Source of the DNA: Symbiodinium sp. CCMP2592
Lineage: Eukaryota > Sar > Dinophyceae > Suessiales > Symbiodiniaceae
Assembly: GCA_905221615.1 (NCBI GenBank)
Contig: CAJNDT010002890.1
Location: 1-64,000 of the forward strand
Direction of reading: 5' to 3'
DNA: 64,000 bases
Notes under the pieces: model-generated
Seen by the model: the letters and a program-made list of their open reading frames with translations, nothing else
Database searches by the model: none
What the model was told of the DNA's origin: nothing
Translations under genes and position numbers: made by a program
In this document: piece after piece, positions 1 through 64,000 of the stretch
How the letters are laid out: each line of letters starts with the position of its first letter
How positions within the stretch are numbered: the first letter of the stretch is position 1

Positions 1-190
1 GTTCGAGCTGGCTTGAGAAATACATAACCTCAACAGATGCACACAGTGCTGGGTATCCCCGTCGTGGCCAATGTCTTGCTTGCCGCATAGCTTGCAACAT
101 GTTGCCTTCGTCGAAAGGCTTCGAATATTCATGAACAAGGCCAGTGATGGAGCCTGCATCACGCTGGCCGTGCCTTCGATATTGATGTCT

Positions 191-376
191 TCAAGGTTCG
201 AACATCAAGTGGCGATCTCCTGTGTGAGCGTGGATATTTGCAAGATTGCCAGCGCTGGTGGCGGATGTCAAAAACAGGTACATCGATGTTTGCCGCTCTT
301 GAGTGATAATATCTCGAATGAGAGGGTTTGAACAGAGACGGCCAGGCAGCATTGCTTCCAGACAATGATCGAACAA
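191..376 (-). CDS. coding-like segment, host gene fragment
   Basis: This open minus-strand frame reads like protein (it contains FDHCLEAMLPGRLCSNP and ends MFEP before a stop). It lies in unique, non-repetitive DNA unlike the telomere-like filler to the right. No domain was recognised. It could be part of an exon; a second overlapping minus frame is also open, so the frame is not certain. Confidence 0.35.
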   Translation of the reverse strand: MFDHCLEAMLPGRLCSNPLIRDIITQERQTSMYLFLTSATSAGNLANIHAHTGDRHLMFEP

Positions 377-402
377 AGATGCATTACCTGGAGCTAGAAA
401 GG

Positions 403-627
403 TCAGACTGGCACGCCTGGAGAAGCACCCATCGAGGACAACGGATTGGGACTTTCCTGAAGCAGGCGAACAACACTCTCTTGTGATGATCGATCCGCCC
501 GCTTGCCGGACAGCTCGTCGTTCCTTTTCGGCGCTGTAGATATGCGAACTTCGTTCCCAGTGGCTGGGAAAGCGAGCAGACGTCTCTGCAGAAGGACATG
601 CACAAATGTCTTGTGCGTGAAGAGCAT
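403..627 (-). CDS. coding-like segment, host gene fragment
   Basis: A minus-strand open frame of about 74 codons in unique sequence, with protein-like composition (VRISTAPKRNDELSGK, SSQESVVRLLQESPNP). An overlapping minus frame is also open. It probably belongs to the same transcription unit as the two neighbouring segments. No family was recognised. Confidence 0.35.
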   Translation of the reverse strand: MLFTHKTFVHVLLQRRLLAFPATGNEVRISTAPKRNDELSGKRADRSSQESVVRLLQESPNPLSSMGASPGVPV

Positions 628-631
628 TTAA

Positions 632-817
632 TTAATCCATGCACAGGTCAGCGCCGCTGAAACAATCATCCATTACCCACCATTCTTCTCTGCAGCCAAC
701 ACAGGTTGGCGGATGACGGAATCTGCACTCTGCACAAACCACGCGTAGTAAACTCTGCAGCAAGGAGATGTCGGCACGGAGTATGCGCAAGTAGGCTAGG
801 AAACAGGACGCAGCCAC
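632..817 (-). CDS. coding-like segment, Cys-rich
   Basis: A minus-strand open frame containing a cysteine cluster (VCAECRFRHPPTCVGC, a C-x2-C...C-x2-C arrangement that could bind zinc), followed by an acidic/aromatic tail and a stop. It is immediately upstream of the 403-627 segment on the same strand. A zinc-binding exon is an inference from the cysteine spacing only. Confidence 0.38.
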   Translation of the reverse strand: MAASCFLAYLRILRADISLLQSLLRVVCAECRFRHPPTCVGCREEWWVMDDCFSGADLCMD

Positions 818-999
818 CCGTAGAGCTTCTCAGTGCACCTTGACAGATCCACGGGCGACGGTGGAACCTATACAAAGTACATGTAGGTGTCGCACCATCG
901 AAGCTGGTGAACCGACGTTAGATCGAGATATGCCTCTGCTGACGGGATGCCAGGAATACACAGCTCCATGCTATCCGCTGTCCAATTGCAAGTCGATGA

Positions 1000-2070
1000 A
1001 CTAAACCCTAAACTTCCCAAAACCCTAAAACCCACGCTGACCCTAAGCCCTAAGCCAACAAGCTGGGTCTCCGTGCGTTCAGGGTTTTGGGGATCCAAAA
1101 CCCTCTGCGCTAGACAAATATCCTCAGTAGAGTCAGGAAGGACGGGAGCCTCCTTCGGGGAAGTACCCACTACCCGGAGCCCTACAGGTGTAATCTTAGA
1201 GTCTTGGGGTTCCTTGCATAATACTTACCGGAAATGGGGCTTCCTTCATGGGGGCCTGAAACAACCAGCTTCTTCAAAATCCTATCCGCGCTATCCAACA
1301 AAAACTCGTCAGAAACTGCAAACCTAAACTCTGCACACCCTAAAACCCCAGGAAAAACTACTAAATCTCTATACAGCCTAAGAGCCCCAACACTTGGTGT
1401 CGATTTCAACAAAGTTATTATCATTAAGGCTCTCTGGCTCTGTGTTAACACAATACGGGAAACCAACAACTTTCCCAAATGGATAGCGAGTACAAAACCC
1501 GCTGTGAGTCGGAGTTTCGGATGGCAGGCAGTTGGGGGTTTCCGAAAATTTTTTAAATTAGGGGACCCCAAGACAGTACCCTAAATAGTAGGATCCTTAT
1601 TATGAGTCAGGTACCCCTAATTTTCGGTATCTCCCAGTTCGGAGGCTGTATTGACGCCCCAAACTTCGCTTCGGGGCTGAGAGTCTAGGGTTCCTTTAAA
1701 GGGACCCATAAGGGTTCTTTACGGGATCCATAGGATTTATAAGGGGTTTAAGGGTTTAGGGTTTAGGGTTTAGTGGCAGGGAGTAGTTTAAGGTTTGGGG
1801 GCTTGGAGGGTTTATAGTGGCTCGGGCGTAGTTTAGGGTTTAGGGCTTAGCGGTTAAGGGGTATCTTACGGTTTCAACCAGAGCGCCCAAGACCCCATGT
1901 AGTTAAGTTAATAGACGGTAGATCATATCATTCACTAACCGTTCAGAGGGATTTTGGGCTAACTGCGCAAGTCAAGAAAATTCTCTACGGGTTCTATACG
2001 GGATCTATGCGGCGCGAGAAGGGTGCGATGGGTTTGAATACGGCATAAAGACTCTGCAAAGCTGCTAGAG
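1000..2070. other. noncoding filler with telomere-like repeats
   Basis: AC/T-rich CCCTAAA-type sequence on the left flips to TTTAGGG-type sequence on the right. Near 1,690-1,740 there are short palindromic motifs of the kind 'ttcctttaaaggg'. Open frames here are by-products of the repeats; no credible exon was seen. Confidence 0.6.
1537..1640. repeat. palindromic element, family G
   Basis: Arms 'tccgaaaattttt' and 'cctaattttcgg' enclose 'agtaggatccttatta'. The same layout recurs at 24.2, 32.3, 34.7, 36.2, 44.4 and 55.0 kb. Confidence 0.75.
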
Positions 2071-2244
2071 GGCATTATGGAGGGTAGGGTTTAGGGTTTG
2101 CTGGTGGGATGCATGGTCTGGGGTGGAGATTGTACTTCATCCTGAACCGAGCGCCCAAAACCATGCTCGGCTTCCCGCAGTTATTTTGCAGGCTGTCGGG
2201 ATTGATTGCATCCGAAGTTGGTTCAAGCGCCGCGAGCTCTGCGA

Positions 2245-2514
2245 TCAGGGCGGAGGGTCGCCAGCAAGGGAACAGGCCACATCGCTGGGTTCCAGCACAT
2301 CTAGGAGGGCCGTCAAGTGCCCCCTTTCGGGTGTGCGGGGGGCCATCACCCGCACCGTGTCCGTGTTCTGTCTTACTGACAGCAATGTTGCCGCCTCGCA
2401 TGCAAGCACATAGGGCTTCAGCAAGAACTGTTTTTTGTACTCGTTGTCTTCCATCGTCTTGAGCATTCGCAGTGCCCCAGTCCAGCATGCAAAGTCTGTC
2501 ATGGCCATTATCAC
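2245..2514 (-). CDS. candidate exon, host gene
   Basis: A minus-strand open frame of about 89 codons with natural composition (MAMTDFACWTGALRMLK, KQFLLKPYVLACEAATLL, TPERGHLTALLDVLEP). Possible acceptor at 'cattcttag' and GC donor after 'cttgctg'. A longer ORF in another minus frame (2,075-2,575) overlaps but is Gly/His-rich and less natural. No domain was recognised. Confidence 0.45.
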   Translation of the reverse strand: MIMAMTDFACWTGALRMLKTMEDNEYKKQFLLKPYVLACEAATLLSVRQNTDTVRVMAPRTPERGHLTALLDVLEPSDVACSLAGDPPP

Positions 2515-2519
2515 TAAGA

Positions 2520-3574
2520 ATGGCTGTCAAGCCTGTTGAGTTGTGGCAGTGGTGACATTGATAGCTGATAATCATGTTGCTGTTGATGCTAGTCTGCTAG
2601 AGTTAAACTTCATGACCGCGGCTACGAGGATGCTTCAGGGGCTTTTGGGGGCTACGGTGTGGAGATTCGGAAAATGTCGAGAGCTTCGGCTTCAGGGATT
2701 GCGGATGAAGCTTAGTGTGCTTTGGGGGTCCGCATCATGTTCCCAAGTTCTAGAACACTAAACCTGCAGGCCCTCCCTTAGAGCCCAAGACATCCAGAAT
2801 GCCACCCTACACCCTTTTCCTTCGACCTCTGAAACCCCGAGACCCGAAAAAGTGAATCACCCTAAGTCGCGAATTTCCAAAACCCTGCACCCCAAAACCC
2901 TCCACAACCTGCCAAAGCCTGAATCCGGCAACCTGGAACCCCCCCTCAAAAAAACACACCCCGGCCGGCCTCAGCCGACAGCAGCGTGAAGGCCAGAAAG
3001 CAAGGGAGAAAAGACATGAATCCGAAGAGTCGATTTCGACCCGAAGTCCGCAGAGAAAAGAAGAAGACAACAAGACCAGCTCAACAATAGCTGAATAGTA
3101 ATAACTGACTTGCTTATAGACTGTAGTAGGGCCCTATAAAGTGGACTTCGGGAAGGACTCCCCGAGGTCGTTTGCTGAAACGGAGGGTTTCGGTAGAGCA
3201 AAGACGGCTGCAATGGCGCAGGTCGGCGGTTTGGGGTTTAAGATTTAGGGCTCAGGGTATAAGGTTTAGGGGAGACCTGACAAAGTATAGTCCTGACATT
3301 CAGGGTTCCGGGCATCTGCACTGCAGCGGATAATACGACAAGCCGCAAGCCATTCACCCACAGGCCTAAACACCAAGGCCGGAAACCCTGCAACCCTCAA
3401 GCCCTAAATCCTGAACTCCTAAACACCCCACCTGTGGCCCACATGATTTGCGCTTTAAGGGAAGCCTCACCAACCTAACCCTAAATCCCAAACCCAAGAA
3501 GGCAACTATCAGGAACAGGATCTGGGTTTTAGTGCTCCAGAACACATGAAACATGCGAACTACTGAGTAAGTAC
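2520..3574. other. noncoding, telomere-like filler
   Basis: CCCTAAA-like sequence and GC-rich spacer. A short minus-strand stretch near 3,150-3,195 after 'ttcag' (ANDLGESFPKSTL) could be a mini-exon but has no clear donor. Confidence 0.45.
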
Positions 3575-3665
3575 TCAAGAGGCGAGCGGAATCGGCGTGC
3601 GGATGCTGTCTGCCGGATGTAACGGCAGCCGTTGTATGCTGTGCTCCCAAACGCAATGGGTTTAG
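3575..3665 (-). CDS. candidate exon, 91 nt
   Basis: Acceptor 'ttttcag', then an open frame reading KPIAFGSTAYNGCRYIRQ and on to RFRSPL, then donor GTACTT. It is embedded in telomere-like filler, which makes the natural amino-acid composition stand out. Function unknown; it may continue the gene whose exons lie right of the retrotransposon. Confidence 0.5.
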
Positions 3666-4173
3666 CTGAAAACTCAAAATGCTTTCTTGTTCAGGACTGG
3701 AGCCAGAAAAAGGCACTCTGTGCGGGGTAGGGTGTAGGGGAATCAGACCTCCACAAAACCCAAGACCAAGCGCTTGAAATTTTAGGAACATGGATTTGAG
3801 TCATAACACGAGGACCCATGGGAACTAACACTGCGCGTATGGAATTTCATTCGCAGTCCTTGGACTCACATAAGAAGCCATTTCGCTCCAAAGAGTATTC
3901 CTTGAAGTCACAGTAACAGTCACGTCTCTTCTCAATTCAAGTGCTATCCAATAACGACATCCCAAATAAGTAACCTGTAAACCCTTGAAAAGCCGTGTTG
4001 AAGCTTCCAGACAAGCCCGTTAACAGCTTGTTGGGTATTGGGTAGTACCGGGCTTTCAACAGGGTCCTGCATGGTTTTTACATTCATAAACCTATTCTGG
4101 TGCTCATATAAGTGCGCTTCTTGAAAGTGGGGGGTCCCTGCATAGCATCTCTGCGAGAGGACGGCCTCATCAC

Positions 4174-4209
4174 CATGCAGTAGCGTTGGAAGTTGATCCG
4201 GCTGGCACC
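4174..4209 (-). CDS. candidate mini-exon
   Basis: Acceptor 'cttgcag' and donor GTGATG bracket an open frame reading CQPDQLPTLLH. The frame stays open to 3,944 (95 codons in total), so a longer coding segment is the alternative. Confidence 0.35.
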
Positions 4210-4448
4210 CTGCAAGACGGGCAATGGTCATTCGGAACCTCCTTGAATTCTTTTAAGGCTTCCTTTACGTTAAGAGTTCCTTCAAGAGATCCTTTAAGGA
4301 TTCCTTCATTGGTTCCTTGAGGGTTCACTTTCTGGGTGGAAGGGGAAAGGGGCAGCCCTATTCAACCCTCATTAGGCTCATCAGGGGTTACCCCCCTTCC
4401 GTTACGGCCCTTACCCCTAAGGGTCCTTATTTTCTTATCAACTGGGAT

Positions 4449-4601
4449 CTATAGAATACACCAAAACCGTTAAGCCATGAGCGAGACTACGGCTCTTTTA
4501 ACTCAGAGGGCTTGGGCACGAACGTCACGGTATAGTATACACAACATGATGACTGTACACGACCATACAAACTCCTACGCAAGCTGCGATGCAAAACTAC
4601 A
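4449..4601 (-). repeat. 3' LTR
   Basis: 153 bp, matching 17,664-17,816 at all but one base (a at 4,581 versus t at 17,795). On the minus strand it begins TGTAGTTTTGC, with the usual TG start. The other end (TATTCTATAG) lacks the usual CA, so that boundary may be off by a few bases. Confidence 0.95.
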
Positions 4602-4613
4602 CCCCCCTCACCT
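4602..4613 (-). other. polypurine tract
   Basis: On the minus strand AGGTGAGGGGGG directly abuts the TG start of the 3' LTR, the expected position and composition of a plus-strand primer tract. Confidence 0.85.
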
Positions 4614-4923
4614 AAAGGCACGGTCACTGCATCCAAAAACACAGCATACCTTCGCCTGCAGGTGGAAGAGCGCTTCGGCTCGGAGTTTGACGATCGGCGT
4701 GGAGTTGCCTCCCGCGTCATCAGTTCAGCAAAAGTACATGTGACTATCGTGTGCCTCGAGGAAGGGTGCGAAAAACTACATGCAAGCTTTTCTTCAAATG
4801 CAAGACGCTGGTTTCAGCGTGGAGCAAGGATGATAGGAGTTCGCCGCACAGCCACTTGAAAAATATCATAGGCCGGGTGAACATCCCTCTTGCTCGAAAG
4901 AATCAGACTACTGGGTCGGCTTA
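4614..4923 (-). other. retrotransposon 3' untranslated region
   Basis: About 310 bases between the pol stop and the polypurine tract. No conserved coding frame was seen; it presumably serves as 3' UTR of the genomic RNA. Confidence 0.6.
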
Positions 4924-7900
4924 TCAGTTCCAACGCCATCCGCGATTGCGCCACTCACGCCAGTTCTGGTTGTCCCAGTTCTGGCCGCTCCATGTTCCCC
5001 AGGATGACGAAGACCAATTCTGCCACCAGGATTGATTATCCCAGTCCCAGTCGCGGTTGGTGCGATCGGCGGCCTCGGCGTTAGCCGGGCTTTTGCCTTT
5101 TCCCTTCTCTGCTGCTCGGGCATATGTAGAGCCCTTGCCACCATCTGGCGGATGCTGCTGGGCATACTTCGGCTGGGCAGCACGACTTTGATTGGCCTTT
5201 TTGATGGTTTCATCAACCGTCTCCACCATGAAGGGTAGGTCCTTTGCCAAAACGGTCTGCAGGTCCGTACCCACTGCAGCGGGATCGTAGTTGAGGAAAT
5301 CCACCTTGCCGTGGCCAAAAGTCTGTAGACGGATGCCCCCCTTTTGCCTGGCGATGTTGTGAGCGAAATCTTGGAACGAAAGGATGGCTCCGTACCATGT
5401 AAATGCTACTGGCGTATCCTCCGGCGTGGACGTTAGTCCCGCTGCGCACAACTTACCGCCAATGCCATCGTCTCCGGTAAAGAAAATGATACGACACTCT
5501 GGAACCTCGTCCGTGCGGGTCTGGTGCGTGGAACTCGCCGCTCTGGAGGATCCAATAGCCAGCATGCGTTGCGATCGAGTGCGGCCAGGGTTCGGAAGGT
5601 AGGCGAAGCAGAGGCAGTCGAGGGCACGGATCGTTCTGCGTGTGTATCCCTCTTTGGCCATTGAAATTGCGTATTCATTGTCATGATTGAACCTCGCCAC
5701 GCAATCAGTGTAGCCCTTTTTCATGGCTCTCTGCTTTGCCACTTTGGCTTTCCGAATAACCTCGCCTTCTAAGGAGTTCATGCCACGGCCGGCGACATCT
5801 TTCGATGCGCTTTGAAGGCTTGGCCTCACTCCCACGCGTTCAGCGGCATCACCCATCTCCTGAAGCAGAGCTTCACGCCCACGTGCCAACAGCGTCCGTC
5901 TGCCCTGTGCCTTCAATTGACCTGGTCGAACTGGCCCTCCGCATTGAGAGCAAATCCTTTGGCCTTGAAGACACTCAGCTTTGCAGTGGTAGCATTTGAT
6001 TTTCTCCAAAAACGCGGCGGATGGCTTGGTCTCACTACCAGCATAAAGTACTGGTTCTGGCCTTCCCACCGGCTCCTGGATTGCTTCGACTGGTGTACCC
6101 TCAGCATCCAGCGTCACCGTTGTCGCCATTCCGTCACCGATGTACACAGTCCTGATTGGAGGACCCGGCTGTGCAATGATGGTGCCTGGTTCAACAAGCG
6201 GCCTCTCCTCTACGGAGGGCATTTGCTCATCATCAGGAGCTTCATCGTCGTCAGCCTTTGCAGGGGCATCGGTGATGGCCAACGATCCCTCAAGCACATC
6301 AGCGACATCTGGAATGGGCGGTAGGGATGTTTCCTCAGCTGGAAGGGTACCATGTTCTTCATCAATAGGCGGTGCGAAATTGTCCTGAGTCGTCTCCTCA
6401 GCCTCGGGTTCATCAAGAACAATATCGATGCCGGCCTCAGCGTTAGCTGGGCTTTCACCTTGTTCCGCCTCATCAGGAGGGACAGCGCCTCCCGCACGGG
6501 ACCAAAGTACGACATCGCGTTGCGTGTCATTGATGAACAAGATGGTCGAGCCGGGCACTGCCTCGGAGCACAGTATGCCATCAGACTCCGTAAGGAATAG
6601 GTCGCAACCAGCTTCGAGGACCTCCCGGGTGTCAAAGACGATCTCAATTGGTGCGCTTGCACGGAGTCCTGAACGTGCCTTTTGCTCTTCGAGCGGCAGC
6701 GGCGCAAAATAACAATGCGCCTTCTCAGAACCTCCAAAACCAGGCAACAAACGATCTTCCAGAATCGCATACGCCGCATCATGTGTTGTTCGATGATAGA
6801 GTCTGGGCGGCGCCTTATCAATCGGGATCAACGGCCTGCCCTCTCGGGCGGCATTAGCCAGCTCTTCAGAACGCTGCAGTGTAAGATATGCCTTTGCAAT
6901 AGAGGCATTGTCGAGCTGCAGATTGCTGGAGTGGCCTTGCGTACAACCGACGTAGACCGGAAAAGCCGGTTGGCCAATTGCATCGGCAGCACTGTCCATT
7001 GGTCCGCGAAACATAAGGCGCTGTTTGTTGTCGGTGGCGATCATGTCGAGGAGGCTTCCTAAACCGATGTCGCTTCCAGGTCTGCATCGATTAGCAACCT
7101 CAAGCACTTCCATGGCTAGTACCCATGGCCCGCTCCACGATCGCATTTTAAATTGATTACCCTTGTTTTCGAAGTTGCCCCTGATCAGTCCAGTGACAAA
7201 TGTGACCATCTTGTGGTCACATCTGGGGTAGTGTAGGCCTGGCGTCATGTCTTTTTGGAACACTTCGATGTACTGGTCGGCCTCCTCTTGCGAGGGGCAT
7301 TCGTTCCAGTAATCATACAGGGTAATGCCAGTCATCTCGGCGAAGTCGTAGGTGTCATTCAGGAACCTCATTCCGCGCGATCCCTGCACTGCGAGCTTGG
7401 TCAATCGCTGCTTGTCGGCCTCAGCCTTTGCGAGGCGAGCTCTTTTTGCAGCGTGCTCGGTGCCAGAGTCGCCAGACAGAATGCCTCCACCATAAATGGA
7501 TGCGTCGATCGGCATTGGTCGAATATCGCCAGAAGACGAAGCCGCAGTACTCGCCGGGGTAACGGCCTCCACCTTAGGTGGGGCTTTGTTCCATTCCGGC
7601 GAATTGATCTCCTCTTCTGTTGCGAAAACACCGGGCGCGACGCTGATGACATTCTGAATCTTCATCTCCTTGAGGATGTCGGGGACCTCAGGCGCAGGCA
7701 GTTCGGCGTGACTTTCGTCACGCTTCTCCTCCCAGTATGCGTCGTCCCACGGATCCTCCTCCGTTGGCTCCGCCTTGACCTGCTTGCTTCTCGTCATCCT
7801 CGCAAGAGCCGCTTGCAGGACATGGTTATCCACTGCGTAGCGACCACGGGAATCAAAATAATTTTCAGCAAGCAGTGATTGGAAAGCGGCTTCGCCCATT

Positions 7901-10900
7901 TTCGCTATCGCTCTGGAGGCGTAGCGCTCGGCGATCTCGATCTGCATGATGTGGGCTAAACCCGAAACCATCTTGCGGCGGGATTCGCTGTCCTCGCGGA
8001 AATGGACGTTGTCATTATAGAGCGCCAAATCTCCAAGGAAGGGGTGGATGTCACAGGCGGCGAGTCCTCTACGGACCGCTTCGTCCTTGAATCGCGCAAT
8101 GCATTCATCGAACTGCTTTGGCAACCCGTAGACGAAGCTGCGAATTCCTGTGCAGATCACAATGGACCCCACATATGGAGAACGGCGCTGCAGGTCTGCA
8201 AGCGCTTCAAGGTTTTGGCAAACTCTCCGACAGATCTTTTGCCAATCTCCGCGGGCCTCTATGGGCGATTGATGGTCCCACCACGTCGGGACGCCGGGGC
8301 TGCAAAATATCCCGTATCTGCCGACGATCTCATTCGCCATCCAGACAATCTGCACGTCCACCAGCAACTCTTGGTCGCCAGAGTAGCGCAGAGCCGTCTG
8401 GTCACAGCGGATCTGAGCCCTCTCCCGAAGTTCGGACAATGTTTTGCCCCACAGGGGTTCGTAAATTATCTCCCTGTATTGCAGATAGACCCCCGAGCTC
8501 GCTGCCTTCAAATCCGAGGAAAGGTCCGTCCTCGTTCTCTTGCCAGCAACGAAAACAGTCGTAGAGTCGGAGAGGAGGATGAGCACCCGCTTTCGGCCTC
8601 GATTTTCATCGGGCTTTAGTTGCGACATGCCAGACTGCGTCAGTGCTGCCACTCGGTTGAGCCCAGGATATCGATCCGTTTCAAAGCAGTTGTGAGCAGC
8701 CACTTGCACCGGCATGTACTGAAAAAGTGCTCGCAACTCTCCTTCGTCAATCGACTCTTGGAAGCCTATCGACTCGTGACTGATGACGGCCGCCCAAAGC
8801 TGGCGGCCCCAAAAATCGGCCACCTGCTCTTCGTAGGTCGCCATCGCTCTTCTACTCTCAGCTGCTACCACGGGACTAGGACCCGGCCTCAGCGTTAGCT
8901 GGGCTTTAGTTGTACAATAAAGCGATGACCAAGCTGCGCATGCCAATCCTTCATGTACCTTAGGTCCATCATTATCCTTAGTGGTATGCACTTGCCAATC
9001 AGCATGCAATACCGAAACCTTGGTTTTCGATGTCCTTAGTCGTCCACAGTCCTGGGTAGCTTCGAGCAGCAGCCGCTTCAATCGAAAAGACGATGCAAAC
9101 GTAAGCGAACCGCTCTTGTGCTTCTCAAGACCGAAATCGTGTACCAACTTCACAACAGCAGGCAAACACCACATCGGATTGTTGGTCGATGCTTCCAGCA
9201 GGAGGTGAGGCCTAAGTCGTTTAGTTAATCGGCATAACGACATCAACGATTTCAGACATTTGTTCCATTCGTGGTCCGGCAGCGATGCAAAGTAGAGAAT
9301 CGGTTTAGTGCTTCCCCCCTCGTCGCAGAGGGCACGAAGATTGTTAGCGATTTTTGACATAGCTTTCGGATTCATGGTTTCAAGTTTGTTCGGGACAGGG
9401 ATAACACGACAGGAATCATTTCCTGACAAGGTGGTTTCACTAGCGTTCCCAAAGTCAAGCAAAACCCTGCGAAAGTCCATCGGCCTCGGCGCGAGCCGGG
9501 CGTCTGCAGGAGCGGCCGCCGCAGACCCGAGCCTAAAGCCGTGTTTGTTGAGGGTTTCAAGATCAGTTGTGGAAAGCTTGGGAAAACCACGAGAGGTATA
9601 CGCGGTGATAGAAAAACGTTTTCCAGTATAAGGCAACACGCAGTGTTTCTTGGCTGGGTCAAAGACAAAAGGTTTGCAATGGGTGTCATGCACATCCCCT
9701 TTGATGGAACGTCCTTGAGCGTCTTTCTGGAACTGCGCCTTAGTATCCGAAACAGTCTGATCTTCAACCCACAATCCACCTCCTTTGTGGTCACCAAAGC
9801 TAACCATCAGGTTCTTAGAACCCTTTAAGTTATGGGAATCAGCATGAACCTTTGCCATGTTGTCCTTGCTAATCACCACTGAGGTCCATGTGAAACCTGA
9901 GTCGGGAGAATGAGCTTTCACGAACTCATTCAAGTACCTGGCAACTGCGGGATACCTAGTAGTGCTTCTGGTAACACCTTGCATTCCACCGTGTGTCCAA
10001 GTTCCGTACACTTGATAATAGCCTTGTTTCTTTGATGCAATGCGAGGTCGCTTGGATTTCCTAGCTGTATGATTTGATGCAATCTCTTCACACAACCTTT
10101 CCAAAGCATCACAGCCGTACTCCTTCAGGCGGGAAAGTTCTGAAGCAACCATTTCAACCTCCTGAATGGCAGCAGCTGCTTTAGCACGTTTGCCTTGAAC
10201 CTCGTGTGGTGTAGGAGAGCGGCCTGGCTTTTCAGCCGGCTTCGCATTCTGCGCATCAGGTACATGATTGATGAGCCTAAGCGCGTGTTCCCACTTACCA
10301 CGTTCAGCAAACGGTTTTGTGAAGATGTCTGCGACCTGTTCTTTGGTATCAACATTGATCATGTTGAAATGGCCCTTTTCGAACTGTTGCTTCATCCATG
10401 CAAACGAAAGTCGTTGCGTCCTATCGGTGTGACGAAGCTTTTCACTGTCACCTTTCGCAATGATGGTGATTGTAGCTTGGTTATCTTCTAAGAACTGAAC
10501 CTGAAACTTTTCAGAAAGATGAACATCCAAGCCATTTATATCCGCGACCGAGCGTCCTTCATGACTGAGTTCACCATACCTGATTGCATCAAGCTCCGGG
10601 TCAATCCTTGCAACGATTGTTTCCGTGACTTTAGGTGATTCCGCCGGCGGCCTGGTCTTTCGACCGGCTGCATTAGCGGTAACCTCTCCCCAAAGGTAAC
10701 ACCACAAGCTTAAGCTAGGCAGGCCTTGTGCTCTGATGCCGTGATTCGCTGAAACTACTTCACTTTCGGTGCTAGACGTCGTGATGCTGGTCTGTTTCTT
10801 TGAAAAAGCATTCAACGGGTAGTAAGTGTTGGGCCCAACCAAGAACAGTGCGCATCCTGATGTGGACTTGGAATCAAATTCTCCTGCCCAATCGGCGTCC

Positions 10901-13900
10901 CAGAAGAGCCACAACTTACAGTCCGAAATCTTATCGCCAATAAAACCCTGCATCGTGATGTCCAAGCTCGAATTAATGTAGCAGATCAGCCGATGTAAAC
11001 CGACATCGCAGTCTCTTGACCACTTCGTGACCCTAGAAGCGAGCGACTGGGTACACCGAAGTAAGTCCCACCTTGCCATTCTTGCTGCAAACAATACCTT
11101 CATGAGGACCCGACTGGCAATCGGTTGCAACCTCCCCTGGGGTTCGTTGCCTTCCACAGGTTTGGCTACTCTGTTCTCATGAAACGGCGTAGCTGCAAAC
11201 TTCAGGGAATCACGTGAAACTTTAGCTAATTCACAGTACTTGTCGACACAGGAGACCAGGAAGTCCTTCATGTCATACGTCACAACGTTGACAGGGTTAG
11301 TCATAGCGGGGACGGGTTCCTTGATGATCGTATCAGTGCTCTTAAATCTAGACTGCTTAGCTTCGCGCTTAGCGTCTGATTTGCTTCTCATCGGCCTGCC
11401 TTTTCGGGCGGCAGCAGCGAGCTTAAAGTCGTCTGCCGTCGTTGGCATGATAGAGAAGATTGTTTTGCCCGTCCACCACTCGTTTCGCCTAGCAGGGCCC
11501 TCATGATTGGAATCATCCTGTATCTGATCTCCATTCTCAAACTCTGTTATGCGTTCAGTTCCCAGAGTGGGAAACTGTCTCATGTCGTCTTCACTTGGTA
11601 CGTACAAACGCTTTCTGGGGTACCTGTGATGTCTGATTGCAAGCGCAGCATCCGGATCAACCTCCCAATAATCTTCTGTTCTACTCGGCCTGGAGTTTCT
11701 TCCGGCTGCTGGTGCTGCAATTTTCTTATCGAAGACATAAGCAAAAGGATGTGCGCTGCGGTCAAGCATAACACCGTTCTGCTCTCGATGATTGCAACCA
11801 AAGTATCTCCCAAAAGGTTCCGAAGGATCCATATCCAATACCTTCCCAATCCCCTCCCATCCCTTAGCAAGATTGTCCTTTGGTCCTGCCATTTTGAAAT
11901 CGTCGACGTAGACGACGAGGAGGAGATCTAATTCCGGATGGTAAAAGATACTTTGCCATATATCTGGAAGAACCGGGATCCACCCTATGCTCTTCAACTG
12001 AGTAGTGCAGTGTCGTTCCCAGATGCCGCCGCTGTCAGGATGTCCATACAGAGCGAGTCTGAGAGGACAAACTGGGTCGCGAAAGTTGCGCCACTCGGGC
12101 GGTCGACGATTCTTGGGAAGTCGAACCCAAGTCGCAATCCCTTTGAACAAAGCTTGAGTATACGCTTGTCGAGCATCAGCTTGCTGTTTTGCATAGCCTG
12201 GTTGGCTTCCGAACACATCGATGATTTTACCCGCTTCCATACTTGCAGGGCTAGAACCCAGTTCGGCGAAGATCGCGTGATCCGCATTTTCATCTCGAAC
12301 CTGGTTCCCCTGGAACACAGAACGTCCCTTGTAGTACTTAAGCGGGTTGCCATCCTGCAACTCGGAACCCTTAAGGCTGCAAATCTCGAACACGTTCCCG
12401 AAGTGAGCCTTTTCGCCTTTTGCCTTGGTTTCAGACAAGACGTCGTCGTACTCACGAACCTGTTTCTCAAGCCAACACCCTTTATCAAGAAGTTTCTTCC
12501 ATTCTTTGTCCATAGCAGCCTGAGCCTCAGGGTATCTGGCCACATCATTCTGATTGATAAGCTTGGCAACCATAGCGAAAAGATCCTCGCAAGTTTCCTC
12601 TAGCTTACCCAGAAATAAACCGTGCAACCTTTCCCCATCCTCAGGCGTCCTCGGTCGATGAGGTTCTCGATGTCCAAGGAGAACAGGCATAGCGGGAGCT
12701 TCTTTCTCACGTTCTTCTTTTAACCTAGCTTCCTCCCGCGCAACCTTCTTTTCCCATCGTTCGATTTCCTCTTTTCGTTGTTGTGCGGAATACATGTGCC
12801 AGAATTCGGACGGGACATCAGGAGGTCTTTTGGAGCCTTTCTTGTTCCTCACAAGTCTAACCCCATCCCAATTGTAACCAGCAGGAACCGGTCTACCATC
12901 AGGATATTTCGTGGGGTCAAACAGATCACCTTTGGAACTAGACGATGGCTCTCTGGGCCTAGGCGCGGCCTCACCTTTCGGTGGGCTTTGATCGTCATCG
13001 GGTTCGGGTTCGGATAAGCCGATTTCATCAAGAAGTTCGCCTGCCTCACGAAGTCCCCGTTCCTTTTCTTCATCTGAAGCATGAATGTTCTGATCATCCA
13101 ACAGTGGAACCTCGTGTGCCTCGCGATCCTTGATCCTTCCCGATTGAAGTGGGAACTCAAAACTCCCCTCAATCAATTCAACGCGCTTAGCCCTGATGAC
13201 CTTGAGGTTTCCGTCCTCAATGGCAAACTGTGCGTCTTTCACGGGTGCAATCAAATACTCCTTCTTCCAAACAAACCCTGGTTGGATATGGTATCCCAGG
13301 AAGATCCCTTCAACCCCAGTTGACGAAAACTTGGAAGTCTCCGGAACGTTCTGTTTAGGGTTATGCCAATACAAGACCTTAGCTCCGAAAGGAACAATCA
13401 ATCCCGCAAAGGACTCCCCAAAGCGTGCCTCCCATGGGATTTCACCAGTATCCACTCGTTTTGTGAGATTGAGCGCAATGGAGTGGTGCTGAGCTGCTAA
13501 AGGCCAAAACCGTTCTGGAAGACCGGCTTGCTCCAAGTTCGAGCGCGTACCCTCTAGTACGGTGCGGATTTCCCGTTCGATGACGGCTTTAGTTTCATCC
13601 ACGTACTCTCTAGAGGTGTTGTGCCTACATCGGAGTTCCTTCACAGCTGCTCCTAACTCCGGCGCGTTGTCAGAGTAGATAACCCCAACTTCGTCTTGCG
13701 TACCGAAAAAGTGCAGAAGGTCCTCATGCACTTGTTCCGTTGATTTTGTTGCGCTAGGATACACATACCTAAATTGCGAAAACACATCTTTGATAACAAG
13801 CGCCACCCTCTCATCCTGAAATCCAAAGTCCCTCAGATCTCTTGTCACGAGATGATCAATGGTAACATGATCCCCATACTTTTCACTGTGTATGGTCGAA

Positions 13901-13902
13901 GA
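4924..13902 (-). CDS. pol: copia pol with long C-terminal extension
   Basis: This frame is open from about 13,950 to a stop at 4,924; residue numbers count from 13,950 (GTG, not a real start). It should be entered by -1 frameshift at 13,902-13,908. Order: integrase core (D32, D94, E125), an SH3-like strand after it (PFGAKVLYWHNP, FLGY), reverse transcriptase with YVDD at 681-684, RNase H (DAD 1018-1020, TESE 1061-1064, EDNQ 1155-1158). After RNase H: 2OG-oxygenase-like 1300-1455, an unrecognised stretch 1490-1780, SGNH-like 1785-2005, a second unrecognised stretch 2010-2375, KptA-like 2380-2475, acidic linker 2490-2580, zinc ribbon 2653-2670, Trp/Asn-rich tail 2965-3008. Ordinary copia pol ends at RNase H. 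No stop interrupts about 3,000 codons, so the extension is under selection or very young. Confidence 0.92.
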   Translation of the reverse strand, partial: SSTIHSEKYGDHVTIDHLVTRDLRDFGFQDERVALVIKDVFSQFRYVYPSATKSTEQVHEDLLHFFGTQDEVGVIYSDNAPELGAAVKELRCRHNTSREYVDETKAVIEREIRTVLEGTRSNLEQAGLPERFWPLAAQHHSIALNLTKRVDTGEIPWEARFGESFAGLIVPFGAKVLYWHNPKQNVPETSKFSSTGVEGIFLGYHIQPGFVWKKEYLIAPVKDAQFAIEDGNLKVIRAKRVELIEGSFEFPLQSGRIKDREAHEVPLLDDQNIHASDEEKERGLREAGELLDEIGLSEPEPDDDQSPPKGEAAPRPREPSSSSKGDLFDPTKYPDGRPVPAGYNWDGVRLVRNKKGSKRPPDVPSEFWHMYSAQQRKEEIERWEKKVAREEARLKEEREKEAPAMPVLLGHREPHRPRTPEDGERLHGLFLGKLEETCEDLFAMVAKLINQNDVARYPEAQAAMDKEWKKLLDKGCWLEKQVREYDDVLSETKAKGEKAHFGNVFEICSLKGSELQDGNPLKYYKGRSVFQGNQVRDENADHAIFAELGSSPASMEAGKIIDVFGSQPGYAKQQADARQAYTQALFKGIATWVRLPKNRRPPEWRNFRDPVCPLRLALYGHPDSGGIWERHCTTQLKSIGWIPVLPDIWQSIFYHPELDLLLVVYVDDFKMAGPKDNLAKGWEGIGKVLDMDPSEPFGRYFGCNHREQNGVMLDRSAHPFAYVFDKKIAAPAAGRNSRPSRTEDYWEVDPDAALAIRHHRYPRKRLYVPSEDDMRQFPTLGTERITEFENGDQIQDDSNHEGPARRNEWWTGKTIFSIMPTTADDFKLAAAARKGRPMRSKSDAKREAKQSRFKSTDTIIKEPVPAMTNPVNVVTYDMKDFLVSCVDKYCELAKVSRDSLKFAATPFHENRVAKPVEGNEPQGRLQPIASRVLMKVLFAARMARWDLLRCTQSLASRVTKWSRDCDVGLHRLICYINSSLDITMQGFIGDKISDCKLWLFWDADWAGEFDSKSTSGCALFLVGPNTYYPLNAFSKKQTSITTSSTESEVVSANHGIRAQGLPSLSLWCYLWGEVTANAAGRKTRPPAESPKVTETIVARIDPELDAIRYGELSHEGRSVADINGLDVHLSEKFQVQFLEDNQATITIIAKGDSEKLRHTDRTQRLSFAWMKQQFEKGHFNMINVDTKEQVADIFTKPFAERGKWEHALRLINHVPDAQNAKPAEKPGRSPTPHEVQGKRAKAAAAIQEVEMVASELSRLKEYGCDALERLCEEIASNHTARKSKRPRIASKKQGYYQVYGTWTHGGMQGVTRSTTRYPAVARYLNEFVKAHSPDSGFTWTSVVISKDNMAKVHADSHNLKGSKNLMVSFGDHKGGGLWVEDQTVSDTKAQFQKDAQGRSIKGDVHDTHCKPFVFDPAKKHCVLPYTGKRFSITAYTSRGFPKLSTTDLETLNKHGFRLGSAAAAPADARLAPRPMDFRRVLLDFGNASETTLSGNDSCRVIPVPNKLETMNPKAMSKIANNLRALCDEGGSTKPILYFASLPDHEWNKCLKSLMSLCRLTKRLRPHLLLEASTNNPMWCLPAVVKLVHDFGLEKHKSGSLTFASSFRLKRLLLEATQDCGRLRTSKTKVSVLHADWQVHTTKDNDGPKVHEGLACAAWSSLYCTTKAQLTLRPGPSPVVAAESRRAMATYEEQVADFWGRQLWAAVISHESIGFQESIDEGELRALFQYMPVQVAAHNCFETDRYPGLNRVAALTQSGMSQLKPDENRGRKRVLILLSDSTTVFVAGKRTRTDLSSDLKAASSGVYLQYREIIYEPLWGKTLSELRERAQIRCDQTALRYSGDQELLVDVQIVWMANEIVGRYGIFCSPGVPTWWDHQSPIEARGDWQKICRRVCQNLEALADLQRRSPYVGSIVICTGIRSFVYGLPKQFDECIARFKDEAVRRGLAACDIHPFLGDLALYNDNVHFREDSESRRKMVSGLAHIMQIEIAERYASRAIAKMGEAAFQSLLAENYFDSRGRYAVDNHVLQAALARMTRSKQVKAEPTEEDPWDDAYWEEKRDESHAELPAPEVPDILKEMKIQNVISVAPGVFATEEEINSPEWNKAPPKVEAVTPASTAASSSGDIRPMPIDASIYGGGILSGDSGTEHAAKRARLAKAEADKQRLTKLAVQGSRGMRFLNDTYDFAEMTGITLYDYWNECPSQEEADQYIEVFQKDMTPGLHYPRCDHKMVTFVTGLIRGNFENKGNQFKMRSWSGPWVLAMEVLEVANRCRPGSDIGLGSLLDMIATDNKQRLMFRGPMDSAADAIGQPAFPVYVGCTQGHSSNLQLDNASIAKAYLTLQRSEELANAAREGRPLIPIDKAPPRLYHRTTHDAAYAILEDRLLPGFGGSEKAHCYFAPLPLEEQKARSGLRASAPIEIVFDTREVLEAGCDLFLTESDGILCSEAVPGSTILFINDTQRDVVLWSRAGGAVPPDEAEQGESPANAEAGIDIVLDEPEAEETTQDNFAPPIDEEHGTLPAEETSLPPIPDVADVLEGSLAITDAPAKADDDEAPDDEQMPSVEERPLVEPGTIIAQPGPPIRTVYIGDGMATTVTLDAEGTPVEAIQEPVGRPEPVLYAGSETKPSAAFLEKIKCYHCKAECLQGQRICSQCGGPVRPGQLKAQGRRTLLARGREALLQEMGDAAERVGVRPSLQSASKDVAGRGMNSLEGEVIRKAKVAKQRAMKKGYTDCVARFNHDNEYAISMAKEGYTRRTIRALDCLCFAYLPNPGRTRSQRMLAIGSSRAASSTHQTRTDEVPECRIIFFTGDDGIGGKLCAAGLTSTPEDTPVAFTWYGAILSFQDFAHNIARQKGGIRLQTFGHGKVDFLNYDPAAVGTDLQTVLAKDLPFMVETVDETIKKANQSRAAQPKYAQQHPPDGGKGSTYARAAEKGKGKSPANAEAADRTNRDWDWDNQSWWQNWSSSSWGTWSGQNWDNQNWREWRNRGWRWN
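5070..5090 (-). repeat. hairpin cassette 1
   Basis: Plus-strand form: CGGCC, bulged T, inner helix CGGC/GCCG, loop GTTA, GGC. Read as SPANAEA in pol. Same helix position as cassette 2, with a compensated G-C to A-T change. Confidence 0.85.
5935..6003 (-). other. zinc ribbon in pol extension
   Basis: Pol residues 2653-2670 show CYHC followed by CSQC, i.e. C-x2-C-x10-C-x2-C, the usual zinc-ribbon spacing. It sits between the acidic linker and the C-terminal Trp-rich region. Nucleic-acid binding is an inference. Confidence 0.7.
6199..6220 (-). repeat. hairpin cassette 13
   Basis: CGGCC, T, CTCC/GGAG, 5-nt loop TCTAC, GGC. Read as MPSVEERPL in pol, in a different frame from cassettes 1 and 2. 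Confidence 0.75.
6432..6452 (-). repeat. hairpin cassette 2
   Basis: CGGCC, T, CAGC/GCTG, loop GTTA, GGC. Read as SPANAEA. Nucleotide-identical to cassette 3, which is read in another frame. Confidence 0.87.
6526..6813 (-). other. KptA/Tpt1-like 2'-phosphotransferase segment of pol
   Basis: Pol residues 2380-2475 contain, in order, LYHRT (family LYHGT), an AHCYFA strand (family VHLS), SGLRASAPIEIVFD (family G-x-R-x-G-x-P then a hydrophobic strand) and FLTESDGIL...AVPGSTI (family S-x-N/D-G-V-L-T...V-P). This is the motif order of the ADP-ribosyltransferase-fold KptA/Tpt1 family, which removes 2'-phosphates from RNA using NAD+. Some positions differ from the family consensus, so activity is uncertain. 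Confidence 0.72.
6832..6852 (-). repeat. hairpin cassette 8
   Basis: CGGCC, T, GCCC/GGGC, loop TCTC (GAGA in mRNA), GGC. Read as AAREGRPL. Near twin of cassette 7, which has GCCT/GGGC with a wobble at the same position. Confidence 0.85.
7278..7298 (-). repeat. hairpin cassette 14
   Basis: CGGCC, T, CCTC/GAGG, loop TTGC (GCAA in mRNA, a GNRA tetraloop), GGC. Read as ECPSQEEADQ. Confidence 0.8.
7563..7584 (-). repeat. hairpin cassette 15
   Basis: CGGCC, T, CCACC/GGTGG with a 3-nt loop (or 4 bp with a 5-nt loop), GGC. Read as KAPPKVEAV. Confidence 0.78.
7936..8598 (-). other. SGNH/GDSL-like hydrolase segment of pol
   Basis: Pol residues 1785-2005. RVLILLSDST follows a predicted beta strand and resembles block I (GDS), with S1796 as candidate nucleophile. 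DNVHF at 1980-1984 matches the block V D-x-x-H that supplies Asp and His. Spacing of about 185 residues fits an SGNH domain. The Gly and Asn blocks were not assigned with confidence. Confidence 0.5.
8594..8614 (-). repeat. hairpin cassette 16
   Basis: CGGCC, T, CGAT/ATCG, loop TTTC (GAAA in mRNA), GGC. Read as LKPDENRGRK, just upstream of the SGNH-like segment. Confidence 0.85.
8787..8807 (-). repeat. possible diverged hairpin cassette
   Basis: CGGCC at left and GGC at right pair over 21 nt, but the inner helix (GCCCA against TGGC) carries a displaced bulge. It may be a decayed copy or a chance palindrome. Confidence 0.35.
8884..8904 (-). repeat. hairpin cassette 3
   Basis: CGGCC, T, CAGC/GCTG, loop GTTA, GGC: the same 21 nt as cassette 2 but read as AQLTLRPG because the frame differs. 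Confidence 0.87.
9481..9501 (-). repeat. hairpin cassette 4
   Basis: CGGCC, T, CGGC/GCCG, loop GCGA, GGC. Read as ARLAPRP, directly after the 2OG-like segment. Confidence 0.85.
9586..10053 (-). other. 2OG-Fe(II) oxygenase-like segment of pol
   Basis: Pol residues 1300-1455. HAD at 1369-1371 fits the HxD iron ligands. After a GGGLWVED strand and a KPFVFDP turn, H1436 (KKHCVLP) is followed nine residues later by R1445 in GKRFSITAY. This matches the distal His ... Gly-x-Arg-x-Ser pattern of prolyl-4-hydroxylase/AlkB-type oxygenases, where the Arg binds 2-oxoglutarate. The substrate is unknown. Confidence 0.65.
10220..10240 (-). repeat. hairpin cassette 10
   Basis: CGGCC, T, GGCT/AGCC, loop TTTC (GAAA in mRNA), GGC. 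Read as KPAEKPGRS, exactly at the end of the RNase H domain. Confidence 0.87.
10381..10923 (-). other. RNase H domain of pol
   Basis: Pol residues 1010-1200. LFWDADWAG, TSSTESEVV, FLEDNQATI and HTDRTQRLSFAW are the four landmark blocks of copia-type RNase H, with the expected acidic residues. Between blocks two and three lies an insert that contains cassette 6. Confidence 0.9.
10648..10668 (-). repeat. hairpin cassette 6
   Basis: CGGCC, T, GGTC/GACC, loop TTTC (GAAA in mRNA), GGC. Read as AAGRKTRPP inside an insert of RNase H. Confidence 0.87.
11392..11412 (-). repeat. hairpin cassette 7
   Basis: CGGCC, T, GCCT/GGGC (one T-G wobble), loop TTTC, GGC. Read as AARKGRPM. Confidence 0.82.
11686..11706 (-). 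repeat. hairpin cassette 9
   Basis: CGGCC, T, GGAG/TTCC (one wobble), loop TTTC, GGC. Read as AAGRNSRPS after the reverse transcriptase core. Confidence 0.8.
11791..12633 (-). other. reverse transcriptase domain of pol
   Basis: Pol residues 440-720. The copia-type RT opens with KEWKKLLDKGCW and GRSVFQGNQVRDENADHA. The catalytic VVYVDDFKMAG box is at 679-689 and is followed by RYFGCNH. The fold is contiguous and uninterrupted. Confidence 0.95.
12966..12986 (-). repeat. hairpin cassette 11
   Basis: CGGCC, T, CACC/GGTG, loop TTTC (GAAA in mRNA), GGC. Read as SPPKGEAAP in the linker between integrase and RT. Confidence 0.87.
13411..13893 (-). other. integrase catalytic core of pol
   Basis: Pol residues 20-180. 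TIDHLVTRD, IYSDNAPEL and KAVIEREIRT supply the D,D,E triad. The zinc-binding part lies upstream in a different frame (13,902-14,452). Confidence 0.9.
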
Positions 13903-13908
13903 CCCCCC
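13902..13908 (-). promoter_or_regulatory. putative -1 frameshift site 2 (G GGG GGT)
   Basis: In the middle frame the codons read AAG GGG GGT, so G_GGG_GGT is an X_XXY_YYZ heptamer. A -1 slip makes the next codon TCT, exactly the pol frame. Without a slip the middle frame stops 19 codons later at 13,845. A one-base error or indel in the G6 run is the alternative. Confidence 0.6.
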
Positions 13909-14452
13909 TTTCTTCGAGCTTGGGGAGATAGCATCTTCGCCTTTTGGCACACTTTGCAGAATGGGTTCTTAGGACGATGGCAGAATTGATGATGGATGCT
14001 TTCGGCCTCGGCGCGAAGCCGGGCTTCTTGCGAGATTTCCTTTCCCTCATCTTCTTCCTTGTCACTATCGGGCTCGATTAAGGGGTCGTCCTCGGGTCTT
14101 TTGAAAGCAGTAATCGACAGAATTGGCGATCCATCAATCTTTTGATTTTTAACCCTTAGACTTCTGATGTCAACAGAATCCTCAATCTTGCTCCAAGCAG
14201 AGTCCTTGTAGATCCAAGTGGTCCTTAGCACGAACCTTGGATGACGAGGTGCAGGTACTCGCAAAGCCTTTGGCCGATGACCAATAATGATCTTTGATGC
14301 GGCAATTTCACTGCTAGTGATCCAACCTGGCTTGGCTAAATCTTTAGGCTTGATTGCAATTGGCGGTGCAGCATTGATTGCTTCTTCTATCTCGGAGTCG
14401 CTGTGGACGACTCTTTCATCCCCGGCCGGTCCTCTCGGACGGCTTTCTACTG
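13902..14452 (-). CDS. middle frame: linker plus integrase zinc-binding domain
   Basis: This frame opens at 14,489 and overlaps the gag end. It carries an acidic linker and then IHHQFCHRPKNPFCKVCQKAK, the H-H-C-C zinc-binding module of retroviral-type integrases. The matching catalytic core continues in the next frame. It has no ATG near its start and is joined to gag and pol by in-phase slippery sites, so it is best read as the middle of a gag-pol fusion. Cassettes 5 and 12 lie in it. Confidence 0.8.
14003..14024 (-). repeat. hairpin cassette 5
   Basis: CGGCC, T, CGGC/GCCG, 5-nt loop GCGAA, GGC. Read as ARLRAEAE just before the integrase zinc finger. Confidence 0.8.
14423..14443 (-). repeat. 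hairpin cassette 12 (candidate frameshift stimulator)
   Basis: CGGCC, bulged G instead of T, GTCC/GGAC, loop TCTC (GAGA tetraloop in mRNA), GGC. In the mRNA the 7-bp bulged stem begins 9 nt after the slippery heptamer at 14,453-14,459, the usual distance for a -1 stimulatory structure. Confidence 0.85.
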
Positions 14453-17400
14453 GAAACCCGAAGATTCGTCCTCCGCAGGTGCCGCCAGTTCAACCTTGAC
14501 TGTACCGGCGTTAAACACCTGAGTTCCAGCAGATTTCTGGGAATCATCAGCGCTTGCTGGGCTCGCTACCGAGTCATCATTTGAGATCACTGGGACTCTA
14601 CCCTTCATCTTACACTTGATGACTTTACCATCGGGAGCTATAAAGTATGGAACCTTGCCCGCAGGCCAATGGAAATCATATCCATCGTCCATGCATCTTC
14701 TCCCAACAGAACAAACCGGTGGCGTGCTTTCCAGTAGATAGCACTCAATGTTTTGCTTCAGTTCAGGCATCGGGATGTTGGTTGACTTGATTCCCTGAAC
14801 TGGACCATTAGCTGTAATCAAGTTGACCGGCCTACTAGCGTTTTCGATGGGAGCCTCTGGGTAGTAGATAGAGTGATCGTGCCTACTGATCAGATCTTCT
14901 TCACTGCCAGTATCGGCGAGGAATTCTAATCCCGCATTAAAGCTAGAGCATGCTGTTCTTTCCACGCTAGAACACAGCTCGCACTTCAACACTGCAACTG
15001 GGATCTCACCCTCTTCGCAGTCATCTGTGCACTCGTACTCACAGTGGCTTTCAATCCCATTGAGCATACAGGACATGATCCTGGCAAGCTCGTTCGCTGT
15101 TCTTATGGCCGTGCTTAGGTCCTGAACTGGAGGCTTTGGGCAGCTTTCAGCATCCAAGTAACAAACTTCGAAAGTTCGCGGTTTGGTCCTATGCTTCTTA
15201 CCCTTACCATCCAATGGAATCTCCCGAATGCTTGGCTTCTCCTTGAACCTTAATTTCTTGAACGTTCCTGAAGCATCACCCTTAACGCCTTGCCCATTGG
15301 GCACAGCTGCCAGCGCATACGAAATGCAACAAGCTGCCGTGCGTCCGCCAGACTTTTCCTTGCTCTTGGACCTGCCCCTTTGTTTCTTTTCCTTCTTTGC
15401 TTTAGGATCCGGGGTCGGGCTCCTAGGCTTTTCATCGTTCTTCGCAGGGGCGGCCTGCTCAGTAGGAGCGGCGTCAGTTGGATTGGGCTTATCTTGATGC
15501 AGGAACCTACAGTCTTTGCCTTTGTTGCACTTGCCTTTCTTCCAAAAGGTGCAAATCGCGTTGATCTTCTTCTGAGGCGTTCGATGAGGACTTGGGGATC
15601 TTGACTTTGGTTTGTGGAGAAACTTACACTTGTCGCCTCTTGTGCATTTTCCTTTCTGGAAGTCGTAACAAACCTGTTGTGTTTTGGGACTCTGAGATCT
15701 AGGCGGTGTTCGTTGGCTCGATCCTTTGCTGCTTGTTCTGGATTTTGAGCTACTTCGGGACATGCTTCTTCCACGGCCTCCTCGTGAAGAGGGGCGACGT
15801 TCAGATCCGTACGCTGGGGCCCCGTATCTATCGCCATGCGACTTAGCGATGCGGTCACGGTTCTTACGCATCCGTTCTCTAGTTAGATGCTCCCTAATGG
15901 CATTGACGAGGAATTCATACGTGTGTACGGGGTTTCCTTCCTTTGCCCTGTCGTACAGCTGAAGATCGTACTTGATGTGGTGGGATTTCCGAATTTCCCT
16001 CAGCAAAATGTCCCTCAAGGTAACTTCATCCGGAACATGACTCATTCCAGCAATCACCGACTCGAAGTTGTAAAGGAAGGTAGCCAAGTCGTCCCCAACC
16101 AACTTCACTTTTAAAAGGTCTTCTACGCTATAGAGGCTTCCGACTTCTTCATTAGTCTTAAAGTGTTGATGAAACATCCACAATACTTGTCTTCCCCTGA
16201 CGGCACGTCCTCCTGTGGCCTCTGTTTCTTTGAAGTTTAGGACTTGCCTTGAAATCTCTCCTCTAGCGACTCTGGTAAGTGCAGCCAACAACTTCGTGTC
16301 CAATGTTAAGAATTTCCCAGTGTCATGTAAGGACTTGAGGGTAGCCTCTTTATCATATACTTCCTGCACCCAGCGAAATGCCTCATCCGGGCGATCGCTC
16401 GCAGCCCGCACAATCTCGCGGACCGAGATCCGCCACGATCGGTAGGTCTCTGGATTAGGGTAATCGGGAAGCTTGATACTTTCGGCTTCTTTCACCTTTG
16501 GTTTGCCCTCTTCACTTTCGGTCTTAGGGGTAAGCAAGCGTGCTGCCCTAATCAATGCCTCAGCTCCGAAATCAACATGTGGAACCCCTTCTGGGTCAAC
16601 AGTCGCCGGCTTCCCCGCTTGGGCAGCTTTAGGAGACTTTTCCTTTTGTGGCTCTCTGTTCTCAAACCCAGGTGGTACAGAAGTTCCTTGCGGAGGTTCC
16701 TGAGCTTGCGGCGTTCTTCCGAAGATGTCCTTCATATTCTCGGGAATCTCAAATGGATTTGAGAACGGGACAGCAGGATTAGGTCCTGGCTTCGGCGTGG
16801 CATATTGTTTGCCCGCTTCGTCCGCATTGGCTTCCATTCTTAGGGCTCGTTCTGCGGCAGCCAGTTCATCCTGCAGTCTGTCGTTTTGTGCACTCATTTC
16901 AGCGATTTCAGTAATGAAACGCCGTTCCATACTCGCTTCGGTTTCTTCAAGAACTTGTTTGAATCGCATTCCAAGAAAATCAAGATGTTGTGCTTTGTTG
17001 CGTTCGCTCTCAGCAATCAGAGTAGTTCTGAGCTTAGCGATTTCCGACTGATGTCGTTGTTGGAAAATTGATTCCAGAATGTTCATTTCATTCCTGCATG
17101 TTGCAACTTCGTTCAACAAAAACTTTTCCCTTTGGGATGCGTTGAACTCAAATTCCGCAAACTGTGCTTCGCATTCTGCCATCTTCACCTCATGAAGGCG
17201 CTCGGCCTGTTCAGCCATGCCAGCCATTCTCACAAGATTATCATGCGATTGTTGGTTCAGAATGCTTGCGTGTCTTCTTTCAGCATCTGCCTCCGTTCGC
17301 TCTATTGCCATTCTTTGTTGTTCGGCTGTTTCACCCTGGTTCACAACATTGTACAAGGTATACTGTACGTTTGAGATGTCGACCGTTGGATTTGAGACAA

Positions 17401-17599
17401 ATGGAGATAGGGTAGGACCCACTGGACCGAAGATCCTATCAAGTGCTTGGGATCCTGAGCTCGGTGCCGTAGGGCCCGCGCCAGCTGCTGTAAGTTGTTC
17501 ATCAAGCAGTCGATCTCTTGTTTCGTCGTCCATCTCGTCCGATGATACTTCGGTTGTTTCTCCCTTCTCAGTAGTGAGCAGAGAGGGCGAAGTGCTCAT
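14447..17599 (-). CDS. gag: gag polyprotein with CCCH fingers and protease
   Basis: About 1,050 codons from ATG 17,599 (MSTSPSLL; the frame is open slightly upstream but only from GTG) to TAG 14,447-14,449. An N-terminal coiled-coil-like region is rich in Glu/Gln/Ala, followed by a gag-like helical region and an Arg/Ser-rich basic stretch. Two C-x7-C-x5-C-x3-H fingers follow (CYDFQKGKC...CKFLH near 15,630-15,670 and CTFWKKGKC...CRFLH near 15,510-15,550), then an aspartic protease box LADTGSEEDLI near 14,920. CCCH fingers replace the usual CCHC knuckle. The protease lies at the gag end, just before the frameshift. Cassettes 17 and 18 are inside. Confidence 0.9.
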   Translation of the reverse strand: MSTSPSLLTTEKGETTEVSSDEMDDETRDRLLDEQLTAAGAGPTAPSSGSQALDRIFGPVGPTLSPFVSNPTVDISNVQYTLYNVVNQGETAEQQRMAIERTEADAERRHASILNQQSHDNLVRMAGMAEQAERLHEVKMAECEAQFAEFEFNASQREKFLLNEVATCRNEMNILESIFQQRHQSEIAKLRTTLIAESERNKAQHLDFLGMRFKQVLEETEASMERRFITEIAEMSAQNDRLQDELAAAERALRMEANADEAGKQYATPKPGPNPAVPFSNPFEIPENMKDIFGRTPQAQEPPQGTSVPPGFENREPQKEKSPKAAQAGKPATVDPEGVPHVDFGAEALIRAARLLTPKTESEEGKPKVKEAESIKLPDYPNPETYRSWRISVREIVRAASDRPDEAFRWVQEVYDKEATLKSLHDTGKFLTLDTKLLAALTRVARGEISRQVLNFKETEATGGRAVRGRQVLWMFHQHFKTNEEVGSLYSVEDLLKVKLVGDDLATFLYNFESVIAGMSHVPDEVTLRDILLREIRKSHHIKYDLQLYDRAKEGNPVHTYEFLVNAIREHLTRERMRKNRDRIAKSHGDRYGAPAYGSERRPSSRGGRGRSMSRSSSKSRTSSKGSSQRTPPRSQSPKTQQVCYDFQKGKCTRGDKCKFLHKPKSRSPSPHRTPQKKINAICTFWKKGKCNKGKDCRFLHQDKPNPTDAAPTEQAAPAKNDEKPRSPTPDPKAKKEKKQRGRSKSKEKSGGRTAACCISYALAAVPNGQGVKGDASGTFKKLRFKEKPSIREIPLDGKGKKHRTKPRTFEVCYLDAESCPKPPVQDLSTAIRTANELARIMSCMLNGIESHCEYECTDDCEEGEIPVAVLKCELCSSVERTACSSFNAGLEFLADTGSEEDLISRHDHSIYYPEAPIENASRPVNLITANGPVQGIKSTNIPMPELKQNIECYLLESTPPVCSVGRRCMDDGYDFHWPAGKVPYFIAPDGKVIKCKMKGRVPVISNDDSVASPASADDSQKSAGTQVFNAGTVKVELAAPAEDESSGFQ
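14453..14459 (-). promoter_or_regulatory. putative -1 frameshift site 1 (G GGT TTC)
   Basis: Gag codons read TCG GGT TTC CAG TAG, so G_GGT_TTC is a perfect X_XXY_YYZ heptamer one codon before the gag stop. A -1 slip enters the frame that carries the integrase zinc finger. L-A virus uses the related GGGUUUA. Cassette 12 forms a stem 9 nt downstream. Confidence 0.8.
15451..15472 (-). repeat. hairpin cassette 17
   Basis: CGGCC, T, GCTC/GAGC, 5-nt loop AGTAG, GGC. In gag, read as AAPTEQAAP just after the second CCCH finger. Confidence 0.8.
15774..15795 (-). repeat. hairpin cassette 18
   Basis: CGGCC, T, CCTC/GAGG, 5-nt loop GTGAA, GGC. In gag, read as RPSSRGGRG at the start of the Arg/Ser-rich stretch. 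Confidence 0.8.
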
Positions 17600-17650
17600 G
17601 TACCAATGTGAATACCAGTGTAAGAATACCACGGAGACAAAGTCAGCGAA

Positions 17651-17663
17651 TACGGCTGATAAC
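17651..17663 (-). other. possible primer-binding site
   Basis: Directly inside the 5' LTR the minus strand reads GGTTATCAGCCG, weakly similar to the TGGTATCAGAGC primer site complementary to initiator tRNA-Met in plant copia elements. The tRNA was not identified. Confidence 0.35.
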
Positions 17664-17816
17664 CTATAGAATACACCAAAACCGTTAAGCCATGAGCGAG
17701 ACTACGGCTCTTTTAACTCAGAGGGCTTGGGCACGAACGTCACGGTATAGTATACACAACATGATGACTGTACACGACCATACAAACTCCTACGCTAGCT
17801 GCGATGCAAAACTACA
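17664..17816 (-). repeat. 5' LTR
   Basis: The upstream LTR in transcription direction, 152/153 identical to the copy at 4,449-4,601. It should contain the promoter; no convincing TATA element could be singled out. Confidence 0.95.
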
Positions 17817-17826
17817 TAGATCTTTG

Positions 17827-17892
17827 TAGTATATACTCAGGCCTTGTAGGCGTTCCTAGAGGCAAATGTAAGGCCTGAGTTTATACTGTATA
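17827..17892. repeat. palindromic element flanking the retrotransposon
   Basis: Arms 'tatactcaggcctt' and 'aaggcctgagtttata' form a foldback immediately outside the 5' LTR, related to family C. Confidence 0.7.
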
Positions 17893-17990
17893 GGTCATGA
17901 ACCCTTAAACCCTAAACCCCACAGAAGCCTTCAACAAAAAACATCCTGAAAGTAACCCCTATAGAAAACCTTACTATGGGTACATGTTAC

Positions 17991-18084
17991 AAGGAGCCAC
18001 TCCTGGGATCTCTATGATGGACGTTGTCGTCGAAAAAGATCTGTTTCACATCCTCCTCCTCAGGAAAGACCTGGGTCGCAAAGT
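17991..18084 (-). CDS. candidate exon, 94 nt
   Basis: Acceptor 'gctgtag', open frame FATQVFPEEEDVKQIFFDDN then VHHRDPRSG, donor GTAACA. It starts with two bases that complete the codon left by the exon ending at 19,164. It is the last exon seen before the retrotransposon. No domain assigned. Confidence 0.68.
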
Positions 18085-18099
18085 CTACAGCCTTGTTCT

Positions 18100-19160
18100 G
18101 GGTTCAGCCCTAAACCCTAAACCCTAAACCCTAAACCGTCAGGGTTTGAGAGCTAAGGGTTCAGGGCTCGGGTGTTTAGGGTTTTCAGAGCTAATAAAAG
18201 ACTTGGAACATTATGACCGCCATGCCGCTAACTTAATGCATATAGACTTCTAGTTCTAATCGATTTTACTAACTGTCTGCAGTCCATGTTCCAACTTACG
18301 GGACTTGCCTGTAGCTTGATGATGTGCATGCCTCATGTAGGCGCCCAGGGTACGTACTTGGAGGGGGTCGACAGGTCAACTCCAAAACCCTGAGCCCTGA
18401 ACAAAGACTCGCAAAACACAAAAACACAGCTCCACCCGTCCCTAAACCCTTACCCTTAAACATAGGGCATACCCATAGTCCCCATTCTAGTTCCCGTTTT
18501 GGTTGAGCACTGTTTTGGTTAGGACCCTAAAGAATCCTTGGGTGATGCGAAAAGAAGGAACCACAACCAAGACTGTAGGCAGGGTTTGGGGCCAAAGATC
18601 CACGGCATCTATAGCCCTGAATTTTACTGTGAGGTTCGAGCAGGAGGCACCAGCGTGGCTTAAGGTAGATAAGTGGGACACATCCCTAAGTCCCGGACCC
18701 TTAACCTTAAAGCTAAGCCCTGACATGCCATTTTGGACACGCGCCTACTCACGACTTGCCATGATCAAGACTCAACCGCGCCCTGGAGCCTGAACGCCCA
18801 GCACAAGAAGCCTAAACCTGAACCCTAAAGATTAAGTAAGCCGCACCGCAAACTCTACATCCCTAAACCCTCAACTTGCTTAACCCTACAACCCTATAAT
18901 TACCCTGCCCCTTTGAGTCCATGTACCTGACAATCATATACCCCCCCCAAAATGCAAGCCTACTTGGAGTGTCCTAATTCAAAGAAGGAAATGCGTGGAT
19001 TTGACAGTACACCTACAAGGATCCTAAGCGGGTTTAAGTTTGTGAGACTTATGTCTTTTTTCTGCAAACTTACTTATATACGAAGTCCCCCAACCCTCCA
19101 AGTATGTGTCCTTTGCACCCTTCGGGTATCAAAGTTGCAGCCCGGTGGCCGTCAGAAGCT
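18100..19160. other. intron-like sequence
   Basis: CCCTAAA tracts (18,108-18,137), mixed filler and no clear exon. A plus-strand ORF of 96 codons at 18,503-18,793 has unremarkable composition and lacks support. Confidence 0.5.
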
Positions 19161-19163
19161 TAC

Positions 19164-19258
19164 CCGCAGACGAGCGCTCGTCATTCCAGGCCCACCAGGC
19201 CCAATCGTCCTGTGGATTGGACATAGAGGCCTTTTCGTCCGCCACAGTCGGCTCCCAA
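19164..19258 (-). CDS. candidate exon, 95 nt
   Basis: Acceptor 'acacgtag', frame WEPTVADEKASMSNPQDD continuing to a Trp-rich WAWWAW and NDERSSA, donor GTAAGC (strong consensus). It ends with one base, compatible with the exon at 17,991-18,084. The plus-strand ORF over it is its shadow. Confidence 0.7.
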
Positions 19259-19407
19259 CTACGTGTAGTAGGATTTCGGGTTTAGGATTTCCCCAGAGGG
19301 TCCAAGTACTCCCTATTATAGGACTTTAAGGCCTTACTAGGTACCAAAAACCACAAATACGGACTACTTGGAGCCTTAGGGTTCGCGTTTAGGGTTTATG
19401 GTTTCGC

Positions 19408-19473
19408 GCTTTCGACTGCTTCAAGGCTTTCGGCTTTCTGGCGGAAGGAGTTTGCCGGGGAGGTGACGGCTAC
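19408..19473 (-). CDS. candidate exon, 66 nt
   Basis: Acceptor 'ggtttag' supplied by a telomere-like TTTAG unit, frame VAVTSPANSFRQKAESLE then AVES, GC donor (GCGAAA). It begins in phase 0, matching the end of the exon at 20,161-20,211, but does not match the next exon at 19,258, so a boundary or exon is missing. Confidence 0.55.
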
Positions 19474-19555
19474 CTAAACCCTTTGCCCGGAAGCGTAAAC
19501 TCCCAGGGTTTAGGGTTTAGGGGTTAGACTCCTAGACCCAGAGACTCCAACATCC

Positions 19556-19640
19556 CTTAAGTAAGGAATATACCTTAAGTTATATTAGGATCCCAAATAT
19601 GATAGTAAGGTATATTCCTTAATTAAGGGATATTGGATTC
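19556..19640. repeat. palindromic element, family N
   Basis: Arms 'taaggaatataccttaa' and 'taaggtatattccttaa' around 'aggatccc'. Second copy at 59,572-59,660. Confidence 0.75.
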
Positions 19641-20007
19641 TCTGGGACTCCAATCTCACAGCCTAAACTCCAAACTCTAAACCCCCAAAACCCGAATCTA
19701 AAGCCTGAACCCCAATCCCGACGGCCTACAGCACAACCAAACCTGTACCCCCTAAACCTCTTAAATCTTAAAACCTGGAACGATACCATAAAATCAAAAC
19801 CCGGGAAGACTAGAAAACTACACAGAGAACCCTTGACAAGTAGAAAACTTATAACCTCTGAAAGCCAATCATTCCCCCCCTGGGATAACCTACCTCTGAA
19901 CCCTAAACCCTACATAAGCCCTAAACCCCTTACAGCCTAAAATCCTGAACAAGGCCGTAAGAACCCTAAACCGGAAGAACCCCTAAAGCCTGAAGCCTAA
20001 ACCACCC

Positions 20008-20105
20008 TACTGCTGATGATATAAATCCTGCATTACCTTAAGGACCCGAAACTATGGGAATTATGGTCTATTCCTTATTTTGGGTCATGTAGGATTTATA
20101 TCACA
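20008..20105. repeat. MITE family A, truncated right arm
   Basis: Left arm tactgctgatgatat and core intact; the right arm stops at 'ggatttatatca'. Confidence 0.8.
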
Positions 20106-20160
20106 CCCTCATGCCCTCTGAAAGCCAACCCCCTCCCCTTCTGGTCTGCACCGCGCTTGC

Positions 20161-20211
20161 CTTGATGGCAGATGTCTGCTCCTGCTCGAGGTGCTCCCTG
20201 GCACTCTTCTT
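20161..20211 (-). CDS. candidate exon, 51 nt
   Basis: Acceptor 'accctgag', exactly 17 codons KKSAREHLEQEQTSAIK, GC donor GCAAGC (strong except for the C). It is phase-compatible with both the upstream exon (22,739) and the downstream exon (19,473). The helical charged composition is natural. Confidence 0.65.
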
Positions 20212-20580
20212 CTCAGGGTTCGAGGTTTTAGGGTTTAGGATTTCGGGTTTAGGGTTTAGGGTCTAGCATATAGGCTTAGGGTTCAGGGTTTAGGGTTCTT
20301 GTGATGGTTCATGGTTTGGGGTTTCGGGTTTTAGGGCTTCGAGTCTTCTTTTGTCATAGTTATGGGGTTTAGGCTTTAGGGTGATAGTTACATGTATGAT
20401 CATAACTGTCAGTTTTGTACTTACCATGACATGAATATTTGAATATCTACGATCGTTGTATTCACGAACGCATGCATCTCATTGGAGGGGCTGTGGCTAT
20501 TGTGGTGTTACAGGGCTTGCAGGAAACTTGCCCAACCAGTATGGTATCGGCCGGGGGGTGCTCATGTAGCAGCACCTACA

Positions 20581-20683
20581 CCCCCACTTAGACACAGAAA
20601 CAAAAGGTTATAAACTTTCTGATTCCTACTAAACTATAGGAATCCAACAAGTTCGAAGGTCGGGTATTGGTGATCAAAGATCA
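20581..20683. repeat. palindromic element, family F
   Basis: Diverged copy with 'ttctgattcctactaaactatagg' in the centre and 'ggtcgggtattgg' on the right. Confidence 0.65.
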
Positions 20684-20875
20684 TGTAGTACATCTTTCGC
20701 TCGAGAAGCTGCTCCTTACATGTCGAGATGTACTGCTTCTATCCTGCGAACCCTTAGAGCAGTGTTCTACACTAGACCCAAGAGTAATCCAGGAAAAAAA
20801 GGGCGCCCTTTTTTGGATTAGAGGGATGGAACCTGAACCCCCCCCAAAAAGAGAATATGGCCCTACTCTAGGTCC

Positions 20876-20995
20876 TACGGTTGATGATATGAATCCTGCA
20901 TTACCTTAAGGCCTTAAGGACTCTACACTATGGGAATTATGGTGTATTCCTTATTCCTTATTATGGGTCATGCAGGATTCATATCATCAACCGTA
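20876..20995. repeat. MITE family A, co-varied arms
   Basis: Terminal arms tacggttgatgatat / atatcatcaaccgta. Both arms carry the same compensated change (gatatgaatcc / ggattcatatc) relative to the family. Confidence 0.9.
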
Positions 20996-21231
20996 GTACT
21001 GGTTATCGAGGTTTTCGGTTTACTGTTTAGGGCTGTGAGTTCGGGCGAGTTGGTGTGTTGAGAGTTTGGGGCTGTGGAGCTGAAGGATTACAGCGACCTG
21101 AAATTTCGAGCCTCAAAACTGAAAACCGAAGCCATCCCCACAACAAAAACCCTAAACCATCCCTACACCCCTAAACCCTAAACCACCTGAACCAACTGAA
21201 TACCCAAGCCATCCATTCCTCTGTAAAAAAC

Positions 21232-21260
21232 CTGGCCATCGAAGAAAATTGGAATCGCAA
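21232..21260 (-). CDS. possible 29-nt micro-exon
   Basis: Acceptor 'aacctcag', frame AIPIFFDGQ, donor GTTTTT. It does not fit the phases of its neighbours, so it may be spurious. Confidence 0.25.
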
Positions 21261-21576
21261 CTGAGGTTAGGCGACTTGCTGACACGCAGTTCTGGTCGAG
21301 GGTGTAGAAGAGTACACTGTAGGAACCATTGGGGCTATCAGGGAGACGGGCTTCGGGATTAGGGCCTAAACTTGCGAACGCAACGCTAGTGCAGTTCTAT
21401 AGTTTAACCTCAGCAGCTTCAGATCACTGGCAGTTGTGGTGGCAGTAAGATTTGGCAGTACTGCAAAAAACAGCAGTAGTTGCAGGGCATTTTTGCTTCG
21501 GCAGAGGCTCTGGGACTGGTGAGTGCCCTGTGCGTTCGGACAAAGTGCGAGAGGTGCCAAGGCATCAACTTCCCCT

Positions 21577-21690
21577 GAGGGTCCATGTACCCAAATATTA
21601 CATACTTCGGGCCCAATGTACCAGTATAGGGAGTACGTTAAGGCCAAAGTATATACTACCTGGGTACATGGACCGTGAGGGTTCAGTTCC
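21577..21690. repeat. palindromic element, family C
   Basis: Arms 'gtccatgtaccc' and 'gggtacatggac' enclose 'agtatatac' repeats; bounded by 'cctgaggg' / 'cgtgaggg'. Confidence 0.8.
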
Positions 21691-21721
21691 TCAGTATAGC
21701 TGGCTCTGCTAAGTTCCGGAA

Positions 21722-21850
21722 TGTATAGTATCCTTAAGGGAGGAGGCTCCAAGGGGGGTATATAGCCTAGTGCAAGGTTCCTGTAAGGATTCCTTGTACC
21801 CTCCCCCCTTGAACCACCCCCCCTTAAGGATCCTATAAGGAATCCTCCCA
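21722..21850. repeat. palindromic element, family O
   Basis: Arms 'gtatccttaaggga' / 'ccttaaggatcctata' with inner 'ccaaggggggtatat'. Second copy at 34,426-34,572. Confidence 0.75.
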
Positions 21851-21903
21851 AACTCCAAGACCCGTGACCGGAAGAATAAACTGCTGGCTGGGAATCCATT
21901 GGG

Positions 21904-22190
21904 TGGTTGTCAAAATTTAGGGAATCAAAAACAGGAAACCTAAACAGGTGGGAGTTTCCCAAAATTAGGGTCCCTTTTTGGCTGCTTAATATAATACGGC
22001 ACCTAATATTTAGGGTAATTAGGGTCCCAGAAAGTTGCAATATGATTATCCTAAACCCTGTATGGTAAATTATAAGGTATCCTACCCTGAAACCATATTC
22101 CAACTTTAATTCTGGAGTTCCCTTTAATAAAATACGGCACCTAATATTTAGGGTACCCAAAAAGGGGCCATAATTTTGACAACTACCCAC
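21904..22190. repeat. palindromic element, family H, containing family E
   Basis: Outer arms 'gggtggttgtcaaaat' and 'attttgacaactaccc'. A family E copy (22,030-22,132) is nested inside. Simple copy at 56,449-56,553. Confidence 0.75.
22030..22132. repeat. palindromic element, family E
   Basis: Shares 'cagaaagttgcaatatg' and 'catattccaac' with copies at 31.3, 33.9 and 53.1 kb. Confidence 0.75.
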
Positions 22191-22230
22191 ATGCTTAAGC
22201 AACCCGACTCTTAGGGGTTGAGGATGCTTA

Positions 22231-22335
22231 ACTTACTTCCCCAATATACCACAGAAATAGAAGGTTAAACCGTCCGATTCCTACTAAATGAGAGAACCCA
22301 AAAATTCAAAGGTTTGCTATTGGGGATCTAAGTTA
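22231..22335. repeat. palindromic element, family F
   Basis: Begins 'cttacttccccaatat' and ends 'ctattggggatctaag', with 'ccgattcctactaaa' in the centre. Confidence 0.8.
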
Positions 22336-22468
22336 AAAAGGGAAGGTTTACCACGAATTGGCAAAGTCCAGTACTGCTGAACCCGACTTGGGGTGAGTCA
22401 CCTTGCAAGCTGTTCACCGTACACCTCGAACCCAAACTCTAAATCCATCTCCGACATGCTTTTTTCAC

Positions 22469-22518
22469 CAGGCAAGCACATCGTCGGTTTTTTGCTACGG
22501 AGGCCCTGATGGTCAAGG
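22469..22518 (-). CDS. weak exon candidate
   Basis: Acceptor 'acaaag', frame LTIRASVAKNRRCACL, donor GTGAAA. Phase does not fit its neighbours. Confidence 0.28.
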
Positions 22519-22738
22519 CTTTGTGGTTTTCAGTCGAAACTGAACTATAGAGAGCAGGGGTGATGTGAGGTCTCTTTCATAAACCCCTCTTTTCTGCAAT
22601 AAGGGGGCGCATGAGAGATTCAGAACAACCAGTCATACACATGTAAGCTCGTGCAACACACACACATATACAAACACACTGTAGAACCAGTGGACCTAGA
22701 CATGTGGAAAGCAGCGGCTGTCAGCACTACGAGACGAC

Positions 22739-22776
22739 TTCATCGCCATAGAGCTGTCTGGCGATCTCCTGCCGGG
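22739..22776 (-). CDS. candidate exon, 38 nt
   Basis: Acceptor 'gctccgcag', frame RQEIARQLYGDE, donor GTCGTC. Its first two bases complete the codon left by the exon at 24,646, and its end (phase 0) fits the exon at 20,211. Confidence 0.58.
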
Positions 22777-22992
22777 CTGCGGAGCAAGCAAATGAGTATC
22801 CTCCCCTCAGTAAGGACAAAGATATGAAATCCCGAAGCGGGCTTCAGAAACCTGAAACCTGAATTGGGGGATGTATAGCAGCCCGCTCTTGGATTCTCCC
22901 AAAGGGTCCTATGTACCGATATAGTAGAATGTAGGTTTTCCATATTAGGAATTACAATTATGACTTAGGGAAGTATACCCCATAACAGTACA

Positions 22993-23096
22993 TACTGCTG
23001 ATGGACAAAATCCTGCATGACCCTAAGGACTCTAAACTATGGGAACTATGGTATATCCCTCATAATGGGTAATGCAGGATTTTGTCCATCAACAGT
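22993..23096. repeat. MITE family A, variant subfamily
   Basis: Both arms carry gatggacaaaatcc / ggattttgtccatc instead of gatgatataaatcc, a coordinated change on both arms. Confidence 0.88.
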
Positions 23097-23398
23097 AGGG
23101 CCCTTTGGGTCTCTTACTTCATGCTCGCAGTACGATTAAGTGACCATCGAAGCTTAGCTATGTAAACAATCATCAGCAGTGTACCTCAAAGCACTGAACC
23201 GACCCCATACCACAAACCAAACTTCAACCGGAAACATGGTGACTAACTTACAAAAAAGGACCCCTAAAGGGATCCCAATTCTAAAAACTGCACATGATCT
23301 CCCCTAAACCCTAAACCCTAAAAACTAAACCCTAAACCGCTATCAAGTCTCTTAGGTTTGAGACCTAAAGCTGACAGAACCCCGGGCGCTCTTGGTCC

Positions 23399-23626
23399 GT
23401 ACTTGGAGGGTCGGGGGACTTAGTAAGTAGGTGCTCCTTTAAAGGGGATTCTAAGGGTTCCTTTAAAGGGCTCCATAAGGGTAGTATAGGGTTTAGGGTT
23501 CAGGGTTCAGTGGGACTTAGTAAGTAGGTAATAAGTAGACTCATATGTACCCTAAAAGGATCCTAATGGGGGTTATGGTACTTATAAGTCTCTAAAATAA
23601 CTACTTACTAAGTCCCATGATCCCCC
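23399..23626. repeat. MITE family B interrupted by telomere-like tract
   Basis: Arms 'acttggagggtcggggg' / 'catgatcccccaagt'. Between two copies of 'gacttagtaagtagg' lies a roughly 100-bp insert containing 'tagggtttagggttcaggg'. Confidence 0.8.
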
Positions 23627-23750
23627 AAGTAGAGTCTGGGCACCCCAAGCCCTAAGAAACTGTCTGCTGGGAGGTAATTTTAACGGCCTTGCGAATTAGA
23701 ATAGGGTTTTGGTGTATACTATACTATGACTATAATGGGGGACTCCAAAA

Positions 23751-23855
23751 TACGGTTGATGATATAAATCCTGCATTACCCACAATAAGGAATGCACCAT
23801 CATTCCCATAGCTTAGGGTCCTTAAGGTTATGCAGGATTTATACCATCAACCGTA
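23751..23855. repeat. MITE family A
   Basis: Inverted orientation; terminal tacgg...ccgta, arms about 30 bp. Confidence 0.9.
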
Positions 23856-24161
23856 GTACTCAGTGTCGAGAAAATGTGGTGATGACTTGGGTTCGAGACA
23901 TAGTCCCTGAAGTTGCGCAGAAGAGCCATACACTAACCCTAAGACCCTGAACCCTATACCCTAAACCGGTTTAGGGTTTAGGGTTTGCCCTAAGACTCCA
24001 GAGTATTCCAATGACACCTACTTTGGGGTCTAAAGTCTCTACAAAATACCTGCTTGGAGCTAGGACAGAAGTACTGCGCCCCAACATCCCACCGGCACAA
24101 ACAAACAGCTGAAGGCTTCTGATGCGCCGCTTGTCTCTCTCTGTGTGTAGATATTTGGGAG

Positions 24162-24316
24162 TTTCCATATTTGGGGTCCTTCAAGGGTTCCTTAAAGGGA
24201 TCTATCAGGGTTCTACAAAGGGTTTAGGGTTTAGAGCTTCCGATAGTTCGGAATACCTGATTTGGGGTCCTTAGGATAAGGATCCCACTATTTAGAGCAC
24301 TATATTATAGGAAACT
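24162..24316. repeat. palindromic element, family G
   Basis: Left 'gggagtttccatatttgggg' and right 'taggaaactcccca' bracket telomere-like and 'aaagggatct' motifs and 'ggatcccactatttag'. Confidence 0.6.
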
Positions 24317-24394
24317 CCCCAGTCATGTATACACACATCAATAATAGAGCCTTTGCACACTGATTTGCATTCATACTCATGTATGCCATACCAC

Positions 24395-24508
24395 TTACCC
24401 CAAGGGTCCAAGTACCCAATAATCATATACTCTCCCAAATCCTAGCCTACATAACTACTATCCTAAAACCGAGTACCTGATTATTGGGTCCTTTGGACCC
24501 TTGGGGTT
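24395..24508. repeat. palindromic element, family I
   Basis: Arms 'ccccaagggtccaagtac' / 'gtcctttggacccttgggg'. Further copies at 29,190, 40,672 and 51,134. Confidence 0.8.
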
Positions 24509-24645
24509 ACCTACGAAGCCCTAAGCATGAGCACACTCCGCAAAAAAAGACAACAAACGAAGCCTGTAGATGCACGACATGTACAGGAAAACCAAAATGT
24601 AAAACGCCAAGCAGATGTCTCACATTTTCGGGTTCAGGCACACAC

Positions 24646-24766
24646 CAAGCCCTGTTCCAGCCACTGTGAATCCCAGATTGAACTTAGCTCTGCAATCCTC
24701 GATGAAGGCAGGGTTCTTTCGCAAAGTTTCCATGTCAGCACCCATCTCCTCCGGATATGTGGTTGG
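24646..24766 (-). CDS. candidate exon, 121 nt
   Basis: Acceptor 'accctaag' supplied by a telomere-like unit, frame YPEEMGADMETLRKNPAFIE then DCRAKFNLGFTVAGTGL, donor GTGTGT. It is among the longest and most protein-like candidates. Starts in phase 0 after the exon at 25,452; its last base joins the exon at 22,776. No family recognised. Confidence 0.72.
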
Positions 24767-25451
24767 CTTAGGGTTTAGGGTTTAGGCTTGTGGTAGGTTC
24801 AGGATTTTCAGGGTTCGTGGTGAAAACAACTAGCTAGACAAATACTCTGGCTTAGCACACCCCTAGAATGACAAACGGCTGTAGGTAACCTAGGGGGTCC
24901 AAGTGCCCAACTAATACAGGTTTAGGCTTAGATGCCACAACCCGTTCGGATAATATCATAAGGGGCCCAACTAACCTGTCACTTAATACAGAGGCCTGAG
25001 TGCCTTAGTAAATCGAAAAGGGCTTTAGGGCAAGCTACGCCAAAAACATGGACGCTTAGCCTACCGAGGAGCGTTCAAGCCAAAAGGTTCATCAAGGGTC
25101 CCTGTCCCATGGAAGACGTTAGCCAAGGTTTAGGGTTTGGGGTTTAGGGCCTTGTAACTGCAAGAACACCGGGGTTCTGGGTCAAGGATTTAGGGTTTAG
25201 GGGTTTAGCGGGTTGGGCTTCGGCTAAGGGTAAGAAAAAGACGAAGAATAAGTATAAGGCGGTTCGACATTCATCTGAGTAAACCGCCGATGGCCACGGC
25301 TACACTTCAGATACAAAAAACCTATACAAGAACGTAAGAAGCCCAAATGAAACCAACCACATTCTTCACCAAGCATGGAGAAACAAGTCTAAGTTGAAAC
25401 CGATATGCACAAACAATCGGAACTTGAAAACACTAACCCGAAAGCTAAAAC

Positions 25452-25499
25452 GGTGAAGGCTTTCTGCCGGTCCTTGCAAACCGCTTGAATCTCAGGGTC
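25452..25499 (-). CDS. candidate exon, 48 nt
   Basis: Acceptor 'gcatggcag', sixteen codons DPEIQAVCKDRQKAFT, donor GTTTTA. Ends in phase 0, matching the exon at 24,766. It does not fit the 25,731 boundary upstream. Confidence 0.62.
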
Positions 25500-25730
25500 C
25501 TGCCATGCAGACAACACCGGTGGCGATAGCCGGTCAGTTGTTTCGGACTAGGATTCGGGTTGAAGTTCAGGGTAGGGGTCTAAAGCCTTGGATTACACTT
25601 CACATATTGAGGGGGGATGATGGTGGAACGCTAAATCCGAGATTTTGGTCGATGCGCAGTTTAATTTAGTTTTGGCTTCTATAGTGTGCAATATGCAGCT
25701 CCTTGTAAGTGTGAGAAAACGACTTGCTAC

Positions 25731-25803
25731 CCCGGCAAGGCCTAGCGCGGACCCTGCATTGAATCTTTGGAAGGTTCCGGATTGTTCCAAGAAGGGCTGC
25801 TGC
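25731..25803 (-). CDS. candidate exon, about 73 nt
   Basis: Frame AALLGTIRNLPKIQ then CRVRARPCRG, donor GTAGCA; the frame stays open further (SKSFSHTYKELHIAHY), so the true donor may lie downstream. With acceptor 'aaggcag' it starts at 25,800 with two bases that match the exon ending at 26,009. Confidence 0.58.
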
Positions 25804-25817
25804 CTTGACAACGTATG

Positions 25818-25926
25818 ACCCTAAGACTCCATGTGCCCATATAGTAGGTACTTAAGCCTTAAAGGGGTCCCTATATAGGTACTTTAAGGCCTAAGTATAT
25901 ACTAGAAAAGTACATGGAGCGTTAGG
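25818..25926. repeat. palindromic element, family C
   Basis: Arms 'ctaagactccatgtgccc' / 'tacatggagcgttag' around 'taggtacttaagcc'. Confidence 0.82.
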
Positions 25927-26008
25927 GCTTGACAACGTATGAGCATCTAGCACCAACACAACTAGTTTTAGCACCACTGCGAGCCTAGATCCGATAAGCC
26001 ACTACTAC

Positions 26009-26063
26009 TGATTTCAAGTTCGTAAGCGACAAACTCTGGACCTTCACAGCCCAGGTCCGTTTC
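26009..26063 (-). CDS. candidate exon, 55 nt
   Basis: Acceptor 'cttcctgcag', frame ETDLGCEGPEFVAYELEI, donor GTAGTA. Begins in phase 0 as required by the exon ending at 26,403. Confidence 0.65.
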
Positions 26064-26402
26064 CTGCAGGAAGGAGCTAGGAGCCAAGGAAGGCGCTACG
26101 AAACCGGGTCCGGGCGACCCCCTTTAGGCAACCAGAACCCAAGGAGCTAGGAGCAGGTCGTGGTGCCGTGCTAGAACACTTTCTGCATGCAGCCCGGGCT
26201 CCGCTACCTATCCCATGTAACATGTGGTAGCTAAATCCTACTTCGACCTCAAATCTTAAATCCTGTACATCCGCACTTAAAAAAGAACCATTCCGCACGT
26301 AAAGGGCCAAAGTTCCCAAATGCTACATATAGACCACATAGATAGGGCTTAGGGTATATAAACTGAAGCGTTGTTGCAACTACTATCTTACGATTAGACT
26401 AC

Positions 26403-26460
26403 GTGGTACTGTGGCAATGCCTCCAGGAGCTCGAGGATAGGCTGGCGGCGCTCATAGGGA
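26403..26460 (-). CDS. candidate exon, 58 nt
   Basis: Acceptor 'ccgcctag', frame PYERRQPILELLEALPQYH, donor GTAGTC. A Leu/Glu-rich helix-like peptide. Ends in phase 0, matching the exon at 26,063. Confidence 0.65.
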
Positions 26461-26788
26461 CTAGGCGGCTGCATATTCCTGCAGGGATTTGGGATGTGGG
26501 GTAGGTGGGCCCAGCGGGGTTAGGGTTTAGGGTTTAGATTTTAGGGTTGGGTGGGTGTGGGGTAAGGGATACGCAAGTTGGCAAACGGAGCACAGCAACA
26601 AGGAGGGGCATGGGCATTATTACATTATCTTTCGAAGCTGAGAGCTTAGGGCGCCTTTGTATTGTAGGCGGCCACACTCTGGTAATACCTAACCCTCCAA
26701 AAAACTATCTTCTTGAAGTTCCTGGTTATGACTTCCCTGGCGTCCTTGGGAAGGTAGGTTATTTGGGGCTAAGTTAAGGCAGCCCTAC

Positions 26789-26987
26789 GGCGCCATGTGC
26801 CCATATAGTATATACTTAGGCTTTACGCTGGAATATAGGAACCCCTGGGTTGGCCTTTAAACACCCTGAAAAGTTTTTTATATATAGGGTCCCTTATAAA
26901 CCCAAATAAGGAATATAAAAAATGTCCCAAAATCCAACCTAGACCCATTTAAGCCTTAGCATAGTCTTCAGATACATGGAGCCTTAC
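26789..26987. repeat. palindromic element, family C, expanded
   Basis: Arms 'ctacggcgccatgtgccc' / 'tacatggagccttacg' enclose a second palindrome 'gggttggcctttaaa' / 'aaatccaacctagaccc'. Confidence 0.7.
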
Positions 26988-27037
26988 GTGCAGGGCTACT
27001 AGAACCCCTCACGACCTACCCTTCAAAGGACTTATAT

Positions 27038-27149
27038 GGGTAGTTCTCTAAATTAGGGTCCGCGTTCAGGGTTCCGTCTATAAGGGTGCCGATCTGTTTT
27101 GGGAACCTTAGGGACCCAAAAAGGGACCCCCAATTTAGAGAACTACCCA
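27038..27149. repeat. palindromic element, family J
   Basis: Arms 'atgggtagttctctaaatt' / 'aatttagagaactaccca'. Second copy at 40,843-40,950. Confidence 0.8.
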
Positions 27150-27523
27150 TACAAGGAAATGATGATAAGGAACCCTGAAAGGTACGTCATTTACGGTAAC
27201 CATCTCCAATACGTAGGGCTTAGGGGTTTAGGCTTTTAGAGATGAGGGCCCGGCCCTTTTAAAGACTTTTAAAGGGAATCATGGAAAGGTACGTAGGTTC
27301 TGTAGGGGTGAAGCATTCGCGGTGTGGGGGTGTGGGCGATGAAACCGTCACAGCTCCGACAGCTGCGGAAAGCCACCTTGTTTGTTGAGCGAACTGTGAT
27401 TGAGCTGAAAGGCCACATCAAACAACAGCACCAACAACAGTAATGCAGTGACAAGACTGGAGTTGCTATGGGTCCCCAGACTAAACCATAAACTACAAAC
27501 ACTAAAATCACTAAAACCCGTAG

Positions 27524-27627
27524 TACTTACTTAGCCAATACGCCACACAAATGGAAGGTTGAAGTTTCCGATTGCTACTAAACTACAGGAGCCCAACAAG
27601 CTTAAAGTTTGGGTTTGGGGGATCTTA
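27524..27627. repeat. palindromic element, family F
   Basis: Starts 'tacttacttagccaatacgccaca'-like and ends 'gtttgggggatcttag'. Confidence 0.75.
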
Positions 27628-27659
27628 GATGAACACTAAAACCCGTACTATGAGCTCAC

Positions 27660-27744
27660 CTCCGAAGGCTGGGATTCCCGACACGCCCGCGAACTCTTCC
27701 CGCTCTTCCCTCTTCTTCTGGTTGGACGGCAGCGGCGGTAGCGC
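27660..27744 (-). CDS. candidate exon, 85 nt
   Basis: Acceptor 'aacctcgacag', frame LPPLPSNQKKREEREEFAG then VSGIPAFG, donor GTGAGC (strong). GC-rich island inside filler. Function unknown. Confidence 0.68.
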
Positions 27745-27892
27745 CTGTCGAGGTTGGGGGACCGTCCAAAAATCGAAAGACAGGGCCCTAAGGCTCAATG
27801 CAGCCGCGAAGTTGCTGTTGAGCTTGTTGAAGAAAAGCTTAAATCCCAAAACCCTAAACCTAAACACCTAAACCCTAAACCCTGCATTCAGC

Positions 27893-27940
27893 CTTAGGAG
27901 CTCCTTCTCATGGCCTCCGAATAGATAGAGCATTTGTAGA
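27893..27940 (-). CDS. candidate exon, 48 nt
   Basis: Acceptor 'attcggcag', frame LQMLYLFGGHEKELLR, GC donor (GCTGAA). A second frame is also open, so only moderately supported. Confidence 0.4.
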
Positions 27941-28311
27941 CTGCCGAATGGAAGCTGTGACACGTAAGGCTAAGAATCGCGCAGCAGCATCATAAATTGC
28001 AGACACTTATACACTCTTCAGCAACTGCATGATTCGGCAGCATCGGCAGCATGCCCGTGGAGCACATGCAACCCAAAAACAAACCAAAACAAACGTCGAG
28101 CCAAGCATTGCATTGGTATGCTGTCTAGAAACAGATGCCAATTAAAGCTTCGGGTTTGGTGTGCTTCTGAACCCTAAGCCCTATAGATCCCTTCAGGGAA
28201 CCCTAGGTATTGCTTACTGGGCCTCAGATAACCTCCCTTCTTTTACGACTCATATAAGGCAATCGTCATAAAGCCCAAGCCATCCGACCGACAGCCTTAA
28301 CTCCAACTCCC

Positions 28312-28446
28312 TACTTGGAGGATCGGGGGACTAGTAATTAGGTAATAAGTAGACTTATAAGCACCCCAAAAGGGATCTTAATTGAGGTTATGGTACTTAT
28401 ACGTATATTTATTATCTACTTACTAAGTCCCCTGACCCTCCAAGTA
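28312..28446. repeat. MITE family B
   Basis: Arms 'tacttggaggatcggggg' / 'cccctgaccctccaagta'; centre 'atcttaattgaggtt'. Confidence 0.88.
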
Positions 28447-28495
28447 GACAAAGCCTCACTAAGGCTCCATGTGCCTATGTAGCATACACTTAAAG

Positions 28496-28712
28496 GGAAA
28501 TCCAGAAAGTTGGAACATGGCTTTAGGAAGATTAGTGCTACAGTTGATGATATAAATCCTGCATTACACATAAGAAGGAATATACCATTATTCCCGTAGT
28601 TTAGGGTCCTTAAGGTAAAGCAGGATTATAGATCATCAACCGTAGGATCTGTTATACTTTACCTTAAGGGCATCAGGAGTCTGATGTTCCAACTTTCTGG
28701 CTTCTACTATAG
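28496..28712. repeat. family E element split by a family A copy
   Basis: Left 'ccagaaagttggaacatgg' and right 'atgttccaactttctggct' are the two ends of one family E copy. A family A element (28,539-28,644) sits in its centre. Confidence 0.85.
28539..28644. repeat. MITE family A nested in family E
   Basis: tacagttgatgatat...atcatcaaccgta; inserted at 'agtgc|ta' of the family E sequence. Confidence 0.85.
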
Positions 28713-29073
28713 GCCTAAACTAGCTGTCGATTTCATGGGCAAACTACCCCCTGTAAAGGCTAAGGATATACTACAGAGGCCTTGAACGAGGCGTCGATGT
28801 CAACAGTCCCCCAAAATTATGTATAATTCGGGCGCTAGATTAAACAATAAGGGAATCTAAAAAACAACCCGAAATCGATACCCAGCAAAGTACCTATATA
28901 GGAGTCCCTTCAAGGGCTAAGTGTATGCTCTGTGGGGCTTTTGGTTAGAGCGCCTTTGTCCCAGAGGGAGGATCCAAAAAGTAGATCCCTTAATGGGGGT
29001 TCCTATGAAGTACCCTAGGGGATCTACTTTCTAGATCCTCCCGGGGGTCTGGGGTAGGGACCGCTTTTAAAAC

Positions 29074-29123
29074 CTGCGGACTCGGACCCAACATCATCGC
29101 CTCCGCTTCCAGGGCTAGTTCCG
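29074..29123 (-). CDS. candidate exon, 50 nt
   Basis: Acceptor 'ggcaaggcag', frame ELALEAEAMMLGPSPQ, donor GTTTTA. Flanked by a TTTAGGG array on the upstream side. Confidence 0.6.
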
Positions 29124-29189
29124 CTGCCTTGCCAGGGCTCAGAGTTTGGGGTTTGGGGTTTGGGGTTTAGGGTTTAGGGTTTAGGGTAC

Positions 29190-29288
29190 ACCCCCTGATA
29201 ATCATAGACTCTCCAGAATCCTAACCTACATAACTACTATCCTAAAACCGAGTACCTGATTATTGGGTCCCTTGGACCCTGGGGGACA
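29190..29288. repeat. palindromic element, family I
   Basis: Shares 'aatcctaacctacataactacta'-type centre and 'gattattgggtccc' with the 24.4-kb copy; left arm partly replaced by a telomere-like array. Confidence 0.7.
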
Positions 29289-29324
29289 GGGTGAAGATTC
29301 CGAAGCAGCGGTACATCGGGCCCA

Positions 29325-29458
29325 CGTAAAGGATCATGGGACTTAGTAACTAGGGCTAGGGTTCTAATTAGGGTAACTGTACTTGTAATTAATAACTACT
29401 TATACCCCCAGTTAGGGTACTTATAACTGCACCTACTAAGTCCCATGTTCCTCCAAGC
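29325..29458. repeat. MITE family B2
   Basis: 'ggatcatgggacttagta' / 'actaagtcccatg'; B2 differs from B in 'atcatggg' for 'gtcggggg'. Confidence 0.82.
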
Positions 29459-29532
29459 AGCGAGCATGGGTTGAGGATGCTGGGCTTATTTAGGTTTGAG
29501 GGTTCAGGATTTCGGGCTGAACATTCCCCAAG

Positions 29533-29636
29533 ACTCCATGTGCCCATATAGTAGGTACTTAGGCCGTAAAGGGGTCCCTATAGGGGTACTGTCAAACCCT
29601 AAGTACCTATTATATGGCTACATGGAACCTTAGGGA
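29533..29636. repeat. palindromic element, family C
   Basis: 'ccctaagactccatg' type left arm and 'ctacatggaaccttaggg' right arm. Confidence 0.82.
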
Positions 29637-29868
29637 TTGGGGGATCCAATACCGGGGCTGGTTCATTCTTTCAGCCCACTTCGAGCACACGATTGTTTCC
29701 AGGGCATATCCCTGAGGGACCCTGTGCCCAATAGTATATACTTTGGCATATCTTATGAGATATGCATATTTGCCTGGTGACCTTGCCACATTTTCAATAT
29801 GCCGGTCCCAATAGGGCACAAGAGCACTACACTTCAAACTAAGCCTAGAAGTTACAGTAAGCCCCAAA

Positions 29869-29968
29869 AAGTTGGAAACCGGATTAAGGCCAAATAGTGC
29901 TGGGATTCCCTATACATGACTCTTTGGGATGGAGGCTACCGGGTTTCCAACCTTTGGGCTTCTAGTAT
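29869..29968. repeat. palindromic element, family D
   Basis: 'ccaaaaagttggaaaccgg' / 'ccgggtttccaacctttggg'; six copies in the window. Confidence 0.85.
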
Positions 29969-30068
29969 AAACCAAGAACCATGGCGGTCCGGGATCACAT
30001 GTACCTCGGAGCTGAGGTCTCGAAGACTTGCCGGTTCACTTCGTTGTCAGGGCCCAAGCAAACACCCA

Positions 30069-30178
30069 TGCATTAGAAGCTGCCCCCACCCTGTAATAGT
30101 GGCATAATAGGAATATAATAGGGCCCTAATATAGTCCTTATAATTAGTCACTATTACAGGGTGGGGGCAGCTTCCAAC
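30069..30178. repeat. palindromic element, family P
   Basis: Near-perfect arms 'gaagctgcccccaccctg' / 'cagggtgggggcagcttc' around 'taatagtggca'. Only copy seen. Confidence 0.85.
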
Positions 30179-30560
30179 CCATACATATAAACACGTCACA
30201 AGCCTGGCACAAGTCTCTGTGAAAACCTCGTGGTTCAAGATAGAAAGCCATCGAAACATAATGGCTCATCCAAAACAAAAAGTCAGAACAGCTTGCGCAA
30301 TGCCTCTAAGGATCCCTTCGATATGGAAATTTATTCAGCTACAGCCGATATGAACCCTAAACCCTTGTATGAGCCCTGAACCCTTATAACAACCCCTAAA
30401 TGCACAACCATGAAGCATAAAAGGCAAGAAAGACCCAGAAGAATTCCCAAGCCCCAAACGTTTTAGATCACCCAAACTAGAAGCCCTGAAAACCCAAAAA
30501 ACCTGAAACCCTTTTGCCCAAGCCCTAAACCTTAAACCTTATAAACCCCAAACCCTAAAC

Positions 30561-30635
30561 CCCAAAGGCATGTCCTTTATCGGCCTCTTCGGCAAGCTCC
30601 GTCGGCACCTCAGAGATCTCCATCAGCGGCGGGCG
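30561..30635 (-). CDS. candidate exon, 75 nt
   Basis: Acceptor 'tctctgccgcag', 25 codons RPPLMEISEVPTELAEEADK then GHAFG, donor GTTTAG formed by the adjacent telomere-like repeat. A clear GC-rich island between CCCTAAA and TTTAGGG tracts. Confidence 0.68.
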
Positions 30636-30784
30636 CTGCGGCAGAGAAGGGCATTTGGTTTGGGGCTTTAGGGGTTTAGGGGTTATAGGGGTTTAGGGTT
30701 TAGAGGTTTGGGGTTTAGGGGTTTGGGGGTTTAGGGGCCTGAAGTGATCAGTAATTAGATATGCGTACAGTAAGAATAATTCGA

Positions 30785-30820
30785 ACAGACAGACAGACAG
30801 ACAGGCAGGCAGGCAGGCAG
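30785..30820. repeat. tetranucleotide microsatellite
   Basis: (CAGA)n running into (CAGG)n, about 4-5 units each. Confidence 0.9.
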
Positions 30821-30904
30821 AAAATCAGGGATGCTTTTGTACTGTCAGGTGTATTCACTAAGTGACAGAGGTGTTGGTGTCCTAGAGTGGGCTCCGGCCT
30901 CGCA

Positions 30905-31012
30905 GTTCTTCAAAGTATCCTGGGGAACTACAACCTTTGGGCATGTATTGGGATTACATGGGGATTATGGTACCCCAAAAAAGTGAAAGGCTACCTACTC
31001 TACTACTAGGGC
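30905..31012. repeat. palindromic element, family K
   Basis: 'ggaactacaacctttgggc' and 'aaagtgaaaggctacctactc'; related copies at 44.6, 48.3 and 53.6 kb. Confidence 0.6.
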
Positions 31013-31327
31013 AACAGAGGCGAGCCTCGGCCATCTTATAGTACCAGGTTTTCCTGTCACCCCTGGACGACACTTGAAACTTGAAGGAGAGCAGGTAGGA
31101 AGGTCATGTAGGTTTAGGGTTAGGGGACTGCGCAAGAAGCAAGCTTGGAAAACTGATACCTCAAGTAGGGCACACAAACCGCCGCATTCGGAGCTTCTTG
31201 CTGAGTCCCCTGATCCTTCAAGCAACGATGCCATCTCTCTGTCGGCCGGTGCCTCAATGGAGACCCCTAAACACACGCGAACAGGGACGATATGAGCGAG
31301 GGCCTGAAGAGTTATCAATACTAAAGT

Positions 31328-31431
31328 AAAATTCAGAAAGTTGGAATATGATTATCCTAACCCTTCTATGGTAAATTATAGGGTATCCTACCATGAAACC
31401 ATATTCCAACTTTCTGGAGTTCCCTTTATTC
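31328..31431. repeat. palindromic element, family E
   Basis: 'ccagaaagttggaatatga'-like left arm and 'catattccaactttctgg' right arm. Confidence 0.85.
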
Positions 31432-31764
31432 CATAGGGCCCTTGTTACATTACATATTCCCCTGGGCATCAAAATAGCCCAAAAGCGTTAAATAATATGG
31501 TCTTTGGGCCCAAAAGCCTTAATATATGAGTCCATAGATGCCTAGGGTTCCTTTGTTGTTTGTAATTAGTAGTTCCTATACCCAAAACATCCCAAAGCCA
31601 TGTTGAAGTTATTACTGCCCATGTATCACCACCCGGGGGACCCAGACATCAAGCTTGAGTCTGGCACGACACCAGCAACCCTGAAGCCTGAGATCTTCAA
31701 ACCTCAAAAGCCTACCCAAATGGTCATATGTACCGATATGGTAGAATTTATAGGGTTTCCATAC

Positions 31765-31869
31765 TACGGTTGATGATATAAATCCTGCATTACCTTAATG
31801 ACCCTCAATTATGGGAATTATGGTAGATTCCTTATTATGGGTCATGCAGGATTTATATCATCAACCGTA
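31765..31869. repeat. MITE family A
   Basis: Near-consensus copy, tacggtt...aaccgta, with 'gattt/aaatc' arms; inserted in a diverged 'ccatatt...aattactatt' context. Confidence 0.92.
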
Positions 31870-31944
31870 GGAATTACTATTAAGATTTTAGGGAAGTATA
31901 TCCCCCATAACAGTACAGATGGGACCCCTGGGGCTTTAAAAGGC

Positions 31945-32000
31945 CTAAGCAACGGCAGGGCCTTGGTGGCGCCGAGGGTGCCGGCAATACGCCGAACAAC
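31945..32000 (-). CDS. candidate exon, 56 nt
   Basis: Acceptor 'ccccaacag', frame VVRRIAGTLGATKALPLL, GC donor (GCCTTT) or an earlier GC after ATK. Protein-like and GC-rich, directly beside a TTTAGGG array. Confidence 0.6.
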
Positions 32001-32004
32001 CTGT

Positions 32005-32070
32005 TGGGGTTTAGGGTTTAGGGTTTCGGGTTTAGGGTTTAGGGTTTCGGGTTTAGGGTTTAGGGTTTAG
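32005..32070. repeat. higher-order telomere-variant array
   Basis: TTTAGGG units with a TTTCGGG variant recurring every third unit. Confidence 0.85.
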
Positions 32071-32342
32071 GGCTCCAGGGTTTGTGGCCAGCCAATTCGA
32101 GTAGAGATTTGCGTTTATGCTTGCATTCTGAAACCCAAAGGACGCAGTTGATGCAGGACCCTAGATAATGGACAGTACAAACTTGCCCTAATGCCCTCAT
32201 GATTGGTCCTTGTGCCCAAGTATTGTATAGCTGGGCCTTAAAGCAGTCCCTACGTAGGTACTTCAGCGCGGGGTCTCAACGTCACAGATTAAACCTTGAA
32301 AAAAAAGCCCAGCACTGCTAGGCGAAAAGCTGAAGTTTCACT

Positions 32343-32455
32343 TGGGAATCTCCGAAAATAGGGACCCAAATATAGTATCTTAAATTCCTTGAGCAGTAGG
32401 ATCCTCACTAAGGACCCCGGGTTCAGGTACCCCTAATTTTCGGAAACTCCCACTT
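32343..32455. repeat. palindromic element, family G
   Basis: 'gggaatctccgaaaataggg' / 'cctaattttcggaaactccc'. Confidence 0.82.
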
Positions 32456-32665
32456 AGACTCAGACAGGCCTGTCTTTTCTTGATACACACTGCACGGCAT
32501 AAGCTACATGAAATATAGAGGCAAACACTCGAGAACCCGAAACCTGAAACCCAAACTCAACCCTGCAAGCTTCTGAACTAGTTCCTTGTTGGGATACGAC
32601 TAAAAATGCACATGTTTATTCCTTACTGGGTTTAGTACCCATAAAAATGCGGAATGAGGCCCAAC

Positions 32666-32770
32666 TACTGTTGATGATACACATCCTGCATGACCCATAA
32701 CAAGGAATATACCATAATCCCCATAGTGTAGAGTCCTTAAAGTAATGCAGCTTTTATGTCATCAACCGTA
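32666..32770. repeat. MITE family A, inverted
   Basis: tactgttgatgatac...atcatcaaccgta, right arm slightly diverged. Confidence 0.88.
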
Positions 32771-33469
32771 TGACAAAGAGAAACCTCCCGTCCGGGATCT
32801 CGTGTCAAGACCCCTCGTGGCTTCGAGGTGGTCTCCGAAGACTCCGAGTTTTAAGCACGAAGCCCCCAAAACCTGGAACCCTCCCTACACCCTAAACCCT
32901 TCAACCCTAAAGCCTAAACCCTAAGCTTAGTTACAAGCCTAAATCCCCGAGACTGGAACCTCGATCCCCGAACTACGCGAAAGCCGCGAGCTGCTGCGAG
33001 GCGCCAAGAGATTTCAAAAAATCCCTTAACTATGCAAAATATACCTTCAATCATATCATAGGGATCCTATCATAGTTTATGGGTATATCTAGTATAATTC
33101 TGAAATTAGGATCATAATTTATGGGTATATCCAGAATATTCCTGAATTTAGGATTTGGAAGGTCTGGGTGCCTTCTTGTTTGCAAAGGCACCGGCCACCC
33201 CCCTGCGCCAGCAGCCGTGGGACGAAGGGGTTTCTGGGTTCCGACAGAAGCCTAGACCAGTATATACTACGGTTTAGGGTTTAGGGTTTACTGTAGGGTT
33301 TAGGGTTTATAGTATATACTTTTTCCCAGTGGGTTACTGAATAGCCTAGAACCCTACAGTATACGCCGTAAAGGAATTAGAGTATAATGGGCCCCAAAGC
33401 CCTACTTTAATTCCTAAGGCCCCTATACTAAACCCTTGCAATGTGCCCTCATAGGACCCTTACAGTAAA

Positions 33470-33578
33470 CCCCATAGAGTTGGAAACCGGATTGAGGCCA
33501 ACTGGTGCTAGGATTTCCTATACATTTCTCTGAAGGATTGAGGCTATTGGGTTTCCAACTTTTGGGCTTGTACTGTAC
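33470..33578. repeat. palindromic element, family D
   Basis: 'gagttggaaaccggattg' / 'gggtttccaacttttggg'. Confidence 0.85.
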
Positions 33579-33866
33579 AATGGTTGGCACAGGTACCCGC
33601 AAGTTCTTGGTTTACGGTAGTGTATGGATGCTTGGGGGGGTAGGGTGTTGGGTATGGAGTTTATGGCTTACTCGCGTGTTCTCGAGTTATTTTGTTTGGC
33701 TCCTTCTCTCACTTCCCTCCACCGTTCATGAGGCGGCCCGTTTAATAGGGCCCCCCCCCCCCAACGACCAAAACTTTTGGCTTCAATAGTCTGGTGTCCG
33801 TGACCCTTCGGCTTAAGTTTGTGGGTTTCGGGTTTGGTTTAGGGTGTAGGGTTTAAGGTTTACAGT

Positions 33867-33966
33867 AGAAGCCAGAAAGTTGGAATATCATTATCGTAAC
33901 CCCTTTAAGGTAAATTATAGGGCATCCTACCATTAATCCATATTCCAACTTTCTGGAGTTCCCTTT
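33867..33966. repeat. palindromic element, family E
   Basis: 'gaagccagaaagttggaat' / 'atattccaactttctgg'. Confidence 0.87.
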
Positions 33967-34425
33967 AGGGTGTGGGGTTTAGGGCTTCAGGGCCAGGGCA
34001 TTAGGGTTTGGAGTAGGGGATTAGGGTCGTGGGTGCCTTAAGATTGACTATCAGGCGACAGGAGCAGACCCACCAACAGAATCCACCAGCCCAACAAAAA
34101 GCGCATGTCTTAGGCCACCATTTTTTGGTACTGGCTCGAATAAGGAAACAAACCGCATTGAATGATTCCACTTTATGACAAGGGACCACACATTGAAGGA
34201 GACTTGTTGTATGGGCTCAGGCGGCGCAGGACCCGGGTTTCAACAGCTGATAGGCTAAGAAGTCTGAAACCCTAAACCCAAAAACCCCTAAACCCCTAAA
34301 CCCTAAACCCTATAAACCCCTAAACCATTACATCCTAAACCCTAAACCCCTAAAAACCCTAGACCCCTAAACCCTGAACCCTAGACCCCCTTGGCACTAC
34401 ATGATGGGGCCTCAGGGCTGATATT

Positions 34426-34572
34426 GTAGTATCCTTAAGGGAGGGGGGTCCAAGGGGGGGTATATAGCCTAGTGAACCCTAATTCTCCCTAGTACTCCCT
34501 AAGGTTCCCTCACAGTCCCCTAAGGATTCCTTATACCCTCCCCCCTTGAACCACCCTCCCTTAAGGATCCTA
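34426..34572. repeat. palindromic element, family O
   Basis: Same arms as 21,722-21,850 with a longer centre of 'ctcccta' repeats. Confidence 0.75.
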
Positions 34573-34685
34573 TAATGATAGTTACTTGGAGCATCTTGAG
34601 ACTCTGCAAGGCAATACCTACCGTATTTGGGGGTTCTTTTCAAAGTTCCTTAAAGGGATCCTATAAGGGTTCCTTAAAGGGGCCT

Positions 34686-34796
34686 AGGGTTTAGAGTTCC
34701 CGAAAATTTGGGGCACCTTCTTTGGGGTCCTTATAGTAAGGATCCTACGATTTCGGGTGCTATATTAGGCTCCCCTATTTTCGGAAACTCTCATAT
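34686..34796. repeat. palindromic element, family G
   Basis: 'gagttcccgaaaatttggg' / 'cctattttcggaaactc'. Confidence 0.78.
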
Positions 34797-34944
34797 GTAA
34801 TTGTAAGTATAGTCCCTTTGTTTATAACCTTACTTACTATGATCCTGTAAGTAGAATCCCCAAACAACAAAACGGCATCTCAACAGCGGAGAGGCGTGGG
34901 AGAGCACAGGTTATTACCAGACTAAATCACGCAGGGACTTGTGG

Positions 34945-35068
34945 TACTTGGAGGATCATGGGACTTAGTAAGTAGGGTTATAAGTACCCTAATTGGGGTT
35001 ATAAGTAATTATAAGTATAGCTACCCTAATTGTAACCCTAGTTACTAAGTCCCATGACCCTTTAAGTA
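34945..35068. repeat. MITE family B2
   Basis: 'tacttggaggatcatggg' / 'cccatgaccctttaagta'. Confidence 0.9.
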
Positions 35069-35247
35069 TGCTATCGAACCAGTGGTTTTGGGGCTCCCTT
35101 GGCTCTTTAGCTCCTTATTCAATAGGGATTATCATCATCCCTGGCTCCTTAGCTCCTCCAATATCAATGGCTAGTTATAGCAACAGTCGAGGTGTACGAG
35201 GGACCATAAGGGGACAATACAAAACCAACACCACAAGTCAACCCAAA

Positions 35248-35372
35248 ACCCCCAAACCCTAAGCTATCCTAAACATAAAGCCCTGAACCCCCAAAACCCT
35301 AAGCTATCCTAAACGTAAGCCCTGAACCCCCCAAACCCTAAGCTATCCTAATCATAAAGCCCTGAACCCTTA
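35248..35372. repeat. tandem repeat, about 45 bp x 3
   Basis: Unit contains 'accctaagctatcctaa' and 'agccctgaaccc'. Confidence 0.85.
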
Positions 35373-35394
35373 AGCCTCAACCCTTAAGGCTTGC

Positions 35395-35439
35395 CCCGTC
35401 AGCGGCCTTTCGAGGAGCCAGGCACCCCCCGCATCCTGG
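35395..35439 (-). CDS. candidate exon, 45 nt
   Basis: Acceptor 'cacgacacag', frame QDAGGAWLLERPLT, GC donor GCAAGC identical to that of the 20,161 exon. Confidence 0.48.
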
Positions 35440-36244
35440 CTGTGTCGTGGAGTTTGGGGTTTACGGCGTCTGGGCTGTAGAAGTTCGGATTTTGGGGTTT
35501 GGGGTTTTGGGGTTTAAAAGAATATGAACACTTGAGTGTTTAGGGTTCTTGGTTCTGGGATTTCCGGGATTCCCCAAGTTTAATGCCTTGCTGGCTGGGT
35601 CTTTGGGGTTTGGGGATCTTCAAACCTTGATCCCTTTAGGATATGATGTTTGGTTTGATTACACTTGACACCCTGTAACCGCTGCAGTTGAATTCGAAAG
35701 AGTCCGTCGTTGCGGGGGATCCGCTCTCAGGTTCGGCGGGAATGTGATAGCTCGAAAGACGGGACGAACAACGGCTGAGCGCTATCTGCAAAGCAAGTCT
35801 ACAATTCCACTACTGTCCGAACATTCTAGAAATATTACTTTCTATGCCCTCCCTAAGTGGAAAGGCGCTTTTCAAACCACTACAACCCTGATCTTGGGTT
35901 TAGGGTTTAGGATACAGGGGTGTAGAGTTTGGGTCTGGTTTTGGTTCCAACCCAATAAATGCCTGAACTTGGGTTTAGGGGTTAGGGGTTTGGGTTTCGC
36001 GGGGTAGGGAGTGATTTAGGGTTCTAGGGTTGTGGGTGTGGTTGAGAAATGTTAGGCTTAGGGGGTCAATCCAATAGAAACCTGATCTCGAACTGAACTT
36101 TGAAGTACCCAGGGTGATGCAAGTATAGACTGTTATTTCATAAAGGTTCCTTCGAACAACAAGTCCCAAAACAGCACGAAGGTATGATATTCCAGAACCC
36201 AGCTTTTGTTTCATAATGGTTCCTTTACGGGACAGGGGCAACAA

Positions 36245-36345
36245 AGTATCATATTCGGGAACCCTAATACAGCAGCCTAAACAGTAGCATCCTTATTAAA
36301 TGGACACCAATATAAGGTGCCCCTAATTTTCGGGAAACTCTATAT
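36245..36345. repeat. palindromic element, family G
   Basis: 'tattcgggaaccctaa' / 'cctaattttcgggaaa' around 'gtagcatccttatta'. Confidence 0.7.
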
Positions 36346-36377
36346 TCTAATCCCTAAACCCTTTATAGAAGCCTCAA

Positions 36378-36545
36378 AGGATCCCTTTAATCAAAGGGGA
36401 AAGGGAGGGACCCTTAATGGGGACCCCTACCCTACAATGAGCTATATAATGGATACATAATAACTATTATATAACTTAAGGGTATATACCTAGGGGTCCT
36501 TATTAAGGGTCCCTCCTTTTACCCTGGGATTAAAGGATCCCTGAT
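36378..36545. repeat. palindromic element, family M
   Basis: Arms 'aggatccctttaatcaaagg' / 'ttaaaggatccctg'-type with 'gggacccttaatggggac' inside. Second copy at 38,462-38,593. Confidence 0.78.
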
Positions 36546-36573
36546 ATCCCGGAGCCCAGTGAAGTTCGGCAGC

Positions 36574-36626
36574 CTGGTCGGTGCGCAGCCAGAGGACGTT
36601 GGGGGCTTCCTGGCTTTCGACGCGGT
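36574..36626 (-). CDS. candidate exon, 53 nt
   Basis: Acceptor 'gctggttag', frame RVESQEAPNVLWLRTDQ, GC donor (GCTGCC). Composition is natural, and the segment lies between family D and family M elements. Confidence 0.58.
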
Positions 36627-36650
36627 CTAACCAGCTATACTATACAGTAA

Positions 36651-36757
36651 TCCCAATAAGTTGGAAACCGGATTAAGGCCAAATTGTGCTTGGATTCCCT
36701 ATACATGACTCTTTGGGATGGAGGCTACTGGGTTTCCAACTTTTGGGCTTCTGCTGT
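36651..36757. repeat. palindromic element, family D
   Basis: 'aataagttggaaaccgg' / 'gggtttccaacttttggg'. Confidence 0.86.
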
Positions 36758-36947
36758 AAAGGGATCTATAAGGATCCCTTTAAAGGGTTGCTTTAAGGGA
36801 TCTATAGGGTTATAGGATATAGGGTTTAGGTACTCTAGTACATACTTACCGAAAGGGTCCAAAGTACCTATATGGTAGAAGTTATTAGGGTTTCTATATT
36901 AGGAACTTTTGCTATGATTTGGGGAGGTCTCTCCCATAAGCTCCATG

Positions 36948-37054
36948 TACCGATGGTTGATGATACAAACCCTGTATCACCTTAAGAATCCTAAACTATC
37001 GGAATTATGTTATATTCCCTACTATGGGTAATGCAGGATTTGCATCATCTATGT
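36948..37054. repeat. MITE family A, degenerate
   Basis: 'gttgatgatacaaaccctg' and 'atgcaggatttgcatcat'. Confidence 0.7.
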
Positions 37055-37383
37055 AGTACATACTTAGGCCTCAAAGTCAATTTAGGAACTCTGTTAAAGC
37101 CAAGATATCATATTACGTGGTTTGGAGGCAAACAGGCAGAGCGATCCATGTTTGTGAATACATCCTTGCCATGGATGTGTGTATTTATATCTCCGATACA
37201 TACATAATATGTGCACATTCACCTGGCCGATACGTAGTGTTTGGCTCTAGTCATGCATGCATGTAGTCCTTTGCTCTGCCAGTAGTCTACATTCCTCCTG
37301 CTCCTCATGACCATCGTCACTGCTTCATGACCATCGTCAGTGTAGCCAAAGACCCTAATATCAGAAAACAAACTTGAAATTCA

Positions 37384-37500
37384 GACCCTATATCTCAGGA
37401 TTCCTAAACCCTAGAACGATTCCTAACCATGTCTAGAATAGACCATATCTCTGGATTCCTAAACCCTACAGCGATTCCCAACCATGGCTAGAATAGGCCA
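37384..37500. repeat. tandem duplication, about 62 bp x 2
   Basis: 'attcctaaaccctagaacga' and 'attcctaaaccctacagcga' head the two units. Confidence 0.8.
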
Positions 37501-37762
37501 GGCTCCTCAGCACACCCGAATCCTAACCCCCTAAACCGTCAACCCCGAGCCTCAAGCCATCCCCAAGCCCTCAACCCTCAACCCTAAACCCTAAACCCTC
37601 CATCCCTAAGCCCTCCTCATGCTCCTGCTCTGCCACGACATAGAACTCTTGGCCTTCACGAAGGAAGCAACATGCTGGGTGTCCTACCCAATGCTGAAAC
37701 CTGGCTTCAACAAGGCCTAAAGGGATCTATAGGGTTCCTTGAAGGGATCTATAAGGTTTAGG

Positions 37763-37909
37763 GTTTAGGGTCTACTTGGAGGGTCGGGGGACCTAGTAAG
37801 TAGTCATTCTATAGACTTATAAGTACCATAACCCAAATTAGGGTCCCTTTTAGGGTACTTATAAGTCTTCTTTTTTACCTACTTACTAAGTCCCCGGACC
37901 CTCCAAGTA
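37763..37909. repeat. MITE family B
   Basis: 'tacttggagggtcggggg' / 'ccccggaccctccaagta'. Confidence 0.9.
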
Positions 37910-37960
37910 CCCAAGGCTCAAACCTGGTTTCAACAAGGCTCTCCAGGGGCTCTTAAAGCT

Positions 37961-38063
37961 TACTTACCCAATACGCCACAGAAATGAAAGGTTAAACTTT
38001 CCGATTCCTACTCAACTATAGGAGCCCAAAAAGTTAAAAGGTTGGGTATTGGGGACCTAAGTA
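37961..38063. repeat. palindromic element, family F
   Basis: 'ttacccaatacgccaca' to 'ggttgggtattggggacc'. Confidence 0.85.
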
Positions 38064-38461
38064 AAGAGAATCGATGGGGGTTCAAGAAGGGTTTGGAGTT
38101 AACTTTCGGGTTTAGGGGGGTCCTTGCAAGAAAGACTCCAGTTAGGTCTTGAAATTTCGGGTTTAGGTGGGTTTCCGACAAAGACTCGTATGAGATTTCG
38201 GACCTTGTCACAGGAACCCGAATTCGCCGAAACAGAGAAATCAAAGGCGGGCCCAGAGCACGTGTACTATGCACCCAGAGTGTTCCGTGTTGGAATAAGT
38301 CATAAGGGCATCGGGTTCGTTCAGGTTGGCTCTTCCACCTGCCAAGTTGTATCAACTATGCTAGTCTATGCAGCATGCGAGGCGTCCGGGATCCAGAAAA
38401 TGTGAAGGGGATCCTTGCGTTTTTTTTTTTTACATGGGGTCCGAAGAAACCTCAGGTATGA

Positions 38462-38593
38462 GTCAAAGGGGAGAAGGAGGGACCCTCAATGGAGACCCCT
38501 ACCCTATAATGGGCTATATAATGGGTATATAATGGCTATATTAAGGGTATATACCGAGGGGTCCCTATTAATGGTCCTTCCTTTTACGCTTGG
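38462..38593. repeat. palindromic element, family M
   Basis: 'aggagggaccctcaatgg' / 'ccctattaatggtcct' with tandem 'ggctatataatgggtat'. Confidence 0.78.
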
Positions 38594-38738
38594 AATGAGT
38601 ACATCGATTTGGCCGCTGAATTATGCTAATTATGACTCTAGTCTAATCCCCAAACCCTATTATAAATATTAAGGCCCCGACAGTAGGGTTCCAAAACTCT
38701 ACAGTTGGGTACTTGAGAGTGTTAGGGTTTGCCTTCCC

Positions 38739-38847
38739 CTAAGATTCCATGTGCCCATATCGTAGGTACTTAGGCCTTAAAGGGGTCCCCATATGGGTAC
38801 TTTGAGACCTAAGTACCATCTGTATGGGTACATGGAGCCTTTGGGTT
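38739..38847. repeat. palindromic element, family C
   Basis: 'ctaagattccatgtgccc' / 'gggtacatggagcctttgg'. Confidence 0.85.
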
Positions 38848-38906
38848 TCCAGCGCTTTGTGGGTTGGCAGTCCCTGGCCTGAGCGATCATGATCGATTTC
38901 GGGGCA

Positions 38907-39075
38907 TACGGTTGATGATGTCAATCCTGCGGTACCTTATGGACCCGAAACTATGGGAATTATGGTATATCTCTTATTATTATGGGTCATGCATGACCCA
39001 TACTTAGGAATATACACCATAATTCCCATACTTTAGGGTCCTTAAGGTCATGCAGGATTTATATCATCAACCGTA
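38907..39075. repeat. MITE family A inverted dimer
   Basis: A forward copy runs to 'gggtcatgca' and continues directly into 'tgacccat' of a reverse copy, so the whole 169 bp is one palindrome centred near 38,993. Confidence 0.88.
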
Positions 39076-39477
39076 TGTCCTGAAGGCAAACCCTGACACT
39101 CCCAAATACCCAACTGTAGAGTTTTGGAACCTTACTGTTGGGGCCTTAATATTTATAATAGGGTGTGGGGGGGGTTAGACTAAAGTTATAAGAAGGAACC
39201 CGTCAAAAGAAGTATAGGTAATTACTAAGGCCGCTTATTTTAGACCCCGGCCCTACACCATAGGGTTTGGCTTGAGGAGTTTTGAGTTTGGAGGTGGTTT
39301 TCGCTCGGGTTTAGGAACTTAGCCTTTTGGGCAAGCTGCTGGCTTGTGTGACCCCAATGAGCGCAGGCACTCCTGCGATGCAGAAATCGTGACCCTGCCA
39401 AACTGGAACGATGTGAGCACACAAGTGGACGCGTGCTTGTACTTGACCCCCTCGCTGCAGTGCCTGCACTCGCTCAC

Positions 39478-39597
39478 TTGCCTCAGCAACCGCAAGCAAG
39501 CATCACAGTCGCAGTCTGCAATAAGGTTGGCGAGCTCATACGGGTCCGTCGGCACGGACCAGGCCTCGGTCACGTCTGAACCTCTTCGGCCTCGTCG
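39478..39597 (-). CDS. candidate exon, 120 nt, Cys-containing
   Basis: Acceptor 'gaagactgcag', 40 codons including TEAWSVPTDPYELANLIA and DCDCDACLRLLRQ, donor GTGAGC. The frame stays open to 39,319 (CRHCSEGVKYKHAST), so the exon may be longer and could hold a zinc-binding Cys cluster. Confidence 0.58.
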
Positions 39598-39821
39598 CTG
39601 CAGTCTTCCTCCTTTGCTCCAATTCCTCCCCTGTCCGGCTCCAACAGGGTTTTTTGGGTGTAGGGCTCACGATTTGCTGCTGGTTTCGCATAGTTTCGTG
39701 AGGGTTCATATACTGCAGGAGTTTATGCCTTTCGGGTTCAGATAGGATTTTCGGTTTTTATAGAGTTCGTCCAGGACTTTAGGGTTCTATAGGGATTACA
39801 GGTCTCAGGTGAAGCTTCCGC

Positions 39822-39862
39822 CTGGCTGGATGGTGTAGGTGGGCGTCGTCAGGTCCGCCAAG
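39822..39862 (-). CDS. candidate exon, 41 nt
   Basis: Acceptor 'tcgttgcag', frame LADLTTPTYTIQP, GC donor (GCGGAA). The frame continues to a stop as GGSFT, so a terminal exon is an alternative. Confidence 0.42.
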
Positions 39863-40671
39863 CTGCAACGAGACGTGAATTTCGGCATTGGGTCCCGGGC
39901 TTCGGGGGTTTGGGGTTTAGGGTTTGCGGTTTGGGGTTTAGGGTTTAGGCTCAGGCTGTAGTGGCATTGGAGCTTAAGCATGAGTTTCAGGTACAGCGCT
40001 TGGGGTTTCGGCTTGTGATAAAGATAAAGCCCGCGAGAAGCGCGTTTATTTGGGGGAAACATACCCAAGGGTCCAGGTAACGGTATAGTCTAGTATATAA
40101 TATACTTTGGGGGCCCAAATATCTACCTATATCCCAATATATTGGTGCCGGGACCCCCTTGGATAGCTGCACAGCTCAGTGGACCCAAGTCCGAAACATA
40201 TAAAATTCAGGATTGGGGTTCATAATTCATGCAGGTTTTCTATAAGTATAGGGTTTGGCAGATAGGGTTTGGTGATCGGGTTTTGGGGGCTAGGAGATAT
40301 GATTGATGGTTTGTGATTTGGGGCCTGTGTGTTTCCACGGTTCTGTGTAGTGCGTCGCTGTGGTGTCGCTCTTGGGTTTTCCAGGTGCATGATGCAGGAG
40401 TGCGTAGTTGGTCAATGCTATCAGTTCCGGTTGCTTTTCCGAAATTAACCTGAGGTCCGGGAGTACTGCAGGGGCCTTGCTGGTTTGAATAGGGTTTCGG
40501 GCTCCTATATAGTATGGTTATAGAAAGAAACCCATACGGATTAACATCGGTAATCATTTAGGCTTCTGTATTGCGCTACTTGAGTTCAAGAGTTGAGAGA
40601 TTAATGAAGTGCCAAGCCCACCAGACCCGGCTAAACCGGTGTAGAAGGCGGAAACACATGAAGCACTCTAA

Positions 40672-40780
40672 ACTTTAAGGGTCCAAAGGACCCAATCATA
40701 GGGTGCTTAGCTTTGGGATAGTAGTAATGAATGTGAGTATTTGCGAGAGTATATGATTATTGGCCACACTCATCTTCGGA
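40672..40780. repeat. palindromic element, family I, diverged
   Basis: 'taagggtccaaaggacccaat' and 'gagtatatgattattgg'. Confidence 0.55.
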
Positions 40781-40842
40781 CTCTTAGGGAAACCCTTGCC
40801 CAAATCCATGCCCCTAAAACCCAAACCATATGCCACCATGTG

Positions 40843-40950
40843 GGTAGTCCTCTAAAGTAGGGTCCCTTTTAGGGTCCCGTTGATAAGGGTGCCGGACTAG
40901 TTTGGGTGGCCTAGAAAAAGACCCCGATTTCGATTCGGAGAACTACCCAT
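40843..40950. repeat. palindromic element, family J
   Basis: 'atgtgggtagtcctctaaa' / 'ggagaactacccatgt'. Confidence 0.75.
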
Positions 40951-41562
40951 GTGCCCTTGCACGAGAGTCCCGCACTGGACACCTGTGTGGAGCGACACGG
41001 AGGCGAATCTTCGTCAGAGCCTCCATGCAGAGAGCCCCATGTCTGGGGTTTAGGGTTTCAACAGATCCCCTTGCACCCAAGAAAACTGTTGTTCCAAAAA
41101 CCGGTTGGACTTCATGTTATGACAAAATGTAAATCCGAGTTCTTAACAGGTTTGGGCTGCAAGATTTTGTGGTGAGTTCTTCGGTGTTGGGGTGTTGGGT
41201 TTGAGGGTTATGGAGTTGCCTGGAGTTTATACCATGGAACCCTTTCGGAAAGGAAGTCCCCACGAACCCCCCTCATCAGCATTGATTGATGGGGAAATGC
41301 AAGGAAGCATCGTCAAACCCAATGCACCGCCCTACGTATTTCCTCAATACTCCAACCCACCAGGGCCCATACCCTGGTCCAAACCCGCGATAAACCCCTA
41401 AACTTTATAAACCCTCAACCCCCCCAAAACCCTAACCCTAAACCCTTAGAAGCATCAACTCAAACCCTACCCTAAACGCAAACCCTAAAATTCTCAAACA
41501 GCAAACCCTAAAACCTCAGACCCTGAACTCAATCCCCCCAAAATCCTGGACACCGCCCGTAC

Positions 41563-41631
41563 CTTGTACTTCGCTGGGGCCGCTGGGGGCCGCAGCGGCC
41601 CGGGAAGCTTGACGATGGGCTCGGCCCAATC
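41563..41631 (-). CDS. candidate exon, 69 nt
   Basis: Acceptor 'ctccgaaag', 23 codons DWAEPIVKLPGPLRPPA then APAKYK, donor GTACGG. One of the clearest GC-rich islands; a 7-bp GGCCGCT/AGCGGCC palindrome lies inside it. Confidence 0.68.
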
Positions 41632-41662
41632 CTTTCGGAGAGCTAGGCTTCTTTGGTTCTTC

Positions 41663-41760
41663 AGGGTTTAGGGGTTTAGGGGTTTAGGGGTTTAGGGGTT
41701 CAGGGGTTTAGGGGTTTAGGGGTTTAGGGGTTTAGGGGTTTGGCGTTTAGGCGTTTAGGG
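41663..41760. repeat. TTTAGGGG octamer array
   Basis: About eleven tandem 'ggggttta' units with few variants, an expanded telomere-like unit. Confidence 0.9.
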
Positions 41761-42200
41761 CTTAGGGTTTAGAGGCTCAGGGTTTGGGGGTTTCGGGGTG
41801 TGAATTGTGTGTTCCATTTTGTTTTCTTTGCTATTGATTTGGTTCCTCCCCTTGTCTGGGAGATTAACACAAATGTGCTTTGCATGGCTCTGTGTGTTGT
41901 GTGTCTGCATGTGTCGTGTGCTGTTTTCTCCAGCGACCGCAGGTATAGTGGTGTTGTGATATTCACTTGCGTTTCCACGGCAATGCATAGCGCGAGATAT
42001 TCGTAAGCATAACATGAAGACCACCTGCCCTTAACGGGGCCCCATGTAACCGTATAGGACCCCGTGTACGATTTGCCTCGAGCGGGAAAAGTTGCTTTAA
42101 GTCGGTGGGCACTTTCCTTCAATACCGGGGTTTGAACCCTGACCAATAAGCCCCCCTGCCTGAAAGGGGATGAAAATTTGGGATCTTGATGTGAGGGCCT

Positions 42201-42316
42201 TTGACGGATCATGGGACTTAGTTATGTAGGGTTATAAGTACCCTAATTGGGGTTATAAGTAATTCTAAATTACCCTAATTATAACCCAGTTACTAAGTCC
42301 CATGACCCTTTAAGTA
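42201..42316. repeat. MITE family B2
   Basis: 'ggatcatgggacttag' / 'cccatgaccctttaagta'. Confidence 0.85.
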
Positions 42317-42329
42317 AGTAACATCCTCC

Positions 42330-42443
42330 AACCCCAAGTCCTCCTTGTCTTCCTCTTTCTGTATCTGGCGGAAGCAGCGGAAAGGTCGGAAGCTACCGAA
42401 CGAGAGGGTACTCGCGTCTGCAGAGCATCCTCAAGGTTCATAG
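42330..42443 (-). CDS. coding-like segment
   Basis: Acceptor 'ccctcag' then MNLEDALQTRVPSRS with donor GTAGCT at 42,396; the frame continues open (VASDLSAASARYRKRK). A second frame reads IQKEEDKEDLGLED after 'ccgccag'. Either one or two exons; the frame is unresolved. Confidence 0.45.
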
Positions 42444-42719
42444 CTGAGGGTAGGCTCCTATCTCTAGATTCTGGGCCCTGAATCATTTTGAATAGGGCTT
42501 TCGGGTATAGTGTAATATACTGTTACGGGGACTGTACAGGTATTCTATGACAACCCAACCCCTGTATTTGTGCCTGATGTGGCATTCAACGACACAAAAG
42601 TCAGAGTAAGAAGTAAGCAGCACAAGATTCCACGTGAAGTGCGGTGTAGGGCGTTAGGGCTTTGGGTTTTGGGGGTTGAGGGCCCCCTAACCCCTCAAAC
42701 CCTCACTAGGTTCCTCTGT

Positions 42720-42850
42720 GAGAGCTTGGGTACGGCCCGCACTCAGTAATAGTTGAATGACACTCATAATATAGATATCGTAGGACCTTAATAGTAGCCC
42801 TATTATAGACTCTTACTGTATGGGGGCCGTACCTAAGTGAGACCTTAAGA
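42720..42850. repeat. palindromic element
   Basis: 'gtgagagcttgggtacggcc' and 'gggccgtacctaagtgag' are inverted arms; single copy seen. Confidence 0.7.
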
Positions 42851-42869
42851 ACGAAATCCACCCCCCCAC

Positions 42870-42917
42870 CATCTTGAAGAGCTCGACCATCATGTCGCCT
42901 TCTGTCTCCTTCAGGTC
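42870..42917 (-). CDS. candidate exon abutting a MITE
   Basis: Sixteen codons DLKETEGDMMVELFKM, donor GTGGGG. The acceptor AG at 42,918-42,919 lies exactly at the terminus of the family A element 42,919-43,024. Phase 0 start matches the exon ending at 43,579. Confidence 0.65.
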
Positions 42918-42918
42918 C

Positions 42919-43024
42919 TTCGGTTGATGATATAAATCCTGCACTACCTCAAGGACCCTAAACTATGGGAATTATGGTATATTCCTTATTTTGGGTCATG
43001 CAGGATTTATATCATCCACCGTTG
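42919..43024. repeat. MITE family A at an exon boundary
   Basis: ttcggttgatgatat...atcatccaccgtt; both ends have TT where other copies have TA. Confidence 0.88.
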
Positions 43025-43272
43025 GGGCTTAGGTCTCAGGGAGCCTATGATTCGTCTGGCTTTCTGGAGGTACCTTTCCGTTCAGGTTCCATGTGCCCAA
43101 ATGGGACCCAACATTTTGGGTCCTTTTGGACCCTTGAAAATAAACCCTCGGCTTGGGGCCTAGGGCCTCAGGCGGTGTAGCTTTCGGTAGGGAAAAAAGC
43201 CCTGGCCTTTTGGTTTTTCGAGGACATTAGAGTCGGCTTTGGTCCTTTTGTGTCTACCTCGAGGGTTAGATT

Positions 43273-43384
43273 ACCCTAAGGGTCCATGTACTCATATAGT
43301 ATATACATTGGCCTTAAAGTACTCCCTATATAGGTACATCGGGCCGAAAGTATATGCCAAATGGGTACATGGACCCTTAGGGTT
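43273..43384. repeat. palindromic element, family C
   Basis: 'accctaagggtccatgtac' / 'gtacatggacccttagggt'. Confidence 0.88.
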
Positions 43385-43578
43385 AGATAAGGCCTGAAGC
43401 CTGCAAGAATATCTACATACATACGTTTAAGGTAAGTTGCGGCCAGATTGCACTTTAGCTATACACGGCCCACATGAGTCATTCAGTAGAAATGCTGGAA
43501 GCTACAAAAATCTATGCAAAAGCTGAAATACCACGGAAACCCTAAACCCCAAACCCTAAACCCTAAACCCTGCAACGC

Positions 43579-43621
43579 CTGACCCCAAAGCATCGTCTTC
43601 AGGTTTGCATCCCCACGCCAG
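43579..43621 (-). CDS. candidate exon, 43 nt
   Basis: Acceptor 'gactcctag', frame WRGDANLKTMLWGQ, GC donor (GCGTTG). Confidence 0.58.
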
Positions 43622-44389
43622 CTAGGAGTCAGATGGGCCTTAGAGTTTGGGGTTTTGGGCTTGATCCAAGGGCCTACTACTACGGTATCGTCATATAGGA
43701 GCTACGAGTGCCAAATTGCTGTTGCTGAGAACTCCGATATATTGCAGTTGACGCGGAGGCTTTGCAGTTTACTTCGAAGGTAAGGAAAATAATTATAGGT
43801 CTTAGATAGGGTATAGGGTTTATATAGGGTTCAGGGGTCTATGGGGCTCAGGGGGTTTCGGATTTGTATACTGTAGGGATCCGGGCTTTTTGGGTTAAGA
43901 GTCTGGGGTTGGTACCTACGAATACCTGCGAACCATCAATCAACTCGCTACTGCTGGGGCTTGAAAGGTACAAGCAAGGCCACAGGGCTGTTGAATGAGC
44001 TTAGGGTTTACCCTAGCCCCGCAGAACCTACATTTTTAAGGACTTAAAAACTATGTACAGAAATCATACAAGGAACCGCAAAAAGGTAGCTTATTCAGGG
44101 TTAAGGTAGGGCTTAGGGTTTATGCCAACTGTGCAATCAGCAACTGTACTACTTCGTATGGAGGCTCCGTTTTTCACTGAACTTGAAGCCCTTCTTAGCA
44201 TTGAAACCTCCCATGCTCGGTATCACGACATATAGACTCAGGGCTAAGTCGATACCTTGTAACTCCCAGGGATTATAGTACCTGCCATGGCAGTAAGCGT
44301 CTTCTACTTGATAACATCGTGTTGTATATATAGATATATATACATACGTATACACACATATACATACATATATATATATACACACACTA

Positions 44390-44498
44390 TGGCGGTTTCC
44401 GAGAATTAGGAATACCTTGTTTTGGGGTCCTTAGAATTAATGAGGATCCTACTATAATTTAGGGTGCTATATTAAGATCCCCTACTCGGAAACTCCCA
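44390..44498. repeat. palindromic element, family G
   Basis: 'gcggtttccgagaattagg' / 'cctactcggaaactcc'. Confidence 0.78.
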
Positions 44499-44612
44499 TA
44501 TGTGTACACATAATTTTCTTATCTAAACATTTACTTGCTGACTTGTCTACACACTCTTTATCACATACTATACGTGGGTAGGCCTTTGAATTCGCCAAAG
44601 GTCCTCTTGTCC

Positions 44613-44690
44613 AGTAACATAGGGAACCAAAGGTTAACCTTTGTGAATATGTAGGGGTTATACTGCCACAAAGAAGATTGAAGGATACCT
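44613..44690. repeat. palindromic element, family K
   Basis: 'gggaaccaaaggttaacctt' and 'gaaggatacctactcc'. Confidence 0.6.
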
Positions 44691-44694
44691 ACTC

Positions 44695-44825
44695 CACCTT
44701 GGAGAGTCGGGCGAGGAGTTATTTTGGAGACTTATAAGTACCATAACCCCAATTAGGATCCCTTTTAGGGTACTTATAAGTCTACTTATAACCCCACTTA
44801 CTAAGTGCCCCGGACCCTCCAAGTA
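44695..44825. repeat. MITE family B
   Basis: 'ccttggagagtcggg' / 'ccccggaccctccaagta'. Confidence 0.85.
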
Positions 44826-44871
44826 TACTCTGCTACTGAGAAACCCTAAACCCTAAACCCTACTCTGCTAC

Positions 44872-44934
44872 TGAGAAGGCCCACGCCTGCTCTTCCTTCT
44901 CGGACTCGGCGCCAAAGCCTTTGGCGAGGCGAGC
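44872..44934 (-). CDS. candidate exon, 63 nt
   Basis: Acceptor 'cacatcgcccag', 21 codons ARLAKGFGAESEKEEQAWAF then S, donor GTAGCA. Phase 0 start matches the exon ending at 45,997. Confidence 0.66.
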
Positions 44935-45056
44935 CTGGGCGATGTGAAGAGAGAAGTTCCTATTGTTGATATAAATCTAGGATTCCTCTAAAGGGATCTA
45001 TAGGGGTACCTTTAAGGGGTTCCCTTTAAGGGATCTATAGGGTTTTGGGGTTTAGG

Positions 45057-45156
45057 GTGATGACATAGATACTGCATTACCTCAAGGGCCCTAAAGTATG
45101 GGAATTATGGCATATTCCTTATTATGGGTAATGCAGGATTTATATCATCAACCGTA
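45057..45156. repeat. MITE family A, degenerate left arm
   Basis: 'gatgacatagatactgcatt' left; right arm 'atatcatcaaccgta' intact. Confidence 0.8.
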
Positions 45157-45345
45157 TCTGGAGGGTCGGGGGACTCAATAAGGGCTTTAGGGTTTAGGAG
45201 TTTGGGATTTAGGGTTTAGGGTTTCGGGGGACTTAGTAAGTAGGTTATTCACAGACTTATATGTACCCTAAAATTGATCCTCAATGGAGTTGTGATACTT
45301 TTAAGTCCGCCAAATACCTACTATTTACGTCCCCGGAGCCTGCAT
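45157..45345. repeat. MITE family B interrupted by telomere-like tract
   Basis: 'ctggagggtcgggggact' is followed by about 50 bp of TTTAGGG-type sequence, then 'gggggacttagtaagtagg' resumes, repeating the junction bases. Confidence 0.78.
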
Positions 45346-45350
45346 TATAT

Positions 45351-45434
45351 AGGCTCCATGTAGTTACGCTACTATCAGGGTTCCCGAGTTTATACGTAGG
45401 CCTTAAGGTACAAAGTATATGGGCACATGGAGCC
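45351..45434. repeat. palindromic element, family C
   Basis: 'ggctccatgtagttac' / 'gggcacatggagcc'. Confidence 0.72.
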
Positions 45435-45455
45435 TTCATATTCAGCGCGCTTAAA

Positions 45456-45579
45456 TACTTGGAGGATCATGCGGCTTAGTAAGTAGGGCTATAAGTACCC
45501 TAATTGGGGGTATAAGCAACTATAAGTATAGTTACCCTAATTATAACCCTAGTTACTAAGTCCCATGACCCTTTAAGTA
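45456..45579. repeat. MITE family B2
   Basis: 'tacttggaggatcatg' / 'catgaccctttaagta'. Confidence 0.9.
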
Positions 45580-45996
45580 AGGGTTCTTTTCAAGGGCTAC
45601 CATAAGGGCCTGAATTGCTTGGAGGGGGGCAGATTACAGCATGTTATTTCTGGGCTGACTTCTGAACCCCTCCTAAAAGTTAAACTTTCTAGCCTCCCTA
45701 TTATGGTTCATATTGAAACCAAAAAAGTTAAAGTCCTAAGAGCCAACCAGAAGAACGCCAAGATTTGTATAGAAACCATACAAGATAGTAATATTGCTTC
45801 GGACCCCTATGCTGTGGATCGGTTGATTGCCTTCGTCTTGGAAGCAGAGCCCCTGAACCCTGGACCCGAAAACCCAACCCCGCTCTGAGGAGCTAAACCC
45901 CCAATTCGAACGGTCTAGGGTGGGAGTTTAGGTTTTTTTTTTTGTTTTGAGCTCCTTTTTCCGCCTAAGGAGTTCAGGGTTTAGGGTCTTGGTCAC

Positions 45997-46053
45997 GATG
46001 CCGTAGGCCTCGAAGCTGGCAGGAAGACCGATGACAATAGCGATGTTGGGTGA
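45997..46053 (-). CDS. candidate exon, 57 nt
   Basis: Acceptor 'gaattttcag', 19 codons SPNIAIVIGLPASFEAYGI, donor GTGACC. Hydrophobic beta-strand/turn pattern (NIAIVIGLPAS). Ends in phase 0, fitting 44,934. Confidence 0.66.
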
Positions 46054-46446
46054 CTGAAAATTCAAGCCCGAAACCCCAACAGACCTGTCGAACAATATTG
46101 AAAACCCGCATGTTTGAAACGCCCGAAATTCCGGAAGCCTGCGAGAGGACACCGTCTTTGATAGTGCAGAGCCCTGACTAGTAAAGCCCTCTCCCGGAAT
46201 ATCGCAATAAGGATTATAAAGCGGGTCGATATCTTCCTGCCTTCACAGAAAAATGCACGATTAATCAGGAGCCTACATTACCTAGAGTCTCCATAACCCC
46301 CCAAAAAAACTACAATGGAGAGTATAGGCAAACTCTGACCCTAAGCCTGCCAAACCCAACTACAAAGCACTCGGGGGTCTAGAATATTCTGCATAAGCCC
46401 CTCTAAACCCCAAACCCTAAACCCAACTTCGAGGTAATCGGGGGTA

Positions 46447-46555
46447 GACCCCATAAAGTTCGAAACCGGATAAAGGCCAAATAGTGCTGGGATTCCCTAT
46501 CCAGTACTCTTAAGGATTGAGGGCTATTGGGTTTCCAACTTTTGGGCTTCTACTG
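46447..46555. repeat. palindromic element, family D
   Basis: 'aaagttcgaaaccggat' / 'gggtttccaacttttggg'. Confidence 0.83.
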
Positions 46556-46899
46556 TAGATTCTTGGGCCCTCAGGATTATGCCCGATAAACTATAAGTCA
46601 TGATAAGGAACCCCCAAAATAGTAGAGGTAATTATTATATACTATAGATAGAACCCCCCCAAAAGCACATAAGCAAAAACTAGGATAGGGATGTCCCATA
46701 TAAACCCCCTCATAATGAAGCCCAATAAGGTAGGGATATCCCTACAAAATGCTTGTGCTTACGTCCTTTTTTTGGGTTCCTAACGGCATTCTACTGTCAA
46801 CCCGAAATACCCTGAACCCTACACCCAAAACCCCCAAAACCCTCTTCTTCTACTGTAGATTCCGCTTAAACCCCCAAGAAGGGCTCGGACAGTGCTCAC

Positions 46900-46934
46900 G
46901 GCAACACGGCCTCGCACGTCGGGAGGATGTTGGG
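46900..46934 (-). CDS. weak exon candidate, 35 nt
   Basis: Acceptor 'tcccaaag', frames NILPTCEAVL or QHPPDVRGRVA, donor GTGAGC. Two open frames; uncertain. Confidence 0.38.
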
Positions 46935-47198
46935 CTTTGGGATTAGAGTTTGGGGGGACCCTCAGGATTATGCCCATTAAACACTACTTTTTTATGATAA
47001 GGAACCCCCCAAAATAGTATAGGTAACTATTATATAGTATAGATTAGGGTTTAGGGTTAGTATAGCTTAGAGTCTAGACTGCAGGCTACTCACCCATCTA
47101 GACGGGTATAGTATGGGGTTTAGAGTTTAGAGTGTAAGGCATCGGGTTTAGGCTAACCCGTCCAAACGTCATAGCGAGGCGGCGCAGTATACATCCAA

Positions 47199-47304
47199 AG
47201 GCTTCATGTACGCATATAGTAGGTGCTTAGGCCTTAAAGTACCCATATTAGGGGACCACTTTAAGGCCTTCGTACCTGCTCTAAGGGTACATGGAGTCTT
47301 AGGG
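47199..47304. repeat. palindromic element, family C
   Basis: 'aaaggcttcatgtacgc' / 'gggtacatggagtctta'. Confidence 0.78.
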
Positions 47305-48344
47305 ACATAAGCTCATCGAAACCACGCCCATGCTCCCTTAACCCCAATCTGGTGAAGCCGTGAAAAAGCTGAGCTCTTAAGCTTAGGGGTTTAGGGTTCA
47401 GGGGTTTAGGGGTTTAGGGGTTTAGGGTTTAGGGTGTAGGGTTTAGGGTTTAGGGAGCTGAGCTCTTAACCTTAGGACCTTGGTCAAGATTCAGAGTTCA
47501 GACAGGGTCGGGATTCTTGTCTCGGACTTAAGGTATGAGCTTGGTCATCATCAACAAACAGGGCCATCTGTCATCAACACGAGTATCATACATGTCATCA
47601 TATCACACACTATATACCATCAAAACATGTCGTCGTTCTCTTCCTGCTCCTCCCGGTCCTTCTCCTACTTCATCTTATCTTCGTCGTCCTCGCCATAGCT
47701 CGTCGTCGTGCTCCTCGCCCTGGTCCTAGTCTCAGTTCATCGGTTACCGTCGTCGTCATCGTCACAGCTTAGGGTTTAGTTTAGGGTCTTCATCATCCAC
47801 GGAAGAAGGGAAGTGACATGCCGGTGTACCTTCAGATGACAGGGTCCTTCTTGGTATCACCATCAGAACAACCAACAGCCCTGTTGGTCTCCACCACAGG
47901 AAACACCGTGTGAACTCAGGTAATGATAGCCCAGGAAGGATCTCTGCAAACAGGCAGCCAGTTGATGGCTGCCTCCCCTGTATAAAGCGGACGACAAAGC
48001 CGTCACTCGATGCCCATGCCCCTCAATGTATAAACGGTCTTACCTGTCCAATGTTTGGCGCCCATCAGATTAGGATCTGGCAAGCTGCGTAAATCGTGAT
48101 CTTCCTGAACAATCGAAGTACCGTCTTTGTAATTCTTGTAAGTCTTGTGTTGAACCAACTGCACCAAAATACCGGAACAACAAGCAGACTAAACCCCGAA
48201 ACCCAACGTAAAACAAAAGCTACATTTAAAAGCCCAAATCCAAAGCTCCGAACCTCATGACCGAACTGAATCCCGAAGCAAACAGACCTCGAGGAAGCCC
48301 ACAGAAGGCCCACGGAAGCACCTGACCATGGAGTTGTGTTTTCT

Positions 48345-48462
48345 ACTGCTTTTTTTCCTACTTATCGGGTATCATGGGGAACTAAAGGTTGACCTTTTTG
48401 GCTATATTGGGATTATATAGGGACTATACTACCCAGAAAAGGTTAAAGTCTACATACTCTAC
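48345..48462. repeat. palindromic element, family K
   Basis: 'tcctacttatcgggtatcat' and 'aggttaaagtctacatac'. Confidence 0.7.
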
Positions 48463-48842
48463 TAGGTTGTGTTTCTACTGCTTTTGAAGCTGGGCGTAGG
48501 GCTTGTTCTTTGGCTGTCGAAGATGTAATACCGGGGCCTTACTTAAGACTTGAAATAGGACGGTGAGGGGATATTGTCACGCTAAATACAACAGCAAGAC
48601 CTCCAAGGAATAGCATCCGTATTTATTTTTGCTGTATCTTACAGTGCGTGCTCCTTTCTTGGTGGGGGGATCGGGGGGGTGAAGCTTTTCAAGCGGTCAG
48701 GTGTTCAAGTGCTTGGGGTTTAGGGCTAAAGGTTCCTGATAATGCTTTAACTGTGCTTTAAGGGTTCAGGGTTCAGGGTTCGGGAATTCGGCAGTTGTAA
48801 CAGCTGTATGGGGTTTAGGTTTGAGCCCTGTAGAATACCCTC

Positions 48843-48963
48843 CTGGAAGCCAAGTAAGTAGAGACCTATACGTACCATAACCGCAATCAGGATCAAATTC
48901 AAAGTACTTGCAAGTCTACATATTACCTACTTACTAAAGCTAAGTCCCCCGACCCTCCAAGTA
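48843..48963. repeat. MITE family B, left arm eroded
   Basis: Right arm 'ttactaaagctaagtccccc' then 'gaccctccaagta' intact. Confidence 0.75.
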
Positions 48964-49158
48964 CCCAAAACCCTAAACCCTAACCCCTAGACCCTACACC
49001 CCTAAGCGCCCTAAACCCCCAAACCCTAAAACCCTAAACCCGTAAAGCTTTATACCTTGAAGCCTTGGAAACCCTCAAAGGACGCACACACCCGGGCCCG
49101 GGCCCCTGCAAAGGCCAGGGTAAGCGCCCAAGCTCTGCAGGATGTCCTGGTTTGGAGC

Positions 49159-49340
49159 TTTAGGGCTTTAGTGCTTCGATCTTTTTAAGGTTCAGGGCTT
49201 AGGGTTTGAAGTTTATAGGTCTGTTTTAAGCTTTAAGGCTTCAGGGTTTTAGTGCTTCGATTTTTGTTGAAGGGTTCAGGGCTTAGGGTTTGAAGTTTAT
49301 AGGTTTGTTTTAACCTTTAGGGCTTCAGGGTCTTAGTGCT
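49159..49340. repeat. tandem duplication, about 90 bp x 2
   Basis: 'ttcagggcttagggtttg' and 'aagtttataggt' recur with few changes. Confidence 0.85.
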
Positions 49341-49374
49341 TCTTCGTTCTGTAGGATGGCTTCTCTAGGATGCC

Positions 49375-49482
49375 CAATAACCTAGAAATGTCTCAAATGA
49401 AGAGGGCTCCCTTTTTGGTATTGGGTACCTTTATAAGAAACCTAGGATTACAAAAAGGGGTTAAGGGTACTCCTGGGCATCC
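49375..49482. repeat. palindromic element
   Basis: 'ctaggatgcccaataacc' / 'actcctgggcatcct' arms; single copy seen. Confidence 0.65.
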
Positions 49483-49794
49483 TGTTCTTCTTTTTGTAGG
49501 GCTTAGGGTATAGGGTTTAGGCTTCAGGGCTTCAGGGTTTGGGATTTAGGGCTTGACGGCTTGAAGATTACGGGAATTAGTAGTGTTTGGGGTTTAGGAG
49601 GTTGAGGGCGTGGGGCTCTCCAGGTTTGGAGTTTAGGGATCTTGCGGGTTTGGGGTTTGAGGTGCTCAGAGTTTAAAACTCGGGGTTTGGAGGTTGGGGG
49701 TCCAGTGGTGTAGGGTTCACAGTATCGGTGTGAGGTCGTTTGGTTTCCTTTCAATAGGGATTTGGAGGAAGGTAGCCTCAGGAACACGGAGCAT

Positions 49795-49876
49795 TCAAGA
49801 CTTGATTCTCTGGGTCATCTGCGATGTTGTCAGAACTTGCCAGGGACCATTCCCAATCCCACCAATGAGCTTCACA
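49795..49876 (-). CDS. candidate exon, possibly terminal
   Basis: After 'catgtgaag' the frame reads LIGGIGNGPWQVLTTSQMTQ then RIKS and a stop TGA. A GT donor after PWQ would end it earlier. Confidence 0.45.
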
Positions 49877-50180
49877 TGCATGTAAGACCTACCTGTAGGG
49901 TCGGGAGACTTAGTGTGTGGTTGTTTTGACGACTGGCCCGTCAATTAGGATCACTTTAAAATGGTACTTACAAGTCTACTTGCCCTGATTTTCTACTAAA
50001 GCCCCAAAGCTTCATTAATTAGATACACTTACCTGAAAGCTGCAGGACTTTTGGCGTGTCGTAAGGGGCTAAACATTCACGGATTCAGTATTTTGGGCTG
50101 GGACGCTTCTTCAACTTAAACACCCAGCCCCACCCAAAAACCTAGAATTGGTAACCCCCGAACATCCTCTGAAAACCCCA

Positions 50181-50305
50181 TACTTGGAGGATCATGGGAC
50201 TTAGTAAGTAGGGTTATAGGTACCCTAATTGGGGTTATAAGTGATTATAGGTATAGTTACCCCAATTATCACCCTAGTTACTAAATCCCATGACCCTTTA
50301 AGTAC
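50181..50305. repeat. MITE family B2
   Basis: 'tacttggaggatcatggg' / 'cccatgaccctttaagta'. Confidence 0.9.
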
Positions 50306-50514
50306 AGTTGTAGAGTACCCACAGGCAACCTGTAAGCGCCCGCCCCTTTTAACAATGAGCGGCCTCAACCAAGAAACCCTGAAAATTGTATGCCCTGAAC
50401 ACCCTTTCAAGACCGTAGAAGAAGGTACAACCCCGACTGCTCCCTCATCAACAATCGACGACCGCATCTCTGCCCTAAGCCCCCAACCCTTAAACCCTAT
50501 ACCGAAACCCTACA

Positions 50515-50636
50515 GTAGAAGCCAGAAAGTTGGAACATGGCTTTAGGAGGATTGGTGCTAGGATCCCTTATACTTTACCTTAAACCCTAAACCCTAAACC
50601 CTAAACCCTAAACCGTGGAGTCTGGCTTCTACTATA
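50515..50636. repeat. family E element with telomere-repeat insert
   Basis: 'agaagccagaaagttgg' left and 'gtctggcttctacta' right. The right half is replaced by five CCCTAAA units (about 50,581-50,616). Confidence 0.85.
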
Positions 50637-50679
50637 AGCCCTAAATCTTCAACCCTAATCCGAAACCCCATCCCCTTAC

Positions 50680-50759
50680 AAACAACCAACGGACTCAGCA
50701 AAAAACTCCCAGCCGCTGCCTTCGCCGCAGCTGTGGGAGATCTCGACCCATGACCTCAT
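50680..50759 (-). CDS. candidate exon, 80 nt
   Basis: Acceptor 'aattctaag', frame MRSWVEISHSCGEGSGWEFF then AESVGC, donor GTAAGG (strong). Beginning at ATG directly after the acceptor is probably coincidence. Confidence 0.65.
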
Positions 50760-51133
50760 CTTAGAATTTGGGTTTTCGGGTTCAGGGTTCAGGGTTTCGG
50801 ATATGGGGTTTAGGGTCAATATTATACGGTTTAGGGTCGAGAAAGGATAGAGGCAAGACAGTTGGAATATAGACCTTAAGATAAAGTATAAGAAAATCCC
50901 AGCACATACCGTCCTTATCCCATAACACAGCTTTCTGGAACTCACTGTAGGGTTTGGGGTTTCGGGTTCCGGCTGTGTTATATGTGCCTCTTCTCATCAT
51001 AGATAGTGCCAGGGTCTTGTAACGGATTTACAAAGCAGTTATAGGAGGACTTTGCAATTCCTGTTCCAGTGTTTTGTTGAGCTTCACAAGGGTTTTTGCG
51101 TGTCTCAGAAAGGGTTGAGATGAGGCTAAAGTA

Positions 51134-51245
51134 AACCCCAAGGGTCCAAGTACCTAATAATCATACACTCTCCAAAATAGTAGCCTACATAACTACCACC
51201 CTCAACTCGATTACCTAATTATTGGGTCCTTTAGACCCTTGGGGA
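51134..51245. repeat. palindromic element, family I
   Basis: 'ccccaagggtccaagtacc' / 'cctttagacccttgggg'. Confidence 0.85.
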
Positions 51246-51514
51246 AAGAGCCAAGCAACCCGGCTTATTGATGACACCCGAAGCCCTAAGCCGTGAAGAT
51301 TCGGGCTCTACACCCTGAGCCGAAATGGAATTACCCCAGTGGCTAGAAGGAACAATATACAGGGGCCTTATCCATTAGAATCGGGTTTGGGGGTATATAA
51401 TTGAACTAAAACTAGAATAAGGACGCCAAAATAGCAAAAAGGAAAGTATTCAGGCCACTATATTACGTAACAGACTTACGAAGCCAAGGAGCCTCTCAAT
51501 GCACGTAGAAAGAA

Positions 51515-51755
51515 GGGTTCCTTCAAGCGTCCCCTTAAAGGGATGTATAGGGATTCTATGAGGGTATAGGGTTTAGGGCCTACTTGGAGGTTCATGGGTG
51601 GTTATAAGTGGGGTAACTATGCTTCTAACCCAGATTTGAGCACTTATAACCCCACTTATAACTACCCATGAACCTCCAAGTAGGTCCTAAGCCCTATACC
51701 CTTATAGAATCTCTATAGATCCCTTTAAAGGGACGCTTAAAGGAACCCTTATAAC
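51515..51755. repeat. 240-bp palindrome with MITE core
   Basis: A family-B-like core (51,591-51,683) is flanked by inverted 'cccttaaagggatgtatagg' / 'ctatagatccctttaaaggg' and by 'agggtatagggtttaggg' / 'taagccctatacccttat', so the host filler itself is duplicated in inverse. Confidence 0.85.
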
Positions 51756-51872
51756 TACCCATGAACCTCCAAGTAAGGTGGCCTAGCCCTTTGCACTTTG
51801 TGCCGACTCCCGTCAGCCTTAACGCTCAGGTTTCTATAGGGCTTCAGGGATCTAAGGCACATCTACACTGCT

Positions 51873-51988
51873 TATCTAGGTTCCTGAGTGGCCCCTTAAG
51901 AATAAGGGTCCTCGTTTTCCTACTGTTCGGTTTTTAATAAGGGGACCCTAAACTTAAAAGGGCAAAAGGGTACTACGCAGGGACCTAG
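51873..51988. repeat. palindromic element, family L
   Basis: 'ctaggttcctgagtggcccc' / 'gggacctag'. Second copy at 59,241-59,362. Confidence 0.7.
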
Positions 51989-53135
51989 CTATGGCATGAT
52001 CCCACAACGGCATACCAAAGACCGGCTACATCGGAGAGCGCAGGTATGGTGCAGTTGGTGCTTATGGCGACAACTCAGGTGCCCTACAGCCCCCCTGCCA
52101 CATACATGCTGAACCGTGAACCCTAGAAGCCAAACGCCCGAAGCCCACATGGCGTACCTCTACCGCGGATAATGCAGAATTTTGTCCAGAACCCACCGGA
52201 GTTAACAGCTTCGTGCTTTTAGAATCAACATTACTGCTTGTAATTACCTAAACCATAAACATTAAACCCCTTTGAGCCCAAACGCTAACCCTCAATGCCT
52301 TCACCCGTGACACTAGGTGGTCATCAATTTGTTCTGCTGGGCTGGGAGCAGGACGTCCGTGAGCATGGCCGAACGGTGCACGAAGAACTCGAAAAATCCT
52401 ATCACCTACCCTACTATCTCTAAGCCGAAGGCTCAAAGTAGCCCAAAAGCCTACTGCCATCTGGTCTTCGGGCCCATAGAACCTTAACACTGGAGTCATC
52501 TTTAGAGCTTTGGGGTGAGGTAATCAGTGAGACCTCTGGGTATGGACAGTGCGTTGGGTCCTTGGTTCGGGACTTTAGAGTGTTGTTAGAGACTTCCAGG
52601 CTGCACTGACCGCCCAAGGGGATCTTCAAGTTTACCTTATCAGGCCCGGCTCTATCTTAGTTGCTGAGTTCATAAGCCCCCACAAGTGTACACGTTTAGT
52701 TTTATAGTGGGTATCAAACAATCCAAAACAGTGGAACGTGTATCCACTCAGCCTAGATCCTGAGGTTAGGTAACGGTTAGGGTTAAAGGACCTGTCAGGC
52801 GCGAAGCGGGCGTGAGCCGAAAGCTGTTTGCAAGCCGGTCAAGATAACAGCACCGGCTGCAAAACAGAAGATGCAGGGCTCAATAGGGCTAAGACCCGGC
52901 CCTAGAGAAGCCCGTAGGCCCAACACCATGAATAGCGGCACGAAGCAACACACTTAAGGTATCTTAAGGTCCAGGTACCACACCAGTATCTTGCAAACAT
53001 GACAGCTCCTCGAAGGTCAAAGTACACGCCAGTCGACTGCTGGGACGCAGATCTATCAACATCCTCGATCGGTTTAGGGTCTAGACGCTGATAAGCAACA
53101 ACACATACGATGCACCCAATGCTCGAAGCCCTTAC

Positions 53136-53237
53136 AGTAGAAGCCAGAAAGTTGCAATATCATTATCGTAACCCCTTTAAGGTAAATTACGGGGGATCCT
53201 ACCCTGAAAACATATTCCAACTTTCTGGAGTTCCCTG
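53136..53237. repeat. palindromic element, family E
   Basis: 'gaagccagaaagttgcaat' / 'atattccaactttctgg'. Confidence 0.86.
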
Positions 53238-53560
53238 TAAACCATCAGACAAGCATATTATATGTTATATCAGCTCTACACAAACGTTACTGAAAGTGAG
53301 ACATAACATACACCCCGCACCCCCCGTGAACAAAAAACAACGACTAAACCATCAAACCCTAGGAACCCTCAGCAGCAAAATGTCAAAGGCCCTGGAAAAC
53401 ACACACCAAGAACCAACAAAACCTTAAACGAACGAGCAGAAATCTTTGCAAACACAGAACCTGAACCTTAACCCTAAACCCCTGAACTCTGAACCCCTAA
53501 ACCCTAAAGACCCTTTATAGATCCCTTCAGAGGAACCCTAAAAGGAACCCTTAACCTACT

Positions 53561-53662
53561 TGTCGGGTATCATGGGAAACTGAAGGTTGACCTTTTTGGT
53601 TATATGGGGATTATGTAGGGACTATACTATTCAAAAAAGGTTAAAGGTTACCTACTACTAGC
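53561..53662. repeat. palindromic element, family K
   Basis: 'cctacttgtcgggtatcat' and 'ggttaaaggttacctact'. Confidence 0.72.
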
Positions 53663-53743
53663 AGAACCCTATAGATCCATTAAAGGAGCCCTTTAGGGAA
53701 ACCTATAGATCCCCTAAAGGAGCCCTTAAGGGAACCCTTCAAC

Positions 53744-53837
53744 CCTGCCGGAGAGGCATCATCCACGCCCGGACTTCCCGAAGGCCCACGGCGACCCGCG
53801 TCTCCGGATCCGAGCTTTTCAGCTCCTTGCGCGGGAG
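53744..53837 (-). CDS. candidate exon, 94 nt
   Basis: Acceptor 'accctgaaag', frame LPRKELKSSDPETRVAVGLR then EVRAWMMPLRQ, donor GTTGAA. Charged helix-like composition, sharply bounded by telomere-like and 'ggttccttt' filler. Confidence 0.7.
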
Positions 53838-53842
53838 CTTTC

Positions 53843-54030
53843 AGGGTTCCTTTCGGGGTTCCTTTAAGGGATCTATAGGGTTCCTGTAAGGGCTCCTTTA
53901 AGGGATCTATAGGGTTCCTTAAGGGACCCTTTAAGGGTTCCTTTAGGGGATCTATAGGGTTCCTGTAATGGCTTCTTTTAAGCGATCTATAGGGAAGGGT
54001 TCCTTTAAAGGGCTCTATAAGGGGTCTTTA
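53843..54030. repeat. degenerate tandem array
   Basis: Repeated 'ggttcctttaagggatct' and 'atagggttcc' units, about 25 bp each. Confidence 0.8.
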
Positions 54031-54438
54031 AGGTTTAGGGGTTGGGGTTTATGGTCTTTCGTTTAGGTTTTTTGGGATCAGGGTTTTGGGATTTTAGGTT
54101 TTAGGGTTTGAGGGTTAAGCTTTTAGAAGGGTCCGTAAGGGGTTTAGGGTTTAGGGTTTTCATAGGGGATGATCTGGGTTCTACAGAGCTGCATAGGGGC
54201 CTTATGCTGGGTTTTGTAAGGGTTTTTTCAGAGCTACATTCATGGCTATTGAGGGCTTACATGGGACAAATATGAATTGCACTTCTGTTGTACAAACCAC
54301 GAAAGAGCTGGAAGATTGGCGCCAAGTAGAGAGGGATCCTCGACACGTTGAGGTGAACATGTTTCAGAAGGATCAACGGCCAGCCTAGTAGTGGGATCCT
54401 ATAATGGCACTTAAAACCCAAACAGTGCGCTTTATCAC

Positions 54439-54490
54439 CCGTGTTCGGGCTCGATCTCAACCCCGAGCCCGAAATCCGGATCAACACCTC
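54439..54490 (-). CDS. candidate exon, 52 nt
   Basis: Acceptor 'gagattgtgcag', frame GVDPDFGLGVEIEPEH, donor GTGATA. Confidence 0.58.
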
Positions 54491-54952
54491 CTGCACAATC
54501 TCGAATCTGAGTCTGCAGCGTTTAAAATGTAGTCTCTTCCATCTCGGGTGTCTTCCTGGTCAGTCACAGTAGAGATGCAGGCTGTATGGTATCCATTATA
54601 GTTTCCTTTTTGGTTAACCACCTAGTTTCATGGATAGGATCCTATGACATGAAGTTGATTAAACCAAACACGTTGATTAAACTAAAAACTGAACTACAAT
54701 GGATACTATAGGTAGGGGTTGGGGATAAGAGCCGAAAAGGCTTAGGGTTAACGCTGCATGGTGTTTAGGGTTCAGGAGAGCTGCAATGGATACTACAGGT
54801 ACTATTTTTTAATCTCAACCCTAAACTGTGTATGGTGTTTTTTAGGTTTAGAGTCCTGCAAATAGCGAGATGCTCCCAGAGCCCCTGAGCTGCATAACGA
54901 ACAAGGACACTTCAGAGCCCAAAGGTGCAGGACAGCGCCATTCGCATTTGGG

Positions 54953-55053
54953 AGTTTCCAAGAATAGGGGACCCTAATATAGCACCCGAGATAGTAGGAC
55001 CCTTCTTATAAGGAACCCACAATAAGGTACCCCTAATTTTCAGAAACTCCCAT
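54953..55053. repeat. palindromic element, family G
   Basis: 'gggagtttccaagaatagg' / 'cctaattttcagaaactccc'. Confidence 0.85.
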
Positions 55054-55240
55054 TTGTTAATCCGTAAATTGAAACCCGAGTGACTCGAATATACATGGAT
55101 GGATACGAACCTGCCTTCTCTTGCAACCCAACTTCTACCAATCTTCGGAGACACAGGACACCAGACTGTGCTGGGAACAATTTCAATCCTGACATCTATG
55201 GCTGCCATCGTGGGTTGATGAGTTCAAAAGCCAACAATAG

Positions 55241-55334
55241 CTTACTTCCCAATAGCCCAGGGAACTAAAAGGTGACTGCTACTAAACTATCTAAACCCAA
55301 AAAGCTTAAAGGTTGGGTATTGGAGAACTAAGAT
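55241..55334. repeat. palindromic element, family F
   Basis: 'cttacttcccaatagcc' to 'ggttgggtattggagaac'; centre shortened. Confidence 0.75.
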
Positions 55335-55589
55335 AGTAAACACTTTCAGATTTGCATGGGGAATAAAACTATGCCCAAACGTGTAAAGTTTCCCCATTCA
55401 GGGACGTAGGATCTCATCCTCCCTGTGCTGAATGCTTCAGGCACGATGCAGTCGACTGTTCATGTTCGTTCGTTGATAGGCCGGGCCAAGGAAACGTCTG
55501 TAGCCCAAAGACTCTCTAAAGAAATGTGGACAGAAACCATGATAAGAAGCCCTAAGAGGGTAGGTTTTGCGAGGCAGGTCGCAGGGCTT

Positions 55590-55744
55590 TACTTGGAGGG
55601 TCGGGGACGGGGACCTAGAAAGTAGTAATTTGGAAGTAGTTTTCTATGGACTTATAAGTATCATGTCCCCAATCAGGATCCTTTTGGGGTGCTTATATAT
55701 GTCTACTTCATACTTGCTTACTAAGTCCAGCGACCCTCCTAGTA
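55590..55744. repeat. MITE family B
   Basis: 'tacttggagggtcgggga' / 'agcgaccctcctagta'. Confidence 0.84.
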
Positions 55745-56170
55745 GGATTCACAGTTTAGGGCTCCGGGGGTTGCGGGCTCAGGGTTTGCAGCGCTCGGGT
55801 TCGGGTTTGGGGTACATGGCATAAGGCCCTAAACCCTAAACCCTAAACCCTAAACCCCAAACCCTAATAAGGCTCAAACCCAAGCCCGGCCCATACATAC
55901 GTAGGGCCCCGAAGGATTTCTGGCTGAAAAACATGCATGTTTAATATTACCTTTCGAAACCTTCCACGCTTAAGAGAAACTCTGCTCTGAGCAGAATAAA
56001 CCAACAATCCTCTCCACTTAGCCTCACCACCAGTCCTGAACCCTTACACCCTAAATTAGACCCTGAACCCCCTAGACCCAGAAACCTCAAATCCATACCA
56101 AGGGGGCGCTCATGATTAGAATAGGGTTTTGGAGCCCACTATATGTACTTTGCATAAGGAACCTCCACAA

Positions 56171-56275
56171 TACGGTTGATGATACAAATCCTGCCTTACC
56201 CATAATAAGGACTATACCATAATTCCCATAGCTTAGGGTCCTTAAGGTAATGCAGGATTTATATCATCAACAGTA
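56171..56275. repeat. MITE family A near an exon donor
   Basis: tacggttgatgatac...atcatcaacagta; its right end lies 4 nt from the donor of the exon at 56,280-56,405. Confidence 0.9.
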
Positions 56276-56279
56276 GTAC

Positions 56280-56405
56280 TGGTAATTAGGCTCCTTTCTG
56301 AACCCCCGGCCCTTGTCATCGAAATCTCGGAGACGCGCCTGAGGACGACTTCCCCCTTTGTGCATCTTCCGCGCCCAAGCATCCCAATCTTTGGCTTTCT
56401 GCTCC
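56280..56405 (-). CDS. candidate exon, 126 nt
   Basis: Acceptor 'cttgtctaag', frame EQKAKDWDAWARKMHKGG then SRPQARLRDFDDKGRGF and RKEPNY, donor GTACTA. Highly charged; among the longest and clearest exon candidates. Confidence 0.74.
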
Positions 56406-56448
56406 CTTAGACAAGTGCTGGGTCTTAAAGTTAGGCTTAAGGAAATAT

Positions 56449-56553
56449 GGGTAGTTGTCAAAATTTTGGTCCCTTTTTGGGTACCTTACATACTAGGTGC
56501 CGTATTATATTAGGGACCCAACAAAAGGACCCTAATTTTGACAACCACCCAGA
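56449..56553. repeat. palindromic element, family H
   Basis: 'gggtagttgtcaaaattt' / 'aattttgacaaccaccc'. Confidence 0.85.
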
Positions 56554-57176
56554 TGCAGGGCTTAACAGTGGAAGCTTTTGAGTGTTGTGTTTGCAGGGAT
56601 TTGATCAAGCGCAGACTCTCAGCGCTACACGCTGAGCTCTAAACCCTAAACCCTAAACCCTCAACATCCTCAACCCTGAGGACCCTCAGCCCTAAACCCA
56701 CAGTCCCAGAAGCAGTCCACTCCATCTTCTTAGAGCTTCCCCCCGGTCCAAAGCAACTCATCGGTCGAAACTCTGAGCATTAGAGTGATAATATAGGGGC
56801 CTTAACAACTAGAATAGGGTTCCTTTCAAGCTTAAGGGTTCCTTTAAGGGATACCATAGATACTATAATTATAAGGGTTGTTATAAGGATTTCGTTTAGG
56901 GGCCTTACTAATTAGAATAGGGCTCCTTTAGGGGATAGTATAGGGGCCTTAACTAATGGAATAAGGTTTTGAGGGCCAACATGCTATGCTTATAATGAGG
57001 AACCCCAAAAGAGTACAGTAGGTCCTTGTTCAGGCCCCTATGTTACGGTCTCTTGCCCTATGCTTTCATGGACCTCATTATTGGGATCTCAAGGGGTCTG
57101 AGGCACTATTTATAAGGTCTTTGGAAGCGTAGGGTTGCACACCCGGTTTACGGCGAAGGGCTTACAGCGAACCCAG

Positions 57177-57285
57177 AAAAGTAGAACATGGACTCAGCAT
57201 GATTAGCGCTAGGAGTCCCTGTTCCGTATACCTTACCTTAAGGCCACGAGGATAATGATGTTCCAACTTTCTGGCTGCTACTGTA
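57177..57285. repeat. palindromic element, family E
   Basis: 'ccagaaaagtagaacatgg' / 'atgttccaactttctggct'. Confidence 0.84.
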
Positions 57286-57291
57286 CCTTAA

Positions 57292-57400
57292 ACCCCCTAA
57301 AGTTGGAAACCGGATTAAGGCCAAATAGTGCTGGGATTCCCTATACATTACTCTTAAGGATTGAGGCTATGGGGTTTCCAACTTTTGGGCTTCTACTGTA
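57292..57400. repeat. palindromic element, family D
   Basis: 'taaagttggaaaccggatt' / 'gggtttccaacttttggg'; directly follows a family E copy. Confidence 0.88.
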
Positions 57401-57512
57401 GGTCAAGACTGTGGCGGCCGAGTCTTGGGATTTGAAGAGTTAAGTCTTGAGGCTTTAGGGACTGCTTTGGGTAAAACCGAAAACCTAAACCCTGAAGCCC
57501 CAGACCCTAAAC

Positions 57513-57567
57513 CGCTGGAACTGCAGTCGAACAGCTCGACAATTTTGTCGATGACCAAAAGCGGACC
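57513..57567 (-). CDS. candidate exon, 55 nt
   Basis: Acceptor 'ccatttgcag', frame GPLLVIDKIVELFDCSSS, donor GTTTAG from the adjacent telomere-like repeat. Phase 0 start fits the exon ending at 59,105. Confidence 0.68.
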
Positions 57568-57860
57568 CTGCAAATGGGGATTTGGGTTGCTGGCTGGAGC
57601 TCGGAAATCGATCAGAAATTACGCCGACCCTTACTGTCCACTGTAGATCTTTTCCGGCTAGCCAGCTTGTTGGCGATAACCCCACAAGGAAGGCCAAAAC
57701 CCAGAACCCTGAGCCCTACAAAACGACATACGGTGGAAGACACGCGGGGATGTAGTTCGATGGTTATCGGATGCTAGAGCTTAGGGCAAGAACATGATAT
57801 AGGTGAATAGCGAGAATAAGGCTTTGGGGTGCACTATGGCACTTACATATGTACATATAT

Positions 57861-57863
<3 letters not shown>

Positions 57864-57910
<47 letters not shown>
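57864..57910. repeat. (GA)n microsatellite
   Basis: About 23 GA units. Confidence 0.95.
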
Positions 57911-57914
<4 letters not shown>

Positions 57915-58036
57915 CATGCTCATATCTTTCATTCAATCTGATCGATATTTTGTTGTTGTCTCGCTTTGTATGCGTATTTATCTTTATCTTTGGATTTGTA
58001 TTTATTCCTAGTTCTGCATAAACAAAATTACATGTA

Positions 58037-58043
58037 TAATATA

Positions 58044-58077
<34 letters not shown>

Positions 58078-58080
58078 CAT
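58037..58080. repeat. (TA)n microsatellite
   Basis: About 20 TA units with two CA interruptions. Confidence 0.95.
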
Positions 58081-58164
58081 ACATACGATTGTCTGTATAT
58101 TTAGATTTATACACACACACACCCTTCTACGCGTATGCACACATATACCTTATATGATTTGCAT

Positions 58165-58165
58165 G

Positions 58166-58206
<41 letters not shown>
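58165..58206. repeat. (TA)n microsatellite
   Basis: About 20 TA units with few interruptions. Confidence 0.95.
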
Positions 58207-58207
<1 letters not shown>

Positions 58208-58310
58208 AGGTCATTCTAAGCCGCAAGCCCAGGCAACAGCAACAAGCTGGAAGTGGAAGGTCTCCAATGGGTGCATACATGTATGTCACGTCATATGTCG
58301 AAATTTCAGT

Positions 58311-58712
58311 GTGCCGGGAGATGAATGCGTTGGACTTGCATCACTGCCGCCGATAAGAGTAATTAACTATTGTAACTATCCGGCATTTTTCCATCCTGTT
58401 CAGTTGCAGACATCGCGCAGACAGTTTGACATCCTGGCCAAGCAGCAGCCAGCAGCTCCCTATCGGACGAGCTGCCTCGACGCCAACGGCGCGATCTGGA
58501 CTTGCGCATCAACTGATCCAATGCAACCTCTGCCCTGTCGGCAGGGAGTTCGGCGGACTTGGCACCTCATCTCGCCCAACCTGTCGAGCTGTGTCTCGCT
58601 GCTGCTCCAGCACTCTCAAATCGCGCAGATCTCTGATCGTGTGTCTTTCATACGGTTGGCATCGTCCAGGTCGTCGAACCAGCGTCAGTGTGACCTGCCT
58701 CCTAAAAGCTAA
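58311..58712. other. unique GC-balanced island, strand unresolved
   Basis: About 400 bases free of telomere-like repeats. The plus strand is open for 133 codons (DILAKQQPAAPYRTSCLD); the minus strand is also partly open and protein-like (TIRDLRDLRVLEQQRDTARQ). Probably exonic, but strand and frame cannot be decided by eye. Confidence 0.4.
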
Positions 58713-59104
58713 ACTTTAGCCTCCTTATTATAGTTATAGTTGATATATAAACCCAAAAAAAGTCCTAAGAGCCAAGAAGAACGCCAAGAGACAGTGTATG
58801 CGGGTTCGGCCAAGTCTGGTGTCTCTCTGGGCTCCAGTAGCCCGCCCAGTCTACATATAAGTGAGGCACTAATTACTCGGCTTCCCCGCACCCTAAACCC
58901 TACACAAACCAAGCACATCTCCACTCCACAAAACTTAATCGCAACTCATGGATAGCCCTGGACCGCAAAAACCCTCAAACTTCATTCCCCAAAAACTTCA
59001 GGCCCCAAAGAACTCCCCACAAGTTGATTGAAGCCACAAAGCCAAGAATCAAAACCCTTAGGGTTTTAAGGCGAGTGAATAAAGGGCTTAGGGGTTAGCG
59101 TCAC

Positions 59105-59206
59105 CCTCAGCGCTCGCATGGCCTGGGCGTCGCGATACAAAGTGTGCATGGCCTTGATCCGGCGGTCCGGAACACCCGGGACGCTTCCGTCCATCTTACC
59201 AATTCC
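59105..59206 (-). CDS. candidate exon, 102 nt
   Basis: Acceptor 'ggcttgccag', 34 codons GIGKMDGSVPGVPDRRIKAM then HTLYRDAQAMRALR, donor GTGACG. Ends in phase 0, fitting the exon at 57,567. No family recognised. Confidence 0.74.
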
Positions 59207-59240
59207 CTGGCAAGCCAGGACAGTGGGCTCAAGGTTCTTA

Positions 59241-59362
59241 CAGTAACTAGGTTCCTGAGAAGCCCCGTTTACAATAAGGGTACCTTTTTACCTACTATTC
59301 TGCTGCTTTAACCAGGGGACCCCAAAAAAGTCGAAGGGGTACTATTCAAGAACCTAGGTAAA
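59241..59362. repeat. palindromic element, family L
   Basis: 'taactaggttcctgagaag' / 'ttcaagaacctaggtaa'. Confidence 0.75.
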
Positions 59363-59571
59363 GTCATGGATTCCGCATGGTCAAGCTGCGATTATCCATT
59401 CTTGCTGTCCGAGTGGCTCTTGCGCATCATGATGCTTCAATTCAACTTTCTGACTTCTAGTTTAGTAACCTCGCCGCCCTGTGCATCTGCGGCAAAACAG
59501 GACAAGTCCTAAACCCCAAAACCCTAACCCTAAAGTCTGGCAAGTTAACGGAAGGCCCCCAGAGACCCCAA

Positions 59572-59660
59572 AACCCCTTAATTAAGGAATATACCTTAAA
59601 CTATAGTAGGATCCCTAATATGATTTAAGGAATAGTCCTTAATTAATGGGTTTTGGAAGC
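59572..59660. repeat. palindromic element, family N
   Basis: 'ccccttaattaaggaatat' / 'ccttaattaatgggttttgg'. Confidence 0.75.
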
Positions 59661-59744
59661 TCTGGGTCTGTCGGGACTCGGGGTTTGGTTTCAGGTGTTT
59701 GGTTTCAGGTGCAGGCCTCGGCTACAACATGGAAAGGAAAGCAT

Positions 59745-59848
59745 TTCTTACTTACCCTATAAGCCACAGAAATGAAAGCTTAAACTTTCCGATTCCTACT
59801 AAACTATAAGAGCCCAAAACGTTTAAAGGTTGGGTATTGGGGACCTAA
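59745..59848. repeat. palindromic element, family F
   Basis: 'ttaccctataagccaca' to 'ggttgggtattggggacc'. Confidence 0.84.
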
Positions 59849-60121
59849 GATTTTCAAGTCCCCTAAACCCCAAATCCCATGGATGCACTGTGCCTTAATT
59901 TCTTCTATCGGCACCGCCATCTCATCTCTCTTATTTCTTCACCCCTAACGCCGAAACCTTCAACCCTCTAACCTTAACCTGCCAGACCCAACCTTTTTGT
60001 AGGGTCCCTAGAAATTTCATATTAGGGTTTCTGAAAAGAGCCCACCAGAAAAGTAGGGTTTGGGAGTTGAAGGTACTATAAAACGTCGAACTTCCCCCTG
60101 AACCACCACTCTCCAGCTCCC

Positions 60122-60256
60122 CACTTGGAGTGTCGGGGGACTTAGTACGTAGTTATTCTATAGACTTATAAGTACCATCACCCAAATTAAGGTCCCTTTT
60201 CGGGTACTTATAAGTCTACTTTCTACCTACTTACGAAGTCCCCCGACCCTCCAAGC
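60122..60256. repeat. MITE family B
   Basis: 'cacttggagtgtcggggg' / 'cccccgaccctccaag'. Confidence 0.88.
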
Positions 60257-60686
60257 AAGCCCTACACTCTGGCAGCTCTCACCATGCCTGTCGCTAGACC
60301 TCTGCTGCGGCCCCAGAACCCACCCCGAACCCGTGAATTCCCTATGCCGAAAGGTTAAGTAGTAAAATACAAACCCGGATCCCTAATCGCAGGTTCTTAA
60401 TTAAACCCCCCAAACCCAAACCCTAGCCCCTAACCTGCCCTAACCCTTTACCTAAACCCTAAACGCCCTGAGCCGGTTAAGCCCTTCAGCCGAAACCCGA
60501 AGCTGTAGGCTTCAATGAGGTTGGAATACCTAATTATAAATTAGGGCCTGCCTCTAACAGCAAACGGCATGCCTCGTTTACAGGGTATGTGTCAAGGGTC
60601 TGGGGTCGTCATTCATAAGCACCAACAGACACTTATTTATGGGTCGATTATACTAGAAGCGGAGTGCCTCAATGAGGTTGGAATAC

Positions 60687-60721
60687 AGAGGATGCGTCAT
60701 CTCGCAGAAGGAGTTCCACTC
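60687..60721 (-). CDS. candidate micro-exon, 35 nt
   Basis: Acceptor 'agcgggcag', frame EWNSFCEMTHPL, donor GTATTC. Confidence 0.5.
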
Positions 60722-61260
60722 CTGCCCGCTTAAGATATAGGGTTTAGGGCTTGAGATTTAGAGTTCGGGGTTCAGGGTTTTGAGCTTCAGGTTTAGGGTT
60801 TAGGGATTAAGGTTCAGAGTTTGGGTCAAGGCTAAGGCATTTGGGGCTTCTGGCAGAGGCAGCTATGCTGCTTTTGTTGGCAGCTCTCACGGGTGATAAG
60901 CCCAAAGCGTTTAGACAGGACCCTGTGCCGGGCGAAGGGTCAGAGGTCTCGGCACGTTCCGCTCTGGCACTGCATTTGCTCGTCCGCGACAGAGGCTTCT
61001 AAGCATCAACCTGCAAAAAGGAAGTGCGCAGACATCTCCACAAAGTCTGACCCCTGATTTCAAGCCCCCAACCCCTCCCAAAAAAACGACCAGCCGGCGC
61101 CGCACCCTGCATGCCATTAGCTTCGGTCTGGCCATGTCTGGCCCTGACCTCACCCTCTGCCCGAACCCAGACACGAAAATTCAATAGGCCGCACTTGCAT
61201 CCCAAACCTCTAGACTCTGGGCCCTGAAAAAACCGCATATTTTTTGTGAAATTGGGGCCA

Positions 61261-61313
61261 TGCAGTCCTGCTTGATGTTCTGGTGATCCGCGCCGAAGGA
61301 TCGAAAGAGGATC
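61261..61313 (-). CDS. candidate exon
   Basis: Acceptor 'gggctgtag', frame ILFRSFGADHQNIKQDCMA; donor unresolved (GC or GA after the AAG CAG codons). Natural composition next to the minisatellite. Confidence 0.45.
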
Positions 61314-61326
61314 CTACAGCCCACGT

Positions 61327-62384
61327 ATAGGGCTTTGGGTTTAAGCTTCTCAAAGCTTAGGGTTGGGGTTTAGGGCTTACAGTACAGGGCTTTGGGTTTA
61401 AGCTTCTCAAAGCTTAGGGTTGGGGTTTAGGGCTTACAGTACAGGGCTTTGGGTTTAAGCTTCTCAAAGCTTAGGGTTGGGGTTTAGGGCTTACAGTACA
61501 GGGCTTTGGGTTTAAGCTTCTCAAAGCTTAGGGTTGGGGTTTAGGGCTTACAGTACAGGGCTTTGGGTTTAAGCTTCTCAAAGCTTAGGGTTGGGGTTTA
61601 GGGCTTACAGTACAGGGCTTTGGGTTTAAGCTTCTCTTAGGGTTGGGGTTTAGGGCTTACAGTACAGGGCTTTGGGTTTAAGCTTCTCAAAGCTTAGGGT
61701 TGGGGTTTAGGGCTTACAGTACAGGGCTTTGGGTTTAAGCTTCTCAAAGCTTAGGGTTGGGGTTTAGGGCTTACAGTACAGGGCTTTGGGTTTAAGCTTC
61801 TCAAAGCTTAGGGTTGGGGTTTAGGGCTTACAGTACAGGGCTTTGGGTTTAAGCTTCTCAAAGCTTAGGGTTGGGGTTTAGGGCTTACAGTACAGGGCTT
61901 TGGGTTTAAGCTTCTCAAAGCTTAGGGTTGGGGTTTAGGGCTTACAGTACAGGGCTTTGGGTTTAAGCTTCTCAAAGCTTAGGGTTGGGGTTTAGGGCTT
62001 ACAGTACAGGGCTTTGGGTTTAAGCTTCTCAAAGCTTAGGGTTGGGGTTTAGGGCTTACAGTACAGGGCTTTGGGTTTAAGCTTCTCAAAGCTTAGGGTT
62101 GGGGTTTAGGGCTTACAGTACAGGGCTTTGGGTTTAAGCTTCTCAAAGCTTAGGGTTGGGGTTTAGGGCTTACAGTACAGGGCTTTGGGTTTAAGCTTCT
62201 CAAAGCTTAGGGTTGGGGTTTAGGGCTTACAGTACAGGGCTTTGGGTTTAAGCTTCTCAAAGCTTAGGGTTGGGGTTTAGGGCTTACAGTACAGGGCTTT
62301 GGGTTTAAGCTTCTCAAAGCTTAGGGTTGGGGTTTAGGGCTTACAGTACAGGGCTTTGGGTTTAAGCTTGTCAAATCTTAGGGT
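61327..62384. repeat. 57-bp minisatellite, about 18 copies
   Basis: The unit contains 'ggctttgggtttaagctt', 'ctcaaagcttagggttgg' and 'gtttagggcttacagtac'. Units are almost identical except one with a 5-bp deletion near 61,636 and a diverged last unit. Each unit has an internal 'aagcttctcaaagctt' near-palindrome and telomere-like TTTAGGG. Confidence 0.97.
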
Positions 62385-62683
62385 TGGCGGCAGGGTTCAG
62401 GCTTGGGATTCGTGGGTTTAGGGTTGGAGGTTCAGGGTTCAAGGTTTGGGGTTTAGGGGGTTAGGGTTTAGGAGTTTAGGTTTTAGGGTTGGAGGTTCAG
62501 GGTTCTCAAGGTTTGGGGTTTAGGGGTTTAGGTTGGAGGCTCAGGGACCTCAAGGTTTGGGGTTTAGGGGTTTAGGTTTCAAGGCTTCAGGGATGGGTTT
62601 CCCGGCAACTTTCTTGGCCCGAGCAGCCCCCATAATGAGAGTAGGCCATTTCCGGTCTATTGGCTTTAACCATTAAGGAGACT

Positions 62684-62765
62684 TTAGGGTTTAGGGTTTA
62701 GGGTTTAGGGTTTAGGGGGGTTTAGGGTTTAGGGTTTAGGGGGGTTTAGGGTTTAGGGTTTAGGG
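62684..62765. repeat. interstitial TTTAGGG array
   Basis: About eleven telomere-type units broken twice by extra G runs; among the cleanest telomeric arrays in the window. Confidence 0.93.
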
Positions 62766-62804
62766 ACACCCGAAAAAAAAGAAGGACCTAGCTATAGTGA
62801 CGAC

Positions 62805-62860
62805 TCTCCAGCAACGGTTGCACGCTGGTGTTTTCCGGCTCCGAGTCAGAGCAGTTGCCC
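62805..62860 (-). CDS. candidate exon, 56 nt
   Basis: Acceptor 'accccgtag', frame NCSDSEPENTSVQPLLE, donor GTCGTC. Confidence 0.48.
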
Positions 62861-62920
62861 CTACGGGGTTTGGAGTTGAGTTTCCGGGCTTAGATAAAGA
62901 GGCCTTTGGGCTTAGGGATG

Positions 62921-63154
62921 CTATTGCTCGGTGGTGTTGACACGAAGCACTTCAAGGGATTGCTGCAGCTCCTGAGGAGGAGAACGCATGCTCCCCGTAA
63001 ATTCAGTCAGTGCAGCAGAAGGAGCGCTGTAGGCAGGATCATGCCCCAGTGTGAGCATCAATTGTGTCTGCCCCAAGGTCAAGCACATGAGACCGTGATC
63101 GAGGCGTTCCACGTCGCTCTGCAGCAATCGAACTTGCTCAGGAAGAGGCGGCAA
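62921..63154 (-). CDS. coding-like segment, helical
   Basis: A minus frame of 77 codons reading LPEQVRLLQSDVERLDHGLM, LGQTQLMLTLGHDPAY and SPPQELQQSLEVLRVN before a stop. Amphipathic, coiled-coil-like. It is the longest exon-like segment in the right half. An open plus-strand frame on the same bases is less natural. Confidence 0.55.
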   Translation of the reverse strand: MPPLPEQVRLLQSDVERLDHGLMCLTLGQTQLMLTLGHDPAYSAPSAALTEFTGSMRSPPQELQQSLEVLRVNTTEQ

Positions 63155-63424
63155 GGCTCAGAGAGGCCCGGCCAAGGCCGGGCCCGTCCGGGCACGCAAG
63201 CCTCACTTCCCCCCTCACAGACGTTGGCTCCGAGACGCATTCTCGCAGTCTGGCCGGCTCGGTCAGCATCGTGGCGTGCTTGGAACCCCGAAACTCGGAA
63301 ACTCCAAACCTGCGGAACCGAAACACCATAATGTAGGTGAACCCAAAATCCTCAAACCCCGAATCCGAAAGCCCCGGCATCCCCTTACCCCCTCCCCCCT
63401 GCAGAACGAGCGAAGCCCTCCCTG

Positions 63425-63620
63425 ACTTACCTTTGGTTAGTAGGGAATGGAGGAATAGGGTACAATGATAACTACTATTGTTGATGATATAAATCCTGCA
63501 TGACCCATAATAAAGGAATCTACCATAATTCCCATAGTTTAGGGTCATTAAGGTAATGCAGAATTTATATCATCAGCCGTATTACTACCAGTTTTCCATT
63601 CCCTACTAACCAAAGGTAAG
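63425..63620. repeat. palindromic element with nested family A
   Basis: Perfect outer arms 'cttacctttggttagtaggg' / 'ccctactaaccaaaggtaag'. A family A copy (63,476-63,581) occupies the centre. Confidence 0.9.
63476..63581. repeat. MITE family A, nested
   Basis: tattgttgatgatat...atcatcagccgta. Confidence 0.88.
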
Positions 63621-63682
63621 CTGAGTGCCCAGCGCAAACTTCCTCTTCGCCCGCTGGAGGGTCTAGGACGGTTTAGGGTGTA

Positions 63683-63796
63683 CAGTAGAAGCCCAAAAGT
63701 TGGAAACCCCAGAGCCTCCATCCTTAAGAGTAATGTATAGGGAATCCCAGCACTATTTGGCCTCAATCCAGTTTCCAACTTTATGGCGTTTACTGC
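63683..63796. repeat. palindromic element, family D, inverted
   Basis: 'agaagcccaaaagttgg' / 'cagtttccaactttatgg'; opposite orientation to the other five copies. Confidence 0.86.
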
Positions 63797-64000
63797 AGGA
63801 TGTGGGACTTTGAGTTGGCTCTCTACTGTTGTTGGGGCTTAGGGCTATCCTAGGTAGATAATCAAGGCTAAATGAGATTGTTTGCAGTTGTCGATCATGT
63901 TTTCAGATTTACACAAGCCCTGAAAATTTGCACAAAACTGAGAGTCTGAGGCTTTCTGGGTCTACTGAGCATCCCCTGTCTTGGGCAGTGGTGGGCTTTT

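Follow-up and report, generated by a model that had tools for sequence, protein, structure and literature searches.

Dispersed RNA hairpins with family-specific dialects in a clade of copia-like retrotransposons from Symbiodinium

Our analysis describes a small RNA hairpin that is repeated along one clade of copia-like LTR retrotransposons in the genome of Symbiodinium sp. CCMP2592, where six families carry 12-22 units each, on the sense strand only. Silent codon positions within the hairpins are frozen and the arms are replaced pair by pair, which suggests that evolution protects the fold and not its letters, and that the hairpin is a repeated tag read on the element RNA. We consider the best reading, with a probability of roughly one half, to be a dispersed, family-specific, multi-site recognition array on the full-length element RNA, with a reader and a function that we infer from these patterns.

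Results

Hairpin architecture in the window

The window is a stretch of 64,000 nt from contig CAJNDT010002890.1; its minus strand holds a copia-like element of 13.4 kb, bounded by paired LTRs, which carries the hairpin array (Table 1). Every unit consists of 7 bp of stem closed by a small loop, with a single bulged base in the 3' arm that lies 4 bp from the loop, or 5 bp in family III. A strict pattern, read on the plus strand as CGGCC, 0-2 nt, an arm, a loop, the complementary arm and GGC, occurs at 18 places, all within 5070-15797, with none on the opposite strand of the window. The first-pass annotation had reported 18 hairpins in a single orientation, with 17 T and one G as plus-strand bulges, varied arms and GNRA loops, all of which we recover. 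Its invariant GCC/GGC outer pair proved too narrow, as four further hairpins carry an altered but still paired GCG/CGC (Table 1). The two departures that it called wobbles (11392 and 11686) prove to be A-C mismatches at the mRNA level and occur in the window copy alone; the other copies examined have perfect pairs there.

Under a wider rule that demands Watson-Crick pairing throughout, the element holds 20 hairpins and its antisense strand none, and none occurs on either strand of the window's other 50.7 kb; the chance level is a mean of 0.095 and a maximum of 1 (200 first-order Markov sequences). A covariance model built from 13 family-I hairpins recovers the 18 of the window and adds weak matches at 5790, 4162 and 7416. 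Searching the element against Rfam at E up to 1 gave no match at gathering score and a single sub-threshold match at 6333-6397, away from any hairpin. Folded with 150 nt of flanking sequence, only 13 of 22 units in family I and 8 of 15 in family VI favour the stem at a mean probability above 0.8, which counts against the recognition-array reading.

Table 1. Features of the window element and its hairpins (positions in the window).
Feature	Position	Strand	Remarks
3' LTR, 153 bp	4449..4601	-	direct repeat of 17664-17816, 99% identical
5' LTR, 153 bp	17664..17816	-	direct repeat, pairs with 4449-4601
gag-like ORF, 1061 aa, two CCCH zinc fingers and R/S-rich stretch	14447..17632	-	
pol ORF, 3008 aa	4924..13950	-	integrase/RT/RNase H copia-like by reading; Tpt1/KptA domain by Pfam
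slippery heptamer GGGTTTC	14453..14459	-	9 nt before hairpin 14423-14443
GCG GGAG GCAA CTCC A CGC CG, 3' UTR	4695..4715	-	outer pair GCG/CGC; outside first-pass limits
arm CGGC, loop TAAC	5070..5090	-	strict pattern scan
GCG GGAC TAAC GTCC A CGC CG	5422..5442	-	outer pair GCG/CGC
GCG CATC GAAA GATG T CGC CG	5790..5810	-	outer pair GCG/CGC; also weak covariance-model match
arm CTCC, loop GTAGA	6199..6220	-	strict pattern scan
arm CAGC, loop TAAC	6432..6452	-	strict pattern scan
arm GCCC, loop GAGA	6832..6852	-	strict pattern scan; kept in register in family II
arm CCTC, loop GCAA	7278..7298	-	strict pattern scan
arm CCAC(C), loop CTAAG or CTAAG-derived TAA triloop	7563..7584	-	strict pattern scan
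bulgeless relative GCG TGAC GAAA GTCA CGC CG	7704..7723	-	
GCG GTCC GTAGA GGAC T CGC CG	8058..8079	-	outer pair GCG/CGC
arm CGAT, loop GAAA	8594..8614	-	families II and III have hairpins at same alignment column
arm CAGC, loop TAAC	8884..8904	-	strict pattern scan
arm CGGC, loop TCGC	9481..9501	-	strict pattern scan
arm GGCT, loop GAAA	10220..10240	-	strict pattern scan
arm GGTC, loop GAAA	10648..10668	-	families II and III have hairpins at same alignment column
arm GCCC, private A-C mismatch, loop GAAA	11392..11412	-	strict pattern scan
arm GGAA, private A-C mismatch, loop GAAA	11686..11706	-	strict pattern scan
arm CACC, loop GAAA	12966..12986	-	strict pattern scan
arm CGGC, loop TTCGC	14003..14024	-	strict pattern scan
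arm GTCC, loop GAGA, bulge C, gag-pol junction	14423..14443	-	strict pattern scan
arm GCTC, loop CTACT	15451..15472	-	strict pattern scan
arm CCTC, loop TTCAC	15774..15795	-	strict pattern scan

Six families and their dialects

The comparison rests on one or two copies per family from this one genome. In the six families the sense-only enrichment greatly exceeds the level in Markov, synonymous-shuffle and antisense controls, while a seventh family (IV), placed by the RT tree outside the clade of these six, has no hairpins. Family IV nevertheless encodes two CCCH fingers; fingers alone therefore do not predict hairpins, which counts against the recognition-array reading, and we rejected them as the sole correlate. 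Families III, IV, V and VI gave RVT_2 scores that passed the cutoff, and family VII one below it; the domain search found no RVT_2 match in the window element's own ORF, whose RT is 53-62% identical to the RTs of these families. For Tpt1, a possible correlate of the hairpins, the domain scan, which covered the families other than II, found the domain in I, III and VII and at a sub-threshold score in V, with none seen in the scanned parts of IV and VI.

Flank rules hold family-wide, and the dialect of flank, loop and bulge differs between families and is uniform within each. When stems of four families were chosen regardless of their loop, GNRA or UNRC loops closed 55 of 62 (GNRA 33, TNRC 22, TNRA 1, GNRC 0, other 6). 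UMAC loops are reported to adopt a GNRA-like fold (PMC12550061); counting UNGC loops as GNRA-like is an extension made provisionally in this analysis. Family II, with GNRA or UNRC loops in only 1 of 16, counts against the recognition-array reading.

The family-I pattern has 1235 matches across the genome. Among the first 100 listed, 82 are fully paired (counted by hand, with the strings scored in part by computation): family I copies account for 62 of these, family V copies for 4 and a further repeated set for 16; none of those 100 showed spread into unique host sequence. The first-pass remark that no unit was seen outside the element holds for the rest of the window, yet the motif is not confined to this element, as other families have it too. 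A search of viral contigs for relatives matched three stretches, none of them confirmed.

Selection on the fold

No four-fold codon site has changed inside the hairpins (0/73, against 339/1674 outside), and a second family gives the same picture (0/47 against 257/1362). The hairpins of the window element use all three reading frames, so that the encoded peptide differs, as had been noted at first pass; because of this, and because silent sites are frozen, we reject conservation at the peptide level. In a pairwise alignment of families I and II, 7 of 19 ungapped sites are fully paired in both, with nine compensated pairs and none broken, and the remaining 12 sites of family I lack a hairpin in family II, which counts against the recognition-array reading. 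An earlier six-way codon alignment, highly gapped, had found full pairing from I to II at 2 of 9 sites; it left family I with 4 to 9 ungapped sites in each pair and the other families with fewer, and the pairwise alignment was used instead.

Sites common to families stand in register, with arms replaced pair by pair, and several hairpins lie where the protein alignment has no gap, clearly so at 11392, 6832 and 8058. These hairpins were therefore written into existing codons, and inserted cassettes are ruled out at several sites. The first-pass account of inserted cassettes, or of a miniature palindromic element, accordingly fails as a general one; its call for a clean presence/absence check is answered in the negative at these three sites, and length-variable linker sites could still be insertions. 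Its central observation, a fold conserved in place of a peptide with co-varying arms, survived the refutation test that it had set, namely a search of relatives for covariation no greater than chance.

A frameshift-like layout at the gag-pol junction

In families I (copy C106), II and III, the gag-pol junction carries a GGGTTTY heptamer, a 9-nt spacer, an array hairpin and then the -1 pol frame. By its sequence this one unit is laid out like a stimulator of -1 frameshifting, with XXXYYYZ in the gag frame, a spacer within 5-9 nt, a stem-loop and pol at -1; in the window copy the open pol frame begins only further downstream. Heptamers stand 4-11 nt upstream of 2/20 units in family I, 1/22 in II, 2/14 in III and 0/41 in V-VII, and a frameshift site at every hairpin is thereby rejected.

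Discussion

We propose that the array would act on the full-length RNA of one clade of copia-like LTR retrotransposons, its fold held by selection while arm letters drift through compensated changes, and with the family's dialect of flank, loop and bulge at each family's own sites. One trans-acting reader per family would bind these sites, most likely the element's own Gag, with its R/S-rich stretch and two CCCH fingers, or else another element protein, and binding may select, condense or package the element RNA in the manner of the dispersed packaging signals of RNA viruses. Gag binding and packaging are probably the purpose of this recognition code. A repeated RNA-binding signal, one of the first-pass suggestions, is thus the explanation that we favour for the hairpins, with the binding itself presumed.

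The packaging signals of ssRNA viruses (MS2, STNV, parechovirus and the HBV pregenome) are the nearest parallel: many stem-loops in coding RNA that have a loop or bulge feature in common and variable stems, the recognition motif being common and the remainder free to vary (PMC6281560). Many stem-loops with a common recognition motif are likewise found in all six families; what differs is the setting in an LTR retrotransposon clade, the strict common geometry, the family dialects, the strong silent-site constraint and a binding step that is putative here. The boxB hairpins of lambdoid phages also have GNRA-like and UMAC (UAAC) loops, which a peptide recognises (PMC12550061), whereas our units are many, dispersed, bulged on the 3' side and set in retrotransposon protein-coding sequence. 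In Ty1 and Ty3, Gag recognises the genomic RNA of an LTR retrotransposon, as a Gag reader would here, at sites that are not precisely defined and are suspected to be scattered; the accessible text of that source describes no repeated hairpin motif for them (PMC4974528).

Several other explanations must be weighed against the recognition array. Translation control, with hairpins that delay ribosomes or divert them, acting as frameshift stimulators or as inter-domain pauses in a very long polyprotein, would suit units that are sense-only and mostly within coding sequence. At the gag-pol overlap of families I-III, the heptamer, the 9-nt spacer and the stem-loop also resemble known -1 programmed frameshift signals. 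We regard translation control as unlikely, since only that one unit has the layout, one unit sits in the 3' UTR, and pausing requires no special loop class, bulge or flank. It is rather doubtful that a host RNA-binding protein reads the hairpins, whether for export, stability or localisation or to shield the RNA from silencing: proteins do target GNRA-like hairpins (PMC12550061) and many sites would presumably give strong cooperative binding, but the dialects differ between families within one nucleus, and a family-specific reader therefore fits better than one host reader.

A function at the DNA level, as a hairpin or cruciform in the cDNA for integrase or another DNA-binding protein, is very improbable; the arms are palindromic in DNA as well, yet the loop rule (G..A or U..C ends) suits sense-strand RNA loops, and single mismatches are more often G-U (15) than A-C (7, of which two occur only in the window copy). 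Least probable of all, and already disfavoured, is the view that the units are mobile miniature palindromes with no function for the element. RPE/REP-like insertions are likewise short palindromes inside genes, sites have been gained and lost between families, and two family-II units have identical cores. Against this stand the ungapped sites, the constraint on silent positions, the compensated replacement in place and the single orientation; furthermore, the hairpins are restricted to the elements as far as seen, and the arms of different copies are not homologous.

The recognition array, if correctly read, bears on how LTR retrotransposons choose their own RNA for packaging, which is poorly defined even in yeast (PMC4974528). 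From comparison alone there emerges a recurring RNA module whose grammar of stem, bulge, loop class and flank is simple and has persisted across families with about 54% identity between their reverse transcriptases. Tentatively, a private hairpin dialect for each family within one nucleus, written some 20 times through the coding sequence and co-evolving with an element-encoded reader that packages its own RNA and not that of its neighbours, might constitute an ancient modular address code for self and non-self. Should the reader protein be found, these families would supply RNA-protein pairs that are naturally orthogonal, would allow dispersed packaging signals to be tested directly in a non-viral setting, and would be a strong example of silent positions constrained by RNA structure across thousands of codons.

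Distribution of the hairpin units

The hairpin array studied here lies in a 13.4-kb copia-like LTR retrotransposon on the minus strand, a copy of family I. Its gag-like ORF has two CCCH fingers; the names integrase, RT and RNase H rest on a reading of the translation. The pol ORF (4924-13950) contains a Tpt1/KptA RNA 2'-phosphotransferase domain (residues 2276-2462 of the polyprotein), present likewise in families III, VII and many relatives. Some relatives carry a DNA cytosine methyltransferase (PF00145) or dUTPase (PF00692) beside the copia-like RT (for example P0092, P0094, P0097, P0116 and P0084, P0099, P0108). Protein relatives include sequences from Symbiodinium microadriaticum and S. 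natans, which points to a dinoflagellate, probably Symbiodiniaceae-like, as the host. In the genome searched (1.098 Gb, 5383 contigs), the element RT occurs in at least 70 places at 97-100% identity, and family II was found by RT search in at least 57 places at 71-72% identity, with 127 places scored out of 1991 candidates.

In the mRNA sense (minus strand) the unit reads GCC-NNNN-loop-N'N'N'N'-A-GGCCG. The first-pass annotation described 18 copies in a single orientation, and its rule does return 18 matches on the plus strand of the whole window and none on the minus strand. The search was widened to GC-x-NNNN-loop of 3-5-N'N'N'N'-one bulge-x'-GCC with Watson-Crick pairs throughout; this wider rule finds 20 units in the element, none antisense, and none on either strand of the remaining 50.7 kb; 200 Markov control sequences gave a mean of 0.095. 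These 20 comprise 16 of the 18 and four with GCG/CGC outer pairs, so the GCC/GGC outer block is not invariant as had been proposed; the two missed have an A-C mismatch private to the window copy. A weak model match at 7416-7436 (GCC..AGGCCG with imperfect arms) is perhaps a decayed or nascent unit.

Features of the element, in window coordinates
Feature	Positions	Strand	Remark
LTR, 153 bp	4449-4601	-	LTR pair of element
LTR, 153 bp	17664-17816	-	LTR pair of element
Hairpin unit	4695-4715	-	GCG/CGC outer pairs
Hairpin unit	5422-5442	-	GCG/CGC outer pairs
Hairpin unit	5790-5810	-	GCG/CGC outer pairs
Hairpin unit	8058-8079	-	GCG/CGC outer pairs
Array hairpin	14423-14443	-	gag-pol junction, 9 nt past heptamer
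Heptamer GGGTTTY	14453-14459	-	gag-pol junction

The supposed confinement of the unit to this element holds for the rest of the window and fails beyond it, since other retrotransposon families bear units. By the wider rule family II (L036+L037) has 22 and family III (L038+L039) 14, none antisense, the bulge being one position lower in 13 of the 14. In 10 kb each of families V, VI and VII (L043-L045), units whose loops are GNRA or TNRC number 14, 15 and 12, none antisense, and the lower three stem pairs vary too. Family IV (L042) has no units, nor has an additional 6 kb upstream, and bulged hairpins of any kind are not in excess there, with 12 in sense, 12 in antisense and a Markov expectation of 11.2. 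No GNRA/TNRC unit occurs in ten control loci (30 kb) or in the window outside the element. An RT tree, midpoint-rooted and with several weak forks, places the six hairpin families inside one group (support 82/90) and family IV outside. In the family V copy (L043), pol comprises two open frames that overlap (1-6615 and 6255-9998); the copy also gives sub-threshold 2OG-Fe(II) oxygenase and Tpt1 matches.

Genome-wide, AAAGCC-N12-AGGCCG gives 772 matches against 200 for the reversed pattern, and GCCNNNNGNRANNNNAGGCCG gives 1235 against 223. Among the first 100 of these 1235, 82 are fully paired, one has three of four arm pairs and 17 have two or fewer. Sixteen of the 82 belong to a further repeated set, VIII (C100:85173-86957, C109:256100-256711, C114:1356781-1357392, C137:259346-266987, C147 and C202), with the same hairpin architecture and arms such as GGGA, GGGC and GACC.

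In families I (copy C106), II and III (junction loci L027+L028, L036+L037, L038+L039) a gag-frame heptamer, GGGTTTC, GGGTTTT and GGGTTTT respectively, is followed after 9 nt by an array hairpin; the open pol frame is the -1 frame and overlaps gag by about 40-60 nt, an arrangement like that of a -1 frameshift signal. The open pol frame of the window copy begins further on. Family VI has a single long frame, and some family V and VII matches lie within open frames of more than 4600 residues.

Conservation and folding

Comparison of copy C61 with the window copy shows 3 differences at 339 hairpin sites outside the loops, counting the bulge and the flanking CG, against 1018/11783 coding sites outside hairpins; at four-fold sites the figures are 0/73 within and 339/1674 outside (Fisher p = 1.6e-7). 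Loops changed at 5/85 sites, and the three four-base loops among those changed all stayed in class (GAAA to GAGA, GCAA to GAGA, TAAC to TGAC). Family II (C99 against C2890) differs at 1/240 stem sites and 0/47 four-fold stem sites (p = 1.4e-4), with 636/9108 sites and 257/1362 four-fold sites differing outside hairpins, 2/16 in bulges and 2/59 in loops.

Nucleotide alignment of families I and II traced 22 family-I units, 3 gapped and 19 ungapped. Seven of the 19 are paired at 7/7 positions in family II; 9 of their pairs show compensated changes and no pair is broken, which bears out the proposed co-variation of the arms; the other 12 keep 1-5 of 7 pairs, and random ungapped windows reach 7/7 in 0.1%. 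At unit 11392 the outer pair is swapped (GCC/GGC to GCT/AGC), the 5'-side change being silent. Units 8594 and 10648 have a family III hairpin, and unit 6832 a family VI hairpin, at the identical alignment column. The units had been regarded as inserted cassettes; the protein alignment passes through several without a gap, and these are thus overlaid on codons, while those within variable linkers could be insertions.

In 62 perfect stems with four-base loops, chosen blind to the loop in families I, V, VI and VII, the sense loops are GNRA in 33, TNRC in 22, TNRA in 1, GNRC in none and other in 6; the antisense strand gives 7 stems, all with other loops. A common fold is ascribed to GNRA and UMAC loops (PMC12550061); that UNGC loops belong with this GNRA-like fold is our own extension. 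Against 100 synonymous-codon shuffles per ORF part, GNRA/TNRC units number 12 in family I (shuffle mean 0.20), 1 in II (0.02), 11 in III (0.11), none in IV (0.02), 12 in V (0.15), 17 in VI (0.14) and 16 in VII (0.23). If the rule admits all loops of 3-5 and both types of bulge, families I-VII have 23, 19, 19, 0, 20, 21 and 24 (means 3.4, 4.0, 3.6, 1.8, 3.5, 4.7 and 4.4; highest single shuffle 16). Single-mismatch units number 15 with G-U, 7 with A-C and 18 with others.

Discussion

Our analysis favours the units as a putative multi-site recognition tag on genomic RNA, in which Gag or another element protein would recognise many units along the molecule. Such a tag would work like the dispersed packaging signals described in PMC6281560. 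Several observations count against this reading: site turnover between families I and II, the non-GNRA loops of family II, the lack of hairpins in family IV, whose fingers are similar, and the outcome of local folding, where the hairpin is favoured in just 13/22 family I and 8/15 family VI units. Among the papers listed by a literature search, which did not extend to bioRxiv preprints or to most of the subscription literature, none dealt with hairpins or stem-loops in retrotransposons of dinoflagellates, Symbiodinium or Symbiodiniaceae, or with dispersed packaging signals in retrotransposons.

The flanks of the units differ from family to family. A C lies immediately 5' of the stem in 14/14 units of family V and 16/16 of VI, and immediately 3' in 12/12 of VII (for families I-III a 3' C was built into the search rule); CA or TA precedes 21 of 22 family II units. 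The uniformity of these differences between families suggests that each family may have one co-evolving reader, a putative protein that would recognise its units.
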